A stretch of 64,000 nucleotides of DNA from Conexibacter woesei Iso977N (GTDB lineage Bacteria > Actinomycetota > Thermoleophilia > Solirubrobacterales > Solirubrobacteraceae). The stretch covers positions 1,860,001-1,924,000 of the forward strand of contig NZ_AUKG01000001.1 in the NCBI RefSeq assembly GCF_000424625.1. The letters run 5' to 3'. Below are positions 1 to 64,000 of this stretch, piece after piece. The notes under the pieces were generated by a model. That model saw nothing but the letters and a program-made list of their open reading frames with translations. It had not been told where the DNA came from and did not search any database. Numbering within the stretch: position 1 is the stretch's first letter; each line of letters begins with the position of its first letter. Position numbers and translations under genes: made by a program.

Positions 1-766
1 ACGTCGAGGTGGTGGCGTTGACCGTGCAGCTCGACGCCGGGGGCGTCGGGTCGGTCGTCGGCGGGGTGGTGACCGGCGGCGTGGTGACCGGCGGGGTGGT
101 GACCGGCGGCGTCGTGACCGGCGGCGTGGTGACCGGCGGCGTGGTGACCGGCGGCGTCGGGTCGGTCGTGGGCGGCGTGGTGACCGGCGGGGTGGTGACC
201 GGCGCGACGTCGGAGTAGATCGACGCAGCGGCGGTGCCCCAGTCGGGACCGTTGGCCCAGGTCGTCGGCAGCGCGGTCAGCGCCGTGCTCGACGAGCCGT
301 AGGTGCGCGAGCCCGAGGCGGCCTCGCGGTACTTCACGGTGCCGGTGGTCCCGGTCGGCTGCAGGACGCCCAGCCAGTAGGTGGTGCCCTTGGTCACCTT
401 CACTGCAGTGAACGTGCAGCGGTTCCACGCGCCCGGGGTGGGCGAGGTGATGACGCAGCGGGCGAGCCGCCTGGACGCGGCGGAGCTGCCGCTGAACAGG
501 CCGAGCTCGACCTTCGAGCCGGTGCTGCTCTTGTCCAGGTAGATGCTCAGGCGCGTCAGCGACGCGGTCGAACCCGCGGTGAGCTTGAAGTCCTGGCCAC
601 GACCGGGCGTGTTGTAGTCGACGGTCGATCCGACGGACGAGGAGCCGATGTCGGCGCTCGCGGTCGCCGGCAGAGCGGCGGCGCATGCGGCGAGCGTCAA
701 CAACGCGCCGGTGGTGCGGCGCGAGGTGGTCGGGATGCTGCGAACGGCGTGCCGGAAGTTGGGCAC
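1..766 (-). CDS. Secreted protein with Thr-Pro repeat linker (3' end outside window)
   Basis: The frame opens with GTG at 766, behind a good GGAGGT ribosome site, and is still open at base 1, so the protein is at least 255 residues. An Arg-rich N-terminus, a hydrophobic stretch and an ALPATASA-type cleavage site form a Sec signal peptide (about residues 1-38). A compact ~150-residue region with the look of a beta-sandwich follows (SLTRLSIYLDKSS, TTYWLGVLQP). Then comes a repeated PVTTP linker, and at the edge a new domain begins (SCTVNATTST). That last motif resembles the opening of secreted right-handed beta-helix proteins, but this is inference. Probable surface or extracellular protein; no enzymatic function can be assigned. 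Confidence 0.75.
   Translation of the reverse strand, partial: MPNFRHAVRSIPTTSRRTTGALLTLAACAAALPATASADIGSSSVGSTVDYNTPGRGQDFKLTAGSTASLTRLSIYLDKSSTGSKVELGLFSGSSAASRRLARCVITSPTPGAWNRCTFTAVKVTKGTTYWLGVLQPTGTTGTVKYREAASGSRTYGSSSTALTALPTTWANGPDWGTAAASIYSDVAPVTTPPVTTPPTTDPTPPVTTPPVTTPPVTTPPVTTPPVTTPPVTTPPTTDPTPPASSCTVNATTST
58..206 (-). repeat. 15-bp tandem repeat coding a PVTTP linker
   Basis: About eight near-identical 15-bp units, read on the minus strand as Pro-Val-Thr-Thr-Pro, are interrupted twice by a TTDPTPP variant. The array is in frame with the secreted protein. It makes an extended, probably O-glycosylatable spacer between the N-terminal and downstream domains. Being in frame in multiples of 15 bp, it can change length without breaking the gene. 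Confidence 0.85.
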
Positions 767-860
767 GGGTGAGACCTCCGAGAGGGAGTTGATGGTCGGC
801 GGCACGGCGACGTCCACGTCATGAGGACGCGCCAGGGGCGGTGCTGGAGGACCGGGAACA

Positions 861-889
861 CTGAACGTTGGGCATTGCCCAACGTTCAG
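861..889. promoter_or_regulatory. Perfect 13-bp inverted repeat, probable operator
   Basis: Arms 861-873 (CTGAACGTTGGGC) and 877-889 are exact reverse complements around a 3-base ATT spacer. The site lies about 95 bp upstream of the secreted-protein start at 766. There is no T-run on either side, so it looks more like a dimer-binding operator than a terminator. The rest of the gap 767-1071 holds no convincing gene. It has a weaker GGGATCC inverted repeat at 1044-1067 just past the stop at 1072. Confidence 0.5.
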
Positions 890-1071
890 GCTCGTCGAAG
901 ATTGGGGGCCTCGCACAATCGCGGCTCCCACACCCAGTGTCGGCTCCTCCCGCGAAGCCTCAACTAGGGATAAGGAACTCGGACGGGTATCCGACCCCCG
1001 ACTAGGGGAGGTTCGGTATGGAGCCTGACCGGTTGGTGTTTTGGGGATCCCCCGACCGAGGGATCCCTACG

Positions 1072-2100
1072 TCAGCTCGACGGGGTCGCGGCCGCCACGG
1101 TGGGCGAGTCCGCGGCCTTCATCCACACCTGCGGGTGCCCCGAGCCGTTCGCCGGGACGACCCACGTCGTCTCGTGCGCGTCGGCGTACAGGACGTGCGC
1201 GTCGTCGCGCCAGGAGAGCTGGTCGTCGATCGAGCGCGTCTCGGCGAGCGGCGTCTCCCTGCCCGTCGCGAGGTCCAGGACCGTGAAGCGCCACACCGTC
1301 GGGTCGCGCCGGATCGCCTTCTTGTAGGCGATGCGCGTGCCGTCGGGCGACAGCGCCGGGCACTCGACGTTCTCGTGGATCGCGGTGGCGGTCCTGCGCT
1401 TGATCGAGCCCTTGATCAGCCACGTGCGGGTGCCGGCGGCGGCGGTCGCGTAGAACGTGTCGCCGTCGTCGGCGAACGTCAGGCCCCAGAAGTTGCGGTC
1501 GCGGGCGGTGAACGGCCTGCCGTCGATCGTGACGTGGAAGTCCCTCTCGAGCTCGCCGACCTTCCTGCCGGTGGCCACGTCGATGATCGTCGCGACCGTC
1601 GAGAACTGGCCGGGCGCCGCGTAGGCGTGGCCGACGACGAACGCGGTCGTCCCGGCCCAGCGGCCGTCGGGGGAGATCCGGGCGCGGCTCGGGATGCCGG
1701 TGAGCGTGAGGTGGTGCGTGGCCTTGAGCTTCGCGTCGAGGATCGTCGCGTCGATCGCGGTGCCGACCACGTCGAGGCAGATCCCGTGGCCCGCGGCGAA
1801 CGCGACGCGTGAGCAGGACGTGCCGGCGGGCTCGCGCGGGCCGGGGGTCCCGTCGGCGTTCAGCGGCGCGACCGACAGGAAGCCGTAGGTGCTCGAGTGC
1901 GTGCGGTCGAGGTCGCGGAAGACGGCGAACGCCCTGCCGCCGGTGATCGTCTGCAGGACCGTGCCCCGCGAGGCGGCGACCGCCTTGGCCTGGTCGGCCC
2001 GCTGGTTGCTGGTGCGGGTCGCGGCGACCGCGACGAGCACGCCCGCGCCGGCGATGCAGACGACCGCCAGGACGGCGAACAGCTGGATGCGCCTAGACAC
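1072..2100 (-). CDS. Membrane-anchored TolB/WD40-like beta-propeller protein
   Basis: This 342-residue protein has one N-terminal membrane segment (about 7-29, LFAVLAVVCIAGAGVLVAVA) and an extracytoplasmic remainder. The body contains repeated propeller-blade signatures typical of TolB/PD40 proteins: ARISPDGRWAG, LTFADDGDTFY, CPALSPDGTRIAYKK and QLSWRDDAHVLYAD. Such blades usually mediate protein or ligand binding rather than catalysis. Its start overlaps the stop of the upstream MFS gene by 8 bp, so the two are co-transcribed and translationally coupled. The specific role is unknown. Confidence 0.75.
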   Translation of the reverse strand: MSRRIQLFAVLAVVCIAGAGVLVAVAATRTSNQRADQAKAVAASRGTVLQTITGGRAFAVFRDLDRTHSSTYGFLSVAPLNADGTPGPREPAGTSCSRVAFAAGHGICLDVVGTAIDATILDAKLKATHHLTLTGIPSRARISPDGRWAGTTAFVVGHAYAAPGQFSTVATIIDVATGRKVGELERDFHVTIDGRPFTARDRNFWGLTFADDGDTFYATAAAGTRTWLIKGSIKRRTATAIHENVECPALSPDGTRIAYKKAIRRDPTVWRFTVLDLATGRETPLAETRSIDDQLSWRDDAHVLYADAHETTWVVPANGSGHPQVWMKAADSPTVAAATPSS

Positions 2101-3340
2101 GTGCGGCGCGCAGACCCCAGGCCGCGACGCCCATCGCGGCGACGAGGACGATCGCGAACGCGGTGATCGCGGCGTCGATGCCCCACACCGTCCACAGCCC
2201 GCCGAAGACCAGCGAGGCGACGAGGCGCGTGGCGCTCGTCGCGGTGCCGACGAACGCGAGGCCCGAGCCGCGCAGCTCCTCCGGGACGTGGGCGCTGGTC
2301 AGCGCGGCGAGCACGCCGTCGGAGGCGGCGTAGTAGGCGCCGAGGAGCAGGAGCACGACGACGACGCCGGTGGTGGTGAGCGTGTGGTCCAGGAGGACGA
2401 GGTAGGCGGCGAGCAGCAGTCCGTAGCCCATCAGGAACATGCGGGTGCGGCCGAAGCGATCCGCCAGCCTGCCCGCGGGGATCGCGAGCACCATGTAGGC
2501 CGTCGCGGTCCCGGTGGCCAGCAGCGGGAAGACCTTGGGGTCGAAGTCGATGCGCTCGCGCAGCAGGAGGTAGAAGAACGCGTCGCTGATCGTCGCGACG
2601 CCGAGCAGCGAGGCGGTGAGCGTGAGGGCGCGGAACTGCGGCTTTGCGAGGAGGGCGAACGCGGCCCTGATGTCCGGCTTGGGCTCGGGCGCGTTCTCGG
2701 GCGCCGCGGGCTTGGGGTTGGGCTCGTCGACCAGGAGCGTGATGACGCCCACGCCGAGCAGCGCGATCAGGAACGAGACCAGGAAGATGGTGTTGAAGTC
2801 CGACGGCGCCGCCGCGAGCAGGCCGAACGCGACGAGCGGGCCGAGCATCGCGCCGACCGAGTCCATCGCGCGGTGCACGCCGAAGGCGGTGCCGAGGCGG
2901 CCGGCGGGCGCGGACAGCGAGATCATCGCGTCGCGCGGCGCGGTCCGGATCCCCTTGCCGGCGCGGTCGGCGGTGATGACCGCGCCGATCAGGCCGAGCG
3001 CGGAGCCGGCGAGGATCATCAGCGGCTTGCAGATCGCCGACAGCGCGTAGCCGGACGCGGCGACCCACTTGTGCGAGCGCATCCGGTCGCCGGCGAAGCC
3101 GGAGAACAGGCGCATGATCGCGCTGGCGCCCTGGTAGAGCCCGTCGATCACGCCGTACTGCAGCGGCGTGTAGCCGAGCGTGTAGACGAGGTACACCGGC
3201 AGGATCGTCGCGACCATCTCCGAGGAGATGTCCGTCAGCAGCGAGCACGCGCCCAGCAGCACGACCGTCCGCCCGACGCGCAACGAGCCACTCCGGCGCC
3301 GGTCACGGAGCAGGGCGCGGGGATTTGCGACGCTGTACAT
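2093..3340 (-). CDS. MFS transporter
   Basis: This 415-residue polytopic protein has about 12 hydrophobic segments. A motif-A-like loop between TM2 and TM3 (GFAGDRMRSHK) recurs in the second half (PAGRLADRFGRTR), the duplicated signature of the major facilitator superfamily. A strongly conserved DRAGKGIRTAPRDAMIS loop places it in a subfamily of uncharacterised actinobacterial and proteobacterial MFS carriers. The substrate cannot be read from sequence. It is the first gene of a two-gene operon with the propeller protein. Confidence 0.85.
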   Translation of the reverse strand: MYSVANPRALLRDRRRSGSLRVGRTVVLLGACSLLTDISSEMVATILPVYLVYTLGYTPLQYGVIDGLYQGASAIMRLFSGFAGDRMRSHKWVAASGYALSAICKPLMILAGSALGLIGAVITADRAGKGIRTAPRDAMISLSAPAGRLGTAFGVHRAMDSVGAMLGPLVAFGLLAAAPSDFNTIFLVSFLIALLGVGVITLLVDEPNPKPAAPENAPEPKPDIRAAFALLAKPQFRALTLTASLLGVATISDAFFYLLLRERIDFDPKVFPLLATGTATAYMVLAIPAGRLADRFGRTRMFLMGYGLLLAAYLVLLDHTLTTTGVVVVLLLLGAYYAASDGVLAALTSAHVPEELRGSGLAFVGTATSATRLVASLVFGGLWTVWGIDAAITAFAIVLVAAMGVAAWGLRAARV

Positions 3341-3425
3341 CGGGGGAGGAACGGATGAGGTCCGGCGGTTCTTCCGCCACGCGATCGCGCCCCCGGGGGC
3401 GCCGGTCAGTGCCGGCGCGTGTGGC

Positions 3426-4127
3426 TCAGCGCCAGTTGTGCAGCAGGTCCGCGTCGGAGACCTGCCGGACCACGCGGCCCGGCACGCCCATCACGAAGCC
3501 GCGCTCCGGCACGTCGGCGGTCACGACCGCGCCCGCGGCCACGAAGGCCTCGACGCCGACGGTCACGCCGGGGGTCAGGACGACGCCGCCGCCGATCCGG
3601 CAGGCGCGGCGCAGCGTGGCGCCGTGGAGCTGGTACTCGTCGCCGTGGCGGTTCATCGTGTCGTCGTTGGTCGTCATCGCGCAGGGCCCGACGAACACGT
3701 CGTCCTCGACCGTGCTGAAGCCCGTGATGTACACGGAGGTCTGGATCCGCACGCGGTCGCCGATCGTCACGTCGTTGTCGACGGCCGAGCCGCGGCCGAT
3801 GACCGTGCCGGCGCCGATCGTGGAGCGCTCGCGCACGAAGGACTGGTCGCCGATGATCGAGCCCTCGCCGACGCGCGCGCCCGCGAAGACGATCGCCTGC
3901 GCGCAGATCGCGGCGCCCGCGCCGATGACCAGCGGCGCGTCGCCGACGGGGGCCGACGCGCTCGTGGGGGAGAGCTTGGGGCGCTTGCCGAGGATCGCGC
4001 CGTCCTGGATGACGACGCCGTCGCCGATCACCACGTTGTCGTGGACGACGACGTTGGCGCCGAACGTGACGTTCGCGCCGACCTGGGCGGACGGGCTCAG
4101 CGTGAGGTTGGCCGCGTCGTGGCTCAT
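3426..4127 (-). CDS. Left-handed beta-helix acyl/acetyltransferase
   Basis: This 233-residue protein consists almost entirely of hexapeptide repeats ([IV]G.[GN]..; for example VIGDGVVIQDGAILG, VGEGSIIGD, TIGAGTVIG). It ends in the GVPGRVVRQ turn typical of trimeric sugar O- or N-acetyltransferases of the WlbB/WbpD type. A loop with DDTMNRHG lies where the acceptor site is in those enzymes. The ATG at 4127 is chosen because a -10 element lies 8 nt upstream and the hexapeptides begin soon after. Longer in-frame readings upstream are not gene-like. With the neighbouring glycosyltransferases it may decorate a surface polysaccharide. Confidence 0.82.
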   Translation of the reverse strand: MSHDAANLTLSPSAQVGANVTFGANVVVHDNVVIGDGVVIQDGAILGKRPKLSPTSASAPVGDAPLVIGAGAAICAQAIVFAGARVGEGSIIGDQSFVRERSTIGAGTVIGRGSAVDNDVTIGDRVRIQTSVYITGFSTVEDDVFVGPCAMTTNDDTMNRHGDEYQLHGATLRRACRIGGGVVLTPGVTVGVEAFVAAGAVVTADVPERGFVMGVPGRVVRQVSDADLLHNWR

Positions 4128-4135
4128 GGCGGGCG

Positions 4136-4141
4136 ACCCTA
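4136..4141 (-). promoter_or_regulatory. -10 element TAGGGT, leaderless type
   Basis: On the minus strand TAGGGT ends 8 nt before the ATG at 4127, so transcription should begin at or next to the start codon. This is one member of a recurrent pattern in the window. Confidence 0.5.
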
Positions 4142-4244
4142 CCGGCTCGGCAGGTCGCCCTACGGGTTCGCCCTGCGCGTTCGCGTTGCGCTTCGTTAAG
4201 AGCGCGGGGAGATCGTCCCCGCGCGGGCATACCCTCTCACCGCC

Positions 4245-5723
4245 GTGCTGATCGAGGAACGCTCCGCTGCCCTCCGCGTCTCGCAGGCGCCGTCCGGTAC
4301 GGCGCTGGCCTCTGCGCGCGGACTGCCGGTTCACGGCGCGGTGCTGCTGGCCGCGGCCTGCGTGGTCATCGCGGCGCTGACGCTGCTGCTGCCCAGCGCG
4401 CCGACGTACGACCCGTGGTCGTGGATCATCTGGGGACGCGAGATCGCGCACCTGGACCTCGTCACGACCGAGGGGCCGTCGTGGAAGCCGCTGCCGGTGG
4501 CGTTCACCACCATCTTCTCGTTCTTCGGCTCGTGGTCGCCGGACCTGTGGCTCGTCGTGGCGCGCGCCGGCGCGATCGCCGCGTGCGCCCTGGCCTTCCG
4601 GGTCGCGCGTGGGCTCGGCGGCGGGATCGTCGGCGGCGTGGCCGCGGCGTGCGCGCTGGCGATCGCACCGTGGTGGATCCGCTCCGGCGCCTTGGGGAAC
4701 TCCGAGGGCTTGTTGGTGGCCTTGGTGCTGGGCGCGATCGATCGCGAGATCGCGGGCGACCGCCGGTTCGCGTTCTGGCTCGCCGTCTGTGCGGGGCTGC
4801 TGCGGCCGGAGGTCTGGCCGTTCCTGGGGTTGTACGGGCTGTTCGTGATGTACACGAAGGCCTACTCGTGGCGCGTGGTGGTGGGCGTCGGCGTGGCCGT
4901 GCTCGCCGTCTGGACGCTGCCCGAGTGGTGGGGCTCCGGTGACCTGCTGCGCGCCGCGCACCGGGCGAAGAACGTCAACGCGGGGGCGCCGACCTACGCC
5001 GACAACCCGGCGCGCGAGGTGCTGCACGACGCGGGGCTGATGCTGACGACGCCGCTGATCGTCGGGCTGCTGTGCTGCGGCGTGATGGTCATCGCGCGGC
5101 GCCGCGACCGCATCATGGCCGTGGTGATCGCGATGTCGATCGCGTGGCTCGGGCTCGTCGCGTACATGACGTCGGACGGCTTCAGCGGCAACCAGCGGTA
5201 CCTGATGGGGCCGGTCGCGTTGTTGATGGTCTTGGGCGGTGCCGGGATCGGCTGGGCGCTCGGGTTGGTCGTCGACGGCATCGCGCGCTACGTGCCCGCG
5301 GTGAGGTCGGTGGGGCGGCGGCCTTCTCTTGTTGTTGTCGTGCTCGCCTCGGCCGTCGTCGGGCTGGTCTTCGCGGCGCCGAGCTTCGAGCGCTTCTCGC
5401 CCAACCTGAGGGGCTTGAAGTACCAGGCCCAGCTCGCCGACGAGCTGCCGGGGCTGATCCGGACCGCGGGCGGCGCCGAGAAGCTGAAGGCGTGCGGGAC
5501 GCCGTTCACCGGGCCGTTCCTGGTGCCGGTCGTGGCGTGGAACCTGAGGATGCACACCAAGGACATCCGGCTGTCGCCGCAGGCGCCGTCGGTGACGTTC
5601 CGGGTCAGGACGACCGCGCGGGCGCGGGCGGTGCCGTCGCTGAAGGACGTCGGCGACGACACGACGCTGGCGACGGGCTCCAAGTGGCGCATCGTCGCGT
5701 CCTGCGGGAGCCCGGGGGCGTGA
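4245..5723 (+). CDS. GT-C fold membrane glycosyltransferase
   Basis: This 492-residue protein has about 11-12 membrane segments. An acidic/aromatic loop follows TM1 (PTYDPWSWIIWGREI, then GPSWKPLP), where ArnT/PMT-like GT-C enzymes carry their catalytic Asp and bind polyprenyl-phosphate sugars. A short soluble C-terminal tail contains CGTPFTGPFLVPVVAW. GTG at 4245 is the first start. No strong ribosome site is visible, and TACCCT at 4230-4235 could be a -10 for a nearly leaderless message. The stop codon overlaps the next gene's GTG, so the two glycosyltransferases form an operon. Many Leu residues use TTG, often in runs. Confidence 0.78.
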   Translation: MLIEERSAALRVSQAPSGTALASARGLPVHGAVLLAAACVVIAALTLLLPSAPTYDPWSWIIWGREIAHLDLVTTEGPSWKPLPVAFTTIFSFFGSWSPDLWLVVARAGAIAACALAFRVARGLGGGIVGGVAAACALAIAPWWIRSGALGNSEGLLVALVLGAIDREIAGDRRFAFWLAVCAGLLRPEVWPFLGLYGLFVMYTKAYSWRVVVGVGVAVLAVWTLPEWWGSGDLLRAAHRAKNVNAGAPTYADNPAREVLHDAGLMLTTPLIVGLLCCGVMVIARRRDRIMAVVIAMSIAWLGLVAYMTSDGFSGNQRYLMGPVALLMVLGGAGIGWALGLVVDGIARYVPAVRSVGRRPSLVVVVLASAVVGLVFAAPSFERFSPNLRGLKYQAQLADELPGLIRTAGGAEKLKACGTPFTGPFLVPVVAWNLRMHTKDIRLSPQAPSVTFRVRTTARARAVPSLKDVGDDTTLATGSKWRIVASCGSPGA

Positions 5724-7345
5724 GCGTGGTCGAGGACGGGCCGACGACGGTGCCGGACACGGCCGTCGCGCCTTCGCCTGCTCCGGGTGCTTCCGGTGCG
5801 GCGTCGCGTTCCTCCTGGTGGCAGGACACGCGGTGGGCCTGGCGGGTCCTCGGCGTCCTGGCGATCATGGGGCTGTCGGTCTGGCTGCGCTCCCACGCGA
5901 TCACCGCGAAGTTCTGGATCGACGAGGGCCTCAGCGTCGGGATCGCCCACCACGACTTCTGGTCGATCCCGGGCGTCCTGAAGAAGGACGGCTCGCCGCC
6001 GTTGTACTACATGTTGCTGCACTCCTGGATGGGGGTGATCGGCGGCGACGGCGAGTCCCGGACGCACGCGCTGTCGCTGCTGTGCGCGACGCTCACGATC
6101 CCGAGCGGCTGGTGGTTCGGCCGCCGGCTGTTCGGCGAGAAGTCCGCGTGGGCGACCGCCGCGCTGTGCGCGACGCTGCCGTTCCTGACGTACTACGCGC
6201 AGGAGACGCGGATGTACGCCTTGGTCGCGGTGCTGGGGCTGTGCGCGTCCGGGTCGTTCGCGATGGCCTACGCGGTCGGGGACCGGCGCTGGATCCCGGT
6301 GTTCAGCGTGTTCATGGCGTTGACCGTGTACGCGCACAACTGGGGGTTGTTCCTGGCCTTGGGGTCGGGGGCGGCGTTCCTGGTGCTGTGGCGCCAGACC
6401 GACCGCGAGCAGCGCCGGGCGTTCTTCAGGGACGGCGTGCTCGGCTTCGGGTTGTTGGTGTTGTTGTATCTGCCCTGGATCCCGACCGTGTTGTTCCAGG
6501 CCAAGCACACGGGCGCGCCGTGGGCCGAGGCGCCGGACTTCAACGGGTTGTTGAACGGGTTGCAGAACCTGGTCGGCGGGTTGACGACGGCGTTGATGTT
6601 GTTGATCGTCGGGATCGCCGGGCTGGCGACTTTGAGCGGCGGGCGCGAGGGTCGCGAGCGCTCGCGGACCGTCGTCGCCTTGGGCGTCTCCGTGGGCGTG
6701 GCGGTGGCGCTGGCCTGGCTGGCCTCGCAGGCCTCTCCCGCCTGGGCGACGCGCTACTTCTCCGTCTTCATCGGCCCCGCGTTGCTGATGGCCGGCGCCG
6801 GTCTGGTCCGTTTCGGCAAGCCCGGCCTGATCGCCCTCGGGATCACGTTGGTGTTGTGGTTCAACCCGCACGAGCGCCAGATCCGCGGCAAGTCCGACGC
6901 CTACCGCGTCGCCGGGACCTTGAAGTCCCAGGGCCTGATCCAGAAGGGCGACCTCGTCGTCGCCGTGCATCCGGAGTACGGCCCGGCGATGCGCTACTAC
7001 CTCGGCGGTGGGTACAGGTGGGCCGACGCGCTCGGGCCGGTGACCGACAACCGCGTCTTCGACTGGCGCGACGCGCTCGACCGCTTCAAGGCGGCGGGCC
7101 CGAAGCGGACGCTGGCGAAGCTCGAGCCGTCGGTGAGGTCAGGCCAGCACCTCATCCTGATCATGCCGATCATCCGGACCGCCTCCTGGGGCGCCCCCTG
7201 GACCTCCGAGATCCGCCACCGCGCCCCCCAATGGGAACGCGCCCTCAACACGGACAAGAACTTCATCCGCATCGGCCCCGTGCCCTCCTTCAGGAGGCGC
7301 GCCCTGCCCCGCGGCGTCCGAGCGATCGTCTACCTCAAGAAGTAA
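5720..7345 (+). CDS. ArnT/PMT-like membrane glycosyltransferase
   Basis: This 541-residue polytopic protein starts at GTG 5720, overlapping the upstream TGA (GTGA). The segment after TM1 (FWIDEGLSVGIAHH) and PPLYYMLLHSW match the PMT_2/ArnT family. In that family the first-loop Asp-Glu pair is catalytic and the donor is a polyprenyl-phosphate sugar. A long C-terminal extracytoplasmic region contains MRYYLGGGYRWADALGP, a segment duplicated in decayed form at 10809-10994. It probably acts with the upstream paralogue in exporting or modifying cell-surface glycans. The gene directly borders the accessory island. Confidence 0.8.
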   Translation: MSVVEDGPTTVPDTAVAPSPAPGASGAASRSSWWQDTRWAWRVLGVLAIMGLSVWLRSHAITAKFWIDEGLSVGIAHHDFWSIPGVLKKDGSPPLYYMLLHSWMGVIGGDGESRTHALSLLCATLTIPSGWWFGRRLFGEKSAWATAALCATLPFLTYYAQETRMYALVAVLGLCASGSFAMAYAVGDRRWIPVFSVFMALTVYAHNWGLFLALGSGAAFLVLWRQTDREQRRAFFRDGVLGFGLLVLLYLPWIPTVLFQAKHTGAPWAEAPDFNGLLNGLQNLVGGLTTALMLLIVGIAGLATLSGGREGRERSRTVVALGVSVGVAVALAWLASQASPAWATRYFSVFIGPALLMAGAGLVRFGKPGLIALGITLVLWFNPHERQIRGKSDAYRVAGTLKSQGLIQKGDLVVAVHPEYGPAMRYYLGGGYRWADALGPVTDNRVFDWRDALDRFKAAGPKRTLAKLEPSVRSGQHLILIMPIIRTASWGAPWTSEIRHRAPQWERALNTDKNFIRIGPVPSFRRRALPRGVRAIVYLKK

Positions 7346-7380
7346 CCGGGGCCCGTCACCCGGCGCCTCCGGCACCGCCA

Positions 7381-7760
7381 CCCTCGCTACACGCGCCTCC
7401 TCGCCTCTGGTACCGCCACCGCAGCGGGGCGGTCAGCCACACCTGCAGTGCCAGCGTCTCACCACCAGTACGTCGTCGCGCCTGGCACGCCGACCCTTCG
7501 CACTCTCCGCGGTCGCCTCTACCGGGCGATCCGTCACGTCCCGTCCCCCTCGGTACACGCGCCTCGTCGCCTCTGGCGCCGCCACCGCAGCGGGGCGGTC
7601 AGCCACACCTGCAGTGCCAGCGTTCCGCAACCAGTACGTCGTCGCGCCTGGCACGCCAACCTTCGCGCTCTCGCGGTCGCCTCTACCGGCGATCCGTCAC
7701 GTTCCGCCTCCCTCGGCAGACGCGTCCCATCGCCTCTGGGACCTTCATCGCGGGCGGACG
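7381..7760. repeat. Tandem ~165-bp imperfect direct repeat, about 2.3 copies
   Basis: Units begin at 7381, 7547 and 7710 with CCCTCG-TACACGCGCCT-like starts (166 and 163 bp apart); the third breaks off after about 50 bp. A core of more than 40 bases, starting ccgccaccgcagcggggcgg, is identical in units 1 and 2. Open frames across it have no family resemblance and are not conserved between units, so I read it as non-coding. The following stretch, 7761-8175, shows no supportable gene. It is slightly poorer in G+C than the flanking core. Confidence 0.8.
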
Positions 7761-8175
7761 ATCAACCTCACTGATCGCTCCAACTTCGCTTCTGGTCGTG
7801 CTCTCCGTCGGCGCAGCGGTTGGCTGTCAGGGAGCTGCGGGCCTCTTACCGTCAGAGCCGGCGCGCTTCGGGTGCGGTGGGGAGGCGTTGCGATTCGGGT
7901 GCTTGGCTTCGCCGCTGATCTCGCGCAGCGCCCAGCCGTACTCATAGCCCCTGAACTCCGTGACGGGCTTGGGTTCGTGGTTGCGGCGGTGAAGCCAGCG
8001 GGTGAGGCGGCTGAGGGCGATGGGGGAGGGTTACCCGGGACGGAAGACGCCGAAGAGCCGGCGTTCGTTCTGAGGGGGCCGCGTTGAGCGTTCGGCCAGA
8101 AGCGCGACGAGGCTGCGCGGTCGATCATCCCGCTCGACCTGCCGGTCGAGTCGCGGCCTTGTCATGAGCGCGCCG

Positions 8176-8649
8176 TCAGCGCGCTGTCTTCGGCACCGCG
8201 GACAGCGGTTCCAGGTCCTGCATCTGGCCGTTCAGCAGTGATGGCGCTTCACGGTCTTTCAGGAAGCGGTAGCTCTGCGGGGTGACGAAGTGCCGTTGGC
8301 GCCGGCGCAGCTCATGAAGCCGGATCGGTCGAGCGAACTTCGCCGTCGCATCGACGACGATCGCACAAGGCTGGGCGGCGCCTTCGAGGTAGTTGTCGTA
8401 CTCGGCCCGAGTCAGGCCCATCGCAGGAGCATGTCGTGACCAGATGTCCTCGGGATCGGACGTCTCGGTCTCAGCGACGCGCACGGCGCCCACGAGCGCG
8501 CACGTCGGCGAACTTTCGTAGAGCAGGCACAGGGTGCCCGGCGCGATGCGCGCTCGGCGCCGTCGCAGCTCGACCGTCTTCGTGCCATCAAGCAGCGCGG
8601 CGGCGAATCGTGGGCGCACGCTGAGGAGCACGATCTGGTCAGCTCGCAT
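8176..8649 (-). CDS. ASCH/PUA-like domain protein
   Basis: This 157-residue protein begins with the ASCH pattern: LLSVRPRFAAALLDGTKTVELRRRR (read in two parts), then PGTLCLLYESSPTCALVGAVRV. ASCH domains adopt the PUA-like fold and are predicted to bind RNA or modified nucleic acids. The C-terminal third is basic (LHELRRRQRHFVTPQSYRFL). Its ATG lies inside the end of the upstream GNAT-PIN gene (11-bp overlap), so the two are translationally coupled and probably work together. This is a sequence-based family assignment; the biochemical role is unknown. Confidence 0.75.
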   Translation of the reverse strand: MRADQIVLLSVRPRFAAALLDGTKTVELRRRRARIAPGTLCLLYESSPTCALVGAVRVAETETSDPEDIWSRHAPAMGLTRAEYDNYLEGAAQPCAIVVDATAKFARPIRLHELRRRQRHFVTPQSYRFLKDREAPSLLNGQMQDLEPLSAVPKTAR

Positions 8650-10690
8650 GGGGCGGGCGGTAGTCGAGGATGCGCACGAACGTATGTTCGTCTATCGGGT
8701 GGACGGACTGGAGCATGACGGCAGCGGGCGCCATCAGGTTCTCGTAGTCCTTCAGCGGTACGGGTCCGAGGCGACGTGTCGCGGTGAACCGGAGTGCCAT
8801 GGCCGTCGGGCCCTTGCCCGCGGCCTTCACCACATCTTGCTCGGTCCATACGCCAAGCGCCCTGAATCGCTGGTAGAGGCGCTTCGGTTCATCGACGACC
8901 ACGTCGGTGAGATGCGACACGCCCCGCACATTTCCTGCCCCCGGCTCATCACCCGAGACGTACCAGACCAATCGTGCAGGGGCGGCGATCCCGCGACTGT
9001 TCAGCGGGCTTCTGTAGTACACGAGCTCCCGTCGCAGGCCGAGTCGCCAGGGCCGCGGAAGCAGTTGGCCTGCCGCGAGGCCAACATCAACGAGGTCGGT
9101 CGCCCAGCCGTGCCTGATCGGTACGTAGTAGGTGGGGAGACCGGCGCCGAGGACGACGAATGGGGCAAACCACCGCTCGGCGAGTGCGGCGCGGTGCACG
9201 AGGTCGTTCCCGGTCGGCGCGAAGAGCCCGTCGTCGACCATCGGCGAGTTGAGCCGGGTGGCAAGCGCGTGAAGCTCGCCGAGGGTGCCACGTCCGGTCA
9301 GCGGGTGAGCGACGATCTCGTCCCTGTCGTTCAACGCGAAGCCTTCGTCGCGAAAGCTGCTCTCGACGGCGCGCGACGGCCGCTCATCAAGCACTCGCAC
9401 GACCTCGACTTCCGCTCCGACCGCCTCGTCTCGCATCATCGCGAGGAGGTGGCGTCCGATGGTGGTCTCCGCGACGCCCGAGGTCACGCGTGCAAGCAGA
9501 ACGTCGAGGGAACCACCAGTGACCACCCAACAGGCCAGGCCCCGCAACTCGCCCGCAACCTCGATCACTTCGAGGCGGGCGTCCGGGTGCACTGCGAGGT
9601 CGTCGATCTCGTCGCGCAGACCGCGGATGCGGTCTCCAAGGCGGTGATTGACGAAGCTGGGCGCGAGACCAGGAAGCGTCGTCGCGTCGACCGCGCGCCG
9701 TGTGACGTCGGTGCCGGCCAGCTCTGCCGGGCGGTACTGGTCGTCGCGTGCGGTCTCGTCGAGCTCGAGCAGGAACTGCTGCGGCGTGACGATCGCCGTG
9801 GACCCGATTCGTTCAGCCGTGCGCCCGTATCGCGCGATGAACCTCCGGTCTCCGGTGACCACCCACGTGGCGTTCGCGGCGATCGCCTGCGCGAGGTGGA
9901 TCAAGTCGTCGTTGTCGGTTGGCGGTGCGTCCGGATGCGCGCCGTCGATCACGGCACGGACCTCCTTCCAGCCGTTGGTGCTGTCCGAAGCGAGGCGCAG
10001 CGGCTCGGTCGCCTGGCGCTGGCGGGCCTTGCGGTCCGGATCGTCTCCCCGGTGGATCTCGTGGAGAATGTGATCGGCCACTCCGAGCCGCGCGTGCTCG
10101 CCGATCCAGTCGGCTCGAAGCTGCTCGGCATGGCGCTTCGTGCCTTCGACGACATCGAAGAAGGTCGACGCGTCCAGTACCGCAAGCGGTCGCGTGTCCT
10201 GCTCGTGCAGGAACGTGAACAGATCGGGCTGGCCGAAGGACCGGAACCATCGGGTCAGGAGCTTGCCATCGAGGCTTCGGCCGGCCTTCGCCGAGACGGG
10301 GTGGAAGTCGAGCTTCTCCCAAAGGGTTGTTGCGGGGAAGTCGTCGCGGCAGCGAAGCACGATGCCACGTCGGTTCGGGTGCGCGTCCGCGATCGCGTCG
10401 ACGAGCAGCCGCGCGAGCCCGCGGCCCTGGTGTGGCTTCGCAACGACGAGCTGCACGATGCGGATCTCGTCGCGTGGCAGGTCGTAGAGGACATACGCGA
10501 CGACCCGGTCCTCGATCGTCGCGGCGAGAAGCGTTCGCTGTGTGGTCCGCTGCTCGAACGCGGCGTCTGGGAGGAAGCCGACCGTCGCCTTCGCGGAACG
10601 CCCGAGCCTGATGACCTCCCGCAGGGCGTCAGATCCTCGGGGCGGTGCGACCAGCTCGATGTCGGGCAGGTTGTCTGACTGAGCGCTCAC
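8639..10690 (-). CDS. GNAT-PIN fusion with C-terminal PUA/EVE-like region
   Basis: This 683-residue protein has three parts. Residues ~10-150 are a GNAT acetyltransferase with the acetyl-CoA P-loop HQGRGLARLL (~87-96). Residues ~165-310 are a PIN-like nuclease with acidic residues at D173 (VLDAST), E211, D261/D262 and D281 (VVTGDRRF). A C-terminal half of ~370 residues ends in a region (ELVYYRSPLNSRGI, RLVWYVSGD, VKAAGKGPT) that resembles PUA/ASCH/EVE-type nucleic-acid readers, less certainly. The start is GTG at 10690; no strong ribosome site is visible. It precedes and overlaps the ASCH gene. The fusion suggests modification and cleavage of an RNA, possibly in defence or as a toxin. Confidence 0.72.
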   Translation of the reverse strand: MSAQSDNLPDIELVAPPRGSDALREVIRLGRSAKATVGFLPDAAFEQRTTQRTLLAATIEDRVVAYVLYDLPRDEIRIVQLVVAKPHQGRGLARLLVDAIADAHPNRRGIVLRCRDDFPATTLWEKLDFHPVSAKAGRSLDGKLLTRWFRSFGQPDLFTFLHEQDTRPLAVLDASTFFDVVEGTKRHAEQLRADWIGEHARLGVADHILHEIHRGDDPDRKARQRQATEPLRLASDSTNGWKEVRAVIDGAHPDAPPTDNDDLIHLAQAIAANATWVVTGDRRFIARYGRTAERIGSTAIVTPQQFLLELDETARDDQYRPAELAGTDVTRRAVDATTLPGLAPSFVNHRLGDRIRGLRDEIDDLAVHPDARLEVIEVAGELRGLACWVVTGGSLDVLLARVTSGVAETTIGRHLLAMMRDEAVGAEVEVVRVLDERPSRAVESSFRDEGFALNDRDEIVAHPLTGRGTLGELHALATRLNSPMVDDGLFAPTGNDLVHRAALAERWFAPFVVLGAGLPTYYVPIRHGWATDLVDVGLAAGQLLPRPWRLGLRRELVYYRSPLNSRGIAAPARLVWYVSGDEPGAGNVRGVSHLTDVVVDEPKRLYQRFRALGVWTEQDVVKAAGKGPTAMALRFTATRRLGPVPLKDYENLMAPAAVMLQSVHPIDEHTFVRILDYRPPHAS

Positions 10691-10808
10691 GATCGGTGCA
10701 CCATAGGTTCGGCCGGCTGACGGTCAAGGGCCGACGGGCGCAATCACCGCTATTTCTGCGCATTCGCGCGTCGATCGTGGGGTCTTTCGTCGCACCTCAG
10801 AGCACGGG

Positions 10809-10994
10809 CCCGACGACGCGCTACCACCTCGGCGGCGGCTACCGCTGGGCCGACGCCCTCGGGCCCGTGACCGCAACCCCGTCTTCGACTGGCGCGACGC
10901 GCTCGATCGCTTCAGGCCGACGGCCCGAAGCGCAAGCTGGAGCCGGACAAGAACTTCATCCGCATCGGCCCGGGTCGTCTACCTCAAGAACTAG
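10809..10994 (+). pseudogene. Decayed copy of the glycosyltransferase 3' end
   Basis: The stretch matches 6990-7345, the end of the ArnT-like gene, at roughly 85% by eye. YxLGGGYRWADALGPVT is intact, then a 1-base loss shifts the frame. TTCGACTGGCGCGACGCGCT, AAGAACTTCATCCGCATCGG and the terminal GTCTACCTCAAGAA-stop follow with internal deletions. It has no start and cannot make the protein. It lies at the far side of the island and overlaps the last codons of the minus-strand methyltransferase. The region 10691-10808 has no gene I can support. Confidence 0.85.
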
Positions 10995-11955
10995 CGGCCA
11001 CTCCGGCGCCGGCGCTCGTCGCGCCCTCGGCGCCCGACCCGAAGGGCACGGCTTCGAGCAGGACCGTCGACTGATGGCCGTAGCCCATCGGCGTGATCGA
11101 GTGGGGCTTGTAGCCCCAGTCCAGGCGGCGGGTGAGCACGTCGGTGTCCCACATGACGTGCCTCATCATCTTGCCCTGGGTGAACATGTAGGCCTCGCGG
11201 CGGCGGAAGCGCTGGTAGTCCGCGTTGCCCTGGATCAGCCGCACGAAGCTCTCCCACTCCGCCTGGCCGCCGGTGCGCTCGTAGAACTCCTCGTAGCGGT
11301 CGGCCGGCCCGCGGCCCTCGAAGATCTCGACCGAGCTGTGGTCGTTGATCGAGAAGTAGAGGCGGCCGCCGGGCGCCAGGACGCGGTGCATCTCCAGGAA
11401 CCACGCCTCGGCGAGGTCGTCGATGTGCGTGAACAGCGACCCGCCGTAGATGAGGTCGAAGTGGCCGTCGGGGAACGGCAGGTGCGGGATCAGCGTGGTG
11501 GTCGCGAAGCGGAAGCGCGGCGAGAGGTTGTCCTGGCACCAGAGCACGGCGGTCGACCAGATGTCGACGCCCCAGACCTCGACGCCGCCGAGCGCCACGT
11601 CCTCCAGGTGGCGGATCATGCGCCCCGAGGCCGAGCCGACCTCGAGCACGCGGCCCATCTCCTCGATCGGCGCACCGCTGGCGGTCAGCTCGTCGCGCAT
11701 CGTCGCGACGTCGCGACGCCCGCTGTCCAGCCAGCTCTCGGCGCCGGTGCAGTAGTAGGCCCACAGCTCCTCGGGCGGCAGCGGCAGGTCGCCGTCCGTC
11801 GGGATCGCGCCGAGCGGCAGCGGCCGGCTCCAGCTGTCGCGCGTGAAGCCGTGCGGGAAGTTCTGGCCGAGCAGCTCCAGCTCCGGCGCCGCCTGCGGCA
11901 GCAGCTTGCGCAGGCGCTCGATCGCGACGTTCCGAGCCTGGTCCTTGATGCTCAT
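10984..11955 (-). CDS. Class I SAM-dependent methyltransferase
   Basis: This 323-residue protein has a Rossmann methyltransferase core at about 90-200. Motif I is GRVLEVGSASGRMIRHL, followed by VEVWGVDIW (acidic end of beta-2), PDGHFDLIYGGSLFTHI (motif IV region) and LAPGGRLYFSIND (post-II). An N-terminal helical extension (~80 residues) and a C-terminal region with aromatic, basic residues probably define the substrate, which is not identifiable. Its last codons run into the decayed glycosyltransferase copy, so the C-terminal tail (GAEGATSAGAG) may have been altered by the rearrangement there. Confidence 0.8.
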   Translation of the reverse strand: MSIKDQARNVAIERLRKLLPQAAPELELLGQNFPHGFTRDSWSRPLPLGAIPTDGDLPLPPEELWAYYCTGAESWLDSGRRDVATMRDELTASGAPIEEMGRVLEVGSASGRMIRHLEDVALGGVEVWGVDIWSTAVLWCQDNLSPRFRFATTTLIPHLPFPDGHFDLIYGGSLFTHIDDLAEAWFLEMHRVLAPGGRLYFSINDHSSVEIFEGRGPADRYEEFYERTGGQAEWESFVRLIQGNADYQRFRRREAYMFTQGKMMRHVMWDTDVLTRRLDWGYKPHSITPMGYGHQSTVLLEAVPFGSGAEGATSAGAGVAASS

Positions 11956-12053
11956 GGCCGACCAACGTCGGGAACGCCCAGGTTCTTCCGTGCCACACCG
12001 GGCGACCCCGAACCTTCCGCGCGCGCCGGCAGCTCAGGAAGGTCCCAGTGACG

Positions 12054-12070
12054 GTTCAGGAAGGGTTCAG
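12054..12070 (+). promoter_or_regulatory. Direct repeat GTTCAG-N5-GTTCAG
   Basis: Two GTTCAG hexamers start at 12054 and 12065, 11 bp apart, with a third imperfect copy (CTCAGGAAGG) at about 12033. One-helical-turn direct repeats of this kind are typical binding sites for OmpR/PhoB-family regulators, such as the GTTCA repeats bound by PhoP in Streptomyces. The site lies just upstream of the Ser-rich/ApbE/ferric-reductase operon and shares the gap with the divergent methyltransferase. Confidence 0.35.
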
Positions 12071-12092
12071 GGCAGAAGTCGATCCTCCTGGC

Positions 12093-12455
12093 ATGACGAA
12101 CGGAGAACCTGCCCCCAAGAAGGTCCCGAAGCGGCGCGTTCCGAGCGTGCGGAGCTTCGCGGCCGGCGGTGTCGCGAGCGTCGTCGCGGTGTTCAGCGTG
12201 CTGGCGTTCCGCGTCCACGCGGGCGACGACCCGGCGATCGCCGCGACCAAGGTCACCAACAACACCACCACGACGACCACGACGACGTCGTCCAGTGACG
12301 ACACATCGAGCGACCCGTACGACTACTCCGACGGCTCGTCGTCGACCAGCAGCGACGACTCGTCGTCGAGCGGCTCCTCCTCCAGCAGCGACAACTCGTC
12401 GTCCTCGAGCGGCTCCGTCTCGTCCACCCCGCAGGCCTCCACCTCCGCGTCATGA
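12093..12455 (+). CDS. Small membrane-anchored Ser/Thr/Asp-rich protein
   Basis: This 120-residue protein has a basic N-terminus (KKVPKRRVPS), one membrane segment (FAAGGVASVVAVFSVLAF) and then a low-complexity tail of Thr, Ser and Asp. No folded domain or FMN-binding motif is visible. ATG 12093 is chosen over an in-frame upstream GTG/ATG at 12048, because the basic-plus-hydrophobic region then sits correctly. The stop overlaps the ApbE start (ATGA), so it belongs to the redox operon. It may be a surface tether or extracytoplasmic partner; the function is not recognised. Confidence 0.65.
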   Translation: MTNGEPAPKKVPKRRVPSVRSFAAGGVASVVAVFSVLAFRVHAGDDPAIAATKVTNNTTTTTTTTSSSDDTSSDPYDYSDGSSSTSSDDSSSSGSSSSSDNSSSSSGSVSSTPQASTSAS

Positions 12456-13432
12456 GCCTCCTCGACCGCACGTTCACCACGATGGGCGTCGAGGCGCGGC
12501 TGATCCTCGCCGACCGCGCTCCCGGCGCCGACCCGTCGACCCGCCTCGCCCACGCCGCCACCGACGCGCAGCAGCTCCTCCACGAGCTCGACGCGAAGTG
12601 GACGCGGTTCGACGACGACTCGCCACTCAACCGCCTCTCCCGCGACCCGCGGACGACGGTCCCGGTCGCGGACGACCACCTCCGCGCCCTCGTCCGCGCC
12701 GGTGCCTACGCCGGCCGCGTCTCCGGCGGCCTCGTCGACGTCACGCTCGGCCACGACGTCCACGACGCCGGCTACGCCGACCACTGGGACGGCTCGCGCG
12801 CCGTCCCGATCGACGTGGCGCTGGCGGCCGCCCCGCCCCGGGCGGTCGCCGCGCCCGACCCGCGCGCACGGTGGCAGGCGCTCGCCACCGACAACGACCG
12901 CAAGACCATCAACAAGCCCCAAGGCGTACGCCTCGACTCCGGCGGCGTCGGCAAGGGCCTCGCGGCGGACCTCGTCGCCCAGCGCCTCACCGGCCTGCGC
13001 TACGTCGTCGACGTCGGCGGCGACCTCGCGCTCGGCCACGGCGGCGGGGGCGCGCACCACGTCGACGTCATCCACCCGCTCACGCACCGGACCGCCCACA
13101 CCTTCAGGCTCGGCACCGGCGGCGTGGCGACCTCCGGCATCCACCGCCGCGTCTGGGTCGACCGCTTCGGCGACCCCGCCCACCACCTCCTGGACCCCGC
13201 CACCCAGCGCCCCGCCTGGACCGGCCTGCTCTCCGCGACCGCCGTCGGCCGGACCGCGCTGGAAGCCGAAGTGCTCGCGAAGACCGCGTACCTCCGCGGT
13301 CCGCGCGGCGCCCGCCGGACCCTCGCCGCCCTCGGCGGCGTCCTGATCCACGAGGACGGCCGCGTCGAGCCGATCCCCGCCCTGCGCCTCGCCGTCCGGC
13401 GCGCAGCGAACCGCGAGCCGGCGGCGGCCTGA
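12452..13432 (+). CDS. ApbE-family FAD:protein FMN transferase
   Basis: This 326-residue protein carries the ApbE signatures in order: TTMGVEARL at the N-terminus, DDSPLNRLSRD, VRLDSGGVGKGLAADLVAQ (flavin/Mg binding), YVVDVGGDLALG, GGVATSGIHRR, and HLLDPATQRP with ALEAEVLAK near the end. ApbE enzymes attach FMN covalently to Thr/Ser of extracytoplasmic electron-transfer proteins. No lipobox or signal peptide is visible, which is unusual for a family normally acting outside the membrane. It sits between the Ser-rich anchor and the ferric-reductase-like membrane protein, pointing to a flavin-based trans-membrane electron-transfer unit. Confidence 0.9.
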   Translation: MSLLDRTFTTMGVEARLILADRAPGADPSTRLAHAATDAQQLLHELDAKWTRFDDDSPLNRLSRDPRTTVPVADDHLRALVRAGAYAGRVSGGLVDVTLGHDVHDAGYADHWDGSRAVPIDVALAAAPPRAVAAPDPRARWQALATDNDRKTINKPQGVRLDSGGVGKGLAADLVAQRLTGLRYVVDVGGDLALGHGGGGAHHVDVIHPLTHRTAHTFRLGTGGVATSGIHRRVWVDRFGDPAHHLLDPATQRPAWTGLLSATAVGRTALEAEVLAKTAYLRGPRGARRTLAALGGVLIHEDGRVEPIPALRLAVRRAANREPAAA

Positions 13433-13433
13433 C

Positions 13434-14021
13434 ATGCCCAACCCCTTCGACTACACCTTCTGGCTCGCCTCCCGCGCGGCGGGCATCGTCGGCTTCATCG
13501 CGCTCGGGATCGTCTCGATCCTCGGCCTGGTCTCCGCCCTCAGGCTCGTCTCGCCCCAGCAGGCCGCACGCCTGCGCCCCTACCACGAGCGCCTCGCGAT
13601 CACCGGCCTCGTCGCGATCACCGCGCACGGCCTCCTGCTGCTCGGCGACTCCTACCTCAAGCCCTCGATCACGCAGCTCGCGATCCCGTTCACGCTCTCC
13701 TACCGCCCGCTCTGGACCGGCCTCGGGATCATCGCCTTCTACTGCCTGGCGGCGTTCGGGCTGTCCTTCTACCAGCGCCGCCGCATCGGGGCGCGCCGCT
13801 GGCGCTCGGCCCACCGCTTCGCCTCCGCCGCCTTCATCCTCGGCACGATCCACGCGCTCATGGCCGGGACCGACGCCCGCAGCCCGCTGCTGCTCGGGAT
13901 CATCATCTTCTTCATCGCCGCGATCGCGATCATGGGCGGGATGCGCGCCCTCGGGTTCCCGCGCAAAACCGCGCGGAAAACCGCTCCACAGCGGGGAAAT
14001 CGTGCGCCGGTCGTTCAGTGA
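13434..14021 (+). CDS. Ferric-reductase-like transmembrane protein
   Basis: This 195-residue integral membrane protein has five or six segments. Histidines in the bundle (YHERLAITGLVAITAHGLLL and WRSAHRFASAAFILGTIHALM) fit the ferric-reductase-like heme-binding domain (FRD/YedZ type). There is no NAD or FAD reductase domain, so electrons must come from or go to a partner, presumably a flavinylated protein made by the ApbE enzyme one base upstream. The tail after the last helix is basic. It is the third gene of the operon. Confidence 0.82.
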   Translation: MPNPFDYTFWLASRAAGIVGFIALGIVSILGLVSALRLVSPQQAARLRPYHERLAITGLVAITAHGLLLLGDSYLKPSITQLAIPFTLSYRPLWTGLGIIAFYCLAAFGLSFYQRRRIGARRWRSAHRFASAAFILGTIHALMAGTDARSPLLLGIIIFFIAAIAIMGGMRALGFPRKTARKTAPQRGNRAPVVQ

Positions 14022-14084
14022 AGAACTGTTAGGTCCCGTTAGCAGAACCCGTACAACGCGCCCGGACCGGGCATCGTGCAGGAC

Positions 14085-15608
14085 ATGACGCTTGTCGACG
14101 AACCGCCGACGCTACCCAAGCACGACGACGACCATGGGGACACGCGCCCCTACGTCGTGATCGGGGGCGGCCCGGCCGGCCTCTCCGCCGGGTACCTGCT
14201 GGCCAAGGCCGGCCGCAAGGTCATCGTGCTGGAGGCCGAGGATCAGGTCGGTGGTCTGGCCAAGACCGTCGTCGACCCCGAGGGCTATCGCTTCGACCTC
14301 GGCGGCCACCGGTTCTTCACCAAGAACAGGGAGGTCAACGACCTCTGGCTGGAGATCATGGGCGACGAGTTCCTCATGCGCCCTCGGCAGTCCCGCATCT
14401 TCTGGCGCGGCAAGTACCTCGACTACCCGCTCAAGGGCACCGACGTCATCAAGAAGCTCGGCCCGGTCGAGCTCGTGCGCTGCGGCATCTCCTACATGTA
14501 CGCGGCCGTCAAGCCCAAGGGCAAGGAGGAGACCTTCGAGGACTGGGTCTCCAACCGCTTCGGCAAGCGCTTGTTCCAGCACTTCTTCAAGTCCTACACC
14601 GAGAAGGTCTGGGGCGTCTCCACCAAGGAGCTGCGCGCCGACTGGGCCGCTCAGCGGATCAAGAACCTCAACTTCTTCTCCGCCGCCAAGGCCGCGTTCT
14701 TCGGCAACAAGGACGACATCACGTCCCTCATCGACAAGTTCCAGTACCCGCGGTACGGACCGGGTCAGATGTGGGAGATGATGACCAACCGCATCGAGGA
14801 GATGGGCGGCGAGGTCCGCCTCGAGTCCCCGGCGCAGCAGATCGACGTCGAGGACGGCCGCGTGGTGCGCATCCACACGCCGCAGGGCGTCATCGAGCCG
14901 CGCGGGACGATCTCGTCGCTGCCGCTGCGCCACATGGTCGGCCTGACCTCGCCGGGTGCGCCCGCCGAGGTCCAGCAGGCCGCGCAGGGCCTGCGCTACC
15001 GCGACTTCCTGACGGTCGCGCTGGTGCTCGACGGCCAGGACCTGTTCCCGGACAACTGGATCTACATCCACGAGCCGGACGTCCGCGTCGGCCGCATCCA
15101 GAACTACCGTTCCTGGTCGCCGTGGATGGTCCCGGACCCGGACACCGCGTGCGTCGGCCTGGAGTACTTCGCCTTCAAGGGCGACGACCTCTGGACCATG
15201 GACGATGACAAGCTCGTCGAGCTCGCCACGCAGGAGCTGCAGCAGCTCGGCCTCGCGAGGCCCGAGCAGGTCAAGCGCGGCTACGTCGTGCGCGTCCCGC
15301 TCGCCTACCCGATGTACGACGAGACCTACGCGGAGCGCGTCGAGTCGATCCGCTCGTGGCTCGACCCGCTGGAGGACTTCGTCCAGGTCGGCCGCAACGG
15401 CCTGCACCGCTACAACAACTCGGACCACTCGATGCTGTCCGCGATGCGCGCGGTCGACAACATCCTGCGCAACGAGGGCCACGACATCTGGGCCGTCAAC
15501 GTCGAGTCGGTCTACCACGAGGAGCAGACCGACGCCGACACCGAGCAGCCGTACGCGAAGCTGCCGAAGACGGTCTACGAGACCGAGCCGCTGGTCACCG
15601 AGGCCTAG
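14085..15608 (+). CDS. FAD-dependent amine-oxidase/UDP-galactopyranose-mutase-like oxidoreductase
   Basis: This protein of about 507 residues has a dinucleotide fold at the N-terminus (YVVIGGGPAGLSAGYLLAK), the acidic end EAEDQVGG, and the FDLGGHRFFTK segment found in UDP-galactopyranose-mutase-like and protoporphyrinogen-oxidase-like proteins. NGLHRYNNSDHSMLSAM near the C-terminus is the second FAD contact. Homologues commonly lie in cell-surface glycan loci. The substrate is unknown. ATG 14085 is preferred; an in-frame GTG at 14076 is possible. It is transcribed alone, with a hairpin terminator behind it. Confidence 0.78.
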   Translation: MTLVDEPPTLPKHDDDHGDTRPYVVIGGGPAGLSAGYLLAKAGRKVIVLEAEDQVGGLAKTVVDPEGYRFDLGGHRFFTKNREVNDLWLEIMGDEFLMRPRQSRIFWRGKYLDYPLKGTDVIKKLGPVELVRCGISYMYAAVKPKGKEETFEDWVSNRFGKRLFQHFFKSYTEKVWGVSTKELRADWAAQRIKNLNFFSAAKAAFFGNKDDITSLIDKFQYPRYGPGQMWEMMTNRIEEMGGEVRLESPAQQIDVEDGRVVRIHTPQGVIEPRGTISSLPLRHMVGLTSPGAPAEVQQAAQGLRYRDFLTVALVLDGQDLFPDNWIYIHEPDVRVGRIQNYRSWSPWMVPDPDTACVGLEYFAFKGDDLWTMDDDKLVELATQELQQLGLARPEQVKRGYVVRVPLAYPMYDETYAERVESIRSWLDPLEDFVQVGRNGLHRYNNSDHSMLSAMRAVDNILRNEGHDIWAVNVESVYHEEQTDADTEQPYAKLPKTVYETEPLVTEA

Positions 15609-15660
15609 AGGTTTGCGGTTCCGCACGCCATGGGTACAAGCCCGGCGTGCGTGCAACGAC

Positions 15661-15684
15661 GACGGGTCGCGAAAGCGGCCCGTC
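15661..15684. terminator. Hairpin with GAAA loop between convergent genes
   Basis: A 10-bp stem (GACGGGTCGC / GCGGCCCGTC, one mismatch) closes a GAAA tetraloop. It lies between the FAD-oxidoreductase stop (15608) and the methyltransferase stop (15702), so it can serve both strands. A second hairpin (GCACGCC...GGCGTGC) precedes it at 15623-15650. Confidence 0.6.
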
Positions 15685-15701
15685 GGTCGTTAACCGGCGC
15701 G

Positions 15702-16355
15702 TCAGTCGACGCTCGGCGCGTTGGTCCAGAGGGTCGCGCGGACGGCGCTGAACCAGCGGCCTTCGTACAGGGTCTCGCCGGTGCCGCCGGCTTCGCCGAG
15801 CTCTTCGAGGATCGTCTCGGGGGTCAGGAAGCGCTTGAAGACCTTGTGCTCGGAGCCGTCGTTGAGGATCCGCTGCTCCCAACCTTCGAGCGGCCTGTCC
15901 TCGCGGGGTGCCGAGTCGATGACGATCAGCTCGCTGGCCACGCGCGCGGCCTCGGCGAGGAACGCGGTGCGCTCCTCGGGCACGAGGTGGCCGTAGAAGT
16001 GGGCGGTCAGGACGCGGTCGAAGGCGCGGTCGGCGAACGGGAGCGCGAGCGCGTCGCCGGTCAGCGCCAGCCCGTCGGGTAGGCGCTCCTGCGCGAGCGC
16101 GACCATCGACGGCGACTGGTCCAGCCCGACCGCGAAGCCCTGCAGGTGCTGCGTCAGGAACGCGGTGCCGCAGGCGACGTCGAGCGTCCGCCCGGACGGC
16201 AGCGCGTCGACCACCCGCACCAGCTCCTCGACCTCCGCCGACCAGCCGGGCCGGTCCCGATCCGCGAAGCGCCCCTCGCCCTCGTACCACTCGTCGTACT
16301 CGCCGGCACGGGCGTCGTAATAGGCGTGGGTGGCGGCGTCACGAGCGAACGACAT
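15702..16355 (-). CDS. Class I SAM-dependent methyltransferase
   Basis: This 217-residue protein has a methyltransferase core containing RTLDVACGTAFLTQHL (motif I), VGLDQSPSMVALAQERL, GDALALPFADRAFDRVL and ERTAFLAEAARVASELIVID. It resembles the small UbiE/YcgJ-type methyltransferases; the acceptor is unknown. ATG 16355 is supported by TAACAA about 8 nt upstream, a likely -10. Upstream in-frame extension reads through the neighbouring VIT gene in the wrong frame. Transcription converges on the FAD oxidoreductase. Confidence 0.8.
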   Translation of the reverse strand: MSFARDAATHAYYDARAGEYDEWYEGEGRFADRDRPGWSAEVEELVRVVDALPSGRTLDVACGTAFLTQHLQGFAVGLDQSPSMVALAQERLPDGLALTGDALALPFADRAFDRVLTAHFYGHLVPEERTAFLAEAARVASELIVIDSAPREDRPLEGWEQRILNDGSEHKVFKRFLTPETILEELGEAGGTGETLYEGRWFSAVRATLWTNAPSVD

Positions 16356-16366
16356 GCCCCCGATTG

Positions 16367-16888
16367 TTACGCGTGGCCGACGAGGATGCCGACGGTCGCG
16401 ACGAGGACGCCGCCGAGGGTGACCTGGACGAGTGAGATCGGCAGGGGGACGTTCATGAAGCGCTTGCGGATCACCGCGATCGCGACCAGCTCGATCGAGA
16501 CCACCACGTAGGCGACGGTCAGCGCGGTCGAGACGTCGTGGATCAGGAACGGCAGCGCGTGGAAGGTGCCGCCGAGGAACGTCGCGCCGCCGGTGATCAG
16601 CCCGCGTGAGGCCGACGAGCCGCGGCCGGTGACCGAACCGTCGTCGGAGAGGCCTTCGCTCAGCCCCATCGAGATCGCCGCGCCGAGCGCCGACGCGAGC
16701 CCGACCAGCAGCGCCGCCCGCGAGCCCGCGAGGTACGCGGCCGCGAAGATCGGCGCGAGCGTCGAGATCGTCCCGTCGATCAACCCGACCAGGCCGGGCT
16801 GGATCCGCTGCAGCACGAGCTTGCGCCGCGCCGCGTCGATCGCCGGGGAAGAGGGGAGATGCAGGGCCTGTTCGCTCACGGCCTTCAT
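16367..16888 (-). CDS. VIT/CCC1-family Fe/Mn transporter-like membrane protein
   Basis: This 173-residue protein has about five membrane segments. It opens with the VIT1/CCC1 pattern QPGLVGLIDGTISTLAPIFAA, followed by a short charged loop (GLSDDGSVTGRGSS). The protein is shorter than plant or yeast VIT1 and resembles the membrane domain of the bacterial iron exporter MbfA without its ferritin-like part. It diverges from a Fur-family gene only 47 bp away, which suggests iron (or Mn) export controlled by that regulator. Confidence 0.75.
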   Translation of the reverse strand: MKAVSEQALHLPSSPAIDAARRKLVLQRIQPGLVGLIDGTISTLAPIFAAAYLAGSRAALLVGLASALGAAISMGLSEGLSDDGSVTGRGSSASRGLITGGATFLGGTFHALPFLIHDVSTALTVAYVVVSIELVAIAVIRKRFMNVPLPISLVQVTLGGVLVATVGILVGHA

Positions 16889-16935
16889 AATACAAGAGAC
16901 TCAAAATAAGGATGCCCTACTATGTACGACGAGCT
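16889..16935. promoter_or_regulatory. Short A/T-rich divergent promoter between VIT and Fur genes
   Basis: The 47-bp gap is markedly A/T-rich for this genome (ataatacaagagactcaaa..) and must hold both promoters and any Fur operator. I see no clear 19-bp Fur box. A five-codon ORF (MYDEL, ATG 16922) ends in ATGA over the fur start at 16936 and could couple translation. Confidence 0.45.
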
Positions 16936-17451
16936 ATGAAGGGCACCCGAACAGAAGACGGCGCAGCGGCCGCGCGCGGAGGGTCGGCGGCGGGCGGAGA
17001 CGCGGCGGCCGAGGCTGCCGCCGAGGCGCGGCTCGTCGCGGCGCTGAAGGAGCGCGGCCAGCGGGTCACGTCGCAGCGGCTCGTCATCGGGCGTCTGCTG
17101 CGCGAGCTGGACCGGCACGTCACCGCCGAGGAGGTCCTGCGGCGCGCGTCGGAGCAGCTGCCGGGCGTCTCGCTGCCGACCGTCTACGCGACCCTCGACC
17201 TCCTCACCGAGCTGGGCGAGGCGCGGCGGGTCAGCGTCGGCGGCCCCGTCCTCTACGACCCCCGGACCAACGACCACGTCCACCTCCGCTGCCGCATCTG
17301 CGGCCGCGTCGAGGACCTCGAGCTCGACATCGACACCGCCCGCGCGCTGAAGGCCGCCCGCGCCACGGGCTTCGACGCCGAGGGCGCCGAGCTCGTCGTC
17401 GAGGGTCGCTGTGCGGAGTGCGCCGCCCTCCAGGGCGGCAGCGACAACTAG
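16936..17451 (+). CDS. Fur-family metalloregulator
   Basis: This 171-residue protein has an Ala/Gly-rich 35-residue N-terminal extension before the usual winged helix: LKERGQRVTSQRLVIGRLL, then HVTAEEVLRRA and the recognition helix SLPTVYATLDLLTELGEARRV. The dimerisation domain carries the metal motif HVHLRCRICGRVEDLE and a second pair CAEC, giving the C-x2-C / C-x2-C structural zinc site. ATG 16936 is chosen over 16912, because the latter runs through the promoter. Its stop overlaps the convergent histidine-kinase stop by 4 bp. It likely regulates the divergent VIT gene. Fur, PerR or Zur specificity cannot be decided. Confidence 0.85.
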   Translation: MKGTRTEDGAAAARGGSAAGGDAAAEAAAEARLVAALKERGQRVTSQRLVIGRLLRELDRHVTAEEVLRRASEQLPGVSLPTVYATLDLLTELGEARRVSVGGPVLYDPRTNDHVHLRCRICGRVEDLELDIDTARALKAARATGFDAEGAELVVEGRCAECAALQGGSDN

Positions 17452-18968
17452 GCGTCCGGCGTCGGCACGGCCGGCGGCGGCGTCTGCTCTTCGCCCGTCG
17501 CCTCGCCGGCCTCGCCCGCTGCGTCCTCGGACGCCCCGGTCCCGCGGGGCATCTCGATCGGCAGCGTCAGGACGAACCGCGCCCCGCCGGCTTCGGACTG
17601 GGTCGCCAGCTCCAGCTCGCCGCCCAGCCGCCGCGCCAGCTCGCGGCCGATCGCCAGGCCGAGGCCGAAGCCGCCCTCGCCACCGGTGCGGGAGCCGCGC
17701 TGGAAGCGCTCGAAGATCAGGTCGCGTTCGGCGACCGGCACGCCCGGGCCGTGGTCGGCGACCTCGAGCGTCGTGGTGGAGCCGTGGTAGGCGGTGGTGA
17801 TCCGGATCGCCTCGCCCGTGGGTGAGAAGCGCAGCGCGTTGTCGATCAGGATCCGTGCCGCGCGCGCCACAGCGCCCGGGTCTCCGGACGCCCACACCGG
17901 CCCGGTCGGCGGCACGACGTCCAGCTCGACGTCGCGGTCCGCCGCGCGCAGCGCGAACTCCGCCGCGACCGCCCGGACCAGCTCGCCGATCTCCACCGGC
18001 TCGCTGCGCAGCTGCACGCCCGCGTCCAGCCGCGACAGGTCCAGCAGCTCGCTCGCCAGGTTCGACATCCGCCGCAGCTGCTGCTGACCGCCGCGCAGCA
18101 CGTCGGCGGCGTCCTCCACGTCGAGATGGCCCGCGTCCAAGTCCTCCAACAACAGCTCCAGGTTGCCCTGCAGCGACGTCAGCGGCGTCCGCAGCTCGTG
18201 CGACGCCGTCGCCACGAACGCCCGCCGCGCCTCCTCCTGGCGGCGCAGCGCCTGCTGCATCGACGCCAGCGCGCGCGCCAGGTCGCCGACCTCGTCGCGC
18301 CCCGCGTCCAACGGCGGCGGCGGCGCGTTCACGCCGTCGCGCGCCAGCGCCAGCGCGCTGCGCCGCAGCCGCCCCAGCCGCCGCGACAACCCGGTGGACA
18401 ACGCGATGCCCAGCAGCAACGCCACCAACAACCCGAACGCCGCCGCGGTCAGGAACGCGCTGCGCACCACGTCGACCGCGCTGCCGCCCGGGTCGCTCTT
18501 CTGAACCAACAACACGAAGAACTGCTGGCCGACCGGGATCTCCCTGTTGACGTCCACGCCCTTGGCCTGCGGCGTGATCGCGACCGCCACGCCGCTGCCG
18601 TCCTTGGACTCGGTCGGCCGCGTCTTGCCCGAGGCGACGACCTTGCGGATGTCGTCGTGGTTGGGGTCGGTGATCCCCGAGAAGGCATACACGTTGCGGT
18701 GATCGGCCGTGTAGAGCCCGACGCGCCCGCTGGTGCGCTGCGCCAGCGTGTCGAGGATGTCGTCGACCCTGGCGGTGGGCTCGCCGCGCGTGTGCGCGAG
18801 CGTCGTCTCCAGCTGCTGGCGCGTGGCCAGCGCGGCGCCCGACACGGCCTCGCGCGACTGCCGGTCCAGCCGGTGCTGCAGCGGCTGCAGCAGCGCCAGC
18901 GCCGCGACCGCGAGCGTCACCGCGCTCGTCGCCAGCAACGCCAACAACAAGCGCGCGCGCAGGTTCAC
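17448..18968 (-). CDS. Sensor histidine kinase (HAMP, HisKA, HATPase)
   Basis: This 506-residue protein has TM1 at about 5-27, an extracytoplasmic sensor of ~140 residues, and TM2 (FLTAAAFGLLVALLLGIAL). A HAMP linker follows, then the H-box FVATASHELRTPLTSLQ with the phosphorylated His, N-box ARILIDNALRFSP, G1 VADHGPGVP and G2 GGFGLGLAIGRELAR. An acidic, Pro-rich tail closes it. It lies 7 bp downstream of an OmpR-type regulator and forms the second gene of a two-component operon. The signal is unknown. Confidence 0.92.
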   Translation of the reverse strand: MNLRARLLLALLATSAVTLAVAALALLQPLQHRLDRQSREAVSGAALATRQQLETTLAHTRGEPTARVDDILDTLAQRTSGRVGLYTADHRNVYAFSGITDPNHDDIRKVVASGKTRPTESKDGSGVAVAITPQAKGVDVNREIPVGQQFFVLLVQKSDPGGSAVDVVRSAFLTAAAFGLLVALLLGIALSTGLSRRLGRLRRSALALARDGVNAPPPPLDAGRDEVGDLARALASMQQALRRQEEARRAFVATASHELRTPLTSLQGNLELLLEDLDAGHLDVEDAADVLRGGQQQLRRMSNLASELLDLSRLDAGVQLRSEPVEIGELVRAVAAEFALRAADRDVELDVVPPTGPVWASGDPGAVARAARILIDNALRFSPTGEAIRITTAYHGSTTTLEVADHGPGVPVAERDLIFERFQRGSRTGGEGGFGLGLAIGRELARRLGGELELATQSEAGGARFVLTLPIEMPRGTGASEDAAGEAGEATGEEQTPPPAVPTPDA

Positions 18969-18975
18969 CGCACGC

Positions 18976-19677
18976 TCACCGGTCCCGGAACCGGTAGCCC
19001 GCGCCGCGCACGGTCAGGATCAGCTTCGGATCCTGCGGCGCCTCCTCGAGCTTCTCGCGCAGGTGCCGGATGTGCACGTCGATCGCCCGCGGGTCGCGGT
19101 AGGCGCTGTCGCCCCAGATCGCGCGCAGCAGCTCCTGGCGGTTCTGCAGCCGCCCCGGCTTGGCCATCAGGCACTGCAGCAGCTCGAACTCCGCGAACGT
19201 CAGCCGGACCGGCCTGCCGTCGACCGACACCTCGCGCTGGCGCTGGTCCAGGACCACGTTGCCGACCTCCAGCAACCCGTCGTCCAGCAGGTTCCCGTGC
19301 GCGCGGCGCAGGACCGCCCGGATCCGCGAGCGCAGCTCGGCCAGCCCGAACGGCTTGGTGACGTAGTCGTCGGCGCCGGCTTCCAGGCCCTGGACCGCGT
19401 CGGCCTCGGAGTCCAGCGCGGTCAGCATGATCACCGGCGTCACGTTGCGCCGGGCGCGCAAAGCCCGCGCGATGTCGTAGCCGGTCGGCCCCGGACCCAA
19501 CGCGACATCGAGCAGGATCACGTCGAAGTGCCCGCGGCCCGCCTCCTCCAGCGCGTCGTGGCCGTCGGCGACGGACGTGATGCGGTGACCCTCGCGCTCG
19601 AACGAGCGCGTGAGCATGTTGCGGAGGGCGTCGTCGTCGTCGACGACGAGGATGTCGAGCGGGGACCCGGGCGGCAC
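18976..19677 (-). CDS. OmpR/PhoB-family response regulator
   Basis: This 233-residue protein has a receiver domain with VVDDDDALR (acidic pocket), FDVILLDVALG (phospho-Asp), VIMLTALD (Thr switch) and DDYVTKPFG (conserved Lys). A winged-helix output domain follows (LTFAEFELLQCLMAKPGR, RAIDVHIRHLREKLEE, VRGAGYRF). It is first in the operon with the kinase at 17448. Targets are not evident; direct repeats such as those at 12054 are the kind of site this family binds. Confidence 0.92.
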   Translation of the reverse strand: MPPGSPLDILVVDDDDALRNMLTRSFEREGHRITSVADGHDALEEAGRGHFDVILLDVALGPGPTGYDIARALRARRNVTPVIMLTALDSEADAVQGLEAGADDYVTKPFGLAELRSRIRAVLRRAHGNLLDDGLLEVGNVVLDQRQREVSVDGRPVRLTFAEFELLQCLMAKPGRLQNRQELLRAIWGDSAYRDPRAIDVHIRHLREKLEEAPQDPKLILTVRGAGYRFRDR

Positions 19678-19721
19678 GGCTCCTGCAGGCTACCGGCGCG
19701 AAGCGCGGCTTACGCAGCCCT

Positions 19722-20228
19722 TTAGGTCGACGACGGCGCGTGCCCGTTGCTGCGCGCGGCCCGGCGGGCCGCGGCGGCGGTGCGCAACTGCTCGTGCTCG
19801 ACCTGGCGCTTGAGCTGCTGCAGCGAGCGGCGCAGGTGGCCGCGGACCGTCGGCGCCGCGACCTGCTCGGCGATCCAGCCCCACGCGCCCGACCCCGCGA
19901 CGCCGTAGGACAGCCGCAGCTCCACGCGCGTGACGCCCGCCCGCCGCTCCCGCAGACGCCAGCGGCCGCGCTGGTCGATCCCGACGACGCTCACCCACGC
20001 CATGTCGCGCCCCACGTCATGTTCGACGACCTCGACGAGCCCGCCGACCTCGGCCGACCCCACGTGCATGAGCATCCGGTAGCGCGCGCCCAGTCCGGAC
20101 GGCTCCTCGCTGACGACCTCCCAGCGCGTGATCCCCGACATGAAGTGCAGGTACCGCGCAGGGTCGTCGACGAACGTCCAGACCGCATCGGCCGGCGCGG
20201 TGATGTCGAGGGCGGCGCCGACGCGCAT
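19722..20228 (-). CDS. SRPBCC/START-like lipid-binding family protein
   Basis: This 168-residue protein has an N-terminal pattern ALDITAPADAVWTFVDDPARY followed by GARYRMLMHVG and RVELRLSYGV, typical of the SRPBCC (polyketide cyclase/START) fold, which encloses a hydrophobic ligand. A basic helical tail (RSLQQLKRQVEHEQL) extends beyond the fold. Its ATG overlaps the stop of the acyltransferase (TGATG), making it the last gene of a lipid-related operon. Confidence 0.8.
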   Translation of the reverse strand: MRVGAALDITAPADAVWTFVDDPARYLHFMSGITRWEVVSEEPSGLGARYRMLMHVGSAEVGGLVEVVEHDVGRDMAWVSVVGIDQRGRWRLRERRAGVTRVELRLSYGVAGSGAWGWIAEQVAAPTVRGHLRRSLQQLKRQVEHEQLRTAAAARRAARSNGHAPSST

Positions 20229-21082
20229 CAGCCGATCACCGGCAGCCGGCGCTCGGCGGCGAGCGCGTCCAGCGTCTCCTGCATCAGCCGGACGACGTGC
20301 GCGTGGACCTCGTCGACATCCGGATCGCTTCCGAACTCCTCGCGCAGCCGGATCGGCGGCAGCACCTCGACGACGATCTTTGACGGCAGCGGGATGTGCC
20401 CCAACATGTCCCCGACGTTCAGCCCCCACGGCGGCCCGAGCGAGATCGGCAGCACCTTCAGCCGGAACAGCCGGTCCAACAACAACAACTTGGCCAGCCA
20501 CTCGCCCTGGGACAGGAACAGCGCGGTCTCCTGCCCGCCGATCGCGACGACCGGGACGATCGGGACGTCCTCGTCCAGCGCGAGGCGCACGTAGCCCTTG
20601 CGGTCGCCGAAGTCCACGCGCCCCGACTGCCACGACGGCCGGTGGACCTCGCGGTCGCCGCCGGGGTAGACGAGCACCGCCGCCCCGGCGCGCAACGCGG
20701 CGCGCGCGTTCTCGGGCGACGCGGCGACCGTCCCGTACTTGCGCAGGAAGCCGAGCCCCGGCATCGAGAGCACGAGGTTGTGCGCGAGCTGGTGGAACTT
20801 GCGCTCGACGCCGAAGTAGGCGTGGAAGGCCAGCGAGAAGACCGTCGTGTCCGGCGTCAGGTTCCCGCCCGAGTGGTTGCCCACGAGCAGGACCGGCCCG
20901 GCGTCCGGGACGTTGCCCAGCCCGCGGACCTCGCCGCGGAAGTACAGCGACGCGAGCAGCCACATGCGCGGCAGCGTGTCCCGGATGTAGTCCGGGTCGC
21001 GTTCGTCGAGGTCGGCCGGCGGGACGCGGGACGCGACGGCGCCGGCCAGGCCGCGGACCACGCTGGTGGCGGAGAGCCCCAT
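20228..21082 (-). CDS. Lysophospholipid acyltransferase family protein
   Basis: This 284-residue protein has block I as LLVGNHSGGNLTPD (NHxGG rather than the commoner NHxxxxD) and the glycerol-binding block as VLVYPGGDREVHRP. It also has DVPIVPVVAIGGQE, and as in diacylglycerol-acyltransferase-like members GPPWGLNVGDMLG. The acceptor is probably a diacylglycerol-like or lyso-lipid. The start at 21082 is supported by a -10 8 nt upstream. It lies between the SCP2-hydrolase and SRPBCC genes. Confidence 0.82.
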   Translation of the reverse strand: MGLSATSVVRGLAGAVASRVPPADLDERDPDYIRDTLPRMWLLASLYFRGEVRGLGNVPDAGPVLLVGNHSGGNLTPDTTVFSLAFHAYFGVERKFHQLAHNLVLSMPGLGFLRKYGTVAASPENARAALRAGAAVLVYPGGDREVHRPSWQSGRVDFGDRKGYVRLALDEDVPIVPVVAIGGQETALFLSQGEWLAKLLLLDRLFRLKVLPISLGPPWGLNVGDMLGHIPLPSKIVVEVLPPIRLREEFGSDPDVDEVHAHVVRLMQETLDALAAERRLPVIG

Positions 21083-21090
21083 CGGCCCGG

Positions 21091-21096
21091 ACCCTA
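21091..21096 (-). promoter_or_regulatory. -10 element TAGGGT, leaderless type
   Basis: The element on the minus strand ends 8 nt before the acyltransferase ATG (21082). The acyltransferase can therefore be transcribed separately from the hydrolase gene ending at 21115. Confidence 0.5.
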
Positions 21097-21114
21097 CCCG
21101 CTCACCGCTGTGCC

Positions 21115-22389
21115 CTACGCCGCGTCGGCGTCGGACGCGGCGGCGGGTGCGAACCGGCGGCGCGAGCGCGTGCTGAGGTCGGCGCGGGCGAACAACCGCT
21201 TCAACATGCCCGTGGTCTGCTCGGGGCGCTCGACCTGCGGGACGTGGCCGCAGCCGTCGAGGACGATCTGCTCGGCGGACGGCAGCGCCTCGCCGACGTA
21301 CTTCGAGAAGCCGGGCGGGATCAGCGGGTCATGCGTGCCCCAGACGAACAGCGCGGGCGGCTCGAGGTCGGCCAGGCGCGGGTAGAAGCCGCCCTTGCCG
21401 AACGGCCTGTCGAGGTAGATGTTCCGGGCGCTCGCGTAGAAGGCGACGCGGCCGGAGGCGCTGCCGTAGATGCGCTGGAACTCGTCGACGACGACGTCGG
21501 CCATCGAGGGGTCCAGCGCGTCCGGGTCGCGGAACATCGACCACAGCTGGCGCTCGACGATGCCGCGGCGCAGCTTGTGGGGCAGGAGCCCGAGCTCGGG
21601 GCGCAGCAGGCGCACGAGCGGGTGGAAGTCGCGCTTGACGAACGCGACGGCGGGGCAGAGGGCGGCGATCGAGCGGACGCGGTCCGGGTGGCGCAGGCCG
21701 ATCTCCAGCGCGACGCGGCCGCCCATCGAGTTGCCGACGAGGTGCGTGGACTCGATGCCGAGCGCGTCCATCGCCGCGATGACGTTCTGCGCGAACCACG
21801 GCGCGGTGTAGGGCGCGGTCGTCGGCTTGGAGCTGCCGCCGAAGCCGGGCAGGTCGAGCGCGTGGACGCGGTGCCCAGCGGCCGCGAGCTGGGCGGCGCA
21901 GTCGAAGAACGAGGACTTGGCGGCGCCGAGGCCGTGGATCAGCAGGACGTCGGACGGACCGTCGCCGACCGTCAGCGTCGAGACCGTCCGGCCGCGCCCG
22001 ACCTCGACGTCGCGCACGCACATCAGCGGGTCGCGGCCGTCGGGGAGACTGAACAGGCCCTCGAAGCGGACGGCCTGGTCGAGGATCCCGCGGGCGTACA
22101 GCGTCCGCTCCTTGAAGGCCTCGACGGCAGACAACTCGCCGGCGCGCAGGCGCAGCCAGGTCCGGGAGTCGGTCCCGATGACGACGTCCGCGGGGCGGGC
22201 GCTGATCCCCTTGCGCACGCGGGCGGTGTGCTCGGTGCAGCGGACCTCGAAGGTGTGGCCGATGTCGCCGAGGCGCACGTGGTAGGTCACGTCGAACCCG
22301 GCCGGCGCGCCGAGGTAGCGCTCGGGCAGCGTCCGGAACCCCTCCTCGACGAGGGCGAGCGCGCGTTCCTGGAGCGACGAAGTTGACAT
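21115..22389 (-). CDS. SCP2-like lipid-binding domain fused to alpha/beta hydrolase
   Basis: This protein of about 424 residues has residues ~1-115 resembling an SCP2 sterol/lipid-carrier domain (GFDVTYHVRLGDIGHTFEV, ADVVIGTDSRTWLRLRAGE). From ~130 it is an alpha/beta hydrolase: VLLIHGLGAAKSS (oxyanion HG), nucleophile elbow LVGNSMGGRVALE, acid WGTHDPLIP and catalytic His GCGHVPQVERP. ATG 22389 is used; an in-frame ATG 20 codons upstream has no domain content. The fusion suggests a lipid or polyester substrate held by the SCP2 part. It heads the lipid operon. Confidence 0.82.
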   Translation of the reverse strand: MSTSSLQERALALVEEGFRTLPERYLGAPAGFDVTYHVRLGDIGHTFEVRCTEHTARVRKGISARPADVVIGTDSRTWLRLRAGELSAVEAFKERTLYARGILDQAVRFEGLFSLPDGRDPLMCVRDVEVGRGRTVSTLTVGDGPSDVLLIHGLGAAKSSFFDCAAQLAAAGHRVHALDLPGFGGSSKPTTAPYTAPWFAQNVIAAMDALGIESTHLVGNSMGGRVALEIGLRHPDRVRSIAALCPAVAFVKRDFHPLVRLLRPELGLLPHKLRRGIVERQLWSMFRDPDALDPSMADVVVDEFQRIYGSASGRVAFYASARNIYLDRPFGKGGFYPRLADLEPPALFVWGTHDPLIPPGFSKYVGEALPSAEQIVLDGCGHVPQVERPEQTTGMLKRLFARADLSTRSRRRFAPAAASDADAA

Positions 22390-22504
22390 CGGGTTCAACA
22401 AGAGGGTGGGCAGCGTACGCCTAGAACCGGAAGGAAGTGGATCATCCATGTGTCCATTCGCTGCCAGTCGGCCTTCAGCAAGAGGTCCGGACCCCCCGCA
22501 CGGA

Positions 22505-22510
22505 TAGGCT
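22505..22510 (+). promoter_or_regulatory. -10 element TAGGCT for cysS, leaderless type
   Basis: TAGGCT ends exactly 7 nt before the GTG at 22518. This places the expected transcription start on the start codon and fixes the start of cysS. Confidence 0.55.
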
Positions 22511-22517
22511 GCGAGAC

Positions 22518-23866
<1,349 letters not shown>

Positions 23867-23870
<4 letters not shown>

Positions 23871-24871
23871 GCCCGGCACCGAAGAAGTCCGGCGGCAGGC
23901 CCTCCGGCGGCAAGCCGCGCAGCGGCGGCGGCGCGCGCGGGGGCTCGTCCTCCGGCGGCGGTCCCGCGAAGCCGCGTTCCTCCGGGCCGCGCAGCGACGC
24001 GCCGTCCTCCTCCGGAGGCGGCGGCGCGCGCGGGGGTTCCTCCTCCGCCGGTCGCGGTCCGGCCAAGCCGCGCAGCGGCGGGCCGCCGAAGCCGCCGCAG
24101 GGCCCGCGACCCAAGCGGCGCACGGTCCCGCGTGGGGCGGAGGCGACGCCGGTCGCCGAGTCCCGCGAGAAGCCGGACGTCCTCTACGGCCGCAACCCGA
24201 TCTTCGAGGCGCTGCGCGCCGGGCGGCGCGAGGTGCACCGCATCTGGGCGACGGCGGGTGCCGCCAAGGAGCCGTGGCTCGACGGCGTCCAGCTGGAGCC
24301 CGCCGACGGCGACTGGCTGACCCAGCGCGCCGGCTCCGACGCCCACCAGGGCCTCGTCGCCGACGTCGGGCCCTACCCGTACGCCGACCCGGGCGAGCTG
24401 CTGGCCGGCGCGCAGCCGCTGATCATCGCGCTCGACGAGGTCCAGGACCCGCGCAACCTCGGGGCGATCGCGCGTAGCGCGGAGGCGGCCGGCGCCTCCG
24501 GGATCGTCATCCCGAGACATCGCAGCGCCGAGGTCACCGCCGCCGCCGCGAAGGCGAGCGCCGGCGCCGTCGAGCACCTCAAGATCGCCCAGGTCCGCAA
24601 CCTCGCCGACTACCTCGCCGAGGCCAAGGCCGCCAACCTCTGGGTCTACGGCGCAGCCGCCAAGGGCACGCCCTATCGCCAGCCCGACTACACCGGCGGC
24701 GTCGTCCTCGTCATGGGCGCCGAAGGCACCGGCCTGCGCCCCCGCGTCAAGGCCATGTGCGACGACATCGTCTCGCTGCCGATGCGCGGCCACGTCGACT
24801 CCCTCAACGTCTCCGCCGCCGCGGCGGTCCTGCTCTACGGCGTCCTGGACGCCCGCGCCGCCGCGAAGTAG
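23867..24871 (+). CDS. rlmB: 23S rRNA (guanosine-2'-O-)-methyltransferase RlmB family (TrmH/SpoU)
   Basis: This 334-residue protein has ~95 residues of Gly/Ser/Arg/Lys/Pro-rich disordered sequence at the N-terminus. An L30e-like substrate domain follows (VLYGRNPIFEALRAGRREV). The SPOUT knot carries LDEVQDPRNLGAIARSAEA, GGVVLVMGAEGTGLRP and LPMRGHVDSLNVSAAAAVLL. It methylates a ribose of 23S rRNA or possibly tRNA; the RlmB call is by family resemblance. The adjacent and overlapping cysS gene is a common arrangement in actinobacteria. The basic N-terminal tail is longer than in E. coli RlmB. Confidence 0.9.
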
Positions 24872-24944
24872 GTCGTCCAGGGCCGAACGGCGGCTCGAAC
24901 CTGCGCGTGCGTCTCGGACGCGACGCAAGAAGTCCTGCAGAGGG

Positions 24945-25103
24945 TTGACGGCGCTCCATAACTGTGGGAGGGTCCGCCCACATAACGGTCGACCTGAGGT
25001 TGAGGAACCTCGAGGGCGGCCTATTCATCAACTTCAGATGGCGCCAGGGGAGGAGTGCGCCACTGAGCAAAAGCCCCTGCATTCGTGCAGAAAGGATTCG
25101 CTC
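24945..25103 (+). promoter_or_regulatory. Structured 5' leader of sigH with possible pseudoknot
   Basis: A TTGACG (-35-like) at 24945 and a TGTGGG/CCCACA inverted repeat at 24964-24983 precede a long leader. Stem A pairs 25039-25044 with 25057-25062. Its loop (CAGGGG, 25045-25050) can pair with CCCCTG at 25074-25079, giving an H-type pseudoknot. A UUCG-capped hairpin at 25077-25090 (CTGCA/TGCAG) competes with that pairing and sits next to the AAAGGA ribosome site. Regulatory function is inferred. Confidence 0.4.
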
Positions 25104-25751
25104 GTGGCACGTCTCTCCTTCAACCCTCAAGGACAGGTCCAGGTCGACGATGGCTATCTCATCGCGCTGGCCAAGCAGGGTGACCCGATCGCGTACGACC
25201 GGATCGTGCGCCGCTACTACGGCTTCGTCCGGCTCAAGGCGTCGTCCTACTTCCTCGCCGGCGGCGACGCCGACGACCTGATCCAGGAAGGTCTCGTCGG
25301 CCTCTACAAGGCCGTCCGCGACTACCGCACCGACCGCGAGAGCTCCTTCCGGAACTTCGCCGAGCTGTGCATCACGCGCCAGATCATCACGGCGGTCAAG
25401 ACGGCGACGCGCAACAAGCACACGCCGCTGAACCAGTACGTCTCGTTCTCCGCCTCGCCCGCCTCCGCCCAGGACGGCGAGCCTACGCTCGACGAGGTCA
25501 TCCCGGGCTCGCCGATCCACGACCCGGTCAACCAGGTCATCTCCTCCGAGGAGCTGCAGTCGCTCGTCTCCTGCCTGAGCACCGCGCTCTCCGAGCTGGA
25601 GTCCCGCGTCCTGTCGCTCTACCTCGACGGCTACTCCTACGAGCAGGTCGGCGAGCGCCTCGGCTGCGACACCAAGACGGTGGACAACGCCCTCCAGCGC
25701 GTCAAGCGCAAGGTCGGCACCCATCTGACCGCCCGCAACGTCCTGCTGTAA
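25104..25751 (+). CDS. sigH: SigH-like RNA polymerase sigma-70 factor
   Basis: This 215-residue sigma factor closely resembles Bacillus SigH. Region 2 has ADDLIQEGLVGLYKAVRDY, SSFRNFAELCITRQIITAV and KTATRNKHTPLNQYVS. Region 4 has LYLDGYSYEQVGERLGCDTK and TVDNALQRVKRKV (recognition helix). GTG 25104 follows AAAGGA at a proper distance. In Bacillus SigH drives entry into stationary phase and sporulation; here, with no sporulation genes in view, it probably governs a stationary-phase or development-like regulon. It lies downstream of cysS-rlmB and upstream of a small membrane protein. Confidence 0.9.
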   Translation: MARLSFNPQGQVQVDDGYLIALAKQGDPIAYDRIVRRYYGFVRLKASSYFLAGGDADDLIQEGLVGLYKAVRDYRTDRESSFRNFAELCITRQIITAVKTATRNKHTPLNQYVSFSASPASAQDGEPTLDEVIPGSPIHDPVNQVISSEELQSLVSCLSTALSELESRVLSLYLDGYSYEQVGERLGCDTKTVDNALQRVKRKVGTHLTARNVLL

Positions 25752-25762
25752 GACTCATACCC

Positions 25763-26146
25763 GTGATCCTCGCCTCGGCCGGAGACGTCGTCGCCATCGT
25801 CGTCGTCGCGATCCTCGTCGTGCTGCTCGTGCTCTTCGTCGGCGGCTACGTCGTCCTGGGCCGCCGCCGCACCGCGTCCGAGGCGGAGCTGAAGCACCGC
25901 ATCGAGGCCGCCGACGCGGCCCTCGCCGACGCCCGCGCCGACGACAAGGGCTGGGAGCGGGCGACGATCGAAGCCGCGGCGCGCGCCGCGGTCGCGCCGC
26001 GTGAGGCCAGGACGCTGAACCTCGTCCAGGTCGTCGACAAGCCCGGGACCGACGCCGACCAGGCGGTGTTCCGGGTGGTCCTGCAGGACGGCTCCGAGGA
26101 CACCGTGACGCTCGGGCGCCGCGACGGCGCCTGGATCGCCCTCTAG
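25763..26146 (+). CDS. Small single-pass membrane protein
   Basis: This 127-residue protein has a very hydrophobic N-terminal segment (VVAIVVVAILVVLLVLFVGG). An Ala/Glu/Arg-rich helix follows (SEAELKHRIEAADAALADA), then a small C-terminal beta-rich domain (VFRVVLQDGSEDTVTLGRRDG). It starts at GTG 25763, 11 bp after sigH, so it is probably co-transcribed and could be a modulator of SigH activity. That is context only; no family was recognised. It converges on the TetR gene. Confidence 0.65.
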   Translation: MILASAGDVVAIVVVAILVVLLVLFVGGYVVLGRRRTASEAELKHRIEAADAALADARADDKGWERATIEAAARAAVAPREARTLNLVQVVDKPGTDADQAVFRVVLQDGSEDTVTLGRRDGAWIAL

Positions 26147-26164
26147 GCGCGCGCTCGCCCCGCG

Positions 26165-26797
26165 CTAGGCGCGGATCAACCCGGACAACAACGCGCGCAG
26201 CGTCGCGCGCAGCTGCTCCGGGGTCAGCGGCTCGTGGCCGGAGGCCATCAGCCGCAGCCGCAGCCCGTCGATCGCGCAGACCAGCAGGATCCCCGCGGTC
26301 CGGACGTCCTCGGCGCCGAGCGCGCGCATCGCGGTCTCCGCGAGGTCGTCGGTCCCGTCCTTCCAGGCCGCCAGGATGTCCCGCGCCTCCGGGCGCCGCG
26401 CCGCCTCCAGCTGCAGCTGGTACTGGGCCAGCATCGCGACCCGCCCGGACTCCGTCAGCTGGTCCTCGATCCACGCGGCCAGCGCCTCGACGGTCATGTC
26501 GAGGTCGGCGGCCAGCTCGCCGAGCGCGTCGCGGCGGGCGCGCAGCAGCGCGATCTCGCGCTCGGCCAGCGCGCCCAGCGCCTCGTCGATCAGCTCGTCC
26601 TTGGAGCGGAAGTAGTACGACGTCGACGCCGCCGGCACACCGGCCTCGGCGGCGACCGCGCGGTGGGTCACCGCGTCCAGCCCGTGGGCGCCGATCAGGT
26701 GGATCGCCGCCTCCAGCAGCTCGGCACGACGCTGCTCGCCGCGGCGGTCGCGGCGGCCTCGCGTCGGGGCGCTGGCTGCGGGTGGTGGACCGGCCAT
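26165..26797 (-). CDS. TetR-family transcriptional regulator
   Basis: This 210-residue protein has an Arg-rich leader and then the TetR helix-turn-helix: RRAELLEAAIHLIGAHGLDAV, THRAVAAEAGVPAASTSYYF and RSKDELIDEALG. The ligand domain is all-helical (VAMLAQYQLQLEAARRPEA). ATG 26797 is fixed by a -10 7 nt upstream. It diverges from the copper-protein operon, and the palindrome between them is the likely operator. The ligand is unknown. Confidence 0.88.
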   Translation of the reverse strand: MAGPPPAASAPTRGRRDRRGEQRRAELLEAAIHLIGAHGLDAVTHRAVAAEAGVPAASTSYYFRSKDELIDEALGALAEREIALLRARRDALGELAADLDMTVEALAAWIEDQLTESGRVAMLAQYQLQLEAARRPEARDILAAWKDGTDDLAETAMRALGAEDVRTAGILLVCAIDGLRLRLMASGHEPLTPEQLRATLRALLSGLIRA

Positions 26798-26804
26798 GAC
26801 GGGG

Positions 26805-26810
26805 ACCGTA
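26805..26810 (-). promoter_or_regulatory. -10 element TACGGT for the TetR gene, leaderless type
   Basis: The element lies 7 nt from the ATG at 26797 on the minus strand, so the message is expected to start at the initiation codon. Confidence 0.5.
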
Positions 26811-26832
26811 GCCGACTTTCGTTCATTTGTCT

Positions 26833-26846
26833 TGGACAACTGTCCA
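26833..26846. promoter_or_regulatory. Palindromic TetR-type operator TGGACA-N2-TGTCCA
   Basis: A perfect 6-bp inverted repeat with a 2-bp centre overlaps TTGGAC (26832), a possible -35 for the rightward operon with TACAGT at 26857-26862. Bound repressor would block both directions. It sits in the 171-bp gap between the TetR gene and the multicopper oxidase. Confidence 0.55.
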
Positions 26847-26968
26847 GGTCTTCGTGTACAGTGCGCGCCGCTGCCGGAGGAGAGCCGCGCCCGCACCGGG
26901 CGTTCCCGTACGACAACCGTCGTTGTCTGGCTCACTCGTCCCGAACCCCCCGGACGCGCTCCCCACAC

Positions 26969-28108
26969 ATGACGCCGGATCCCCTCGAACCGTTCGACCC
27001 CACCACGAGCCGCCGCCGCTTCCTGCAGGTCGGCGCCGTCGGGGCCTTCATCTGCACCATCGGCGGCAAGGACATCTCGCTGTCCAGGGCCGGCGACGCT
27101 GCCAAGGCCGATGCGGCCGCGCGCACCGTCAAGCGCCCGCCGCTGGCCGGCGGCCGCAGGCCGACCGCCCGCGCCGCGGCCGCCGCGACGCCCAAGGGCA
27201 GGACACCGGAGCCGACCGAGTCCCAGACCTACGTCACGCCGTCGCCGCAGCCCGGCGGCCGCGCCGTCGAGTACTGGATCCAGGCGACGACCGTGAAGTG
27301 GACGGTCGTCCCGACCGAGCGCGACGACTGGCACGACGTCAAGATCCCTGGTCCGTCGACGTTCACCGCGACCGTCTACCAGCAGATGACCGAGGGCTTC
27401 GCCGCGCCGTTCGGCCCGGCCGCGATCCCCGGCCCGCGCCTGCACGCCGAGGTCGGCGACACGCTCGTCGTCCACTTCCGCAACAACATCACCGGCAAGC
27501 TCGCCCAGCCGGTGACGATGCACCCGCACGGCGTGAAGTACAACCCGGAGTACGACGGCGTCTTCATCGGCGACTACACCCGCGCCGGCGGCTTCATCGA
27601 CTCCGGCGAGGAGTTCACCTACACCTGGGAGTGCGTCCCGGAGGCGGTCGGCACGTGGCCCTACCACGACCACGGCCCCAACCACACGCTCAACACGTTC
27701 CGGGGGCTCTTCGGCTCGCTGACCATCCGCGAGAGGGGCGACCCCGGGCCGGACGCCGAGCAGGTCCTGTTCATGCACCAGCTCCAGCCGCCGGTCACCG
27801 GCCTGAAGCGCGCGTACCAGTGCTTCAACGGTCGCGCCTATGCCGGCAACACGCCGATCGTCCGTGCCAAGGTCGGCCAGGACGTCGCGATCCACATCAT
27901 CGGCATGGACAACAACTTCCACGACTTCCACATCCACGGCCACCGCTGGAAGGACGAAGCCGGAGCGTTCGTCGACACCCCGTCCGTCGGTCCCAACGAG
28001 ACCATCACGGCGCGGTTCGTCGAGGACAACCCCGGCCGGTGGCTCTACCACTGCCATGTCTTCGCCCATCAGGACGGCGGCATGGCCGGCTGGTACCTCG
28101 TCGAGTAG
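26969..28108 (+). CDS. Tat-exported two-domain multicopper oxidase
   Basis: This 379-residue protein has the N-terminal SRRRFLQVGAVGAFICTIGG, a Tat signal. All four copper-ligand blocks are present: VTMHPHGVKY, TWPYHDHGPNH, FHDFHIHGHRW and YHCHVFAHQDGGMAGWY (HCH-x3-H-x4-M, type 1 site). The size fits two-cupredoxin laccase/nitrite-reductase-like enzymes, which act as trimers and oxidise phenols, metals or other donors. A long Pro/Ala/Thr linker follows the signal. It is the first gene of the operon with a beta-helix protein and a plastocyanin-like protein. The leader is about 100 nt. Confidence 0.88.
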   Translation: MTPDPLEPFDPTTSRRRFLQVGAVGAFICTIGGKDISLSRAGDAAKADAAARTVKRPPLAGGRRPTARAAAAATPKGRTPEPTESQTYVTPSPQPGGRAVEYWIQATTVKWTVVPTERDDWHDVKIPGPSTFTATVYQQMTEGFAAPFGPAAIPGPRLHAEVGDTLVVHFRNNITGKLAQPVTMHPHGVKYNPEYDGVFIGDYTRAGGFIDSGEEFTYTWECVPEAVGTWPYHDHGPNHTLNTFRGLFGSLTIRERGDPGPDAEQVLFMHQLQPPVTGLKRAYQCFNGRAYAGNTPIVRAKVGQDVAIHIIGMDNNFHDFHIHGHRWKDEAGAFVDTPSVGPNETITARFVEDNPGRWLYHCHVFAHQDGGMAGWYLVE

Positions 28109-28121
28109 CACTAGGAGAGAG

Positions 28122-29468
28122 ATGCACGTGTCCCACCGCAGTTCCATCGTCGCCGGCGTTGCCACCGTGGTGGCCGCGCTCGCGCTCGCCCCGGTCGCCG
28201 GGGCGGTCAACTACCCGCCGCCGTCGTTCCCGACGGGCGCGGGTTCCGCCAAGCCGAAGGGCCCCTTCAAGACCCTCAAGGTCTGCAAGGGCAGCAAGAA
28301 GTCCTGCTTCCCGACGATCCAGTCGGCGATCAACAAGGCCAACCCGGGCGACACCGTCAAGGTCGCCAACGGGACCTACCACGAGGCGCTCAAGATCACC
28401 GGCGCCAAGAAGCGCTACCTGAAGCTGACCGGCAACCCGTCGGATCCGTCGAAGGTCGTGCTCGAGGGCAAGGGCACCAGGGGCTCCAACGGCGTCCAGA
28501 TCAACGGCGCGGTGAACGTCACCGTCAACGGCTTCACGGCCCAGCACTACAAGGCCAACGGCTTCTTCGCCGTCAACACGAAGGACTACACCTTCACCAA
28601 CCTGCACGCCTTCCTGGTCGGCGTGTACGGCATCTACGCCTTCAACTCGGTCGGCGGCACGATGACCGACGACGTGTCGGCGTGGAACAGCGACTCCGGC
28701 TACTACATCGGGCAGACCCCGCCGCAGACCAAGCCGAAGCGCTCGATCGTCAAGAACGTCGTGTCCTACGGGAACGTCCTCGGCTGGTCCGGGACGAACA
28801 TGCGTTACGTGACGATCAGCAAGTCGAAGTTCTACAACAACGGCGCGGGCATGGTCCCGAACACGCTGAGCAGCGAGAGGTACCCGCCGGAAGAGGACAA
28901 CGTCATCACCGACAACGACATCTTCTGGAACAACTACAACTACTACGTGGGCGCGCCGTTCAGGGTCGGCAAGGCCGCGGCGGACTCGACCGCGTACCCG
29001 GTCGGCGTCGGCATCCTGCTCTTCGCGGGCCGCCACAACCGCATCGACAACAACCGCATCTACGGCAACTGGCTGGCCGGCGCGGGCATGATCCAGCAGA
29101 TCATCCTCAAGCCGAAGCTGCCGGACGTGTCGGAGCTGATCGGCAACCAGATCACGAACAACCAGTTCGGGCTCAACGGGACCGACCTCAACGGCCGCGA
29201 CATCGCCTACGACGGCACGGGCAGCGACAACTGCGTCGCCGGCAACACGGGCGTGACGTCGACGGTCGGCGCCGCGGACGCGTCGGGCTGGCCGGCGTGC
29301 CCGTTCAGCGGGGCGAACACGTACTCGGCCGACGGCCAGACCCAGATGGTGAACTGGGCGCTGGACAGCGACCACGAGAAGTTCCTGGTCCAGCACCCGC
29401 ACTCGACGCAGGCGGGCCTGTCGCCGCTGCTGCACTACGGCGACTACGCGGGGACGAAGGCCCCGTGA
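28122..29468 (+). CDS. Secreted right-handed parallel beta-helix protein
   Basis: This 448-residue protein has a signal peptide (IVAGVATVVAALALAPVAGA), then the opening CFPTIQSAINKANPGDTVKV ANGTY pattern of pectate-lyase-like proteins. Many Asn-rich rungs follow (VNVTVNGFTAQHY, NVITDNDIFWNNYNYYV, NRIDNNRIYGNWL, NQITNNQFGLNGTD). Catalytic residues for a defined polysaccharide are not identifiable. ATG 28122 follows AGGAGAGA. It is 13 bp after the multicopper oxidase and overlaps the cupredoxin start. Confidence 0.82.
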   Translation: MHVSHRSSIVAGVATVVAALALAPVAGAVNYPPPSFPTGAGSAKPKGPFKTLKVCKGSKKSCFPTIQSAINKANPGDTVKVANGTYHEALKITGAKKRYLKLTGNPSDPSKVVLEGKGTRGSNGVQINGAVNVTVNGFTAQHYKANGFFAVNTKDYTFTNLHAFLVGVYGIYAFNSVGGTMTDDVSAWNSDSGYYIGQTPPQTKPKRSIVKNVVSYGNVLGWSGTNMRYVTISKSKFYNNGAGMVPNTLSSERYPPEEDNVITDNDIFWNNYNYYVGAPFRVGKAAADSTAYPVGVGILLFAGRHNRIDNNRIYGNWLAGAGMIQQIILKPKLPDVSELIGNQITNNQFGLNGTDLNGRDIAYDGTGSDNCVAGNTGVTSTVGAADASGWPACPFSGANTYSADGQTQMVNWALDSDHEKFLVQHPHSTQAGLSPLLHYGDYAGTKAP

Positions 29469-29839
29469 GGGGTCGCACGACCGCGATCGTGACGATGGTG
29501 GGGGCCGCGGCGTTTGCCGCGGCCCCGGCCTCGCTGGCGGCCGCGACCACCAAGGGCAAGACCCGCAAGGTCAGCGTCAACGACAACTACTACGGGCCGT
29601 CGAAGCTGACCGTCCACGTCGGTGACACCGTCGACTGGGTCTGGTCCGAGGACGAGACCGACGTCCACGACGTCGACCTCAAGACGGCGCCCAAGGGCGT
29701 CAGGAAGTTCCAGTCGGATCCGCTCAGCGCGGGGGAGAGCTTCAAGCGCAAGCTCACCAAGCCCGGCACCTACAAGATCATCTGCACCTTCCACGAGGAG
29801 GAGATGAAGATGACGATCACGGTGAAGAAGGCGAAGTAG
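29465..29839 (+). CDS. Plastocyanin-like cupredoxin, exported
   Basis: This 124-residue protein has a signal peptide (AIVTMVGAAAFAAAPASLAAA) and one cupredoxin domain. It contains VNDNYYGPSKLTVHVGDTVDW, His in ETDVHDVDL, and the C-terminal ligand loop GTYKIICTFHEEEMKMTITV (Cys-x2-His-x3-Met), a complete type 1 copper site. GTG 29465 overlaps the preceding stop (GTGA). It is the likely electron carrier for the multicopper oxidase in the same operon. Confidence 0.85.
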   Translation: MRGRTTAIVTMVGAAAFAAAPASLAAATTKGKTRKVSVNDNYYGPSKLTVHVGDTVDWVWSEDETDVHDVDLKTAPKGVRKFQSDPLSAGESFKRKLTKPGTYKIICTFHEEEMKMTITVKKAK

Positions 29840-29856
29840 CGCCGCTCGTCGCTTTG

Positions 29857-29862
29857 TAGGTT
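29857..29862 (+). promoter_or_regulatory. -10 element TAGGTT for tag, leaderless type
   Basis: TAGGTT ends 7 nt before the ATG at 29870, separating tag from the copper operon despite the short gap. Confidence 0.55.
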
Positions 29863-29869
29863 CGTCGGC

Positions 29870-30469
29870 ATGACCGCCGCAGAGCTGCGGTGCTTCGGCG
29901 CCGACGACCCGCTGTACCGGCAGTACCACGATGAGGAATGGGGACGCCCCGTGCGGGATGAGGTCGCTCTCTACGAGCGCATCTCGCTCGAGGCGTTCCA
30001 GTCCGGGCTCGCGTGGATCACGATCCTGCGCAAGCGCGACAACTTCCGCGCGGCCTTCGAGGGCTTCGACCCGGTGAAGGTCGCGCGCTACGGCGCGGAT
30101 GACTTCGAGCGGCTGATGGCCGACGCGGGGATCGTCCGCAACCGGCTGAAGATCGAGGCGACGATCGCCAACGCACGTGCGCTGCTGGACCTGCGCGAGG
30201 CGGGCGAGTCGCTGGTCGACGTCGTCTGGGCGCATGCGCCCGATCCGGGCCGCCCGGCGCCGGCCGGCTGGGGCGATGTCCCGGCGGTGACGCCGGAGTC
30301 CAAGGCGCTGGCCAAGACCTTGAAGCAGAAGGGCTTCCGCTTCGTCGGGCCGACCACCGCGTACGCCGCGATGCAGGCCTGCGGGCTGGTCAACGACCAC
30401 CTCGCGGGGTGCGTCGCGCGGGCCGTGACGGAGGCCGCGCAGACAGCCATCCGGCATGAAGAAGTGTGA
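29870..30469 (+). CDS. tag: DNA-3-methyladenine glycosylase I
   Basis: This 199-residue protein matches Tag along its length. It has RCFGADDPLYRQYHDEEWGRP at the N-terminus, the SLEAFQSGLAWITILRKRDNF active-site region with the conserved Glu and Trp, and FRFVGPTTAYAAMQACGLVNDH. The zinc ligands Cys8, a His in YHDEEW, and the His and Cys of NDHLAGC are all present. The enzyme excises 3-methyladenine from alkylated DNA. It is transcribed alone from a leaderless promoter. Confidence 0.93.
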   Translation: MTAAELRCFGADDPLYRQYHDEEWGRPVRDEVALYERISLEAFQSGLAWITILRKRDNFRAAFEGFDPVKVARYGADDFERLMADAGIVRNRLKIEATIANARALLDLREAGESLVDVVWAHAPDPGRPAPAGWGDVPAVTPESKALAKTLKQKGFRFVGPTTAYAAMQACGLVNDHLAGCVARAVTEAAQTAIRHEEV

Positions 30470-30486
30470 GTTCTGACGTCCCGCTG

Positions 30487-30515
30487 TTGGAACGCGGCTC
30501 CGGTGACGATACGGT
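30487..30515 (+). promoter_or_regulatory. Promoter TTGGAA-N17-TACGGT
   Basis: The -35 is at 30487-30492 and the -10 at 30510-30515 with 17-bp spacing, upstream of the coiled-coil protein. The transcript would have a leader of about 130 nt containing a TCCGGGC/GCCCGGA hairpin at 30556-30576. Confidence 0.5.
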
Positions 30516-30651
30516 GGACGTGCACATGAAGCACCCGTACTCCCCTACTTGTTGCTCCGGGCCAGATGCGCCCGGACGCCCCGCGCCCGGAGCGGCGCGG
30601 TACATCAGCCCGTCGAGCCCTGCTCGGCGCCTGCGTTAGGGGGCCTGCGAC

Positions 30652-31791
30652 ATGGCCCCCGTGCAGGTCGCGGGGGCCCCACGCCGGGGCAAGACCCCGC
30701 AGTGGACTCCCGAGTCCGTCATCACCGAGATCCAGCACTTCGTCGAAGCGCACGGCGAGGTTCCGCGGCTTGCGGACCTCAACCCGGGCCAGGCGAAGAT
30801 CACCGGCCAGATCTGGCGCATCGATCGTTACCGCGCCGGCTGTCCCATCTGTGGCTCGGCCTACCCGTCGGCGAACGCCGCCCGTCGCTGCTTCGACGGC
30901 TCGCTGGAGCGCGCGATCCGCGCCGCCGGCTTCGAGCCCGCCAAGCGCGGCCCGCGCCGCCGCACCGAGGTGGACCTGAGCGAGCGCGCGACCCAGCGCC
31001 TCGAGCACGACGCGCGCGTGGCGATCGACGCCGCGCTGGCCCGTGCCGGCGAGGCCGAGCAGCGCGCCGAACGTCTTGAGCTGCAGCTGGAGCGCGCGCG
31101 TGCGAAGGCCGCCGTGGCGCCGAAGGTCAAGACCAAGATCGTGCGCGAGCGCGTCACGGATGCCGCGGCCCTGGCCCGGATCACCCGTGCGCGCGAGGCC
31201 GCCGAGGCGCGCGCGATCGTCCTGAGGTCCGAGCTGGCCGAGGCCAAGATGGACGCCGCCGAGGCGCGCCGGACGGCCGTCAAGCTGGCGTCGCGCCTGG
31301 AGCGCGCCGAGGCGACGATCAGCGACGCGCGTGCGCAGAAGCGCGGCGTGGGCGCCGAGCTGGCCGAAGCGCAGGCGCGGGCCGAGGAAGCCGAGCGGCG
31401 TGCCGAGGAGGCCGAGCGCCGCGCCGAGCTGGCGTCGGCCAACGCAGTCCGGGTCGAGCGCGTCGTCGAGGCGCCGCCGGAGCAGGCCGTGATCGACGAG
31501 GCGCTGGCGCGTGCCGCCGCCGCCGAGGAGCTCGCCGTGCGCGCCGAGTCGCGCGCTGCGCGTGCGGAGCGCGAGTACGCGGAGGTCGCGGTCGCCGCGA
31601 CCGGCGCGCCGCGCAAGCTGACCGCCGCCGAGCTGGACGAGCTGCGCTCGGACGGTCCGGCCGGTCCGGCGCTGCTGGCCGATGCGCTGAAGGCGCTCGG
31701 CGTCGCGCGGCGCACGGACAACCGGTTCAAGCTGGAAGAGGCGCTGGCTTCGGTGGCTTCGGCCGCCGTGACCTGGCGCGACCGGCTGTAG
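30652..31791 (+). CDS. Homing-endonuclease-associated-repeat protein with zinc knuckle and long coiled coil
   Basis: This 379-residue protein has residues ~17-95 resembling the HNR DNA-binding repeat (WTPESVITEIQHFVEAHGEVP, then PSANAARRCFDGSLERAIRAAG). A CPIC motif is inserted, as in related proteins. Residues ~110-330 form an extended Ala/Glu/Arg coiled coil (repeated EAEERRAEEAERR). A short globular end (LTAAELDELRSDGPAGPALLADAL) closes it. There is no nuclease motif. It may be a DNA-binding, chromosome-organising or structural protein; the role is not known. It carries a strong terminator. Confidence 0.72.
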   Translation: MAPVQVAGAPRRGKTPQWTPESVITEIQHFVEAHGEVPRLADLNPGQAKITGQIWRIDRYRAGCPICGSAYPSANAARRCFDGSLERAIRAAGFEPAKRGPRRRTEVDLSERATQRLEHDARVAIDAALARAGEAEQRAERLELQLERARAKAAVAPKVKTKIVRERVTDAAALARITRAREAAEARAIVLRSELAEAKMDAAEARRTAVKLASRLERAEATISDARAQKRGVGAELAEAQARAEEAERRAEEAERRAELASANAVRVERVVEAPPEQAVIDEALARAAAAEELAVRAESRAARAEREYAEVAVAATGAPRKLTAAELDELRSDGPAGPALLADALKALGVARRTDNRFKLEEALASVASAAVTWRDRL

Positions 31792-31817
31792 CCGTCACAC
31801 CGACCACATCATGTTGC

Positions 31818-31852
31818 ACCGAGGGCCGGCGCTGTGTGCGCCGGCCCTCGGT
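31818..31852. terminator. Strong 15-bp hairpin terminator
   Basis: Perfect 15-bp arms (31818-31832 and 31838-31852, ACCGAGGGCCGGCGC) with a 5-base TGTGT loop are followed by CGTTCTT. It lies between the convergent coiled-coil and lipase genes. Confidence 0.85.
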
Positions 31853-31873
31853 CGTTCTTGGGGTTGTTGGTTG

Positions 31874-33193
31874 CTAGCCCTCGGGGATCGGGTCCAGGGC
31901 GTTGCCGGGCGCGATCGACGAGCAGTTCGGCGTCGTGGGGAAGCCGCTGAAGCGGCCGAGCAGCCATGGTGTTGCCGAGGCCAGCCACGGCACGGCGGTC
32001 GTGACGTGGGAGAGGGCGTCGTACTGCGTGTACTGGACCTTGGTGCCGGCTGCGCAGTACCTGCGGGCGAGGGTTCGGACGTCGCCGGCGATCATCACGC
32101 CGTCGCCCCTGCCGATGCCGGGCTTGGTTCCGGGCGTGCCCTCCAGCTCGCCGTTGGCGCCCTGGCCGATGAACAGCGGCGTGGTCGGCGTGCCGCCCGT
32201 GCCCATGATCAGCTGGTTGGCCGCGTGGACGTAGGCCGGGACGCTTTCCGGCTGTGAGTACTCCGGCTTAGCCATCTGGGCCCAGGTGAGGCCGGGGTAC
32301 TGGCCGAGGACCTGGGCAATCGTGGCGTGCTGGAGCTTGTTGTAGATCTGCAGGCCGTAGTCCGACAGGTAGGGCGTGAGGTCGATGCCGAACGCGCGCG
32401 AGACGCCGATGATCGCCATCGGCAGGACGCCGGCCCAGACCGAGGAGCCGTCCACGTAGTGGAGGTTGTGCGCGGGGTCGACGAGGACGCCGCCGAAGGC
32501 CGCGCCGACCAACTTGGTGTTGATGTCGGGCGCGTAGGTGGGGGCGAGCTCTGCCGCCCACTCGGTGGCGATCGCGCCGCCGGAGTAGCCGAGCATGCCG
32601 ATCTTGGGGTTGGCGCCCTGGAGGTGCGTCGCGGGCGCGGCGAGCGCGGCGCGGAGCCCGTCGAGCGTGTTGTAGCCGTACTCGGGGCCGGCCGCGAAGT
32701 CGGCCTGCTGGCCTTCGGTGTCCGGGATCGCGACGGCGTAGCCGCCGAGGAGGAACGGCTGGACGAGGTTGTCCTCCAGCTGTGGGATCGCGCCGCCGAG
32801 CGAGATGCCGCCGCCGGAGATCGTGTACGACGGCTCGTCGTCGGGGTTCAGGGAGTCGTAGAACGACTGGTAGGAGATGATCCTCGGGGCGCCGAGCTGC
32901 AGCGGCGGGAGGAGCACCGAGGTGACGTTCGTCGCCGGCCGGTGCTGCTGGTCGGTCGAGCGGTAGAGGATCTGGACGGCTTTCACCAGCGTCGGGATCC
33001 CGACGACATGCAGCTGCTCCGTGCGCGTGTTGAGCACGGTTCCGGGTTGCAGTTGTGCGAGCGGCGTCGCTCCCGAGTACCTGTAGAACGGATCCTGCCC
33101 CGGCCTCGGCGGAGCAGCACTCGCCCCTGCCGCACCGATCAACAACACCAACATGCTCGCGACCAGCGCAAGCCCTGCTCCCCGACGCATCAT
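31874..33193 (-). CDS. Secreted lipase (LIP / fungal lipase A-like family)
   Basis: This 439-residue protein has a signal peptide (GLALVASMLVLLIGAAGASA). The body has the secretory lipase pattern: DPFYRYSGATPLAQLQPGTVL, VLLPPLQLGAPRIISYQSFYD, the GYSGGAIATEWAAEL nucleophile elbow, and the acid/His region VQYTQYDALSHVTTAVPWL. It hydrolyses triglycerides or other esters outside the cell. The start at 33193 follows GGAGGAGAGGG. It is monocistronic, with the shared terminator at 31818-31852. Confidence 0.88.
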   Translation of the reverse strand: MMRRGAGLALVASMLVLLIGAAGASAAPPRPGQDPFYRYSGATPLAQLQPGTVLNTRTEQLHVVGIPTLVKAVQILYRSTDQQHRPATNVTSVLLPPLQLGAPRIISYQSFYDSLNPDDEPSYTISGGGISLGGAIPQLEDNLVQPFLLGGYAVAIPDTEGQQADFAAGPEYGYNTLDGLRAALAAPATHLQGANPKIGMLGYSGGAIATEWAAELAPTYAPDINTKLVGAAFGGVLVDPAHNLHYVDGSSVWAGVLPMAIIGVSRAFGIDLTPYLSDYGLQIYNKLQHATIAQVLGQYPGLTWAQMAKPEYSQPESVPAYVHAANQLIMGTGGTPTTPLFIGQGANGELEGTPGTKPGIGRGDGVMIAGDVRTLARRYCAAGTKVQYTQYDALSHVTTAVPWLASATPWLLGRFSGFPTTPNCSSIAPGNALDPIPEG

Positions 33194-33565
33194 CCCTCTC
33201 CTCCCGCAGATGAACCGACCCGTACAGAAGACCCTTTACCCATCACGCCCCATCTCACCCCTCAAATCCCGCGCCCAGATCCCGCGGCACCACACCGCCT
33301 GCGCCGCGACATCACTCCGCGCACCGCCGCCGTCCCGGATGAAGGCGCTTCGCTTGACCGTCATCGCTCGCCACACCGCGACCGGTCACGCTCTTCGCCG
33401 CCACCCGTCCGGCATCAAGTCACGCGCTCACTTCGCTGTGGCAGCGCGACCGTCTGTTCCGCGGTGTCGCGTCGCTGCAGCGCACGCGCCGTTGGCTGAG
33501 AAGGTCGTCGTCGCCCGCTGCGCCGCCAGCGGTCGCGGTCTCTGCCGCGATGCGTCCGGCCCGAG
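33194..33565. other. Gene-free 372-bp interval
   Basis: The interval lies upstream of the lipase and downstream of the MFS gene on the same strand. It has no supportable gene on either strand; open frames here have no family resemblance and odd composition. The promoter and leader of the lipase must lie in its left part. It also has no clear repeat. Confidence 0.6.
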
Positions 33566-34771
33566 CTACACGCGCACCGCGCCGCGGCGGCGGTCTTCGG
33601 CCCACGTCGACACCGGGACGGTCGCGAAGCCGGCGGCGAGGAAGAGTGCGCCGAAGGCCAGCCAGCCGGCGGTGCCGAGGGCGACGATCGCGGCCATCAG
33701 CGCGGGGCCGAGCATCGCCGCCAGGGCGTAGCAGGAGGAGGCGAGGCCTTGGTATTGGCCTTGGGCGTCCTCGGGCGCGAGGCCGAAGCTGAGGCCCCAG
33801 GACGACGCGGCCTGCGTCATCTCGCCGAAGACCTCCACGACGGCCGCGGTGACCACGACGAGCGCGGCGGTCGCGGCGCCGGCGACCGCGCCGGAGAGGG
33901 CGAAGACGACGCACGACGCGGCGAGCAGCACGGCCGCGAGGACCGCGACGCGGGCGGCGCCGGAGACGGTCTCGCTGCCGCGCGCCATCGGGACCGACAG
34001 CGCCGCGACGAGCACGCAGTTGATGAAGAACACGATGCCGACGGTCACGCGCGGCGCGTCGGTGTGGCCGATCCAGAGCGGGATCCCGACGTCGAGCAGC
34101 GAGTAGTGCAAGGTCATGATCGCCACGAGCGCCATCACCGCGAGGTAGGGACGGTCGCGCAGGACGACGAGCCGCGGGCCTTCGGCGGCGGGCGGCTGGG
34201 GCGGCACGTGGGGGAGGCGCAGCGTCAGCACGAGCGCGAGCGCATACGAGGCGGCGTCGCCGAGGATCAGCGTGTCGTAGGCGGCGCGCGTGTCGATGAC
34301 GATCGCGAGCGCCGCGATCCCGGAGCCGATCGCGAACCCGACGTTCGTGACCGACCGCAGGACCGCCCGTCCGCGCACGCGGTCGGCGGGCGGCAGCGCC
34401 TGGGCGATGAAGCCCTGGCGCACCGCCGACTCGGCACGGTTCAGCGTGACGACGAGCGCCGCGACGACCAGGAACGCCACGAACGACCTGGTTACGACGT
34501 ACAGCGCCACCGCCGCCACCTCGCAGACCAGGATCCCCGCCAGCACCTCCCGCGGCCCCCGCCGGTCCGCCAGATGCCCGACCGGCACCCCGACGACCAC
34601 GCCGAACACCCCGGCGACGGTGAGCCCGACGCCGACCTGCCCACCACCAAGTCCTACAACATGCGTGAAGTACAGCACGACCACCGTCGCCAGCAGGCCG
34701 TTCCCGATGGTGTTGACCAGCGTGATGGCCGCGAACGTGCGGATCGGACCGGGCGCCCGGAGCATCCCCAT
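33566..34771 (-). CDS. MFS transporter
   Basis: This 401-residue polytopic protein has about 11-12 hydrophobic segments. The motif-A loop (VPVGHLADRRGPREVL) lies between TM2 and TM3, and the second half has the amphipathic GLAPEDAQGQYQGLASSCYALAAML. It resembles the multidrug-resistance (DHA1, MdtG/YttB-like) carriers, but the substrate is not determined. ATG 34771 follows GGAGG. The gene starts 3 bp after a 78-residue membrane protein, with which it is presumably co-transcribed. Confidence 0.85.
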   Translation of the reverse strand: MGMLRAPGPIRTFAAITLVNTIGNGLLATVVVLYFTHVVGLGGGQVGVGLTVAGVFGVVVGVPVGHLADRRGPREVLAGILVCEVAAVALYVVTRSFVAFLVVAALVVTLNRAESAVRQGFIAQALPPADRVRGRAVLRSVTNVGFAIGSGIAALAIVIDTRAAYDTLILGDAASYALALVLTLRLPHVPPQPPAAEGPRLVVLRDRPYLAVMALVAIMTLHYSLLDVGIPLWIGHTDAPRVTVGIVFFINCVLVAALSVPMARGSETVSGAARVAVLAAVLLAASCVVFALSGAVAGAATAALVVVTAAVVEVFGEMTQAASSWGLSFGLAPEDAQGQYQGLASSCYALAAMLGPALMAAIVALGTAGWLAFGALFLAAGFATVPVSTWAEDRRRGAVRV

Positions 34772-34774
34772 TAC

Positions 34775-35011
34775 CTAGTACCTCCGCAGCAGGTGGCGAA
34801 GGAGCAGGAACGACGCGACGAGCACCACCGCCGGACCGACGGTGATCTCGACGAAGTCCCCCGTCGTGGCAGTCCCGCCGACGTTGTCGACGTCACCGTG
34901 GTTGGACAGCACGTAGAGCCCCCACGACAGCACAACGCCGGCGCCGACCATCACGACCAACAACCCCGCCTCGACCAGCCTCATCCCGAAGCGATACGCA
35001 CGACCCCGCAC
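34775..35011 (-). CDS. Small two-helix membrane protein
   Basis: This protein of 78 residues (or 69 if started at the ATG 34984) has two hydrophobic segments (LVEAGLLVVMVGAGVVLSWGL and VEITVGPAVVLVASFLLLRHL). They are separated by a short polar loop with NHGDVDNVGGTATTGD. It is immediately upstream of the MFS carrier, so it may be an accessory subunit; no family was recognised. Confidence 0.6.
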   Translation of the reverse strand: MRGRAYRFGMRLVEAGLLVVMVGAGVVLSWGLYVLSNHGDVDNVGGTATTGDFVEITVGPAVVLVASFLLLRHLLRRY

Positions 35012-35033
35012 CGGTCAGATCATCGCAGGCTTG

Positions 35034-35480
35034 TCAGCCACCCGGACGAGTCGGCCGCTTGGCCTTCTTCTCGGCTCGGCTGAGGCCAACCGAGGGCCAG
35101 CCGTCGTCGCCGCAGCAATCGGGCTTCTGCTCTCGCTTCTGACCCGCGCCACCGATGTCGTACTCCGTCGCGAGCGAGGCGTAGAACGCGGGGCCGTCGT
35201 GGCGACCGATGTGCACGATCTGACCGCCGTCCTCGTCGAAGGTCAGGATGACGCGCCAGTCACGGTCAAGGTGGACGCAGCAGTACTCGGACCAACGGCC
35301 ATCTCTTGCCAGCAGTCGGTACCCGGCCGCTTTGCACGCCCGGGCCTTGAGCGCCGCCCGCAACTGCTCGAACGCGTCGGTGGAGTCCCCGCGCAGCGTC
35401 TCGCGCACCTCCTGGGCGGCGGGGGTGATCCGGAGTCGATGGCGCCCCGGGGCGTCGGCGGTCCGGTGGCGACGGCTCAA
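35034..35480 (-). CDS. RelE/ParE-like toxin of a type II toxin-antitoxin pair
   Basis: This 148-residue protein has a central ~80-residue region with the RelE/HigB-like pattern: FEQLRAALKARACKAAGYRLL, then YCCVHLDRDWRVILTFDEDGG and IVHIGRHDGPAFYAS. RelE-family toxins cleave mRNA on the ribosome. An extra 35-residue Lys/Arg/Cys-rich tail (KPDCCGDDGWP, RAEKKAKRPTRPGG) is unusual. Its start overlaps the upstream HTH gene by 4 bp, as in type II modules, with the antitoxin first. Activity is inferred. Confidence 0.65.
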   Translation of the reverse strand: MSRRHRTADAPGRHRLRITPAAQEVRETLRGDSTDAFEQLRAALKARACKAAGYRLLARDGRWSEYCCVHLDRDWRVILTFDEDGGQIVHIGRHDGPAFYASLATEYDIGGAGQKREQKPDCCGDDGWPSVGLSRAEKKAKRPTRPGG

Positions 35481-35977
35481 ATCTCGACGAGGTCGCCGCG
35501 TCGTGCCTGTTCTGCGGCACGCTGGAACGACTCATCGCCTTGGACGTGCTGGTCGTGCAGATACGCCGCCAGCGCCTCGGTCCACTTCCGGCTGGGGTAG
35601 CTGTCTCTGACCTGCAGCAGGATCCGCTCGACCTCGACCACGCTTCGCGGCTCGATCTCCACGGGCTTGCGTCCTTCGAGCGCCCGGAGCAGCCCTTCGC
35701 CGACCCACTTGCGGACCGTCGGCGGCGTCACCCGCAGCTTGGCTGCCGCCTGATCGACGGTCACCCCGACCGGCGCCTCGAGGGCCTCGGAGATCCGTTC
35801 GGTCGTCGCGGCGAACAGGTCGACGAGCGCGCGCAGGTGCTCGAGCGAGGCCTGCTCAGACGAGGCGTCCAGCTCGGCGCGCATCTGGGCCAGCCCTGCC
35901 CGCAACTCCTCGACCTCGAGCTGCGCGAGCGCGTTCTTGCGCTGCATCTGCTTGGGCTTGGGGAGAGCCGTCGTCAC
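35477..35977 (-). CDS. Excisionase/MerR-like HTH protein, probable antitoxin
   Basis: This 166-residue protein has an N-terminal coiled-coil-like region (ALAQLEVEELRAGLAQMRAEL). A MerR/excisionase-type winged helix follows (VTVDQAAAKLRVTPPTVRKW, VGEGLLRALEGRKPVEI), then a helical C-terminal part ending at the toxin overlap. I prefer GTG 35977 because a -10 (TACGGT) lies 6 nt upstream; GTG 35995 is in frame but overlaps the promoter. It probably autoregulates the pair and neutralises the RelE-like toxin. An HTH of this type is uncommon among RelE antitoxins. Confidence 0.65.
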   Translation of the reverse strand: MTTALPKPKQMQRKNALAQLEVEELRAGLAQMRAELDASSEQASLEHLRALVDLFAATTERISEALEAPVGVTVDQAAAKLRVTPPTVRKWVGEGLLRALEGRKPVEIEPRSVVEVERILLQVRDSYPSRKWTEALAAYLHDQHVQGDESFQRAAEQARRGDLVEI

Positions 35978-35983
35978 GGCTAC

Positions 35984-36012
35984 ACCGTACTCCACGTTTC
36001 AGATATCGCCAA
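35984..36012 (-). promoter_or_regulatory. Toxin-antitoxin promoter TTGGCG-N17-TACGGT
   Basis: On the minus strand the -35 is at 36012-36007 and the -10 at 35989-35984, 17 bp apart. The start would fall at the GTG 35977, giving a leaderless or nearly leaderless message. It begins 26 bp from tRNA-Thr. Confidence 0.55.
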
Positions 36013-36037
36013 GAAAAACAAAGCGACCCAGACGAGA

Positions 36038-36109
36038 GCCGGAGAGGGGACTCGAACCCCTGGCCTGCTGTTTACAAGACAGCTGCTCTACCAACTGAGC
36101 TACTCCGGC
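36038..36109 (-). tRNA. tRNA-Thr (anticodon UGU)
   Basis: This 72-nt cloverleaf has acceptor GCCGGAG/CTCCGGC, D-stem GCTC/GAGC, anticodon stem GCTGT/ACAGC with loop CTTGTAA (anticodon TGT, reads ACA), and T-arm AGGGG-TTCGAGT-CCCCT. The CCA end is not encoded. Confidence 0.97.
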
Positions 36110-36126
36110 GAGGCCAGCGCCGGAGT

Positions 36127-36663
36127 CTAGGCCGCGCCGGTGATGGCGTGTTCGATGTTGCCGTGGCCGTTGGTGGAGATGACGTGCTCGTAGGAGGGGA
36201 TGTCGTCGTCGGGCTCGTCGTTCAACCGGCGTTCGAGCTCGCCGAGCACCAAGCCGAAGAGGAAGTGGCGCCAGGTCGCCTGGGCGAAGGCGGCGGCGGA
36301 GGTGCCCAGCGTGGGCAGCTCGTCGCGGGCGGGGTGGACCCGGTCGGTCAGCAGGACGAGCGGCCAGGAGAGGGCGTGCTCGCCCAGTCCGGCGGCCGGG
36401 CCGCGCAGCCACGAGGGCAGCGGCACGCGCCGTGCCACGTTCGCGTAGACCGCCCCGAAGAGCGCCCCGTTGCCCACGTGCATCGCGGTGCCCACGACAC
36501 GCCACGCGGGAGACTTCCGCGTCACCGCCTTCCCGAGCAGCTCGGTGTCGTCGTACCTCACCCCGAAGACCTTCATGTCGAGCGGTTGCTGTGCTGCCCA
36601 GACAGAAGCGGCGACCGCCCCGGCGAGGGCGCCACGGGCGGTGCGGGTGCGGTCGATGGCCAT
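36127..36663 (-). CDS. Conserved actinobacterial membrane-associated protein, unknown function
   Basis: This 178-residue protein has several weak hydrophobic stretches (GALAGAVAASVWAA, VGNGALFGAVYANVA, EHALSWPLVLLTD, WRHFLFGLVLGELERRL), suggesting a small membrane protein. There is an acidic tail. I recognise no enzymatic motif. ATG 36663 is fixed by TACAGT 7 nt upstream; an in-frame GTG at 36672 overlaps that element. It diverges from the PlsC-GpsA fusion. Confidence 0.65.
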   Translation of the reverse strand: MAIDRTRTARGALAGAVAASVWAAQQPLDMKVFGVRYDDTELLGKAVTRKSPAWRVVGTAMHVGNGALFGAVYANVARRVPLPSWLRGPAAGLGEHALSWPLVLLTDRVHPARDELPTLGTSAAAFAQATWRHFLFGLVLGELERRLNDEPDDDIPSYEHVISTNGHGNIEHAITGAA

Positions 36664-36670
36664 GCCGACC

Positions 36671-36676
36671 ACTGTA
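36671..36676 (-). promoter_or_regulatory. -10 element TACAGT, leaderless type
   Basis: The element ends 7 nt before ATG 36663 on the minus strand, the same spacing as in the other leaderless promoters here. Confidence 0.5.
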
Positions 36677-36712
36677 ACCCCGGTCCCCTTGGCCGTGTAC
36701 CTCCAGATACCG

Positions 36713-38377
36713 ATGGAGAACCGTCACCTGACCCGCGCGCGCAACAAGGGCGTCAACCCGTTCGTCTACTGGATCGTCCGCGCGCTGTTCCAGCCGTTCT
36801 TCCACCTCTACTTCCGGATGTCGCGCATCGGGCGCGAGCACATCCCCGCCGACGGGCCGGTGATCTTCGCCGCCAACCACCGCTCGTTCCTGGACCCGTT
36901 CGTCATCGCCTGCATGTCGCGCCGGCCGCTCTACTACGTGGCCAAGAAGGAGCTGTTCGCCAAGCCGCTGACGGCCTGGTTCCTGAACTCCCTCGGCGCG
37001 TTCCCGATCGACCGCGGCGCCGCCGACCAGGACGCGATGTCCACGGCACGCGAGATCCTCCAGCGCGGCGACTCCGTCCTGATCTTCCCCGAGGGCACCC
37101 GCATCCGCCCTGGAACGCTGGGCTCCCCGAAGCGCGGCGTCGGCCGCCTGGCGCTGGAGACCGGCGCGCCGGTCGTCCCCGTCGCCGTCATCGGGACCGA
37201 GAACATCCGCCGCGGCTGGCGCATCCGCCCGCACAAGGTGTCGATCCGCGCCGGCGCGCCGCTGCGCTTCCCGACCGTCGCCGAGCCGAGCCCGCAGCTC
37301 GCCCAGGCCGTCACCGAGCGCATCTGGCCCTGCGTCATGCTCCAGTGGGAGTGGCTCGGCGGTCTGCCGCCGATCCGCCGCGCCGCCGTCCTCGGCGCCG
37401 GCTCGTGGGGCACCGGCCTCGCGGTCGCGCTCGCCCGCGCCGGGGTCGAGGTCGACCTCGGGACCCGCACCGCCGCCCAGGCGACCGCGCTCCAGCAGAC
37501 CCGCGTCAACGACCGCTACCTCCCGGGCGAGCCGCTCCCCGACACCATCAACATCGTCCGCTGCGCCGACCTCGAGCTCGGCCGCCACGACCTCGTCGTG
37601 CTCGCCGTCCCGGCCCGCGCGCTCCCGGAGCTCATCGCCGCCCACGGCGCGCAGATCCCGCAGCGCGCCGGCCTGCTCGTCGCCGCGAAGGGCCTCGTCG
37701 CGCCGCACGGCACCACGCCGTCGGTGTTCATCGCGCAGCGCACCGGCGCCCGCGCGATCGCCGCCCTCGGCGGTCCCGCCCACGCGGCCGACGCGCTCGA
37801 CCACGGCGCCGCGCTCGTCGTCGCCTCCGCCGACCGCGGCTTCCGTCGCCAGCTGACCGACCTCCTCAACAAGGCCGGCCTCTACGCCGAGAAGTCCTCC
37901 GACACCGTCGGCGTCGAGCTCGCCGGCGCCGCCAAGAACGCCGCCGCGCTGGCCGCCGCGACCGCCGCGCCGGCCGGCCCCAACGCCGTCGGCGCCGCCG
38001 CCGGGCGCGTCTTCGCCGAGGTCGACGCCTACGCGCGCCAGGCCGGCGCGCAGCCCGAGACGTTCGCGGGCCTCGCGGGCGCGGGCGACCTCGTCGCCAC
38101 CGTCCTCGCGCAGGGCTCCCGCAACCGCCGCGCCGGCGAGCTGCTCGCCGCCGGCACCCACCCGGACGCGATCGAGGGCCAGATCGGCCAGACGCCCGAG
38201 TCGCTCGACGCGCTCCCGCTGCTCGCGCACGCCCTCGCCGTCGCCGGCGTCGACGCGCCGACCGTCGAGGGCCTCGCGGCCGTCGTCGAGGGCACGGCCG
38301 ACGCGACCGACTGGGCGGCGACGATCACCGCGCCCCCGCGGACCTCCAAGTCCAAGCGATTCGTCCGGGCCGCGTAA
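36713..38377 (+). CDS. PlsC acyltransferase fused to GpsA glycerol-3-phosphate dehydrogenase
   Basis: This 554-residue bifunctional protein has residues ~1-220 as a 1-acyl-glycerol-3-phosphate-type acyltransferase: FAANHRSFLDPF (NHx4D), VLIFPEGTRIRPG and APVVPVAVIGTENI. Residues ~225-540 are NAD(P)-dependent glycerol-3-phosphate dehydrogenase: AAVLGAGSWGTGLAVALA (dinucleotide binding), LLVAAKGL, VGVELAGAAKNAAALAAA (catalytic Lys) and GLAGAGDLVATVLAQGSRNRR. The fusion would make glycerol-3-phosphate and acylate it, or its acylated product, in one polypeptide. ATG 36713 lacks a clear ribosome site; GTG 36695 is an alternative. Confidence 0.88.
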   Translation: MENRHLTRARNKGVNPFVYWIVRALFQPFFHLYFRMSRIGREHIPADGPVIFAANHRSFLDPFVIACMSRRPLYYVAKKELFAKPLTAWFLNSLGAFPIDRGAADQDAMSTAREILQRGDSVLIFPEGTRIRPGTLGSPKRGVGRLALETGAPVVPVAVIGTENIRRGWRIRPHKVSIRAGAPLRFPTVAEPSPQLAQAVTERIWPCVMLQWEWLGGLPPIRRAAVLGAGSWGTGLAVALARAGVEVDLGTRTAAQATALQQTRVNDRYLPGEPLPDTINIVRCADLELGRHDLVVLAVPARALPELIAAHGAQIPQRAGLLVAAKGLVAPHGTTPSVFIAQRTGARAIAALGGPAHAADALDHGAALVVASADRGFRRQLTDLLNKAGLYAEKSSDTVGVELAGAAKNAAALAAATAAPAGPNAVGAAAGRVFAEVDAYARQAGAQPETFAGLAGAGDLVATVLAQGSRNRRAGELLAAGTHPDAIEGQIGQTPESLDALPLLAHALAVAGVDAPTVEGLAAVVEGTADATDWAATITAPPRTSKSKRFVRAA

Positions 38378-38385
38378 CCGCCGGA

Positions 38386-38391
38386 TAGGCT
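38386..38391 (+). promoter_or_regulatory. -10 element TAGGCT for ECF sigma, leaderless type
   Basis: TAGGCT ends 7 nt before the GTG at 38399, matching the cysS promoter base for base (GGATAGGCTGC). Confidence 0.55.
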
Positions 38392-38398
38392 GCCGTGC

Positions 38399-38932
38399 GT
38401 GTCTTCGGACAAGGCGAAGCTCGATGCGGACTTCTCGGATCTCTACCGAGCGCATCTGAAGGACGTCTACTCCTACGCCTACTACCGGGTGGGCAACCAC
38501 CACGACGCCGAGGACCTCACGGAGCAGACGTTCCTGCAGGCCTACCGGCACTACGAACGCGCGGTGGCGGAGTCCGACGGACGCCCGCTGCGCCCGTGGC
38601 TGATCCGGATCGCGCACAACCTCGCCGCGAACCTCTACCGCGACCGCTCGCGCAAGCCGCAGTCGCCGATCGAGGACTCCGACTCGCTGCGGACGACGCA
38701 CACGACGGAGGACCTCGTCGAGGGCCGGGACGAGCTGGCGAGGATCCTCGAGGGCGTCAGGGAGCTGCCGGACGACCGCCGCGAGGCGCTGATCATGCGC
38801 TTCGCGCTCGGCATGGACAACCGCGAGATCGCGCGCGCGATGGGCAAGACCGACGGCGCCACCAAGGTGCTGCTGCACCGTGCGATCAAGCAGCTCGAGG
38901 AGATCGTCGCGACCAGGAACGGCGGGGGGTGA
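38399..38932 (+). CDS. ECF-type RNA polymerase sigma factor
   Basis: This 177-residue protein has sigma region 2 (FSDLYRAHLKDVYSYAYYRVG, DAEDLTEQTFLQAYRHYER, RPWLIRIAHNLAANLYRDRSR). Region 4 follows (LPDDRREALIMRFALGMDNR, EIARAMGKTDGATKVLLHRAI). GTG 38399 is placed by the -10. It is followed 7 bp later by a small membrane protein in the position of an anti-sigma factor. Confidence 0.9.
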   Translation: MSSDKAKLDADFSDLYRAHLKDVYSYAYYRVGNHHDAEDLTEQTFLQAYRHYERAVAESDGRPLRPWLIRIAHNLAANLYRDRSRKPQSPIEDSDSLRTTHTTEDLVEGRDELARILEGVRELPDDRREALIMRFALGMDNREIARAMGKTDGATKVLLHRAIKQLEEIVATRNGGG

Positions 38933-38939
38933 GCGCACG

Positions 38940-39287
38940 ATGAGCGAGACGTTCGGAGACTTCGAGGACCTGCTGAAGCGGGCGCTGGCGCCGGTCGACC
39001 CGCCGGCCGACCTCGCCAACCGCTTCGAGGCGACGCTGACCGAGCTGACCGAGCTGGCCCAGGACGAGTGGGAGTCCTGGGAGCTGGCGGCGATGCGCGA
39101 CCCGCGCAACTGGGTCAGGCCCGTCGCCGCCGCGGCGATCGGCACGACCGCCGGCGCCGCGCTGGTCCTGCTGCGCGTCCGCCAGCAGCATCGCCGCCGC
39201 GCCGCCAAGGCCTCCGGCCCGATCGACCTCGCCGAGCGCACGCTGCACGCGGTCGCCGACGAGACCCGCAGGATCCTGGACCGTTGA
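38940..39287 (+). CDS. Small membrane protein, putative anti-sigma partner
   Basis: This 115-residue protein has an N-terminal helical region (FEDLLKRALAPVDPPADLANR) that resembles the sigma-binding part of some anti-sigma factors but lacks the His/Cys zinc motif. One membrane segment follows (PVAAAAIGTTAGAALVLL), then a basic cytoplasmic or external tail. It is co-transcribed with the ECF factor 7 bp upstream. The assignment is by position and topology. Confidence 0.6.
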   Translation: MSETFGDFEDLLKRALAPVDPPADLANRFEATLTELTELAQDEWESWELAAMRDPRNWVRPVAAAAIGTTAGAALVLLRVRQQHRRRAAKASGPIDLAERTLHAVADETRRILDR

Positions 39288-39374
39288 TCCGATGAGCGGC
39301 CTGCGGCGTAGGCAGTTGCCGTGGGGCGCTTCGAACGCAGACCGTCGCAGGGCCAAGCGCAGGGCCAGGGCCGC

Positions 39375-39959
39375 GTGAGCAACGCGCACGACGTCACGCT
39401 GCTCGCCGACGAGGACCTGATGCCGCTGATGCGCCAGGGCGACGCCGCGGCGTTCGAGGTGATCTACGAGCGCCACGCGACCGCCGCGTTCTCGCTCGCC
39501 TACCGGATGACCGGCCGCCGCGGCGCGGCCGAGGACGTCGTCCAGGAGGCGTTCCTCTCGCTCTGGCGCTCCGGCGCGCGCTACGACCACACGCGCGGCA
39601 GCGTGCGCACGTGGGTCCTGGCGGTCGTCCACCACCGCGCGATCGACGTGCTGCGGCGCGGGCTCAAGCACGACTCGCGCCGCGCGAGCGACGAAGGGCT
39701 GGAGGAGCGCTTCGAGTCCGGCGACCGCACCGACGTGCAGGCGGTTCGACGCGAGGAAGCGGCTGAAGTACGCTCCGCGCTCGCCGCCCTGCCCGACGAG
39801 CAATCGCGGGCGATCGAACTTGCTTACTTCGGAGGCTTCTCCCATTCGGAGATCGCCACCATGTTGGAGACCCCCATCGGCACCGTGAAGGGACGCATCC
39901 GGCTCGGGCTCGAGAAGCTCCGGGGCGAGCTCGGCAACTTCGGGGAGGTCTCGGCATGA
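39375..39959 (+). CDS. ECF sigma factor, SigK-like
   Basis: This 194-residue protein has sigma region 2 as MRQGDAAAFEVIYERHATAAF, EDVVQEAFLSLWRSGARYD and VRTWVLAVVHHRAIDVLRR. Region 4 is LAALPDEQSRAIELAYFGGF, SHSEIATMLETPIGTVKGR. It is similar to SigK-type ECF factors partnered with RskA. The start is uncertain: GTG 39375 suits the domain, while GTG 39321 would add a Gln-rich leader. Its stop overlaps the rskA-like gene (ATGA). Confidence 0.88.
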   Translation: MSNAHDVTLLADEDLMPLMRQGDAAAFEVIYERHATAAFSLAYRMTGRRGAAEDVVQEAFLSLWRSGARYDHTRGSVRTWVLAVVHHRAIDVLRRGLKHDSRRASDEGLEERFESGDRTDVQAVRREEAAEVRSALAALPDEQSRAIELAYFGGFSHSEIATMLETPIGTVKGRIRLGLEKLRGELGNFGEVSA

Positions 39960-40693
39960 GCGACCACCTCAACAACTGCCAGCACCGCGACGACGCGGGC
40001 CCGTGGGTCCTCGGCGCGCTGGGCGCGCCGGACGCCGCCGCCTTCGAGGAGCACCTGACGGTCTGCGACGCGTGCACGCGCGAGGTCGCCGAGCTGCAGG
40101 TCGTCGCCGACGTCCTGCCGATGGCCGCGCCGCAGGTGCTGCCGCCGCCGGCGCTGAAGGACCGCCTGATGGCGACCGTCAACGCCGAGGCCGAGCTGCT
40201 GCGCGCCGCCGGGGCGCAGGCCGACGCGCCGGAGCGCGCGCCCGCGCGGCCGCGCGCGCCCGTGGGGCTCTTCGGCTGGCTCGGGCGGATCCGGCCGCTG
40301 CCGGCGATCGGCGCCGCGACCGCGGTCCTGGCCGCCGGCGTGCTGATCGCGGTCCTGGCCACCGGCGACGACGGCGGGACCACGACGTTCACCGGGACCG
40401 GCCCGAAGGGCGCCGCGGTCGCGCTCCAGGTCGACGACCGCCACGACGGCAAGCTCAAGTTCCAGCACATGACCGCGCCGCCGTCGGGCCGCGTCTACCA
40501 GGTGTGGCTGGTCACGGGCAGGGAGGCGCCGCGCCCGTCGCACGCGCTGTTCAGCGTCTCCAGGGACGGCTCGGCGACGATCGAGATCCCCGAGTCGTTG
40601 AAGGGCACCGACCAAGTGCTGGTCACCGACGAACCGCCCAGTGGCTCGCCCGCGCCGACCGGCTCGGTGGTCGCGGGCGCGAAGCTCAGTTGA
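39956..40693 (+). CDS. RskA-type zinc-containing anti-sigma factor
   Basis: This 245-residue protein has an N-terminal ZAS domain with EEHLTVCDACTREVAEL (H-x3-C-x2-C). A membrane segment at about 107-130 follows (PAIGAATAVLAAGVLIAVL), then an extracytoplasmic RskA C-terminal domain (RVYQVWLVTGREAPRPSHALF, GSATIEIPESLKGTDQVLV). It binds and holds the overlapping ECF factor until proteolysis. The rhomboid-type intramembrane protease 40 bp downstream is an attractive candidate processor, by context only. Confidence 0.9.
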   Translation: MSDHLNNCQHRDDAGPWVLGALGAPDAAAFEEHLTVCDACTREVAELQVVADVLPMAAPQVLPPPALKDRLMATVNAEAELLRAAGAQADAPERAPARPRAPVGLFGWLGRIRPLPAIGAATAVLAAGVLIAVLATGDDGGTTTFTGTGPKGAAVALQVDDRHDGKLKFQHMTAPPSGRVYQVWLVTGREAPRPSHALFSVSRDGSATIEIPESLKGTDQVLVTDEPPSGSPAPTGSVVAGAKLS

Positions 40694-40732
40694 CCTGAGC
40701 TTCAGCGCGCACTGCTAGCGTGCGCCGCCTCA

Positions 40733-41569
40733 ATGGCCACCTGCTATCGCCATCCCAACCGTGAGACCGGCGTCTCCTGCTCCAACTGCGGCAAGCCGAT
40801 CTGCCCGGACTGCATGACGCCGACGTCGGTCGGGATGCGCTGCCCGGACTGCGCGAGGCAGAAGACGAAGGTCCGGACCGCCGCGCAGATCCGCGCGCGC
40901 TCCGAGAACCCGGTCGTGACGATGGCGATCATCGCGATCTGCGTCGTGCTGTTCCTCGCCGAGGGCGGCGGGATCGGCCTGCAGTCCTCCGGCCAGGGCT
41001 GGATCTACGAGAAGTTCGCGCTGCAGGGCTACACCACCATCAACTTCGGCCACGACTACTGGCGCCTGCTGACCAGCGGCTTCCTGCACGCCGGCCTGCT
41101 GCACATCGGGTTCAACATGTACCTGCTGTACCTGATCGGCAGGGAGTTGGAGCCGACGATCGGCTCGCCGCGCTTCGCCACCGTGTACTTCACCGCATTG
41201 CTGGTCGGGTCCTTCGGCGCGCTGGTGCAGACCTCGACCGCGGTGGTCGTCGGCGCGTCGGGCGCGGTCTTCGGCCTGATGGGCTACGTCTTCATCGAGC
41301 AGTACCGGCGCGGGTACGACCCGCTGCGCGGTGGGATCGGCGGGCTGATCCTGATCAACCTGGTGCTCGGCTTCATCCCGTCGTTCAACATCGCGGTCGG
41401 CGCGCACATCGGCGGCCTGATCGCCGGCGGCGCGATGGCGTGGGTGTTCGGCGAGGCCGACAAGCGCCGCCTGACGTGGGCGGGCTACGCGTTCTGCGCG
41501 ATCCTCGTCGTCGGCGCGGTGATCGGGTCGATCGCCGTCAGCGACAGCATCCACAACTACAAGTTGTAG
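40733..41569 (+). CDS. Rhomboid-family intramembrane serine protease with N-terminal zinc domain
   Basis: This 278-residue protein has a B-box-like Cys cluster (CYRHPNRETGVSCSNCGKPIC, CPDC) at residues 4-40. Six membrane segments follow with rhomboid landmarks: YWRLLTSGFLHAGLLHIGFN, the catalytic Ser in GASGAVFGLMGY and the catalytic His in VGAHIGGLIAGG. It cleaves substrates in the membrane. It starts 39 bp after the anti-sigma gene; TTGACC at 40690 and TAGCGT at 40716 give it a possible own promoter. Confidence 0.92.
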   Translation: MATCYRHPNRETGVSCSNCGKPICPDCMTPTSVGMRCPDCARQKTKVRTAAQIRARSENPVVTMAIIAICVVLFLAEGGGIGLQSSGQGWIYEKFALQGYTTINFGHDYWRLLTSGFLHAGLLHIGFNMYLLYLIGRELEPTIGSPRFATVYFTALLVGSFGALVQTSTAVVVGASGAVFGLMGYVFIEQYRRGYDPLRGGIGGLILINLVLGFIPSFNIAVGAHIGGLIAGGAMAWVFGEADKRRLTWAGYAFCAILVVGAVIGSIAVSDSIHNYKL

Positions 41570-41573
41570 TCCC

Positions 41574-42464
41574 CTACAACATGACGCGGTGCACGCGGCC
41601 CGGCGCCTCCGGGACGCGGTCCGGGTGCAGCGCGTGCGCGAGCGTCTCGACCCCGTCGACCAGGCGCGGGCCGGGGCGCGAGAAGTAGGCGGAGGCGTCG
41701 AGCGCGATCGTCTCCCTGGCGCCGATGCGCCGCAGGTTGTCCGTGAACTGCTCGGCCTCGGCCAGCGCGCGCGGGCCGTCGTAGCCGCACGGGATGCAGA
41801 GGACGACCTCGGGCCTGGCGGCCTCGAGCGCCTCCCACGGCAGCTGCTCGGAGTGCTCGCCCGCGAAGCCGAGCAGGTCGGTCCCGCCGGCCAGCTCGAT
41901 CAGCTGCGGCGTCCAGTGCCCGGCGACGAAGACCGGGTCGAACCACTCGACCGCGACGACGCTGCGGCGCCTGACGCCCTTGACGGCGATCTTGACCCGG
42001 TCGACGCGGGCGCGCTGGCGCGCGACGAGGTCCAGCGCGGCCTCGCGCGTGTGGGTCGCCTGCGCGACGGTCCGGATGTCGCTCATCGTCTCGCCGAACG
42101 TCTTTGGGTCGAGCGCGATCACCTCCGGGCAGCGGTCGAGCTTCTGCGCGACCTCCTGGACCTCGTCGTAGGAGACCGCGCAGACCGGGCACAGCTCCTG
42201 GGTGACGATCAGGTCCGGCTCGAGGTCGGCGAGCGCGTCCTCGTCGAGGTCGTAGATCGCCTCGCCCCTCTCGGTGCGCTCGCGGACCGCGGCGTCGATC
42301 TCGGCCGGGCCGAGGCCGGCCGGGAGCTTGTCGCGCGTGATCTTCGGCAGCTCGAGGGCCGCGGGCGGGTAGTCGCACTCGTGGGTGACACCGACGACCT
42401 GGTCGCCGAGGCCGAGCGCGAACAGCAACTCGGTAGCGTGGGGGACGAGGCTCACGATCCGCAT
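41574..42464 (-). CDS. BtuF-like cobalamin/siderophore-type binding protein without signal peptide
   Basis: This 296-residue protein begins MRIVSLVPHATELLFALGLG and continues QVVGVTHECDYPPAA, the start of the class III periplasmic-binding fold used by BtuF. DLIVTQELCPVCAVSYDEVQ, VAVEWFDPVFVAGHWTPQLI and LIELAGGTDLLGFAGEHSE follow. No export signal is present, as in a group of cytosolic BtuF-like proteins of unknown function. No ABC transporter genes adjoin. It converges on the rhomboid gene. Confidence 0.8.
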   Translation of the reverse strand: MRIVSLVPHATELLFALGLGDQVVGVTHECDYPPAALELPKITRDKLPAGLGPAEIDAAVRERTERGEAIYDLDEDALADLEPDLIVTQELCPVCAVSYDEVQEVAQKLDRCPEVIALDPKTFGETMSDIRTVAQATHTREAALDLVARQRARVDRVKIAVKGVRRRSVVAVEWFDPVFVAGHWTPQLIELAGGTDLLGFAGEHSEQLPWEALEAARPEVVLCIPCGYDGPRALAEAEQFTDNLRRIGARETIALDASAYFSRPGPRLVDGVETLAHALHPDRVPEAPGRVHRVML

Positions 42465-42479
42465 GGCGAAGGTGAGGAT

Positions 42480-42770
42480 ATGGCAGACCTGCTGACCGAT
42501 TCCGAGATCGAGGACAAGCTCGCCGACCTGGACGGCTGGAGCCGCGACGGCGACGCGATCGTCCGCGAACGCGAGCTGGAGGACTTCAGGGCCGCGCTCG
42601 CATGGGTCAACGAGGTGGGCGCCGAGGCCGAGGCCGCCAACCACCATCCGGACATCCTGATCCACGGCTGGAACAGGGTCCGCCTGAGCGTGGCCAACCA
42701 CTCGGCGGGCGGCCTGACGCAGGCCGACTTCGACCTCGCGGCGAGCATCGACGCACTGCCCGGTGGGTAG
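42480..42770 (+). CDS. Pterin-4a-carbinolamine dehydratase
   Basis: This 96-residue protein has the conserved set ADLDGWSRDGDAIVRERELE, FRAALAWVNEVGAEAEAANHHPDI (two active-site His) and the end WNRVRLSVANHSAGGLTQADFDLA. Family members dehydrate 4a-hydroxytetrahydrobiopterin and can act in molybdopterin-like metabolism. No pterin-dependent hydroxylase is in the window. It diverges from the BtuF-like gene with a 15-bp gap and has a GGTGAGG ribosome site. Confidence 0.92.
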   Translation: MADLLTDSEIEDKLADLDGWSRDGDAIVRERELEDFRAALAWVNEVGAEAEAANHHPDILIHGWNRVRLSVANHSAGGLTQADFDLAASIDALPGG

Positions 42771-42811
42771 TCCGCGGGTGGCGCTGGTACCCTGCGCGGC
42801 GCAGTCGCTCC

Positions 42812-42868
42812 ATGAACGACGACCCTTCTCGAAGTAGCGCCGGGCACGGACCCGGTCTCAGCGCGTGA
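42812..42868 (+). CDS. Possible 18-codon upstream ORF coupled to the CorC-type gene
   Basis: ATG 42812 opens MNDDPSRSSAGHGPGLSA; its TGA lies inside the GTG start of the next gene (GTGA). It follows a -10-like TACCCT at 42788-42793. It may act in translational coupling or attenuation; coding status is uncertain. Confidence 0.3.
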   Translation: MNDDPSRSSAGHGPGLSA

Positions 42869-44196
42869 CCGCCCTTCTGCTTCTGGCGGTCGCGGTGCTG
42901 ATCGCCGTCAACGGCTTCTTCGTCGCCGCGGAGTTCTCGATCGTCCGTTCCCGCCGCGCCTCGCTGCAGGAGCAGGCCGAGGACGGCAACGCGGGCGCCG
43001 CCCGCGCGCTCTCGCTGCACGACGACGTCAACGAGTACCTCAGCGCGTGCCAGTTCGGCATCACGCTCGCCTCGCTGGGCATCGGCTTCCTGGGCGAGCC
43101 CGCGATCGCCACGATCTTCGAGCCGCTGTTCGGCTCGCTGTCGCACGGCGTCAAGGTCGGGATCTCGGTCGCGATCGCCTACATCATCGTCACCGGCACC
43201 CACGTGGTGCTGGGCGAGCAGGTCCCGAAGATCTTCTCGATCATCCACCCGGACCGGGTCGCGATCATCGTCGCGCGCCCGCTGAAGGCGTTCGACCGCG
43301 GGATGAAGCCGTTCATCTCGCTGCTCAACATGGTGTCCAACGCGATCCTGCGGCTGCTGCGGGTGGATCCGAACGCGGCGTCCGAGGACGGCGCGACGCC
43401 CGAGGAGCTGCGGATCCTGATCGGCCAGGCGCGCGCGGGCGGCAAGCTCGACGCGGGCGAGGCGGGGATGCTGACCGGCGTCTTCCACCTGCACGAGCAG
43501 GAGGCGCGGCAGGTCATGACGCCGATCCCGGCGGTCGTGACGGTCGACCTGAGCGAGGACGTCGAGACCGCGCTGCGGCGCTGCATCTCGTCCGGGCACA
43601 CGCGGCTGGTCGTCACCGAGGACGACAACCGCGACCGCGTCCGCGGCATCGTGCACTCCAACTCGCTGGCGCGCGCGCTGATGGCCGAGGGGCCGACCGC
43701 GTCGATCGACCCGCTGGTGCGCGAGGCGGTGATCGTCCCGGAGACCAAGCCGCTGGACGACCTGCTCGCCGACCTGCAGCGCCAGCGCTCCTCGATGGCG
43801 GTCGTCGTCGACGAGTACGGCCGCGTCGTCGGCATCGTCACCGTCGAGGACATCATCGAGGAGGTCGTCGGCGAGATCGACGACGAGACCGACCCGGCCG
43901 GCGGCGAGATCCGGCGGCTGGCCAACGGCGACTGGTTCGTCCGCGGCCACGTGGCGGTCACCGACCTGCTCGACTACGGCGTCGACCTGCCGGTCGACAC
44001 CGACGCCTACAACTCGGTCGGCGGCTTCGTGTTCGCCGAGCTGGGGCGGCTGCCCAAGCGCGGGGACACGATCACGGCCGACGGCTACTCGATCCGGGTC
44101 GAGTCGGTGCGCGACAACCGGATCGAGGCGGTCCGGATCCGCGAGCGCCGGGCCCAGCAGGGCGCGGTGTCCGGCAGCGAACAGCGCGACGCCTAG
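42865..44196 (+). CDS. CNNM/CorC-type membrane protein (DUF21, CBS pair, CorC/HlyC)
   Basis: This 443-residue protein has an N-terminal DUF21 membrane domain with NGFFVAAEFSIVRSRRASLQ and SLGIGFLGEPAIATI. A CBS pair follows (VMTPIPAVVTVDLSEDVETAL, RSSMAVVVDEYGRVVGIVTVED with IIEEVVGEI). A C-terminal CorC/HlyC domain closes it (LPVDTDAYNSVGGFVFAELG). These proteins are linked to Mg/Co efflux and were formerly called hemolysins. GTG 42865 overlaps the small upstream ORF. Confidence 0.9.
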   Translation: MTALLLLAVAVLIAVNGFFVAAEFSIVRSRRASLQEQAEDGNAGAARALSLHDDVNEYLSACQFGITLASLGIGFLGEPAIATIFEPLFGSLSHGVKVGISVAIAYIIVTGTHVVLGEQVPKIFSIIHPDRVAIIVARPLKAFDRGMKPFISLLNMVSNAILRLLRVDPNAASEDGATPEELRILIGQARAGGKLDAGEAGMLTGVFHLHEQEARQVMTPIPAVVTVDLSEDVETALRRCISSGHTRLVVTEDDNRDRVRGIVHSNSLARALMAEGPTASIDPLVREAVIVPETKPLDDLLADLQRQRSSMAVVVDEYGRVVGIVTVEDIIEEVVGEIDDETDPAGGEIRRLANGDWFVRGHVAVTDLLDYGVDLPVDTDAYNSVGGFVFAELGRLPKRGDTITADGYSIRVESVRDNRIEAVRIRERRAQQGAVSGSEQRDA

Positions 44197-44553
44197 CCGC
44201 AAGTTCCGCTCAGGCGGTGCGTTGAAGCAGGTGGAACGACCCTGGCTTCGTGGACGGACGACCGGGGTCCGCGCATCGGATCCGTGGGACGATCGGTTGT
44301 GCGACATATGGACCGGGCCGGACCGGGGTGGGTCTGGCCCAGCACGCCTTACGGGCGGTCGGTGCCTCGCTCCTGGGGGCCCGGCCGCCCGGAGCGTTTA
44401 AGGGGTCGTGCCGAGCCGCGGGAGCTGTGCGCGATGCGCACGCCGTCCATCCTGAGTCAATCTGAAGTCAACTTTTAGGGCGGCTTCAGGAAGCGGGCAG
44501 AGAATCGCTCTCGCGAACGTACTCGCACGTGCACCTCCTCCCAGAAGCACGAT
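44197..44553. other. Gene-free interval with orphan terminator, possible non-coding RNA
   Basis: About 360 bp lie after the CorC-type stop before the strong hairpin at 44554. No supportable protein gene is present. It contains several GC-rich complementary blocks and a local A/T-rich patch with near-repeated AGTCAATCTGA-AGTCAAC at about 44455-44474. I could not match it to SRP RNA, RNase P RNA or tmRNA. Confidence 0.4.
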
Positions 44554-44578
44554 CCGGCCCGCTCCTCAGGCGGGCCGG
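44554..44578 (+). terminator. Hairpin terminator with T-rich tail
   Basis: The 9-bp perfect stem CCGGCCCGC / GCGGGCCGG has a 7-base loop and is followed by TTCGATTT. It is about 360 bp past the nearest plus-strand stop, so it may end an unannotated transcript. It also serves the end of the convergent GST gene. Confidence 0.75.
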
Positions 44579-44607
44579 TTCGATTTCGGAGGAGGTCCAG
44601 GGCGCCG

Positions 44608-45219
44608 TCAGCCCAGCGGGAGCGCGGCCATCCGGTCGATCCACGCGGCGAGGTTCGGGAAGTCGCCGGGCAGATGCTCGAGCAGGACGCCGTGGAAGAG
44701 GTCGTCGTCCTCGGGGTCGTGCGAGGTCGTGAAGCGCAGGAACGGGTAGGCGCACACGTCGGCGGCGGTTGGCGCGTTGGCGCTCATCAGGAACGGCCGA
44801 TCGGTGAGCAGCGCTTCGAAGCCGTGCTGCCAGCCGCGCAGCTGCTGGACGTAGGCGGCGATCTTCTGCGCGTCGGGCGCGGCGCTCTGCTGCTCGGCGT
44901 CGATCGCGTTCGGCGGGACCTTCCAGACGAAGTTGAAGAACTCGATGAACGCGGGGATCTCGCGGTTGCCGGGCGGGTACAGGCGCGGGCCGGCGGCGGG
45001 CCACGTCTCGTCGATCCAGGCGACGATCGGCATCGAGTCGGTGAGGATCTCGTCGTCGTCGGTCTCCAGGACCGGGACGAGCTCCTGGCCGCTGAGCCGC
45101 TGGAGCGCCGAGCGGTCGCCGACCGGGTGGTCGATCCGCTCCGCGCGCTGGCCCTTGAGCCCGAGCGCGAGCGCGACGCGGTGGACGTTCGTGGAGTGGG
45201 GGATGCCGTGAAGTCGCAT
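44608..45219 (-). CDS. Glutathione S-transferase-like protein
   Basis: This 203-residue protein has an N-terminal thioredoxin-like half: RLHGIPHSTNVHRVALALGLKG, ELVPVLETDDDEILTDSMPIV (the cis-Pro and Asp-Ser glutathione-binding turn). A helical C-terminal half follows (NAPTAADVCAYPFLRF, the N-capping box). Because actinobacteria often lack glutathione, the thiol partner is uncertain. It diverges from a LysR-type regulator 74 bp away, which may control it. Confidence 0.85.
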   Translation of the reverse strand: MRLHGIPHSTNVHRVALALGLKGQRAERIDHPVGDRSALQRLSGQELVPVLETDDDEILTDSMPIVAWIDETWPAAGPRLYPPGNREIPAFIEFFNFVWKVPPNAIDAEQQSAAPDAQKIAAYVQQLRGWQHGFEALLTDRPFLMSANAPTAADVCAYPFLRFTTSHDPEDDDLFHGVLLEHLPGDFPNLAAWIDRMAALPLG

Positions 45220-45280
45220 GGTCGCCCGCAGCGTCGCGCATCACCGCGCTAAGCGCGACTGCAGTTGTTGACTACAGCCG

Positions 45281-45286
45281 TAAGCT
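45281..45286 (+). promoter_or_regulatory. -10 element TAAGCT for the LysR gene, leaderless type
   Basis: TAAGCT ends 7 nt before ATG 45294. The adjacent CTGCAG-N7-CTACAG (45260-45278) is an imperfect dyad that could be the LysR site serving both divergent genes. Confidence 0.45.
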
Positions 45287-45293
45287 CTGCTTC

Positions 45294-46268
45294 ATGCCCG
45301 GCGCGGCGACGACGACCGGCGGAGCCTCCGGCGCGGGCGGCTCCGCGACGATGGCGCCGTCGGGCGAGCCGGACGTCCGGCGGCTGCGGGTGCTGCGGGC
45401 GGTGGCCGAGCACGGGTCGTTCGCGGCCGCGGCGGCGGAGCTGCGGTACACGCCGAGCGCGGTGTCGCAGCAGATCGCTGCGCTGGAGCGCGAGGTGGGC
45501 ATCGTGCTGGTCGAGCGGGGCGCGCGGGGTGCGCGGCTGACGCAGGCGGGCGTGGTCCTGGACCGTCACGCGGCGATCGTGCTGGGCCAGCTCGCCGCGG
45601 CGCGGGCGGAGCTCGACGACCTCGCCGCGCTGCGCGGCGGGACCGTCCGGCTGGCGGCGTTCGAGTCGTCGTGGACGGTGCTGGTCCCGGCGGCGGTCGC
45701 GCGGTTCCGGGCGGCGTTCCCGGACGTTGACCTACAACTTGCCGAGGAGGATCCGGTCGAGGCGGTCGCCGGCGTGCGCGCGGGCGCTTGCGACGTCGCA
45801 GTCGTCTTCGAGCCCAACGGCGCCGAGCGGCTGGAGGGCCTGGAGCGCACGGTCGTCGCGCACGACCCGCTCTGGGCGGTGCTGCCGGCCGGGCACGCAC
45901 TCGCGTCCGCCGCCGGCCCCGCGCCGCTGGACCTCGCGGTCCTCGCGGCCGAGCCGTGGGTCGCGCCGACGGCGTTCTGCGCCACCGTCGTGCGCGGTGC
46001 GTGCGCGGCCGCGGGCTTCGAGCCCGACGTGGTGTTCTCGAGCGCCGACTACGGCGCCGTGCAGGGCTTCGTCGCCGCGGGCGCCGGCGTGGCGCTGGTG
46101 CCGTTCCTGGCGCTGACCGGGAACCCGCGCGTCGTGGCGCGGCCGGTGCTCGGCGCGCCGTCGCGGGTGCTGGCCGCGGTCACCGCGCCGGAGGGCCCGC
46201 GGCCGGCGAGCGCGACCGCGATGGTCGCCGCGCTCGCCGAGGCCGCGGAGGAGCTGCTTCCGACCTAG
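45294..46268 (+). CDS. LysR-family transcriptional regulator
   Basis: This 324-residue protein has, after a Gly/Ala-rich 27-residue leader, the LysR helix-turn-helix: VRRLRVLRAVAEHGSFAAAA, AELRYTPSAVSQQIAALERE and LVERGARGARLTQAG. The periplasmic-binding-like effector domain has VRLAAFESSWTVLVPAAVARF and FVAAGAGVALVPFLAL. ATG 45294 is placed by the -10; ATG 45351 is an alternative. It probably regulates the divergent GST-like gene. Its stop overlaps the convergent dehydrogenase by 4 bp. Confidence 0.88.
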   Translation: MPGAATTTGGASGAGGSATMAPSGEPDVRRLRVLRAVAEHGSFAAAAAELRYTPSAVSQQIAALEREVGIVLVERGARGARLTQAGVVLDRHAAIVLGQLAAARAELDDLAALRGGTVRLAAFESSWTVLVPAAVARFRAAFPDVDLQLAEEDPVEAVAGVRAGACDVAVVFEPNGAERLEGLERTVVAHDPLWAVLPAGHALASAAGPAPLDLAVLAAEPWVAPTAFCATVVRGACAAAGFEPDVVFSSADYGAVQGFVAAGAGVALVPFLALTGNPRVVARPVLGAPSRVLAAVTAPEGPRPASATAMVAALAEAAEELLPT

Positions 46269-47059
46269 TTGTAGGTGTAGAACCCGGCGCCGGTCTTCTT
46301 GCCGAGCTTGCCGGCGGCGACCAGGTCGTTCACGGACTGCGGCACCTTCGTCTCGATCGCCTCGCCGATCGCCTTGGACACGTCGAGGCCGACGTAGTCC
46401 AGCAGCGCGAGGGGGCCCATCGGGTGGCCGGCGCCGAGCTGCATGCAGGTGTCGATCGCCTCGCTCGTCAGCCCCGTCTCCTCCTGCAGGAAGACCGCGG
46501 AGAAGAGATAGGGGAACAGCAGGCGGTTGACGACGAAGCCCGGGATGTCCGGGACGACGACCGGCGTCTTGCCGAGCGCCTCGACGAGCGCGACCGAGCG
46601 GCTGCGGATCGTCTCGGTCGCCTCGGCCGGGAACGCCAGCTCGACGAGCTTCATCCGCGGCACCGGGTTGAAGACGTGCAGGCCGACGAAGCGCTCCGGC
46701 GCGCCGGAGGCCTTGGCCAGCGTGGCGACCGACAGCGACGAGGTCGTCGAGCCCAGCAGCGCCTCGCCGGCGACGAGGCCGGACAGGCGGCCCCACAGCT
46801 CGGCCTTGGTGTCGACGTCCTCGACGACGGCCTCGACGATCGCCGACGCCTGGCCCAGCGCGTCGAGATCCTGGACGACCGTGATCCGCGCGGCGTCGAC
46901 GTCGGTCATCTTGCCGCAGGCCTTGTCCACCGCCGCGCGTGCGCGATCGGCCGAGCTGTCCGAGCGCGCCCACAGGACGACCTCGCCGTGCTGGGCGGCC
47001 GCAGCGGCCAGGCCCGTGGCGATCGCGCCGCTTCCGACAATGCCAAGTGTCTCCTCCAT
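46265..47059 (-). CDS. 3-hydroxyacyl-CoA dehydrogenase family protein
   Basis: This 264-residue protein has an NAD-binding fold with ETLGIVGSGAIATGLAAAAA and SAIVEAVVEDVDTKAELWGRL. The active-site region has STTSSLSVATLAKAS and FVGLHVFNPVPRMKLVE (catalytic His), followed by PGFVVNRLLFPYLFSAVFL and the C-terminal domain HPMGPLALLDYVGLDV. It fits monofunctional (S)-3-hydroxybutyryl-CoA-type dehydrogenases of fatty-acid or butyrate metabolism. No other beta-oxidation genes are near. Confidence 0.9.
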   Translation of the reverse strand: MEETLGIVGSGAIATGLAAAAAQHGEVVLWARSDSSADRARAAVDKACGKMTDVDAARITVVQDLDALGQASAIVEAVVEDVDTKAELWGRLSGLVAGEALLGSTTSSLSVATLAKASGAPERFVGLHVFNPVPRMKLVELAFPAEATETIRSRSVALVEALGKTPVVVPDIPGFVVNRLLFPYLFSAVFLQEETGLTSEAIDTCMQLGAGHPMGPLALLDYVGLDVSKAIGEAIETKVPQSVNDLVAAGKLGKKTGAGFYTYN

Positions 47060-47151
47060 ATGCGCCGGAGTTCTACACAACTCGTTCTCCAGGCGCCGAT
47101 CTGACTGGCATACCAGCATGGCAGTGATGCGCGATCGGCAGGTCACCTGGG

Positions 47152-47157
47152 TAGGTT
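47152..47157 (+). promoter_or_regulatory. -10 element TAGGTT, leaderless type
   Basis: TAGGTT ends 7 nt before ATG 47165 and sets that start over the in-frame TTG at 47156, which overlaps the element. Confidence 0.55.
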
Positions 47158-47164
47158 GCAGTGC

Positions 47165-48124
47165 ATGCGTGCTCCGATTCAGCTGGACCTGCACCTGCCG
47201 AACTTCAACTACCCCGGCGTCGGGCCGGAGGCGGTGTTCGGGAAGTTGGTGGACATCGTGACGACCGCGGAGGAGAGCGGGTTCACGTCGGTGACCCTGA
47301 TGGACCACTTCCACCAGATCCCGCCGGTCGGCTCACCGGAGCGCTGGATGTTCGACGGGCCGACGATGCTCGCGGCGCTGGCCGCGCGGACCAAGACCAT
47401 CAACTTCGGCCTGCTCGTCGGCGGTGTGACCTACCACAACGCCGCGCAGCACGCCAAGAGCACGACGACGCTGGACATCGTCTCCGGCGGGCGCGCGTTC
47501 CACGGCATCGGCGCCGGCTGGTTCGAGGACGAGCACAGGGCCTACGGGTTCGCCATGCCGCCGCTGGGCGTGCGCTTCGAGCACCTGCGCGACCACCTCA
47601 ACATCGTGCGCAGGATGTTCACGGAGGAGCAGTCGTCGTACTCCGGCGCACACCTCTCCACGGCCGACGCCTACAACAACCCGCAGCCGCTGCGCGGCGA
47701 CATCCCGATCGTCATCGGCGGCTCGGGCGAGAGGAAGACCCTGCGGCTGGTCGCCGAGTTCGGCGACGGCTGCAACCTCTTCGGCGCGCCCGACAACGCC
47801 GAGCGGCTGCTCGGCGTCCTGCGCGGCCACTGCGACGACGTCGGCCGCGACTACGCCGAGATCACCAAGACGTCGATGGCGTCGTTCGTGGTGTCGGAGA
47901 CCGTCGACGAGGCGAAGGCCAAGCTGGCGACCGCCGCCGAGAACGGCCTGCCGGCCGACCGCGTCGCGATGACCCAGACGCTCGACGCCGACGGCCTCCG
48001 CGCGCTCGGTGAGGCCTACAGGTCGGTCGGCATCGAGGGCCTGACGTTCTCGCTGCCCGACGTCCACGACCTCGACGCGATCCGCCTGGCGGGCGCGACG
48101 CTCGCGCCGGTCTTCGTCGAGTAG
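47165..48124 (+). CDS. LLM-class (luciferase-like) F420-dependent oxidoreductase
   Basis: This 319-residue TIM-barrel protein of the bacterial luciferase-like family has IQLDLHLPNFNYPGVGPEAVF, SVTLMDHFHQIPPVG, INFGLLVGGVTYHNAAQHAK, TTLDIVSGGRAFHGIGAGWFE, DIPIVIGGSGERKTLRLVAE and VRMM-type contacts. Most actinobacterial members use the deazaflavin F420. The substrate is unknown. Monocistronic, with a terminator shared with the enolase-family gene. Confidence 0.87.
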   Translation: MRAPIQLDLHLPNFNYPGVGPEAVFGKLVDIVTTAEESGFTSVTLMDHFHQIPPVGSPERWMFDGPTMLAALAARTKTINFGLLVGGVTYHNAAQHAKSTTTLDIVSGGRAFHGIGAGWFEDEHRAYGFAMPPLGVRFEHLRDHLNIVRRMFTEEQSSYSGAHLSTADAYNNPQPLRGDIPIVIGGSGERKTLRLVAEFGDGCNLFGAPDNAERLLGVLRGHCDDVGRDYAEITKTSMASFVVSETVDEAKAKLATAAENGLPADRVAMTQTLDADGLRALGEAYRSVGIEGLTFSLPDVHDLDAIRLAGATLAPVFVE

Positions 48125-48182
48125 TCAACGACCCCGCGGATCTGTATCGTGCCGCCTCGTCTTCCCGGAGGAGGAGAGGCGT

Positions 48183-48215
48183 GAAGGGTCCGCATGCGGC
48201 GCGTGCGGACCCTTC
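48183..48215. terminator. 12-bp hairpin, bidirectional terminator
   Basis: Arms GAAGGGTCCGCA (48183-48194) and TGCGGACCCTTC (48204-48215) are perfect complements around a 9-base loop between convergent genes. Confidence 0.7.
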
Positions 48216-48231
48216 CGCGTTCCGGGTGCGC

Positions 48232-49290
48232 CTAGCCCCAGCGGAAGCCGGTCGCGCTCGCGGTCACCGGCAGCGGCGACTCGGGCAGGCCCGACGGCGG
48301 GTGGACCAGGTTGTAGTCGCTGGGCGCGACGTCGTTGGGGCCGTCGGGGTGGAAGACCGCCGCGAGGTACTGGATGTGCCCGCGGCCGACGCCCAGCTCG
48401 AACTGGCCGCCGCCGTACATCCTGATCCCGTGCTCCTCGCAGTGCTCGTAGGCGGCGAACAGCGGCCGCAGCCCGCCGAGGCGCGAGGGCTTGACGTTGA
48501 CCATCTTGGGCGGGAACGGCAGGCCGACGATGTCGTCGACCGAGTGGATGTTCGCGTCCCACGTGATGCGGTCGTGGTGGGGCGCCAGGACCGGCTCGGT
48601 GTCGGGCGTCAGCGCCGGGTCCTCGATCCACGCGTCCGGGAAGCCCTCGGCGACGCGCCGGTACAGGACCGGGTCGGCCGCGTTGTCGACGACCGACCCC
48701 ACGTACAACCCCTTCAAGTCCACCGTGTCGACCGCGCCGGTCTCGACGAGCTGGGCGACGAGCGCGTCGTCCCAGGACGCCGTGGGGTCGAGCTTGAAGC
48801 GCGTGGTCGGGTACGGGTCGAGGCGTGCGCGGAGCGGTGCCAACGTCGCGGGCTCGCCGAGGCGCAGGGACACCACGAACGTCAGCGGCCTCGCCTCGCG
48901 CCCGAGTGCCTGCTGCAGGCCGATGCCCGCCTGGCGCAGCGCGAGGTCCAGCGCCGCGGACTCGTAGGCCCAGACGCGGTAGAGCACCGACGCGTCGTGG
49001 CGCGCGGGCTCGGGCCAGAGGTCGAGCGTCGCGAGGTGATCGCAGAACGACTCCAGCGTCCAGGAGCCCGCCAGCGGCTGGACCGGCCCCGCGCCCTGGA
49101 GCGCGAGCTGGTCCTCGGGGTCGTAGGAGACGTCCTCGCCGAGGCCCTCGTGGCCGTCGCCGCCGTGTAGGCGGATCACCGTCGACACGCGCGTGAAGTC
49201 GGACGAGACGTCCTTCTCCAGGCGCTCCAAGGTGTAGTCCTCGATCTCGAGCGGGAGGTCGGCGACCTTCGCCCACAGCGCGCCGCTCAC
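48232..49290 (-). CDS. Enolase-superfamily (mandelate-racemase-like) enzyme
   Basis: This 352-residue protein has a barrel with the superfamily acid/base set: TTRFKLDPTASWDD (Lys), VDTVDLKGLYVG (Asp), AWIEDPALTPD (Glu), RITWDANIHSVDD (Asp) and MVNVKPSRLGGL (Lys). The last is typical of o-succinylbenzoate-synthase and acylamino-acid-racemase relatives. The reaction (dehydration or epimerisation of a carboxylate) cannot be fixed. The N-terminal cap domain is present. GTG 49290 follows AGGAGG. It is not grouped with menaquinone genes, so menC is not assigned. Confidence 0.8.
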   Translation of the reverse strand: MSGALWAKVADLPLEIEDYTLERLEKDVSSDFTRVSTVIRLHGGDGHEGLGEDVSYDPEDQLALQGAGPVQPLAGSWTLESFCDHLATLDLWPEPARHDASVLYRVWAYESAALDLALRQAGIGLQQALGREARPLTFVVSLRLGEPATLAPLRARLDPYPTTRFKLDPTASWDDALVAQLVETGAVDTVDLKGLYVGSVVDNAADPVLYRRVAEGFPDAWIEDPALTPDTEPVLAPHHDRITWDANIHSVDDIVGLPFPPKMVNVKPSRLGGLRPLFAAYEHCEEHGIRMYGGGQFELGVGRGHIQYLAAVFHPDGPNDVAPSDYNLVHPPSGLPESPLPVTASATGFRWG

Positions 49291-49372
49291 GACGAGGCCT
49301 CCTGACGCGTGCGAGCGAGCCCCTGGCGAGTTCGCGCCCGGAACCCGAGCCCCCAGGCGAGGCGTTCCGCCC

Positions 49373-49594
49373 TCACGAGGGCCGCTGCTCCAGCCGCGCG
49401 ACGAGCTCGTCGAGCCGCAGCTCCTCGAGCCCCTTGCCGACGGCGTCCAGCTCGCCCGCGCAGAACTCGACCAGCCCGCGGCCCTCCTGGCAGAGGTCGA
49501 GCGTCTCGCGCAGCCCGGCCTCGCCGGAGTCCAGGCGCTTGATGATGTCCTCCAGGCGCGCGGTCGCGCCCTCGTAGGTCATGGTCTCGCTCAC
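49373..49594 (-). CDS. xseB: Exodeoxyribonuclease VII small subunit
   Basis: This 73-residue protein fits XseB closely: YEGATARLEDIIKRLDSGEA, LRETLDLCQEGRGLVEFCAG. It forms a helical-hairpin coat on the XseA rod in the nuclease that degrades single-stranded DNA. The GTG start overlaps the xseA stop (GTGA), giving coupled expression. The ~80 bp after it contain no gene. Confidence 0.93.
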   Translation of the reverse strand: MSETMTYEGATARLEDIIKRLDSGEAGLRETLDLCQEGRGLVEFCAGELDAVGKGLEELRLDELVARLEQRPS

Positions 49595-50934
49595 GCCGAC
49601 CTGTCCTCTGTCTCGTTGTTGATGATCTTGGCTCTGACGTCGCCGTCGCCGAAGAAGAGGCGGACGTCGCCCAGCTCGCGCGCCTGCGCGGCGGACGTGA
49701 CGACCTCACCCGCGCCGTCGTCGACGATCGCGTAGCCGCGCGCGACCGTCCGCTCCGGGTCGTGGGCGGCGAGCGCCGCGGCCAGCGAGTCCAGCGTGGC
49801 GCGGCGGCTGCGGTCCTGCGCGCCGGCGGCGGCGCCGGCCTTGCGCTCCAGGACCTGCGCGCGGCGGGTGACGCGCTCGGCGTCGGCGGCGACGCGCTTG
49901 CGCGACGCGGCGCGCAGCTCCTTCAGCCGCTGGTGCAGCGCCACACGGTGGCGCGCGATCGCCTGCGCGGGCGCGCGCGAGAGCGCCGCGAGGTGGCGGG
50001 CGCGGCCGACGACCGCGCGGCGGCCGTGGGCTTCGAGGGCGCTCGCGGTCCGGGCCAGCGCGGCGCGCGACTCCAGCGGGTGCGCGGGGACCGCGCTCTC
50101 GGCCGCGTGCGTCGGCGTCGAGCACGAGACCGCCGCGACGTCGTCGATCAGCGTGCGGTCGGTGTGGTGGCCGACGCTGGCGATCACCGGGACGCGCAGC
50201 AGCGCGACCGTCCGGCACAGCGTCTCGTCGCAGAACGCGAACAGGTCGGCGAGAGAGCCGCCGCCGCGGGCGACGATGACGACGTCGATCTCCTCGATCG
50301 CCGCGAGATCTTGTAGGGCTTGGGTGATCCTGGGCGCCGCGTGGCGGTCCTGGACCGGCGCGAACGCCCAGACGATCCGGCCCGCCCAGCCGCGGCGGCG
50401 CAGGCCGGCGAGGACGTCGTCGCGCGCCTTGCCGCCCTCACCGGTCACGACGCCGATCGTGCGCGGCAGCGCGCGGCGGGGCAAGCGCTTCTGGTGCTCG
50501 AACAGGCCCTGGGCGGCGAGCGCGCGGCGCAGCGCCTCGAGCTGGGCGAGCAGGTCGCCCTCGCCCGCGATCCGCAGGCCGGTGACGTCGAACGAGAACG
50601 ACGGCGACGACGTCCTCGACCCGGGGTAGTAGTCCGGCCCGCCCGCGACGACGACCGCGCAGCCGTCGGTGAACGACGCAAGTTGCAGGCCTTGGCGCTC
50701 GAAGGTCTCGCGCCACATCGAGCACGGCAGCGCGCCGTGGCCGTCGCGCAGCTCGAAGTAGATCTTGGCCTTGGACGCCCGGAAGTTCCAGACCTCGCCG
50801 AACAGCTGGACCCGCGCGCGCTTGCGCAGCTCGTCGCGCAGCTTCTCGGCGTAGGCGCCGACCGGGAACGGGCCGGCGAACGACGACCCGGCGATGCCCT
50901 CGGGGCGCGGCGCGGCTCCGGGCTGCGTCGACAT
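49591..50934 (-). CDS. xseA: Exodeoxyribonuclease VII large subunit
   Basis: This 447-residue protein has an N-terminal OB domain (VQLFGEVWNFRASKAKIYFEL, KDGHG-like loop, SMWRETFERQG). The catalytic domain follows (TIGVVTGEGGKARDDVLAGL, VIVARGGGSLADLFAFCDE, VIASVGHHTDRTLIDDVAAVS, STPTHAAESAVP). A long coiled-coil region and the C-terminal DPERTVARGYAIV complete it. It degrades single-stranded DNA with XseB. ATG 50934 overlaps the preceding luciferase-like gene by one base. Confidence 0.95.
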   Translation of the reverse strand: MSTQPGAAPRPEGIAGSSFAGPFPVGAYAEKLRDELRKRARVQLFGEVWNFRASKAKIYFELRDGHGALPCSMWRETFERQGLQLASFTDGCAVVVAGGPDYYPGSRTSSPSFSFDVTGLRIAGEGDLLAQLEALRRALAAQGLFEHQKRLPRRALPRTIGVVTGEGGKARDDVLAGLRRRGWAGRIVWAFAPVQDRHAAPRITQALQDLAAIEEIDVVIVARGGGSLADLFAFCDETLCRTVALLRVPVIASVGHHTDRTLIDDVAAVSCSTPTHAAESAVPAHPLESRAALARTASALEAHGRRAVVGRARHLAALSRAPAQAIARHRVALHQRLKELRAASRKRVAADAERVTRRAQVLERKAGAAAGAQDRSRRATLDSLAAALAAHDPERTVARGYAIVDDGAGEVVTSAAQARELGDVRLFFGDGDVRAKIINNETEDRSA

Positions 50935-51959
50935 CAGCGCGTCACCGTCGCGGCCGCCAGCGCGCGCAGCACGCCGGGCTTGTCGTCGCCGCACGGGACC
51001 GCCACCAGCGTCGTGACGCCCGCGCGCTCGTAGGTCGCCAGGCGCTCGTCGAGGCCCGCGGGCGTCGTGGCGATCGCGCCCGCGTCGACGAGGCCGTCGC
51101 TGACCGCCGCGACCGCGCCCGCCTGGTCGCCGGCCAGCGCCGCGTCCTGCACCGCGCGGGCGGCGACGCCGTGGCCCTGGCGCTCGGCCAGCTCGACGTA
51201 GAAGTTCTTGGACTTCGCGCCCATCGACCCGAGGTAGAACGCCAGCCACGGCCGGACCGCGTCGCGCGCGGCGGCGAGGTCCTCGTCGACGGCCAGCGGG
51301 ACGACCGGCGCGACGTCGATGTCGGCCAGCGAGCGGCCCGCGGACTCCGCGCCCTCGCGCAGCGGGCCCATCAGCTCCTCGGCGTTGTCGGGGTCCAGCA
51401 GGAACGGCAGCCAGCCGTCGGCGATCGCGCCCGCCTGCCGGACCGACTTGGGCCCGATCGCGCCGAGGTAGATCGGCAGCCGGTCCTGGACCGGCCGGGC
51501 CAGCAGCTTCAACCCCTTGCCGAGGCCGGTGCCGGGATCGCCCTCGGGCAGGTCCATCAGGATCCGCTCGCGCGCGAGCGTGCGGCGCACCACGTCCACG
51601 TACTCGCGCGTGCGCCCGAGGTTCCGGGTGAACGGCACGCCGTACCAGCCCTCGCTGACCTGCGGCCCGGACAGCCCGAGCCCGAGCCGGAAGCGCCCGC
51701 CGCTGAGCACGTCCAGCGACGCGGCGGCCATCGCGGTCGCCGTCGGGCGCCGCGCGGGGATCTGCATCAGCCCGCTGCCGAGCCCGATCCGCTGCGTTCG
51801 GCTCGCGAGGAAGCCGAGCACCGACACCGCGTCCTGGCCCCACGCCTCGGCGACCCACGCGGAGTCCAGGCCGAGCCTGTCGGCGAGCACGGCGAGCTCC
51901 ACCTGCTCGTCAGGCGAGAACCACGGCCAGTACGCGAGGAAGACTCCAGCCCGCATCAC
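50934..51959 (-). CDS. LLM-class F420-dependent oxidoreductase
   Basis: This 341-residue luciferase-like barrel has VELAVLADRLGLDSAWVAEAW, IGLGSGLMQIPARRPTATAM, LSGGRFRLGLGLSGPQVSEGW and LPIYLGAIGPKSVRQAGAIA. It belongs to the actinobacterial F420 group. GTG 51959, 7 nt from a -10, is preferred over the ATG three bases downstream. It heads an operon with xseA and xseB (TGATG overlap), an odd pairing with no obvious functional link. Confidence 0.88.
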   Translation of the reverse strand: MMRAGVFLAYWPWFSPDEQVELAVLADRLGLDSAWVAEAWGQDAVSVLGFLASRTQRIGLGSGLMQIPARRPTATAMAAASLDVLSGGRFRLGLGLSGPQVSEGWYGVPFTRNLGRTREYVDVVRRTLARERILMDLPEGDPGTGLGKGLKLLARPVQDRLPIYLGAIGPKSVRQAGAIADGWLPFLLDPDNAEELMGPLREGAESAGRSLADIDVAPVVPLAVDEDLAAARDAVRPWLAFYLGSMGAKSKNFYVELAERQGHGVAARAVQDAALAGDQAGAVAAVSDGLVDAGAIATTPAGLDERLATYERAGVTTLVAVPCGDDKPGVLRALAAATVTR

Positions 51960-51966
51960 GCCGCTG

Positions 51967-51972
51967 AGGCTA
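51967..51972 (-). promoter_or_regulatory. -10 element TAGCCT for the LLM-xseA-xseB operon, leaderless type
   Basis: The element on the minus strand ends 7 nt before GTG 51959. Confidence 0.5.
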
Positions 51973-52002
51973 CCGCCGCCGCCGGGCGGCCCCCGAGTAG
52001 TC

Positions 52003-52278
52003 CTACAGGTTGCTGTCCGAGACGGAGCGCAGCGTGCGCATGCCCGGCTCGGCGTGGTGGCCGCGCGTCTCGCCGCTGAAGCCGAGCGCGGTCAGGCGCG
52101 CGATCTCCTGCTCACCCAGGATCCGCGCGGGGTGGCCGGCGGGCAGCGGGGCGATCAGCCGCGCGATGCGGTTGCGCAGCTGCAGCGCGAAGTGCGGGGT
52201 CGAGGCGCCCATCAGCGCGCGGACGTCGTCCACGGTCACTTCGCGGTTGAGACGGTTGGGGCTCTCGGCCTGGCTCAT
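52003..52278 (-). CDS. Small conserved-looking soluble protein, unknown function
   Basis: This 91-residue protein has a central amphipathic region (VTVDDVRALMGASTPHFALQ, LRNRIARLIAPLPAGHPARI) followed by EIARLTALGFSGETRGHHAEPGM. There is no signal peptide or membrane segment. Its ATG overlaps the stop of the CWB2 lipoprotein gene (ATGA), so it is translated from the same message. No family was recognised. Confidence 0.65.
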   Translation of the reverse strand: MSQAESPNRLNREVTVDDVRALMGASTPHFALQLRNRIARLIAPLPAGHPARILGEQEIARLTALGFSGETRGHHAEPGMRTLRSVSDSNL

Positions 52279-53477
52279 TGTGTGGGTTTGCTGCCTGAGC
52301 GTTCGTTGACGGGGACGATCTCGAGGAGCGCGTCGATCTGCGATTGGACGGGAACGGAGATCGCGTTCTCGTCGCCGACGATCCAGCCGTGATTGTAGAC
52401 GCCGCGCACCGGATCTCTGGTGTACCCGGGCTGGACGTCGAGCAGGAAGCCCTGGATCGCCTCGTCGAGCCTGTCGGCCTGGCCGAGCACGAGCAGCGGT
52501 CCGTAGCTGCCGGAGGCGCTCAGCGGCGCGACCGCGGCGGCGTCGGCGGGGCGGGTCGCGTTGGCGAACACGAAGCCGTGGCCGGGGTCGGTCACGCCCC
52601 AGCCGAACGCGCCGTCGACGAAGCGGGCGAAGGCGACGCTCGAGGACGCCGGCGTCCTCCCGGAGATCCGGGTGACGGCGCCGAGCCTGCGCAGCGCGGT
52701 GACGGTCCTGTCGGAGACCGCGTCGGCGTTGCCGAGCACGTAGATCTTCGGCTGCTGGTGGGCGGCGATCGCGGCCTTGGTGTCGGCCGGGACGCCGTCC
52801 CTGTTGACGAACAGGATCGGGTCGCCGGCCTTCGCGGCCCAGGCGGCGGCGGGCATCGCGTACTCGGGCGCGTCGGCGGAGACGACGACGACGCGGTCGC
52901 TCGTCGTCCCGCGCGCGGCGGACTGGAAGGCGTCGATCGCGCGCGCGATCGCGTAGATGTCCCTGCCGCGCAGCGCGGTCGTCCTGGTCTTGGCGTCGAG
53001 CGCGGGGACCGCGCCGATCCGGATCACCTGAGCGCCGCCGGCGTCCTTGGAGCCGGTCGGCTGCAGCGCGGCGAGCGCGTTCTGGGTCGCGCCCGGGAGC
53101 CTGTCGGGGCCGTCGGCGTAGAGCAGCGGCGCGCGGATCGGCGAGGACATCAGGACGCTGGCGGCCAGGCCGGCGCGCCAGTCGTTGACGTCGGCGAGCA
53201 CGACCGCCCTGGGGCGCGTGATCGCGGTCGTCGCCGTGTAGACGGCGCGGGCGGCGCCCGCGGCGTCGGCGATCGGGTCGGCGCCACCGATCCGGGTCGT
53301 GTTCTTGGTGGCGAACGTCGGGAAGCCGAGGTCCTGCGCCGCGGTCGTCTCGGTGCCCTTGGCGCCGGTCGTCGGGGTGGTCTGCGTCGTCTTGGCGTCG
53401 TTGCCCGAAGACCCGCGGCCGCAGCCGGCGACCAGCAGCGCGAGGGCGACGAGCACGACGAGGGGGCGGGAGCGCAT
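52275..53477 (-). CDS. Lipoprotein with cell-wall-binding type 2 (CWB2) repeats
   Basis: This 400-residue protein has a lipoprotein signal (PLVVLVALALLVAGCGRGSSG with lipobox Cys) and a Thr-rich linker. Three CWB2-type units follow (TRIGGADPIADAAGAARAVY; VIRIGAVPALDAKTRTTALR; IYVLGNADAVSDRTVTALRR). CWB2 domains anchor proteins to the cell wall in Clostridium and related bacteria. A further C-terminal domain ends GWIVGDENAISVPVQSQIDA. ATG 53477 is fixed by the lipobox distance and a -10 8 nt upstream. Confidence 0.82.
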   Translation of the reverse strand: MRSRPLVVLVALALLVAGCGRGSSGNDAKTTQTTPTTGAKGTETTAAQDLGFPTFATKNTTRIGGADPIADAAGAARAVYTATTAITRPRAVVLADVNDWRAGLAASVLMSSPIRAPLLYADGPDRLPGATQNALAALQPTGSKDAGGAQVIRIGAVPALDAKTRTTALRGRDIYAIARAIDAFQSAARGTTSDRVVVVSADAPEYAMPAAAWAAKAGDPILFVNRDGVPADTKAAIAAHQQPKIYVLGNADAVSDRTVTALRRLGAVTRISGRTPASSSVAFARFVDGAFGWGVTDPGHGFVFANATRPADAAAVAPLSASGSYGPLLVLGQADRLDEAIQGFLLDVQPGYTRDPVRGVYNHGWIVGDENAISVPVQSQIDALLEIVPVNERSGSKPTQ

Positions 53478-53485
53478 CGCCCGGC

Positions 53486-53491
53486 AGGCTA
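53486..53491 (-). promoter_or_regulatory. -10 element TAGCCT for the CWB2 gene, leaderless type
   Basis: The element on the minus strand ends 8 nt before ATG 53477. Confidence 0.5.
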
Positions 53492-53676
53492 CGGTGTGGG
53501 GCCGCCGGAGCGCGCCGTTCCCGGCCGTTTGCAGCGTCATCGTCCGGCCTCCCGCGACCGGGGGAACGTTCGTCCGGGGGCGAACATCTTGGGGTCAGCT
53601 GCGCGGGCGGAACGCCGACCCTGGGAGTGCAACCTGCATTGCGGGACGAGGATGTGCATCTTTCGTCCCGGTCGTG

Positions 53677-53682
53677 TAGGTT
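53677..53682 (+). promoter_or_regulatory. -10 element TAGGTT for the riboswitch transcript
   Basis: With the 7-nt spacing seen elsewhere, transcription would begin at about 53690, precisely where the c-di-AMP aptamer begins. An 8-bp hairpin (CGGGACGA/TCGTCCCG, 53642-53670) lies just upstream in the DNA. The rest of the 53492-53676 gap holds nothing I recognise. Confidence 0.55.
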
Positions 53683-53689
53683 TCCGACC

Positions 53690-53822
53690 ACGCCGAATCC
53701 GGATGAGGAGTCCGGAGCGGGGGACCCAAGGTTGTTTGGGGTGAATTCCAGGAGTTTTCCTGGGAAGCGCAGGCTCTTTCCGCGCTAACCCGTCAGCTAA
53801 CCCCGCAGGCCGACGAAAGAGG
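53690..53822 (+). promoter_or_regulatory. c-di-AMP riboswitch (ydaO-yuaA class)
   Basis: The leader carries the ordered conserved blocks of this class: GCCGAATCCGG and CCGGAGCGGGGGACCC at the 5' side, GGGGTGAATTCC in the middle, and the hallmark AACCCGTCAGCTAACCCCGC followed by AGGCCGACGAAAGAGGAA at the 3' side. The class binds c-di-AMP and normally turns off cell-wall hydrolase and osmolyte genes. Here it directly precedes an NlpC/P60-like gene, the typical actinobacterial arrangement. The ribosome site (GAGGAA) lies at its 3' border, so control of translation or termination is possible. Confidence 0.92.
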
Positions 53823-53829
53823 AATTGGT

Positions 53830-54480
53830 TTGCGGGCTCCTGCCCTTGTGCTGACGACGATCGTTGCGTGCTTGTCTGTTGCCGCGCCCAGCGCGCTGGC
53901 CCAGACCAGCGGTTCGACCGGCGGCACCGACAACTCGACGACGTCCACCGCCGATCCGGCCAGCACCACGGTCCCGGCTCCGGCCGATCCGGGTCTCGCG
54001 ACCGGCGGCGCCGCCTACGGCGCGCCGAACCCGGCGACGACGCAGCTGACGCCCGAGCAGACCGCGACGATCCTGCCCAGCGGCATGGCCGCCGCTCCGG
54101 AGACCGCTCCGGACGAGGTCAAGGACGCGATCGCGGCCGCCAACGAGATCATCGGCAAGCCGTACGTGTACGGCGGTGGCCACAACTTGAGGTTCACGGG
54201 CAAGGGCTACGACTGCTCGGGCACCGTGTCCTACGCGCTGCACGGCGCGAACATGCTGAAGGCGCCGCTGGACTCGTCGTCCTTCATGAAGTGGGGCGCC
54301 AAGGGCGCCGGCACGTGGTTCACGATCTACACGAACCCGTCGCACGCGTTCATGGTCGTCGCGGGGCTGCGCCTCGACACGTCGGCCGCCGGTGACCCGA
54401 GCGGGGCCAAGGGTCCGCGCTGGCGTCCGGTGCTGCGCAGCACCAAGGGCTTCACGGCCCGCCACCCCGTCGGCTTCTAG
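53830..54480 (+). CDS. Secreted NlpC/P60-like peptidoglycan hydrolase
   Basis: This 216-residue protein starts at TTG 53830, 5 nt after GAGGAA. The signal peptide is ALVLTTIVACLSVAAPSALA, and a Thr/Pro/Ala linker of ~60 residues follows. The C-terminal domain has AANEIIGKPYVYGGGHNLRF, GYDCSGTVSYALHGA (catalytic Cys) and NPSHAFMVVAGLRLDT (catalytic His), as in the NlpC/P60 endopeptidase fold. It is predicted to cleave peptide stems of peptidoglycan. Expression is controlled by the c-di-AMP riboswitch in its leader. Confidence 0.88.
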   Translation: MRAPALVLTTIVACLSVAAPSALAQTSGSTGGTDNSTTSTADPASTTVPAPADPGLATGGAAYGAPNPATTQLTPEQTATILPSGMAAAPETAPDEVKDAIAAANEIIGKPYVYGGGHNLRFTGKGYDCSGTVSYALHGANMLKAPLDSSSFMKWGAKGAGTWFTIYTNPSHAFMVVAGLRLDTSAAGDPSGAKGPRWRPVLRSTKGFTARHPVGF

Positions 54481-54499
54481 GACGGGCGGCAGGCTCCGG

Positions 54500-54539
54500 A
54501 TCGCGGGTGGGTAGGCTAGGTCCTGACCCCACCCGCGAT
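54500..54539 (+). terminator. 12-bp hairpin terminator with an embedded promoter-like loop
   Basis: Arms ATCGCGGGTGGG (54500-54511) and CCCACCCGCGAT (54528-54539) pair perfectly and are followed by TCTTTG, ending the NlpC transcript. The 16-base loop contains TAGGCT (54512-54517), matching the -10 of cysS and the ECF gene, so pspA transcription may start at about 54525 inside the structure. Confidence 0.7.
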
Positions 54540-54557
54540 TCTTTGTACGGAGGCCCG

Positions 54558-55316
54558 ATGCCGGGTATGAGTGGCCGTTTCTCGACGGTCGTCAAGGCGA
54601 AGATCTCGAAGCTGCTCGACAGGGCCGAGGATCCCGCCGAGACGCTGGACTACAGCTACCAGAAGCAGCTGGAGTCCCTGCAGAACGTCAAGAAGGGCAT
54701 CGCCGACGTCGTGACCGCCAAGAAGCGGTTGCAGATGCAGTCCTCGAAGCTGGAGCAGAGCGTCGTCAAGCTCGACACGCAGGCGCGCCAGGCGCTGTCG
54801 ACGGGCAACGAGGAGCTCGCGCGCGTCGCGCTGGAGCGCAAGAACGTCGCCCAGACCGAGCTGCAGTCGCTGGACACGCAGGTCCAGGAGCTGGAGGCCC
54901 AGCAGCAGAAGCTGACGGATTCGGAGGCGAAGCTCCGGACCAAGATCGAGGCCTTCCGGACCAAGAAGGAAGTCATCAAGGCGCAGTACAGCGCCGCCGA
55001 GGCGCAGGTCCGGATCAGCGAGGCCGCGACCGGTGTCGGCGAGTCGATGGCCGACGTCGGCCTGGCCATGCAGCGCGCGGTCGACAAGACCGAGGACATG
55101 AAGGCGCGTGCCGATGCGGTGTCCGAGCTGGAGGCCGCCGGCACGTTCGACGACCTGACGCAGCTCGGCAGCGGCGAGGACGACATCGACAAGCAGCTCC
55201 GGGAGCTGTCTTCCGGTGCCGCGGTCGACGACGAGCTGGCCAAGATGAAGGCCGAGCTCGGTTCCGGCGGCGGTGACGCCAAGCAGCTCGAGGGCGGCAC
55301 CGAGGCCTCGGCATGA
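54558..55316 (+). CDS. pspA: PspA/IM30 (Vipp1) membrane-stress protein
   Basis: This 252-residue, almost wholly coiled-coil protein has MSGRFSTVVKAKISKLLDRA EDP, then DYSYQKQLESLQNVKKGIAD and long heptads up to ~190. An acidic, Gly-rich C-terminal tail with DDELAKMKAELGSGGG closes it. PspA oligomers (ESCRT-III-like) bind and stabilise damaged membranes. ATG 54558 follows a strong GGAGG site. Its stop overlaps pspAA (ATGA). Confidence 0.92.
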   Translation: MPGMSGRFSTVVKAKISKLLDRAEDPAETLDYSYQKQLESLQNVKKGIADVVTAKKRLQMQSSKLEQSVVKLDTQARQALSTGNEELARVALERKNVAQTELQSLDTQVQELEAQQQKLTDSEAKLRTKIEAFRTKKEVIKAQYSAAEAQVRISEAATGVGESMADVGLAMQRAVDKTEDMKARADAVSELEAAGTFDDLTQLGSGEDDIDKQLRELSSGAAVDDELAKMKAELGSGGGDAKQLEGGTEASA

Positions 55317-55597
55317 TCGTCCGCATCGCCGAGGACCGCCAGTACGAGCTGGCCGACGACCTGCACGCCCAGCTCAACGACCTCGACGACGCGACCGTCG
55401 CGGCGGTCGACGCCGGCGACGAGGCCGCCTTCCGCTCCTCCTTCGACGCCCTGCTGACGTTCGTCCGCGACTCCGGCACCGCCCTCGCCGACGACGAGCT
55501 CGTCCCCAGCGACATCATCCTGCCGCCGGCCGACATCTCCTTCGCCGAAGCCGGCGCGGACTTCACCGGCGAAGGCCTGGTCCCGGACCCGGCTTAG
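55313..55597 (+). CDS. pspAA: PspA-associated protein PspAA
   Basis: This 94-residue protein has the family pattern MIVRIAEDRQYELADDL, LNDLDDATVAAVDAGDEAAF, and the highly conserved ADDELVPSDIILPPADISF near the C-terminus. PspAA is a small partner found next to PspA in actinobacteria and archaea. It is co-translated with pspA by the ATGA overlap. Confidence 0.88.
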   Translation: MIVRIAEDRQYELADDLHAQLNDLDDATVAAVDAGDEAAFRSSFDALLTFVRDSGTALADDELVPSDIILPPADISFAEAGADFTGEGLVPDPA

Positions 55598-55613
55598 TTG
55601 TAGGACTTGCGGC

Positions 55614-56639
55614 TCACGCCGGGACGCGGGCGCGCGCCTGCGTCCTGGCCTGAGCCCGCTCCGCCGCGCCGGTGAGGACCGCCTCCCAGCGGCCGGCAAC
55701 GGCGTCGGTCGTCTGGCTCTTGGCCCACTTCTCGCCGGCCTTGACCAGGCGCTTGCGAGCGCGCTTGTCGTCGACGATCGCGGTCAGCGCGGCGAGCCAC
55801 TCACCGTCGGCGACGAGGCGGCCGCCCTGGTCCTCGCCGAGGCCCGCGTAGGGGCCGCACGGCGACGCCAGCCACGGCAGCTGCGACGCCGCGTACTCCT
55901 TGACCTTGATGTCGGAGCGCGTGGCGTTGAAGACCGTGTCGGCCAGCGGCGCGATCGCGAGGTCCCAGCCGGCCATCGTGGGCACGAGGTCGTCGAAGCC
56001 CAGCTCGGTGGCGTGGCGGTAGCGCGTGTCGAGCTTGAGGTCGACGCCGACGCACTCGACGTGGACGTCCGGGCGCTGGGCCTGGAGCTCGGCGAGCGCC
56101 TCGGGGATCCCGAGCGCGCGGGCGTCGGATGCGTGCTCGTGGCCGGCGATCCAGCCGATCACGAAGCCGTCGTGGCGGCGCGGCTTGCGCCGCAGCTTGC
56201 CGCCGGGCAGCAGGTTGGGGATCACGGTCGGCTCCGGCGCGCCGGACTCCGCGTAGCGCGCGGCGAGCGCGGCGGTCGTCGCGGTGACGGCGTCGGCGCG
56301 CTTGGCCATGTCGACCGAGAGCGACCAGGTCAGGTCGCGCTCGCGCTGGCTCTTGTAGCTCCTGTTCTCCCTCGGGGTGTGGCGGAAGTCGTCGTCGTTG
56401 TCGTAGACGACGCCGATCCCACGCTCCTGGAGCTGGCCGAGCAGCTGCTTGGCGCGCCGGTCCAGGCGGCGGTAGAGGATCACCGCATCGCAGCCGAACA
56501 TTGCCGCCGGCTCCAGCCACCCCTCGACCGTCGGCGGGATCTCGATGTCATGCCCGCGCCGCTCCAGCGCCTGCAACGGGAAGATCGCCCGGTAGTTGGC
56601 GGCCGACAGTCCCGATTCGTAGATCGCTCCGAAGCGCAT
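55614..56639 (-). CDS. GT-B glycosyltransferase (group 1-like)
   Basis: This 341-residue protein has an N-terminal half with FGAIYESGLSAANYRAIFPL and VVYDNDDDFRHTPRENRSY, resembling family 1 transferases that handle surface glycans. The C-terminal nucleotide-sugar half has FVIGWIAGHEHASDARAL, DLAIAPLADTVFNATRSDIK and VKEYAASQLPWLASPCGPY (conserved Glu of the E-x7-E region). ATG 56639 begins the first beta strand; upstream in-frame sequence is Pro/His-rich noise. It lies between the Psp and partner-switching genes, on the opposite strand. Confidence 0.8.
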   Translation of the reverse strand: MRFGAIYESGLSAANYRAIFPLQALERRGHDIEIPPTVEGWLEPAAMFGCDAVILYRRLDRRAKQLLGQLQERGIGVVYDNDDDFRHTPRENRSYKSQRERDLTWSLSVDMAKRADAVTATTAALAARYAESGAPEPTVIPNLLPGGKLRRKPRRHDGFVIGWIAGHEHASDARALGIPEALAELQAQRPDVHVECVGVDLKLDTRYRHATELGFDDLVPTMAGWDLAIAPLADTVFNATRSDIKVKEYAASQLPWLASPCGPYAGLGEDQGGRLVADGEWLAALTAIVDDKRARKRLVKAGEKWAKSQTTDAVAGRWEAVLTGAAERAQARTQARARVPA

Positions 56640-56695
56640 CGCCTGAGCCTGGCCGCCCGGGGCGGTGGCCGCAACGGCGAGCTGTGCCAGCTGGC

Positions 56696-57688
56696 CTATG
56701 CCGCCGGTTGGGCGAAGGGGATGGTGTTGGAGAGGCCGGCGGTGGAGAGGGCGGTGGTGGTGCGGGTGTCGCGGAGGGCGGAGACCGTGGGGGGCCAGGG
56801 GGTCTCGGTGGACCACGTGGAGAGCGCGGTCAGGCCGGAGGTGGAGAGGGAGTCGAGCTCGCGGAGGTCGATGAGGATCGCGGGGTAGAGGGTCCGGCGG
56901 GTCTCGACGATCTCGCGGAGGCGGCCGACGGTCGTGTCGTCGAGGACGCCGAAGGGCGCCACGACGAGCGTGGTGCCGTCCCGGTGCATGCGCACGCCCC
57001 AGGGCACGGCGGCGCCAGGACCGCCGCCGCCGAGGCGGCGGTGCAGCAGGGACGGCAGCGCGTCGGTGTCGCCGACGACGTGGTCGGCGGCGACGGCTGC
57101 CGACGCGTCGCTCATGCTCGCGAACGTCACGCCCACGATCAGCGGCGGCGCGTTGAGGCGCCGGATCAGCGACAGGGCGCGTTGGGAGGCGAGCACCTGG
57201 GCGGCGTCGGCGACGGGCAGGACGAGCAGCTCGACGCGCGCGTCCAGGACCTCGTCGCAGATCGTGCCGGCCTCGCGGTCAAGGCCTATGAGTTGGGTCG
57301 ACCAGCCGCCGGCGTCCAGGACGTCGGCGAGCGCGCGGCTGTCGAGCTCGCCGATCACGCCCGCGGGCGCCAGCACGGCGGCGCGCCGCCCGAGTCCTTC
57401 GTCGGACGTCGGCAGGACCGCGCTCAGCTCCGCCAGCGCGGCCTGGGCGGCACTGCGCGCGACGGCACGGCGGTCGTCGGCCGCGGGCCCGCCGCCCGCG
57501 TCGCCGACGGCGGCGAGGAACGGGCGCAGGACGTCGCGGTAGGTCGCTCCGGTGCCGACGTCGGCGGCCAGGGCGGCCTCCATCGCCTCGCGCAGCGCGA
57601 CCGGGTCGCGCGGGGGCTGCGGAGTGACCGCTCGCCGTCGGCGAGCGCCGTGGTCCGGGGCCGGCCCGAACTGGGGATCGCCGGCCAT
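56696..57688 (-). CDS. Degenerate B12-binding-fold protein fused to a STAS domain
   Basis: This protein of about 330 residues has an N-terminal helical region (ALREAMEAALAADVGTGATY, SAAQAALAELSAVLP) and a Rossmann-like part (AAVLAPAGVIGELDSRALAD, VLDAGGWSTQLIGL, ARVELLVLPVADAAQVLAS). Together they look like a cobalamin-binding module in which the E-x-H-x-x-G histidine has become Asp. The C-terminal ~100 residues are a STAS domain (TTLVVAPFGVLDDTTVGRLR, AILIDLRELDSLSTSGLTAL) with Ser/Thr at the phosphorylation site. Likely an anti-anti-sigma factor with a sensory module. ATG 57688 is set by a -10 7 nt upstream. Confidence 0.75.
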   Translation of the reverse strand: MAGDPQFGPAPDHGARRRRAVTPQPPRDPVALREAMEAALAADVGTGATYRDVLRPFLAAVGDAGGGPAADDRRAVARSAAQAALAELSAVLPTSDEGLGRRAAVLAPAGVIGELDSRALADVLDAGGWSTQLIGLDREAGTICDEVLDARVELLVLPVADAAQVLASQRALSLIRRLNAPPLIVGVTFASMSDASAAVAADHVVGDTDALPSLLHRRLGGGGPGAAVPWGVRMHRDGTTLVVAPFGVLDDTTVGRLREIVETRRTLYPAILIDLRELDSLSTSGLTALSTWSTETPWPPTVSALRDTRTTTALSTAGLSNTIPFAQPAA

Positions 57689-57695
57689 CGGGACC

Positions 57696-57701
57696 ATGCT
57701 A
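57696..57701 (-). promoter_or_regulatory. -10 element TAGCAT, leaderless type
   Basis: The element ends 7 nt before ATG 57688 and overlaps the alternative ATG at 57697, so it argues for the shorter start. Confidence 0.5.
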
Positions 57702-57827
57702 CGCCACCTCCGGCCATCGCACCGGGACCCGGCGCGCAGCCGCGCAGGCCCGATCCACCGCGCCCGCGACGCGCGCGCCCTACGCGCATCACGCGCGCCC
57801 GGGTGCGCGCCCGCGCGCCCGCAACGC

Positions 57828-57857
57828 TTGTGCGCTCGCGTCCTGGGTACTTACACT
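57828..57857 (+). promoter_or_regulatory. Promoter TTGTGC-N18-TACACT
   Basis: The -35 is at 57828-57833 and the -10 at 57852-57857, upstream of the kinase/B12/phosphatase operon, giving a leader of about 37 nt without a clear ribosome site. The rest of the 212-bp divergent gap is GC-rich and otherwise featureless. Confidence 0.5.
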
Positions 57858-57900
57858 CGAGAGCCTTCCACGGCTCGCCCCCGAACCCCGTCCCCGCCGA

Positions 57901-58278
57901 ATGCTCCGAGCACAGGACATCCCGCGCGATCCCCACGCGCCCGCCGTTGCTCGTCGCATGGTCGACGACTTCGACGGCCTTCTGCCCGAGGCGACCGTCG
58001 ACCAGGCGCGCCTGCTGATCTCCGAGGTCGTCTCCAACGCCGTCAAGCACGGCGACGGGCCGATCGTCCGGGTCATGATCGACGGCGAGCAGGGCGGCGA
58101 GCTGCGCTGCGAGGTGACCGACGAAGGCCACGGCTTCGTGCCCAAGGCCCGCGACAAGCCCTCGACGGTCGCGGGTGGCTGGGGCCTGCACCTCGTCGAG
58201 ACGCTCTCGCGACGGTGGGGTGTCCGCGAGGGCTCCACGCACGTCTGGTTCGAGCTCGCGGCGACGCCGGACGCTTGA
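57901..58278 (+). CDS. RsbW-like anti-sigma factor/serine kinase (HATPase_c_2)
   Basis: This 125-residue GHKL ATPase of the RsbW/SpoIIAB class has LLISEVVSNAVKHGDGPIVR (N-box), CEVTDEGHGFVP (G1) and VAGGWGLHLVETLSRRWGV (G2). Such proteins bind a sigma factor and phosphorylate a STAS antagonist. The divergent STAS protein is an obvious partner; no sigma factor gene adjoins. The stop overlaps the next gene's TTG start (TTGA). Confidence 0.9.
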   Translation: MLRAQDIPRDPHAPAVARRMVDDFDGLLPEATVDQARLLISEVVSNAVKHGDGPIVRVMIDGEQGGELRCEVTDEGHGFVPKARDKPSTVAGGWGLHLVETLSRRWGVREGSTHVWFELAATPDA

Positions 58279-58979
58279 GCGGCGACGCCGCGCCGCCGCC
58301 TGCCACTACGCCCGCCGGACCCGACCTGTCCGGCGTCCGCGCGCGCTACCTCGAGCACATCCTCACGCCCGACGCCCGGATCGCCTGGAACGTCATCGTC
58401 GAGGCGCTCGACGACGGGATCGCGCCCGGGCGCCTGTACCTGGAGGTCCTGACCCCGGCGATGGTCGAGGTCGGGCGGCTCTGGGAGACCGCGCAGATCG
58501 GCGTCGCCCAGGAGCACCTCGCGACGCAGATCACCCAGAGCGTCCTGGCGCGCCTGGCGCCGTCGCTGGAGCTGCAGGTCGCGCAGGCCCCGCGCCTGGC
58601 GCTCGTCTCCGGCACCCCGCGCGAGCTGCACGGGATCGGCGCCCGCATGGTCGCCGACTTCCTCGAGGCCGCCGGGTGGGACGTCCTGCTGCTCGGCCCC
58701 GACGCGCCGCAGGAGGAGATCGTCGCGCTCGCCCAGCAGCGCGCGCCCGACGTCGTGGCGCTCTCGACCTCGTTGTCCTTCAACCTGCTCTCCGCCGGGC
58801 GCACGTTCGCCGCGCTGCGCGCGCACTGCTCGCCGGTCCCGCTCCTGGTCGCCGGCGGCCGCGCCTACGAGGACGACGCCGGGCGCGCGCAGCTGATGGG
58901 CGCCGACGTCTTCGCCGCCGACCCCGAGACGCTGATCGCCGAGCTGGCAGCCCGCCTGCCGCCTGCCGCTGCCCGCTAG
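58275..58979 (+). CDS. Stand-alone cobalamin-binding protein with CarH-type photoreceptor motif
   Basis: This 234-residue protein has residues ~20-100 as the four-helix B12 cap with W70-x9-E80-H81 (LWETAQIGVAQEHLATQ). Residues ~105-230 are the Rossmann B12 domain with E117-x-H119-x-x-G122 (RELHGIGARMV), where His is the lower cobalt ligand. LALVSGTP, VLLLGPD and SPVPLLVAGGRA follow. W-x9-EH is the signature of adenosylcobalamin photoreceptors such as CarH, but here there is no MerR DNA-binding domain. TTG 58275 is the only start and overlaps the kinase stop. Confidence 0.85.
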   Translation: MSGDAAPPPATTPAGPDLSGVRARYLEHILTPDARIAWNVIVEALDDGIAPGRLYLEVLTPAMVEVGRLWETAQIGVAQEHLATQITQSVLARLAPSLELQVAQAPRLALVSGTPRELHGIGARMVADFLEAAGWDVLLLGPDAPQEEIVALAQQRAPDVVALSTSLSFNLLSAGRTFAALRAHCSPVPLLVAGGRAYEDDAGRAQLMGADVFAADPETLIAELAARLPPAAAR

Positions 58980-58991
58980 GTTCGTTCCACC

Positions 58992-60638
58992 TTGGAACGT
59001 GGAGGAGACGAGCTGCAGGCGCTGGACGCGCTGCTCTTCGCGAGCCGGACGCTCTACGCCGCGCGCGTCGACCGCGCCGGGATCGTCGTCGCCGCCAACC
59101 CCGCGCTGACCGCCGCGGCCGGTGGCGACCTGCGCGGCGAGGCGCTCGACTCGGTCGTCGCCGCGCCCCAGCGCCCGGTCCTGCACCGCTACCTCCAGGA
59201 CGCCGGCGTCGCGTGGGAGACGTTCCAGATCGGCTTCTGGCAGGGCGGGACCGCGCCCGCCGAGGACCGCCTCGTCCACGTGCGCGAGGTCGGCGACGAC
59301 GAGCTGCTCGTCGTCTCCGAGCCGCACTCGGCCGAGCGCGACCGCCTCGTCGAGCAGGTCCTGGCGCTCAACGACGACCTGATCGCCTCGCAGCGCGCGC
59401 TCGGCCGCCGCCAGCGCGAGGTCGCCCGCGCGCAGGCCGGGACCGAGGAGGCCGAGAACCGCGTCCGGCGCCTGGAGGCGATCGTCGTCGCCGGGTTCAC
59501 GGCCGCGTCGCTGGACACGACGCTGGAGCGGCTGCTGGTCCTGGCGCGCGAGGCGCTCGGCGCGCAGCGGGCCGCGGTCCTGCTGGTCGAGGACGGCAAC
59601 CACCGGCTCCTGCGCGTCCGGGCCGCGATCGACATGGACATCGTCGGGGACCTGGCGACGTGGGGGACCGGCGTCTCGGGCGCGATCGCCGCGGCCGGGC
59701 AGGGGATGATCTTCGATGACATCGGGTCGGCCGAGGGCCTCGCGCCGGAGCACCGCCACCTGCACGGGTCGCTGGCGGGCGTGCCGCTGCTGCTCGACGG
59801 CGAGGTGATCGGCGTGCTGCACGTGAGCACCGCGCAGGTCGGGCGCTTCGGCGAGGACGACCTGCGGCTGCTGGAGGCCGTCGGCGACCGCGCCGCGCTG
59901 GCGATCGGCCACGCGCAGCTGCGCGAGCGCGAGCGCAACCTCGCCGAGACGCTGCAACGTTCGCTGCTGCCGCGCGTCCTGCCGAGCGCGGCGGGGCTGC
60001 ACCTGACCGCGCGCTACCTGCCGCGTGGTGCCGAAGGCCCGGTCGGCGGCGACTTCTACGACGCGTTGGTCCTACCGGGCGACCGCGTCGGGCTGGCGAT
60101 CGGCGACGTCGCGGGCAAGGGGCTGGGCGCCGCCGCGCTGATGGGCCAGGTCCGGGCAGCGCTGCACGCCTACGCGTTGATCGACCCGGACCCCGCGGCG
60201 GTCGTCGACCGGCTGGACCGGTTCGTCTCGGCCATGGACGCGACCGCGACCGCGATGTTCGTGACGATCGACGCCGAGGGCAGGATGGACGTGGCGAGCG
60301 CCGGGCATCCGCCGGCGGTCGTCGTCGACGCGTCCGGCGAGGCGCGGCTGGTCACCGGCGCGCTGTCGCCGCCGCTGGGCGCCGGGATCACCGACCGCCC
60401 GCGCGACGCCGAGCCGCACTTCCTACCGGCCGGCGGCCGTCTCCTGCTCTACACCGACGGGTTGGTGGAACGCCGCGACGAGCGCCTCGACCGCTCGCTG
60501 GAGGCGCTGCGCGTCGTGGCGGCCACCGCGCCGCCGACGCTGGAGGCGATGTGCGACCGCGTCCTCGACGCACTGGCACCGGACGTCGGGTCCTGGCCCG
60601 ATGATGTAGCACTACTCGCAGTCTTACGAGATGGCTGA
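58992..60638 (+). CDS. PAS-GAF-PP2C (SpoIIE/RsbU-type) serine phosphatase
   Basis: This 548-residue protein has a PAS-like region (~15-110, ARVDRAGIVVAANPALTAAA), a coiled coil (~115-165) and a GAF domain (~170-310, LDTTLERLLVLAREALGAQR). A PP2C/SpoIIE phosphatase follows: LQRSLLPRVLPSAAGL, GGDFYDALVLPGDRVGLAIGD (metal Asp), DVAGKGLGAAALMGQVRAAL, TAMFVTIDAEGRMDVASAGH, RLLLYTDGLVERRDER and SWPDDVALLAV. It should dephosphorylate the STAS antagonist and release the kinase partner. TTG 58992 is the best available start. Confidence 0.88.
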   Translation: MERGGDELQALDALLFASRTLYAARVDRAGIVVAANPALTAAAGGDLRGEALDSVVAAPQRPVLHRYLQDAGVAWETFQIGFWQGGTAPAEDRLVHVREVGDDELLVVSEPHSAERDRLVEQVLALNDDLIASQRALGRRQREVARAQAGTEEAENRVRRLEAIVVAGFTAASLDTTLERLLVLAREALGAQRAAVLLVEDGNHRLLRVRAAIDMDIVGDLATWGTGVSGAIAAAGQGMIFDDIGSAEGLAPEHRHLHGSLAGVPLLLDGEVIGVLHVSTAQVGRFGEDDLRLLEAVGDRAALAIGHAQLRERERNLAETLQRSLLPRVLPSAAGLHLTARYLPRGAEGPVGGDFYDALVLPGDRVGLAIGDVAGKGLGAAALMGQVRAALHAYALIDPDPAAVVDRLDRFVSAMDATATAMFVTIDAEGRMDVASAGHPPAVVVDASGEARLVTGALSPPLGAGITDRPRDAEPHFLPAGGRLLLYTDGLVERRDERLDRSLEALRVVAATAPPTLEAMCDRVLDALAPDVGSWPDDVALLAVLRDG

Positions 60639-60653
60639 CCGCGACCTCTAGGC

Positions 60654-60767
60654 CGATTTTCCGGCCCGGATCGTCGTGGCTGGCGGTGGCCGATCCAGCG
60701 GCGCGTGGTGGTTCTACGTAAGACGGATCGGCCGCCGTCAGGCGCGGCGAGGCGGCCCGGAAAATCG
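60654..60767. repeat. Long nested imperfect palindrome between convergent genes
   Basis: Outer arms 60654-60664 and 60757-60767 (CGATTTTCCGG) pair perfectly. Inner arms 60680-60696 and 60725-60741 (17 bp, two mismatches) share exactly the same centre, 60710.5. The structure fills the whole gap between the phosphatase stop (60638) and the pspAB stop (60770). Probable bidirectional terminator; the size is unusual. Confidence 0.75.
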
Positions 60768-60769
60768 CC

Positions 60770-61342
60770 CTAGATCGGGATGCCCCAGAGGGGGAACCAG
60801 CGCTCGAGCTCCTGCTCGATCGGCAGCTCGGCGCCGATCTGGGCCTTGATCTGGAGCTCGCGCTCGGTCGAGCGCTGCTGCTCGCCGCCGGCGGGCACGA
60901 AGGGGTACCACGTGCCGCGCTTGTAGTTGTAGATGAAGTAGACGGGCTGGCCGTCGGCGGTCTGGAAGGCGAAGACCGCGCAGAGGACGCGGTTGCCGTA
61001 GCCGCCGACGTCGAGCGCGTCGGAGACCGCGTTGATCCCGACCGCGAGGTCGTCGACGTCGTCGTCGTGGAGGACCATCCAGCGGTAGCCGTAGGTGTCG
61101 TCGCTGGTCGTGAGCGTCGTCCCGGTCTCCTCGCCGGTGCCGCGCACGACCTCTTCCATCTCGGAGACGATCTGCGCGAAGTCGCCGGTGGCGAGCGGCT
61201 GGAAGACGATCGCCGCCGCGCCGCGCGGGCGGATCCCCGGGCCGGCGTCGAGGGCGATCGCGGCGGTCGTGATCGCGAACAGGCGGTCCGGGGCCGGGCC
61301 CTTGACCTTGCTGCGGCCCAGGATCGAGTCGAGGAAGCCCAT
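60770..61342 (-). CDS. pspAB: PspA-associated protein PspAB
   Basis: This 190-residue protein matches the PspAB family: MGFLDSILGRSKVKGPAPDRLFAI, FQPLATGDFAQIVSEMEEVV, DTYGYRWMVLHDDDVDDLAV and YFIYNYKRGTWYPFVPAGG, with a C-terminus rich in Glu and Trp. Members occur with PspA or HtpX in actinobacteria and haloarchaea. It follows htpX by 9 bp in one operon. The molecular role is unknown. Confidence 0.85.
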   Translation of the reverse strand: MGFLDSILGRSKVKGPAPDRLFAITTAAIALDAGPGIRPRGAAAIVFQPLATGDFAQIVSEMEEVVRGTGEETGTTLTTSDDTYGYRWMVLHDDDVDDLAVGINAVSDALDVGGYGNRVLCAVFAFQTADGQPVYFIYNYKRGTWYPFVPAGGEQQRSTERELQIKAQIGAELPIEQELERWFPLWGIPI

Positions 61343-61351
61343 GTTGTAGGA

Positions 61352-62275
61352 CTACGCCAGCGCCGGGCGGACGGGGCCGGTCGACTGCAGCTGGGACTCC
61401 AGCCGCGCGAGTGCTGCGATCCGCTGGTCCATCGGCGGGTGGGTCGAGAACAGGTTGTAGATCGAGTCCTTCACCTTGACCGGCACGATGTAGAACGCGT
61501 TCATCTCGGAGTGGGCGCGCAGGTCGCCGGTCGGGATGCGGTCGTTGACGCCGGAGATCTTCAGCAGCGCGCTCGCCAGCGCCGACGGGCGGCCGGTGAT
61601 GACCGCGGCGCCGCGGTCGGCGGCGAACTCGCGGTAGCGCGAGAGCGCCTGCATCAGGAAGAACGACACGACCCAGACGACGGCGGAGACCAGGATGACC
61701 GCCATGAACGACGGGCCGTCATCGTCGTCGTCGCTGTACCCGCCGCCGTAGCCGCCGCCGAAGAGGAAGCCGAACTGCACGATCGTCGACGCGATCGACG
61801 CGAAGAACCCGCACAACGTCATGATCATCACGTCGCGGTTGACGATGTGGGTGATCTCGTGGGCCATCACGCCCTCGAGCTCGCTCGGCGACAGGAGGTC
61901 CATGATCCCGGTGGTCGCGCAGACCGACGCGGACTTCGGGGTCCGGCCGAGCGCGAAGGCGTTCGGGATCGGCGAGTTGACGACGGCGACCTTCGGCTTC
62001 GGGATGTCGGCCTGGACGCAGAGGCGCTCGATCATCGCGTGCAGCTCCGGGGCCTCCTGCGGCGAGACCTCGCGGGCGCCCATCGAGCGCAGCGCGAGCT
62101 TGTCGGAGGCGAAGAACTGGAAGCCGAGCAGGAGGGCGCAGCCGACCAGGGCCACGGCGCCGCCCACGGACGCGAACAGCACGCCCGCGAAGACCACGTA
62201 GACGAGGCCGAGCAGCAGGAACGTCACGAGCATCCGGATCTGCAGACCCGTGTCGCGACCGAACGACTTGTTCAT
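61352..62275 (-). CDS. htpX: HtpX-like membrane metalloprotease (M48)
   Basis: This 307-residue protein has two N-terminal membrane segments, then NSPIPNAFALGRTPKSASVC, the zinc motif H139-E140-ITH143 (VMAHEITHIVNRD) and the third ligand region RYREFAADRGAAVITG. Two further membrane segments lie between them, with a Gly/Asp-rich loop. HtpX removes misfolded membrane proteins. ATG 62275 is set by TACCCT 7 nt upstream. It heads the operon with pspAB and fits the envelope-stress neighbourhood. Confidence 0.93.
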   Translation of the reverse strand: MNKSFGRDTGLQIRMLVTFLLLGLVYVVFAGVLFASVGGAVALVGCALLLGFQFFASDKLALRSMGAREVSPQEAPELHAMIERLCVQADIPKPKVAVVNSPIPNAFALGRTPKSASVCATTGIMDLLSPSELEGVMAHEITHIVNRDVMIMTLCGFFASIASTIVQFGFLFGGGYGGGYSDDDDDGPSFMAVILVSAVVWVVSFFLMQALSRYREFAADRGAAVITGRPSALASALLKISGVNDRIPTGDLRAHSEMNAFYIVPVKVKDSIYNLFSTHPPMDQRIAALARLESQLQSTGPVRPALA

Positions 62276-62282
62276 GTCGAGA

Positions 62283-62288
62283 AGGGTA
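62283..62288 (-). promoter_or_regulatory. -10 element TACCCT for htpX, leaderless type
   Basis: The element on the minus strand ends 7 nt before ATG 62275. Confidence 0.5.
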
Positions 62289-62375
62289 GTGGGGGCGCGT
62301 TAGGGTTTCCTCAAGGTTCGCTGTGCCAGCGGACTTGCAGGCGCGCGGCGGGGTGCCACCTACCATCGCGATCGC

Positions 62376-63593
62376 ATGCGCCGGCGCAACGTGCTGGCGG
62401 CTGCGCTCCTGCCGGTGCTGTTGTCGTTCACGCTGTGGCTCGTCCTGCCGCTCGGGTCGACGGCGGACACGCCGCAGGGGACGGCCGCCTCCCTCCAGCA
62501 GAAGATCGAGACGACCCGCGGGAAGATCGGGAAGCGGAAGGGCACCGAGAAGGTGCTCTCGTCCGACATCGCGACGTGGTCGTCGAAGATCCACAGGCTG
62601 CAGGGGTCGATCAGCACGCTGCAGTCGCGCGAGGCGCGGGTCCAGGGCGACCTCGACGCGCGGCGGGCGCAGCTGTCGAAGACGCAGAGCGATCTGCGTT
62701 CCGAACGTGCGCGGCTGGCGCGGCTGAAGGTGAAGCTGCGCCACGGGCGCGAGGTGCTCAGCTCGCGGCTCAAGCAGCTCTACATGGCGGACCGCCCGGA
62801 TCTCGTGACGGTCGTGTTGAACAGCAACGGCTTCGCGGACCTGATCGAGCGCAGCGAGTTCCTGGGGCGCATCCAGGACCAGGACAACAAGATCATCAGG
62901 TTGGTCCGGGACGCCAAGAGGGACGCGACGGCGACTGCCGCGCGGCTCGACACGCTGGAGGCCCGGCAGGCGAAGCTGACCGCTCTGGTCCAGCAGCGGC
63001 GCGACGAGGTCGCGAGCGTCAAGAACGAGCTGATCGGGACGCGGGTCGGCTACGAGAGGACCAAGGCCGGCAAGCAGGTGGCGCTGGGCAAGGTGAAGTC
63101 CGAGCGCCACGAGCTCGAGGACCACCTGGACGAGCTCCAGAAGGAGTCCGACAAGGTCCAGGCGCAGCTGGCCGGCGGCGGCGCCGGCGGGAGCGGCGGC
63201 TCGATGCCGAGTGGCGGCGGGTCCGGGCGCTTCATCTGGCCGGTCAACGGCACGATCACCGCGCCCTTCTGCGAGCGGCGCTCGTGGGAGGCCTGCCATC
63301 CCGGGATGGACATCGCCGTGCCGACCGGCACGCCGATCAGGGCCGCCGACGCCGGGACCGTCCGGATCGCCGGCTGGACCGGTGGCTACGGCAACTACAC
63401 CTGCATCCAGCACACCGCGACGCTGTCCTCCTGCTACGGCCACCAGTCCGTGCTGAAGGTCCACGTCGGCCAGCATGTCTCCCAAGGCCAGATCATCGGC
63501 CTCTCCGGCTCCACCGGCTTCTCGACAGGCCCCCACCTGCACTTCGAAGCCCGCATCAACGGCGCCGTCACCAACCCGATGAACTACCTCTAG
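62376..63593 (+). CDS. Secreted M23 peptidase with coiled coil (EnvC/NlpD-like)
   Basis: This 405-residue protein has a signal or anchor (LAAALLPVLLSFTLWLVLPL) and two long coiled-coil stretches (~35-130 and ~170-265, as in FtsX-associated EnvC/RipC). A Gly/Ser linker and the LytM/M23 domain follow, with HPGMDIAVPTGTPI (H-x3-D zinc ligands), YGHQSVLKVHVGQHVSQGQI and HLHFEARINGA (HxH). It likely cleaves or activates cleavage of peptidoglycan. TACCAT at 62361-62366 is 9 nt upstream. It overlaps the convergent XRE gene by 4 bp. Confidence 0.9.
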   Translation: MRRRNVLAAALLPVLLSFTLWLVLPLGSTADTPQGTAASLQQKIETTRGKIGKRKGTEKVLSSDIATWSSKIHRLQGSISTLQSREARVQGDLDARRAQLSKTQSDLRSERARLARLKVKLRHGREVLSSRLKQLYMADRPDLVTVVLNSNGFADLIERSEFLGRIQDQDNKIIRLVRDAKRDATATAARLDTLEARQAKLTALVQQRRDEVASVKNELIGTRVGYERTKAGKQVALGKVKSERHELEDHLDELQKESDKVQAQLAGGGAGGSGGSMPSGGGSGRFIWPVNGTITAPFCERRSWEACHPGMDIAVPTGTPIRAADAGTVRIAGWTGGYGNYTCIQHTATLSSCYGHQSVLKVHVGQHVSQGQIIGLSGSTGFSTGPHLHFEARINGAVTNPMNYL

Positions 63594-63985
63594 CTCCGCG
63601 CCGCGGCGACGCGGATGACGGCGCCATGTTCCTCGTAGGAATGGGCGTCGTCGAGGGCGGTCTTGTTGAGGTGCCTGGGCTCGTGACCGGCCGGTGTGTA
63701 GCTGAAGACGAGCTCGATCTTCAGCGTGCCCGCGATGCGGGCGAGGTTCGACGGGGTGGGGACCGTCTCGCCACGCTCCCAGCGTGCGACCTGGGGTTGC
63801 TTGACGCCGAGCAGGTCGGCCAGCTGATGCTGGGTCAGGTCGTGCTCGCCGCGGTAGCCCATGAGCTCGCCGGCGACGACGCGGGCGAAGGTGGATTGGT
63901 CCCACAGCTGCGCGAACCCCGGGTCGGCCCTCAGGAGGTCGAGCACCTCGTCGTGGGTGAAGTCGACGCGGTTCCTCGTGCCCAT
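63590..63985 (-). CDS. XRE-family HTH regulator, HigA-antitoxin-like
   Basis: This 131-residue protein has an N-terminal helical segment (EVLDLLRADPGFAQLWDQST). The XRE helix-turn-helix follows (RGEHDLTQHQLADLLGVKQP, QVARWERGETVPTPSNLARI), then a short beta tail (LKIELVFSYTPAGHEP). This layout is common in HigA-type antitoxins, whose toxin gene usually lies upstream, here beyond the window edge. ATG 63985 is supported by TATCGT 7 nt upstream, which would argue against operon co-transcription. Confidence 0.75.
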   Translation of the reverse strand: MGTRNRVDFTHDEVLDLLRADPGFAQLWDQSTFARVVAGELMGYRGEHDLTQHQLADLLGVKQPQVARWERGETVPTPSNLARIAGTLKIELVFSYTPAGHEPRHLNKTALDDAHSYEEHGAVIRVAAARS

Positions 63986-63992
63986 GGTGGTC

Positions 63993-63998
63993 ACGATA
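63993..63998 (-). promoter_or_regulatory. -10 element TATCGT for the XRE gene, leaderless type
   Basis: The element on the minus strand ends 7 nt before ATG 63985 at the window edge. Confidence 0.4.
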
Positions 63999-64000
63999 AC

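What the first reader, a model, noticed from the sequence alone, without database searches (positions are those of the whole stretch)
56696..60638. Candidate new system: cobalamin-based partner-switching cluster
A STAS protein with a degenerate B12-type fold, an RsbW-like kinase, a free-standing B12 protein with the CarH photoreceptor signature (W70-x9-E80-H81 plus E117-x-H119-x-x-G122) and a PAS-GAF-PP2C phosphatase are arranged as one divergent unit. In known photoreceptors this cobalamin module sits on a DNA-binding protein. Here it would feed light or adenosylcobalamin status into sigma-factor control by protein-protein switching.
Basis: partly seen in the sequence, partly recalled or inferred. 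Interest (0 to 1): 0.85.

Follow-up and report, generated by a model that had tools for sequence, protein, structure and literature searches.

The report
B12-sensing partner-switching gene cluster
A soil-type actinobacterium carries a four-gene signalling cassette in which a free-standing vitamin-B12 protein built like known green-light sensors sits with a phosphatase, a kinase and a worn-down B12-plus-STAS protein, so light or B12 status could be fed into stress signalling by protein contacts rather than by DNA binding.

Summary
The whole cluster recurs in four genomes in three genomic contexts. The B12 protein's nearest solved structures are green-light B12 photoreceptors. The B12-phosphatase pair is the most widespread part (seven loci; those phosphatases form one clade). 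The STAS protein is doubly degenerate: it has lost the B12-contact residues, and its phosphorylation residue is T/E/P/S/D in five genomes, so it is more likely an adaptor or decoy (or decaying) than an ordinary anti-anti-sigma factor. One relative keeps kinase and STAS but lacks B12 and phosphatase there. Verdict: real; a bilin-less new variant of B12-photoreceptor input to partner switching; light sensing likely but unproven; output sigma factor unknown.

The parts
56696..57697 (-). STAS protein, 333 aa: degenerate two-domain B12 module (about residues 31-222) plus STAS-like domain (about 226-333); canonical phosphorylation position is T286 (S-T-S-G instead of D-S-[S/T]-G)
   Evidence: residues 31-220: block pLDDT 75-96 with a dip to 61 at 191-200; STAS part low; Foldseek: AerR, CtMerR, AppA SCHIC
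57698..57900 (.). divergent intergenic region
57826..57850 (+). candidate promoter-like element GCTT-N15-GGGTAC reading towards the kinase; GGGTAC is present upstream of the kinase in 4 of 5 loci
   Evidence: resemblance to sigma-B-type promoters is recalled, not found in a search
57901..58278 (+). RsbW/SpoIIAB-like kinase (HATPase_c_2), 125 aa; N-box E42/N46, G1 D74-G76-G78 and G2 GGWGL (92-96) invariant in 4 genomes
   Evidence: box names recalled
58275..58979 (+). free-standing B12 protein, 234 aa, TTG start overlapping the kinase stop; no other domain found
58482..58517 (+). W70 to E80-H81 of the B12 protein (adenosylcobalamin-contact residues in CarH)
58620..58640 (+). R116-E117-L-H119-G-I-G122: predicted cobalt-ligand His119; the Gly of the published GxxH motif is Arg here
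58992..60638 (+). phosphatase, 548 aa: N-terminal PAS-like region (not confirmed), coiled-coil-like stretch (by eye), GAF (171-305), SpoIIE/PP2C (362-544)
54507..55316 (+). flank: PspA/IM30 family protein; also near the cluster in G144
60770..62275 (-). flank: PspAB (Pfam) and an HtpX-like protease (name recalled); both also flank the locus in G144 and, by eye, G783; no hit in the stretches of G005 and G173 fetched

Best explanation
A cobalamin-input partner-switching module. The free-standing B12 protein binds adenosylcobalamin between a helical bundle (W70, E80, H81) and a Rossmann domain (His119 under the cobalt), as in CarH and photocobilins, and changes its oligomeric state or surface when green light breaks the Co-C bond or when adenosylcobalamin is scarce. 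Its main target is the co-oriented GAF-SpoIIE phosphatase: the B12-phosphatase pair is the most widespread part of the system (7 loci, against 5 for the kinase | STAS pair). The phosphatase and the RsbW-like kinase set the phosphorylation of a STAS antagonist and so the freedom of the kinase's client, probably a sigma-B/F-type sigma factor encoded elsewhere. The divergent STAS protein is a double pseudo-domain: a B12 module that has lost the residues for B12 and a STAS domain that in three of five genomes cannot be phosphorylated at the usual place. It most likely works as an adaptor that docks on the kinase through the STAS domain and on the B12 protein through the dimer face of the B12 fold. 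Shown: gene content, conservation, fold of the B12 module, loss of ligand residues and phosphosite, one clade of paired phosphatases. Inferred: cobalamin binding, light response, all contacts, sigma output.
For: Best sequence matches of the B12 protein are photocobilins 8j2x/8j2w, CtMerR 8jbs, photocobilin 8j2y and CarH, ahead of methyltransferase corrinoid proteins and methionine synthase; Foldseek ranks 1-13 are the same photoreceptors, a methyltransferase corrinoid protein is rank 14. W, E-H and the ligand His are kept in 56 of 56 aligned B12 rows (rows found by a profile of the cluster proteins, so not an unbiased sample); none of the four signature motifs in 4 of 4 STAS-protein modules. 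Whole cluster in G000, G144, G005, G173, in three contexts. Co-oriented neighbouring B12 and SpoIIE genes in 7 loci: those four plus G784, G810 and S. soli; the 7 phosphatases are one clade, 100/99 against 7 others, and 80/82 on the SpoIIE domain alone against 13 others including 7 of the 10 other phosphatases of this genome; phosphatase and B12 trees share ((window,G144),G005) and (G784,G810). Overlapping starts: KIN/B12 4 bases in window, G144, G173; B12/PP2C in G005, G784, G810, G173, but not in window, G144 or S. soli. Kinase and phosphatase motifs invariant in 4 genomes. G000 has a cobalamin adenosyltransferase and 8 SigBFG-type sigma factors over cut-off.
Against: G783 has kinase and STAS protein but no B12 or phosphatase at the site and no B12 match in its genome (68% complete, contig ends just after the STAS gene). 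G113 and G150 (81% complete) of the genus gave no full-length STAS protein. In the B12 tree the seven paired proteins are not one clade (three label changes), and G175 has a B12 gene divergent from a SpoIIE gene outside the clade. No SigBFG gene in the cluster. The STAS phosphosite is not conserved. The window protein has Arg for Gly in the GxxH motif. Nothing here measures cobalamin or light; adaptor contacts are untested; the STAS protein evolves fastest and its frame in G783 ends about 20 residues early, which could also mean decay.
Confidence: 0.6

Rival explanations
1. Cobalamin-status sensor, not a photoreceptor: the B12 protein reports adenosylcobalamin (or corrinoid) level to the phosphatase; light breakage of the cofactor is incidental.
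For: The W, E-H and His residues that contact the cofactor are kept and an adenosyltransferase is present; nothing in the gene content demands light. The residue after W70 is Glu (Ala in G173), so the bis-His light state of T. thermophilus CarH cannot form.
Against: Nearest solved relatives are light-responsive; SasPcob, AbDPcob and CtMerR respond to green light without that second His (PMC11796333).
Confidence: 0.25
2. Ordinary RsbV/RsbW/RsbU switch: the window's STAS protein is a normal phosphorylatable antagonist (Thr286) with an odd N-terminal domain; the B12 protein is an add-on.
For: Same divergent layout as the Rsb-like locus of G090 (STAS | kinase - RsbU_N/SpoIIE phosphatase). Thr in the window and Ser in G173 could be phosphorylated. 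G784 has a canonical STAS (IDSSG) beside B12 and phosphatase.
Against: Glu, Pro and Asp at that position in G144, G005 and G783; Pfam barely sees the STAS domain.
Confidence: 0.2
3. The degenerate module of the STAS protein binds another ligand, such as heme, as the AppA SCHIC domain does (heme recalled).
For: AerR and AppA SCHIC are among the top four fold matches.
Against: No invariant His or Cys in the four aligned STAS proteins.
Confidence: 0.08
4. The STAS protein is a decaying remnant and the working system is only B12 protein plus phosphatase (plus kinase).
For: Fastest-evolving member (28-53% identity between genomes); the G783 frame ends about 20 residues short at a TGA; S. soli has the B12-phosphatase pair with no STAS hit and only a weak kinase hit (3.9e-4) about 2 kb away.
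Against: Long frame kept in five genomes, full length in four, and it is the part kept with the kinase in G783.
Confidence: 0.15

Closest known systems
Photocobilins (SasPcob, AbDPcob; PMC10979010; passages and sections 9 and 21 read)
   Same: CarH-type B12 module used outside a DNA-binding protein; the paper predicted interaction with STAS, SpoIIE and PP2C-like proteins; I find phosphatase - B12 protein - STAS operons in other Actinobacteria, with the one B12 protein tested being a photocobilin end to end
   Different: The window protein is 234 aa with no bilin-binding globin domain; a distant branch of the B12 tree; it is paired with a pseudo-B12 STAS protein and a kinase
CarH/LitR and CtMerR B12 photoreceptors (PMC11796333; abstract, passages and sections 8, 11, 12 read)
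   Same: Fold and adenosylcobalamin-contact residues; GxxW, EH and GxxxP motifs
   Different: No DNA-binding domain; Gly of GxxH is Arg; no second His for bis-His ligation
RsbV/RsbW/RsbU-type partner switching (G090 locus used as local comparison)
   Same: Divergent STAS | kinase - SpoIIE layout; intact kinase and phosphatase motifs
   Different: Stressosome-like genes and RsbU_N replaced by a B12 protein and a GAF-bearing phosphatase; STAS phosphosite not conserved; no SigBFG gene in the cluster
AerR (antirepressor of CrtJ) and AppA SCHIC
   Same: B12-fold proteins that act by protein contact (roles partly recalled); first and fourth fold matches of the STAS protein's N-terminal module
   Different: No STAS domain; they act on a transcription factor
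YtvA (LOV-STAS, Bacillus; search listing only, plus recall)
   Same: Light sensor feeding a STAS-based stress switch
   Different: Flavin LOV domain fused directly to a working STAS domain in a stressosome

Membership tests
CarH-type B12 photoreceptor module | Helical-bundle (PF02607) plus Rossmann (PF02310) B12 domains | tested here: met
   4.3e-16 and 9.7e-18, over cut-offs; AF2 pLDDT 91.6
CarH-type B12 photoreceptor module | Published light signature GxxW, EH, GxxH, GxxxP (PMC11796333) | tested here: inconclusive
   3 of 4 in the window (RxxH for GxxH); all 4 in its three full-cluster orthologues; 40 of 56 B12 rows have all four
CarH-type B12 photoreceptor module | Closest solved relatives are photoreceptors | tested here: met
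CarH-type B12 photoreceptor module | Adenosylcobalamin binding and green-light photolysis | not testable with these tools
   needs purified protein
CarH/LitR transcription factors | DNA-binding (MerR-type) domain on the same chain | tested here: not met
   only B12 domains in 234 aa
Photocobilin | Bilin-binding globin-like domain next to the B12 module | tested here: not met
   protein ends after the B12 module; the G492 comparison protein matches SasPcob end to end
Partner-switching (RsbV/W/U type) | HATPase_c_2 kinase with intact ATP motifs | tested here: met
Partner-switching (RsbV/W/U type) | SpoIIE/PP2C phosphatase with intact metal-binding Asp residues | tested here: met
   GGDFYD, GD, TDG and DD invariant in 4 genomes; metal role recalled
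Partner-switching (RsbV/W/U type) | STAS antagonist with a phosphorylatable Ser/Thr in D-S-[S/T]-G | tested here: not met
   T (window) and S (G173), but E (G144), P (G005) and D (G783); the motif itself is kept in none of the five
Partner-switching (RsbV/W/U type) | Client sigma factor of the kinase identified | not testable with these tools
   8 SigBFG-type sigma factors over cut-off in the genome, nearest of these about 35 kb away; a sub-cut-off partial match lies about 31 kb away inside the window
Stressosome | RsbR/RsbS/RsbT genes in the cluster | tested here: not met
   none among the window cluster genes; look-alikes are present in the G090 and G188 loci

The most novel reading that the evidence does not exclude
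Partner switching by pseudo-chromoprotein exchange: the B12 protein forms homo-oligomers in the dark, and after light or cobalamin loss its dimer face is taken by the B12-blind module of the STAS protein, which brings the B12 protein, kinase and phosphatase into one complex and sets the kinase free or ties it up without phosphorylation of that STAS. A related but blinded sensor domain would then be the wire between photoreceptor and switch.
Probability: 0.22. Interest if true: 0.8.

Novelty: new variant of a known kind. Interest (0 to 1): 0.52.

Why it matters
It gives a compact, genetically linked case for testing how a B12 photoreceptor without a DNA-binding or bilin domain talks to a signalling enzyme. 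The 2024 photocobilin paper predicted STAS/SpoIIE partners from network analysis; here the phosphatase, kinase and a degenerate partner are neighbours and the B12-phosphatase pair recurs in seven loci, so the partner is predictable and each step can be tried in vitro. If light controls the phosphatase, it is also a green-light tool acting on protein phosphorylation.

Tried and rejected
CarH-like transcription factor: rejected, no DNA-binding domain. Photocobilin: rejected, no globin-like domain. Corrinoid methyltransferase or methionine synthase part: disfavoured, those structures rank below photoreceptors. Heme-binding SCHIC-like domain: no invariant His/Cys. Full stressosome: absent from the cluster.

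dN/dS is not usable as an absolute measure (strong third-position GC bias, high divergence); only the ranking (STAS protein fastest) is used. The AF2 model of the STAS protein is poor beyond residue about 222, so its STAS domain rests on sequence. PDB sequence search with the STAS protein found nothing convincing (best E 0.26). Literature searches for STAS or RsbR with cobalamin gave no direct precedent in the listings beyond PMC10979010, and the one for a sigma-B promoter consensus gave no paper; only listings were read, the lists are capped (15, 12 and 12 shown of 227, 7,211 and 297), and only held open-access papers are covered. The photoglobin paper (PMC8717448) is not held, so its domain survey was not read. 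The phylum context count uses 28 of the 30 loci returned (the other two are G000 and G005). One search left out one short row (L146) of the 60 found. One search recovered 7 of the 10 other SpoIIE genes of the genome. My simple gene caller misses overlapping genes, so absences in neighbourhoods rest on profile hits to open frames of 60 aa or more; L150-L155 were read from gene calls only. The seven B12-phosphatase loci are those with co-oriented neighbours that I came across in family-level loci; they are not from a systematic count.
Full report
What is there. Four genes lie at 56696-60638: a 333-aa STAS protein on the minus strand, and, divergently, a 125-aa kinase, a 234-aa B12 protein and a 548-aa phosphatase on the plus strand. 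Pfam finds HATPase_c_2 in the kinase, both B12-binding domains in the B12 protein and GAF plus SpoIIE in the phosphatase, all over cut-off; in the STAS protein it finds only sub-threshold B12-binding (E 0.0031) and STAS (E 0.13). The kinase stop and the TTG start of the B12 gene overlap by four bases; a 4-base overlap is kept in G144 and G173.

Where it lies. The window is C1:1860001-1924000 of a 5.70-Mb genome. The same family holds a genome with a contig of the same length (168391 bases) as a named Solirubrobacter deserti record, so the organism belongs with the Solirubrobacter family; its own name is not known to me.

Conservation. Full-length relatives of the STAS protein were found in 4 of 399 class genomes, in no further genome among 396 of the phylum, and in 5 of the 146 held family genomes: the window's genome, G144, G005 and G783 of the genus (4 of the 7 shown) and G173 of another genus; the G783 frame stops at a TGA about 20 residues early. 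In G144 and G173 the gene order is as in the window; in G005 the B12-phosphatase pair lies convergent to the kinase and the kinase | STAS pair is still divergent. Flanks are shared by the window and G144 (PspA, PspAB, HtpX-like) and not seen in the stretches of G005 and G173. Against this, G783 has PspAB, then kinase | STAS protein, with no B12 gene or phosphatase between, and no B12 match in its 68%-complete genome; its contig ends just after the STAS gene. G113 and G150 (81% complete) of the genus gave no full-length STAS protein.

The B12-phosphatase pair is more widespread. Co-oriented neighbouring B12 and SpoIIE genes occur in seven family loci that I came across: window, G144, G005, G173, G784, G810 and Solirubrobacter soli; the genes overlap in G005, G784, G810 and G173, and do not in the window, G144 and S. 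soli. The seven phosphatases form one clade, 100/99 against seven other SpoIIE proteins, and 80/82 on the SpoIIE domain alone against thirteen, including seven of the ten other SpoIIE proteins of this genome. B12 and phosphatase trees agree on ((window,G144),G005) and on (G784,G810); but in the B12 tree the seven paired B12 proteins need three label changes, as unpaired B12 paralogues lie among them, and G175 has a B12 gene divergent from a SpoIIE gene outside the clade. G784 has another architecture: kinase | MpsC - canonical STAS (IDSSG) - B12 - phosphatase. So a canonical STAS can belong to such a module, and the double-degenerate STAS protein is a feature of the window's lineage.

Is it a photoreceptor module? 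The best PDB sequence matches are photocobilins 8j2x and 8j2w, then CtMerR 8jbs, the GGDEF photocobilin 8j2y and CarH 5c8a; corrinoid methyltransferase proteins and methionine synthase rank lower. The AF2 model (mean pLDDT 91.6) matches photocobilins, CtMerR and CarH at ranks 1-13 and a methyltransferase corrinoid protein at rank 14. Of the published light signature GxxW, EH, GxxH, GxxxP (PMC11796333) the window protein keeps three; the Gly of GxxH is Arg116, while its three full-cluster orthologues keep Gly. That Gly varies: 40 of 56 aligned B12 rows have all four motifs and 15 lack this Gly, but W, E-H and the ligand His are kept in 56 of 56 (the rows were gathered with a profile of the cluster proteins). 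The residue after the Trp is Glu (Ala in G173), not the His that makes the bis-His light state of T. thermophilus CarH; CtMerR, SasPcob and AbDPcob lack it too and still respond to green light. The genome has a cobalamin adenosyltransferase. Light sensing is therefore likely but unshown.

The STAS protein. Its N-terminal half is a relative of the B12 protein: the window B12 protein finds the G173 STAS protein at 2e-13 and the window's own at 0.0046. The four modules form one branch (98 SH-aLRT), as do the four cluster B12 proteins (92). None of the four has W, E-H or the ligand His at the aligned positions. The model keeps the fold (residues about 31-222), matching AerR, CtMerR and AppA SCHIC. 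In the STAS half the residue at the phosphorylation position is Thr, Glu, Pro, Ser and Asp in window, G144, G005, G173 and G783, against Ser in three canonical STAS proteins. So neither B12 binding nor phosphorylation at that place can be its common function; an adaptor or decoy is the simplest reading, and decay is not excluded.

Comparison with known systems. In G090 of the same family a canonical Rsb-like locus has the same chassis without B12 (STAS with DSSG | kinase - RsbU_N/SpoIIE phosphatase, then RsbR-, RsbT- and RsbX-like genes; those last names are my reading of the sequences); G188 has an Rsb-like locus on one strand, cut by the contig end, whose kinase hit is RsbT-like. In the phylum-wide B12 search (143 of 396 genomes with a match) 8 of 28 inspected loci have a SpoIIE phosphatase next to the B12 gene; these 8 B12 proteins form one branch far from the window's. 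Of six fetched more widely, four show phosphatase - B12 protein - STAS, and the one B12 protein tested (G492) matches SasPcob end to end (E 6.7e-86). Thus B12 photoreceptor plus SpoIIE plus STAS is a recurring actinobacterial theme, and PMC10979010 already proposed it from network analysis (sections 9 and 21 read). The window's version differs by lacking the bilin domain, by carrying a kinase and by the pseudo-B12 STAS protein; the listings of searches (the last three capped) show no description of such a protein.

Promoter hint. GGGTAC reading towards the kinase lies roughly 25-56 bases upstream of its start in 4 of 5 loci (not G173); the window holds 16 such words on both strands and simulated sequence about 14 per 64 kb. 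The loci are related, so this is conservation, not five independent finds; the likeness to sigma-B-type promoters is recalled. The stricter GNNT-N14-16-GGGTA[CT] form is met in 3 of 5 and occurs no more often in the window than by chance (2 against 2.6).

Output. G000 encodes 8 SigBFG-type sigma factors over cut-off, 14 STAS matches (the cluster's own is not among them), 11 SpoIIE matches and 23 HATPase_c_2 matches over cut-off of 37. Which sigma factor, if any, the kinase holds is unknown.

Noticed in passing
L053 (G000:C2:757500-771500), B12 frame 6006-7232, urease genes 7266-9600: A second CarH-like B12 protein of this genome lies just upstream of urease gamma/beta and alpha genes (Pfam); B12 relatives next to similar-looking genes (by eye) occur in G113 (L049) and G144 (L052). 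Why a B12 sensor should sit at urease is unexplained.
   Followed up: partly
L150, L151, L153, L154: Operons phosphatase - B12 protein (photocobilin in the one tested, L151) - STAS in other actinobacterial families.
   Followed up: partly
L172 (G784), 1999-6234: Alternative architecture in the same genus: kinase | MpsC - canonical STAS - B12 - phosphatase.
   Followed up: yes
L009, 5971-8294: B12 protein with a C-terminal HTH-like region (by eye) directly followed by a DNA photolyase gene (Pfam); L006, L007 and L010 have similar C-terminal regions (by eye).
   Followed up: no
L061 (G172), 6037-9981: B12 protein next to a PAS-GAF-GGDEF-EAL protein and a small gene that by eye resembles one beside the B12 gene of L056.
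   Followed up: no
L001 and L005 (Solirubrobacter): Paralogous B12 proteins lie beside metallopeptidase genes (M1 in L001, M14 in L005).
   Followed up: no
window 54507-55316 and 60770-62275: PspA, PspAB and an HtpX-like protease flank the cluster in the window and G144, PspAB and HtpX-like also in G783 by eye; an envelope-stress link is possible, but they are not near the cluster in G005 and G173.
   Followed up: partly
window 57826-57850: GCTT-N15-GGGTAC element upstream of the kinase; GGGTAC kept in 4 of 5 loci.
   Followed up: partly
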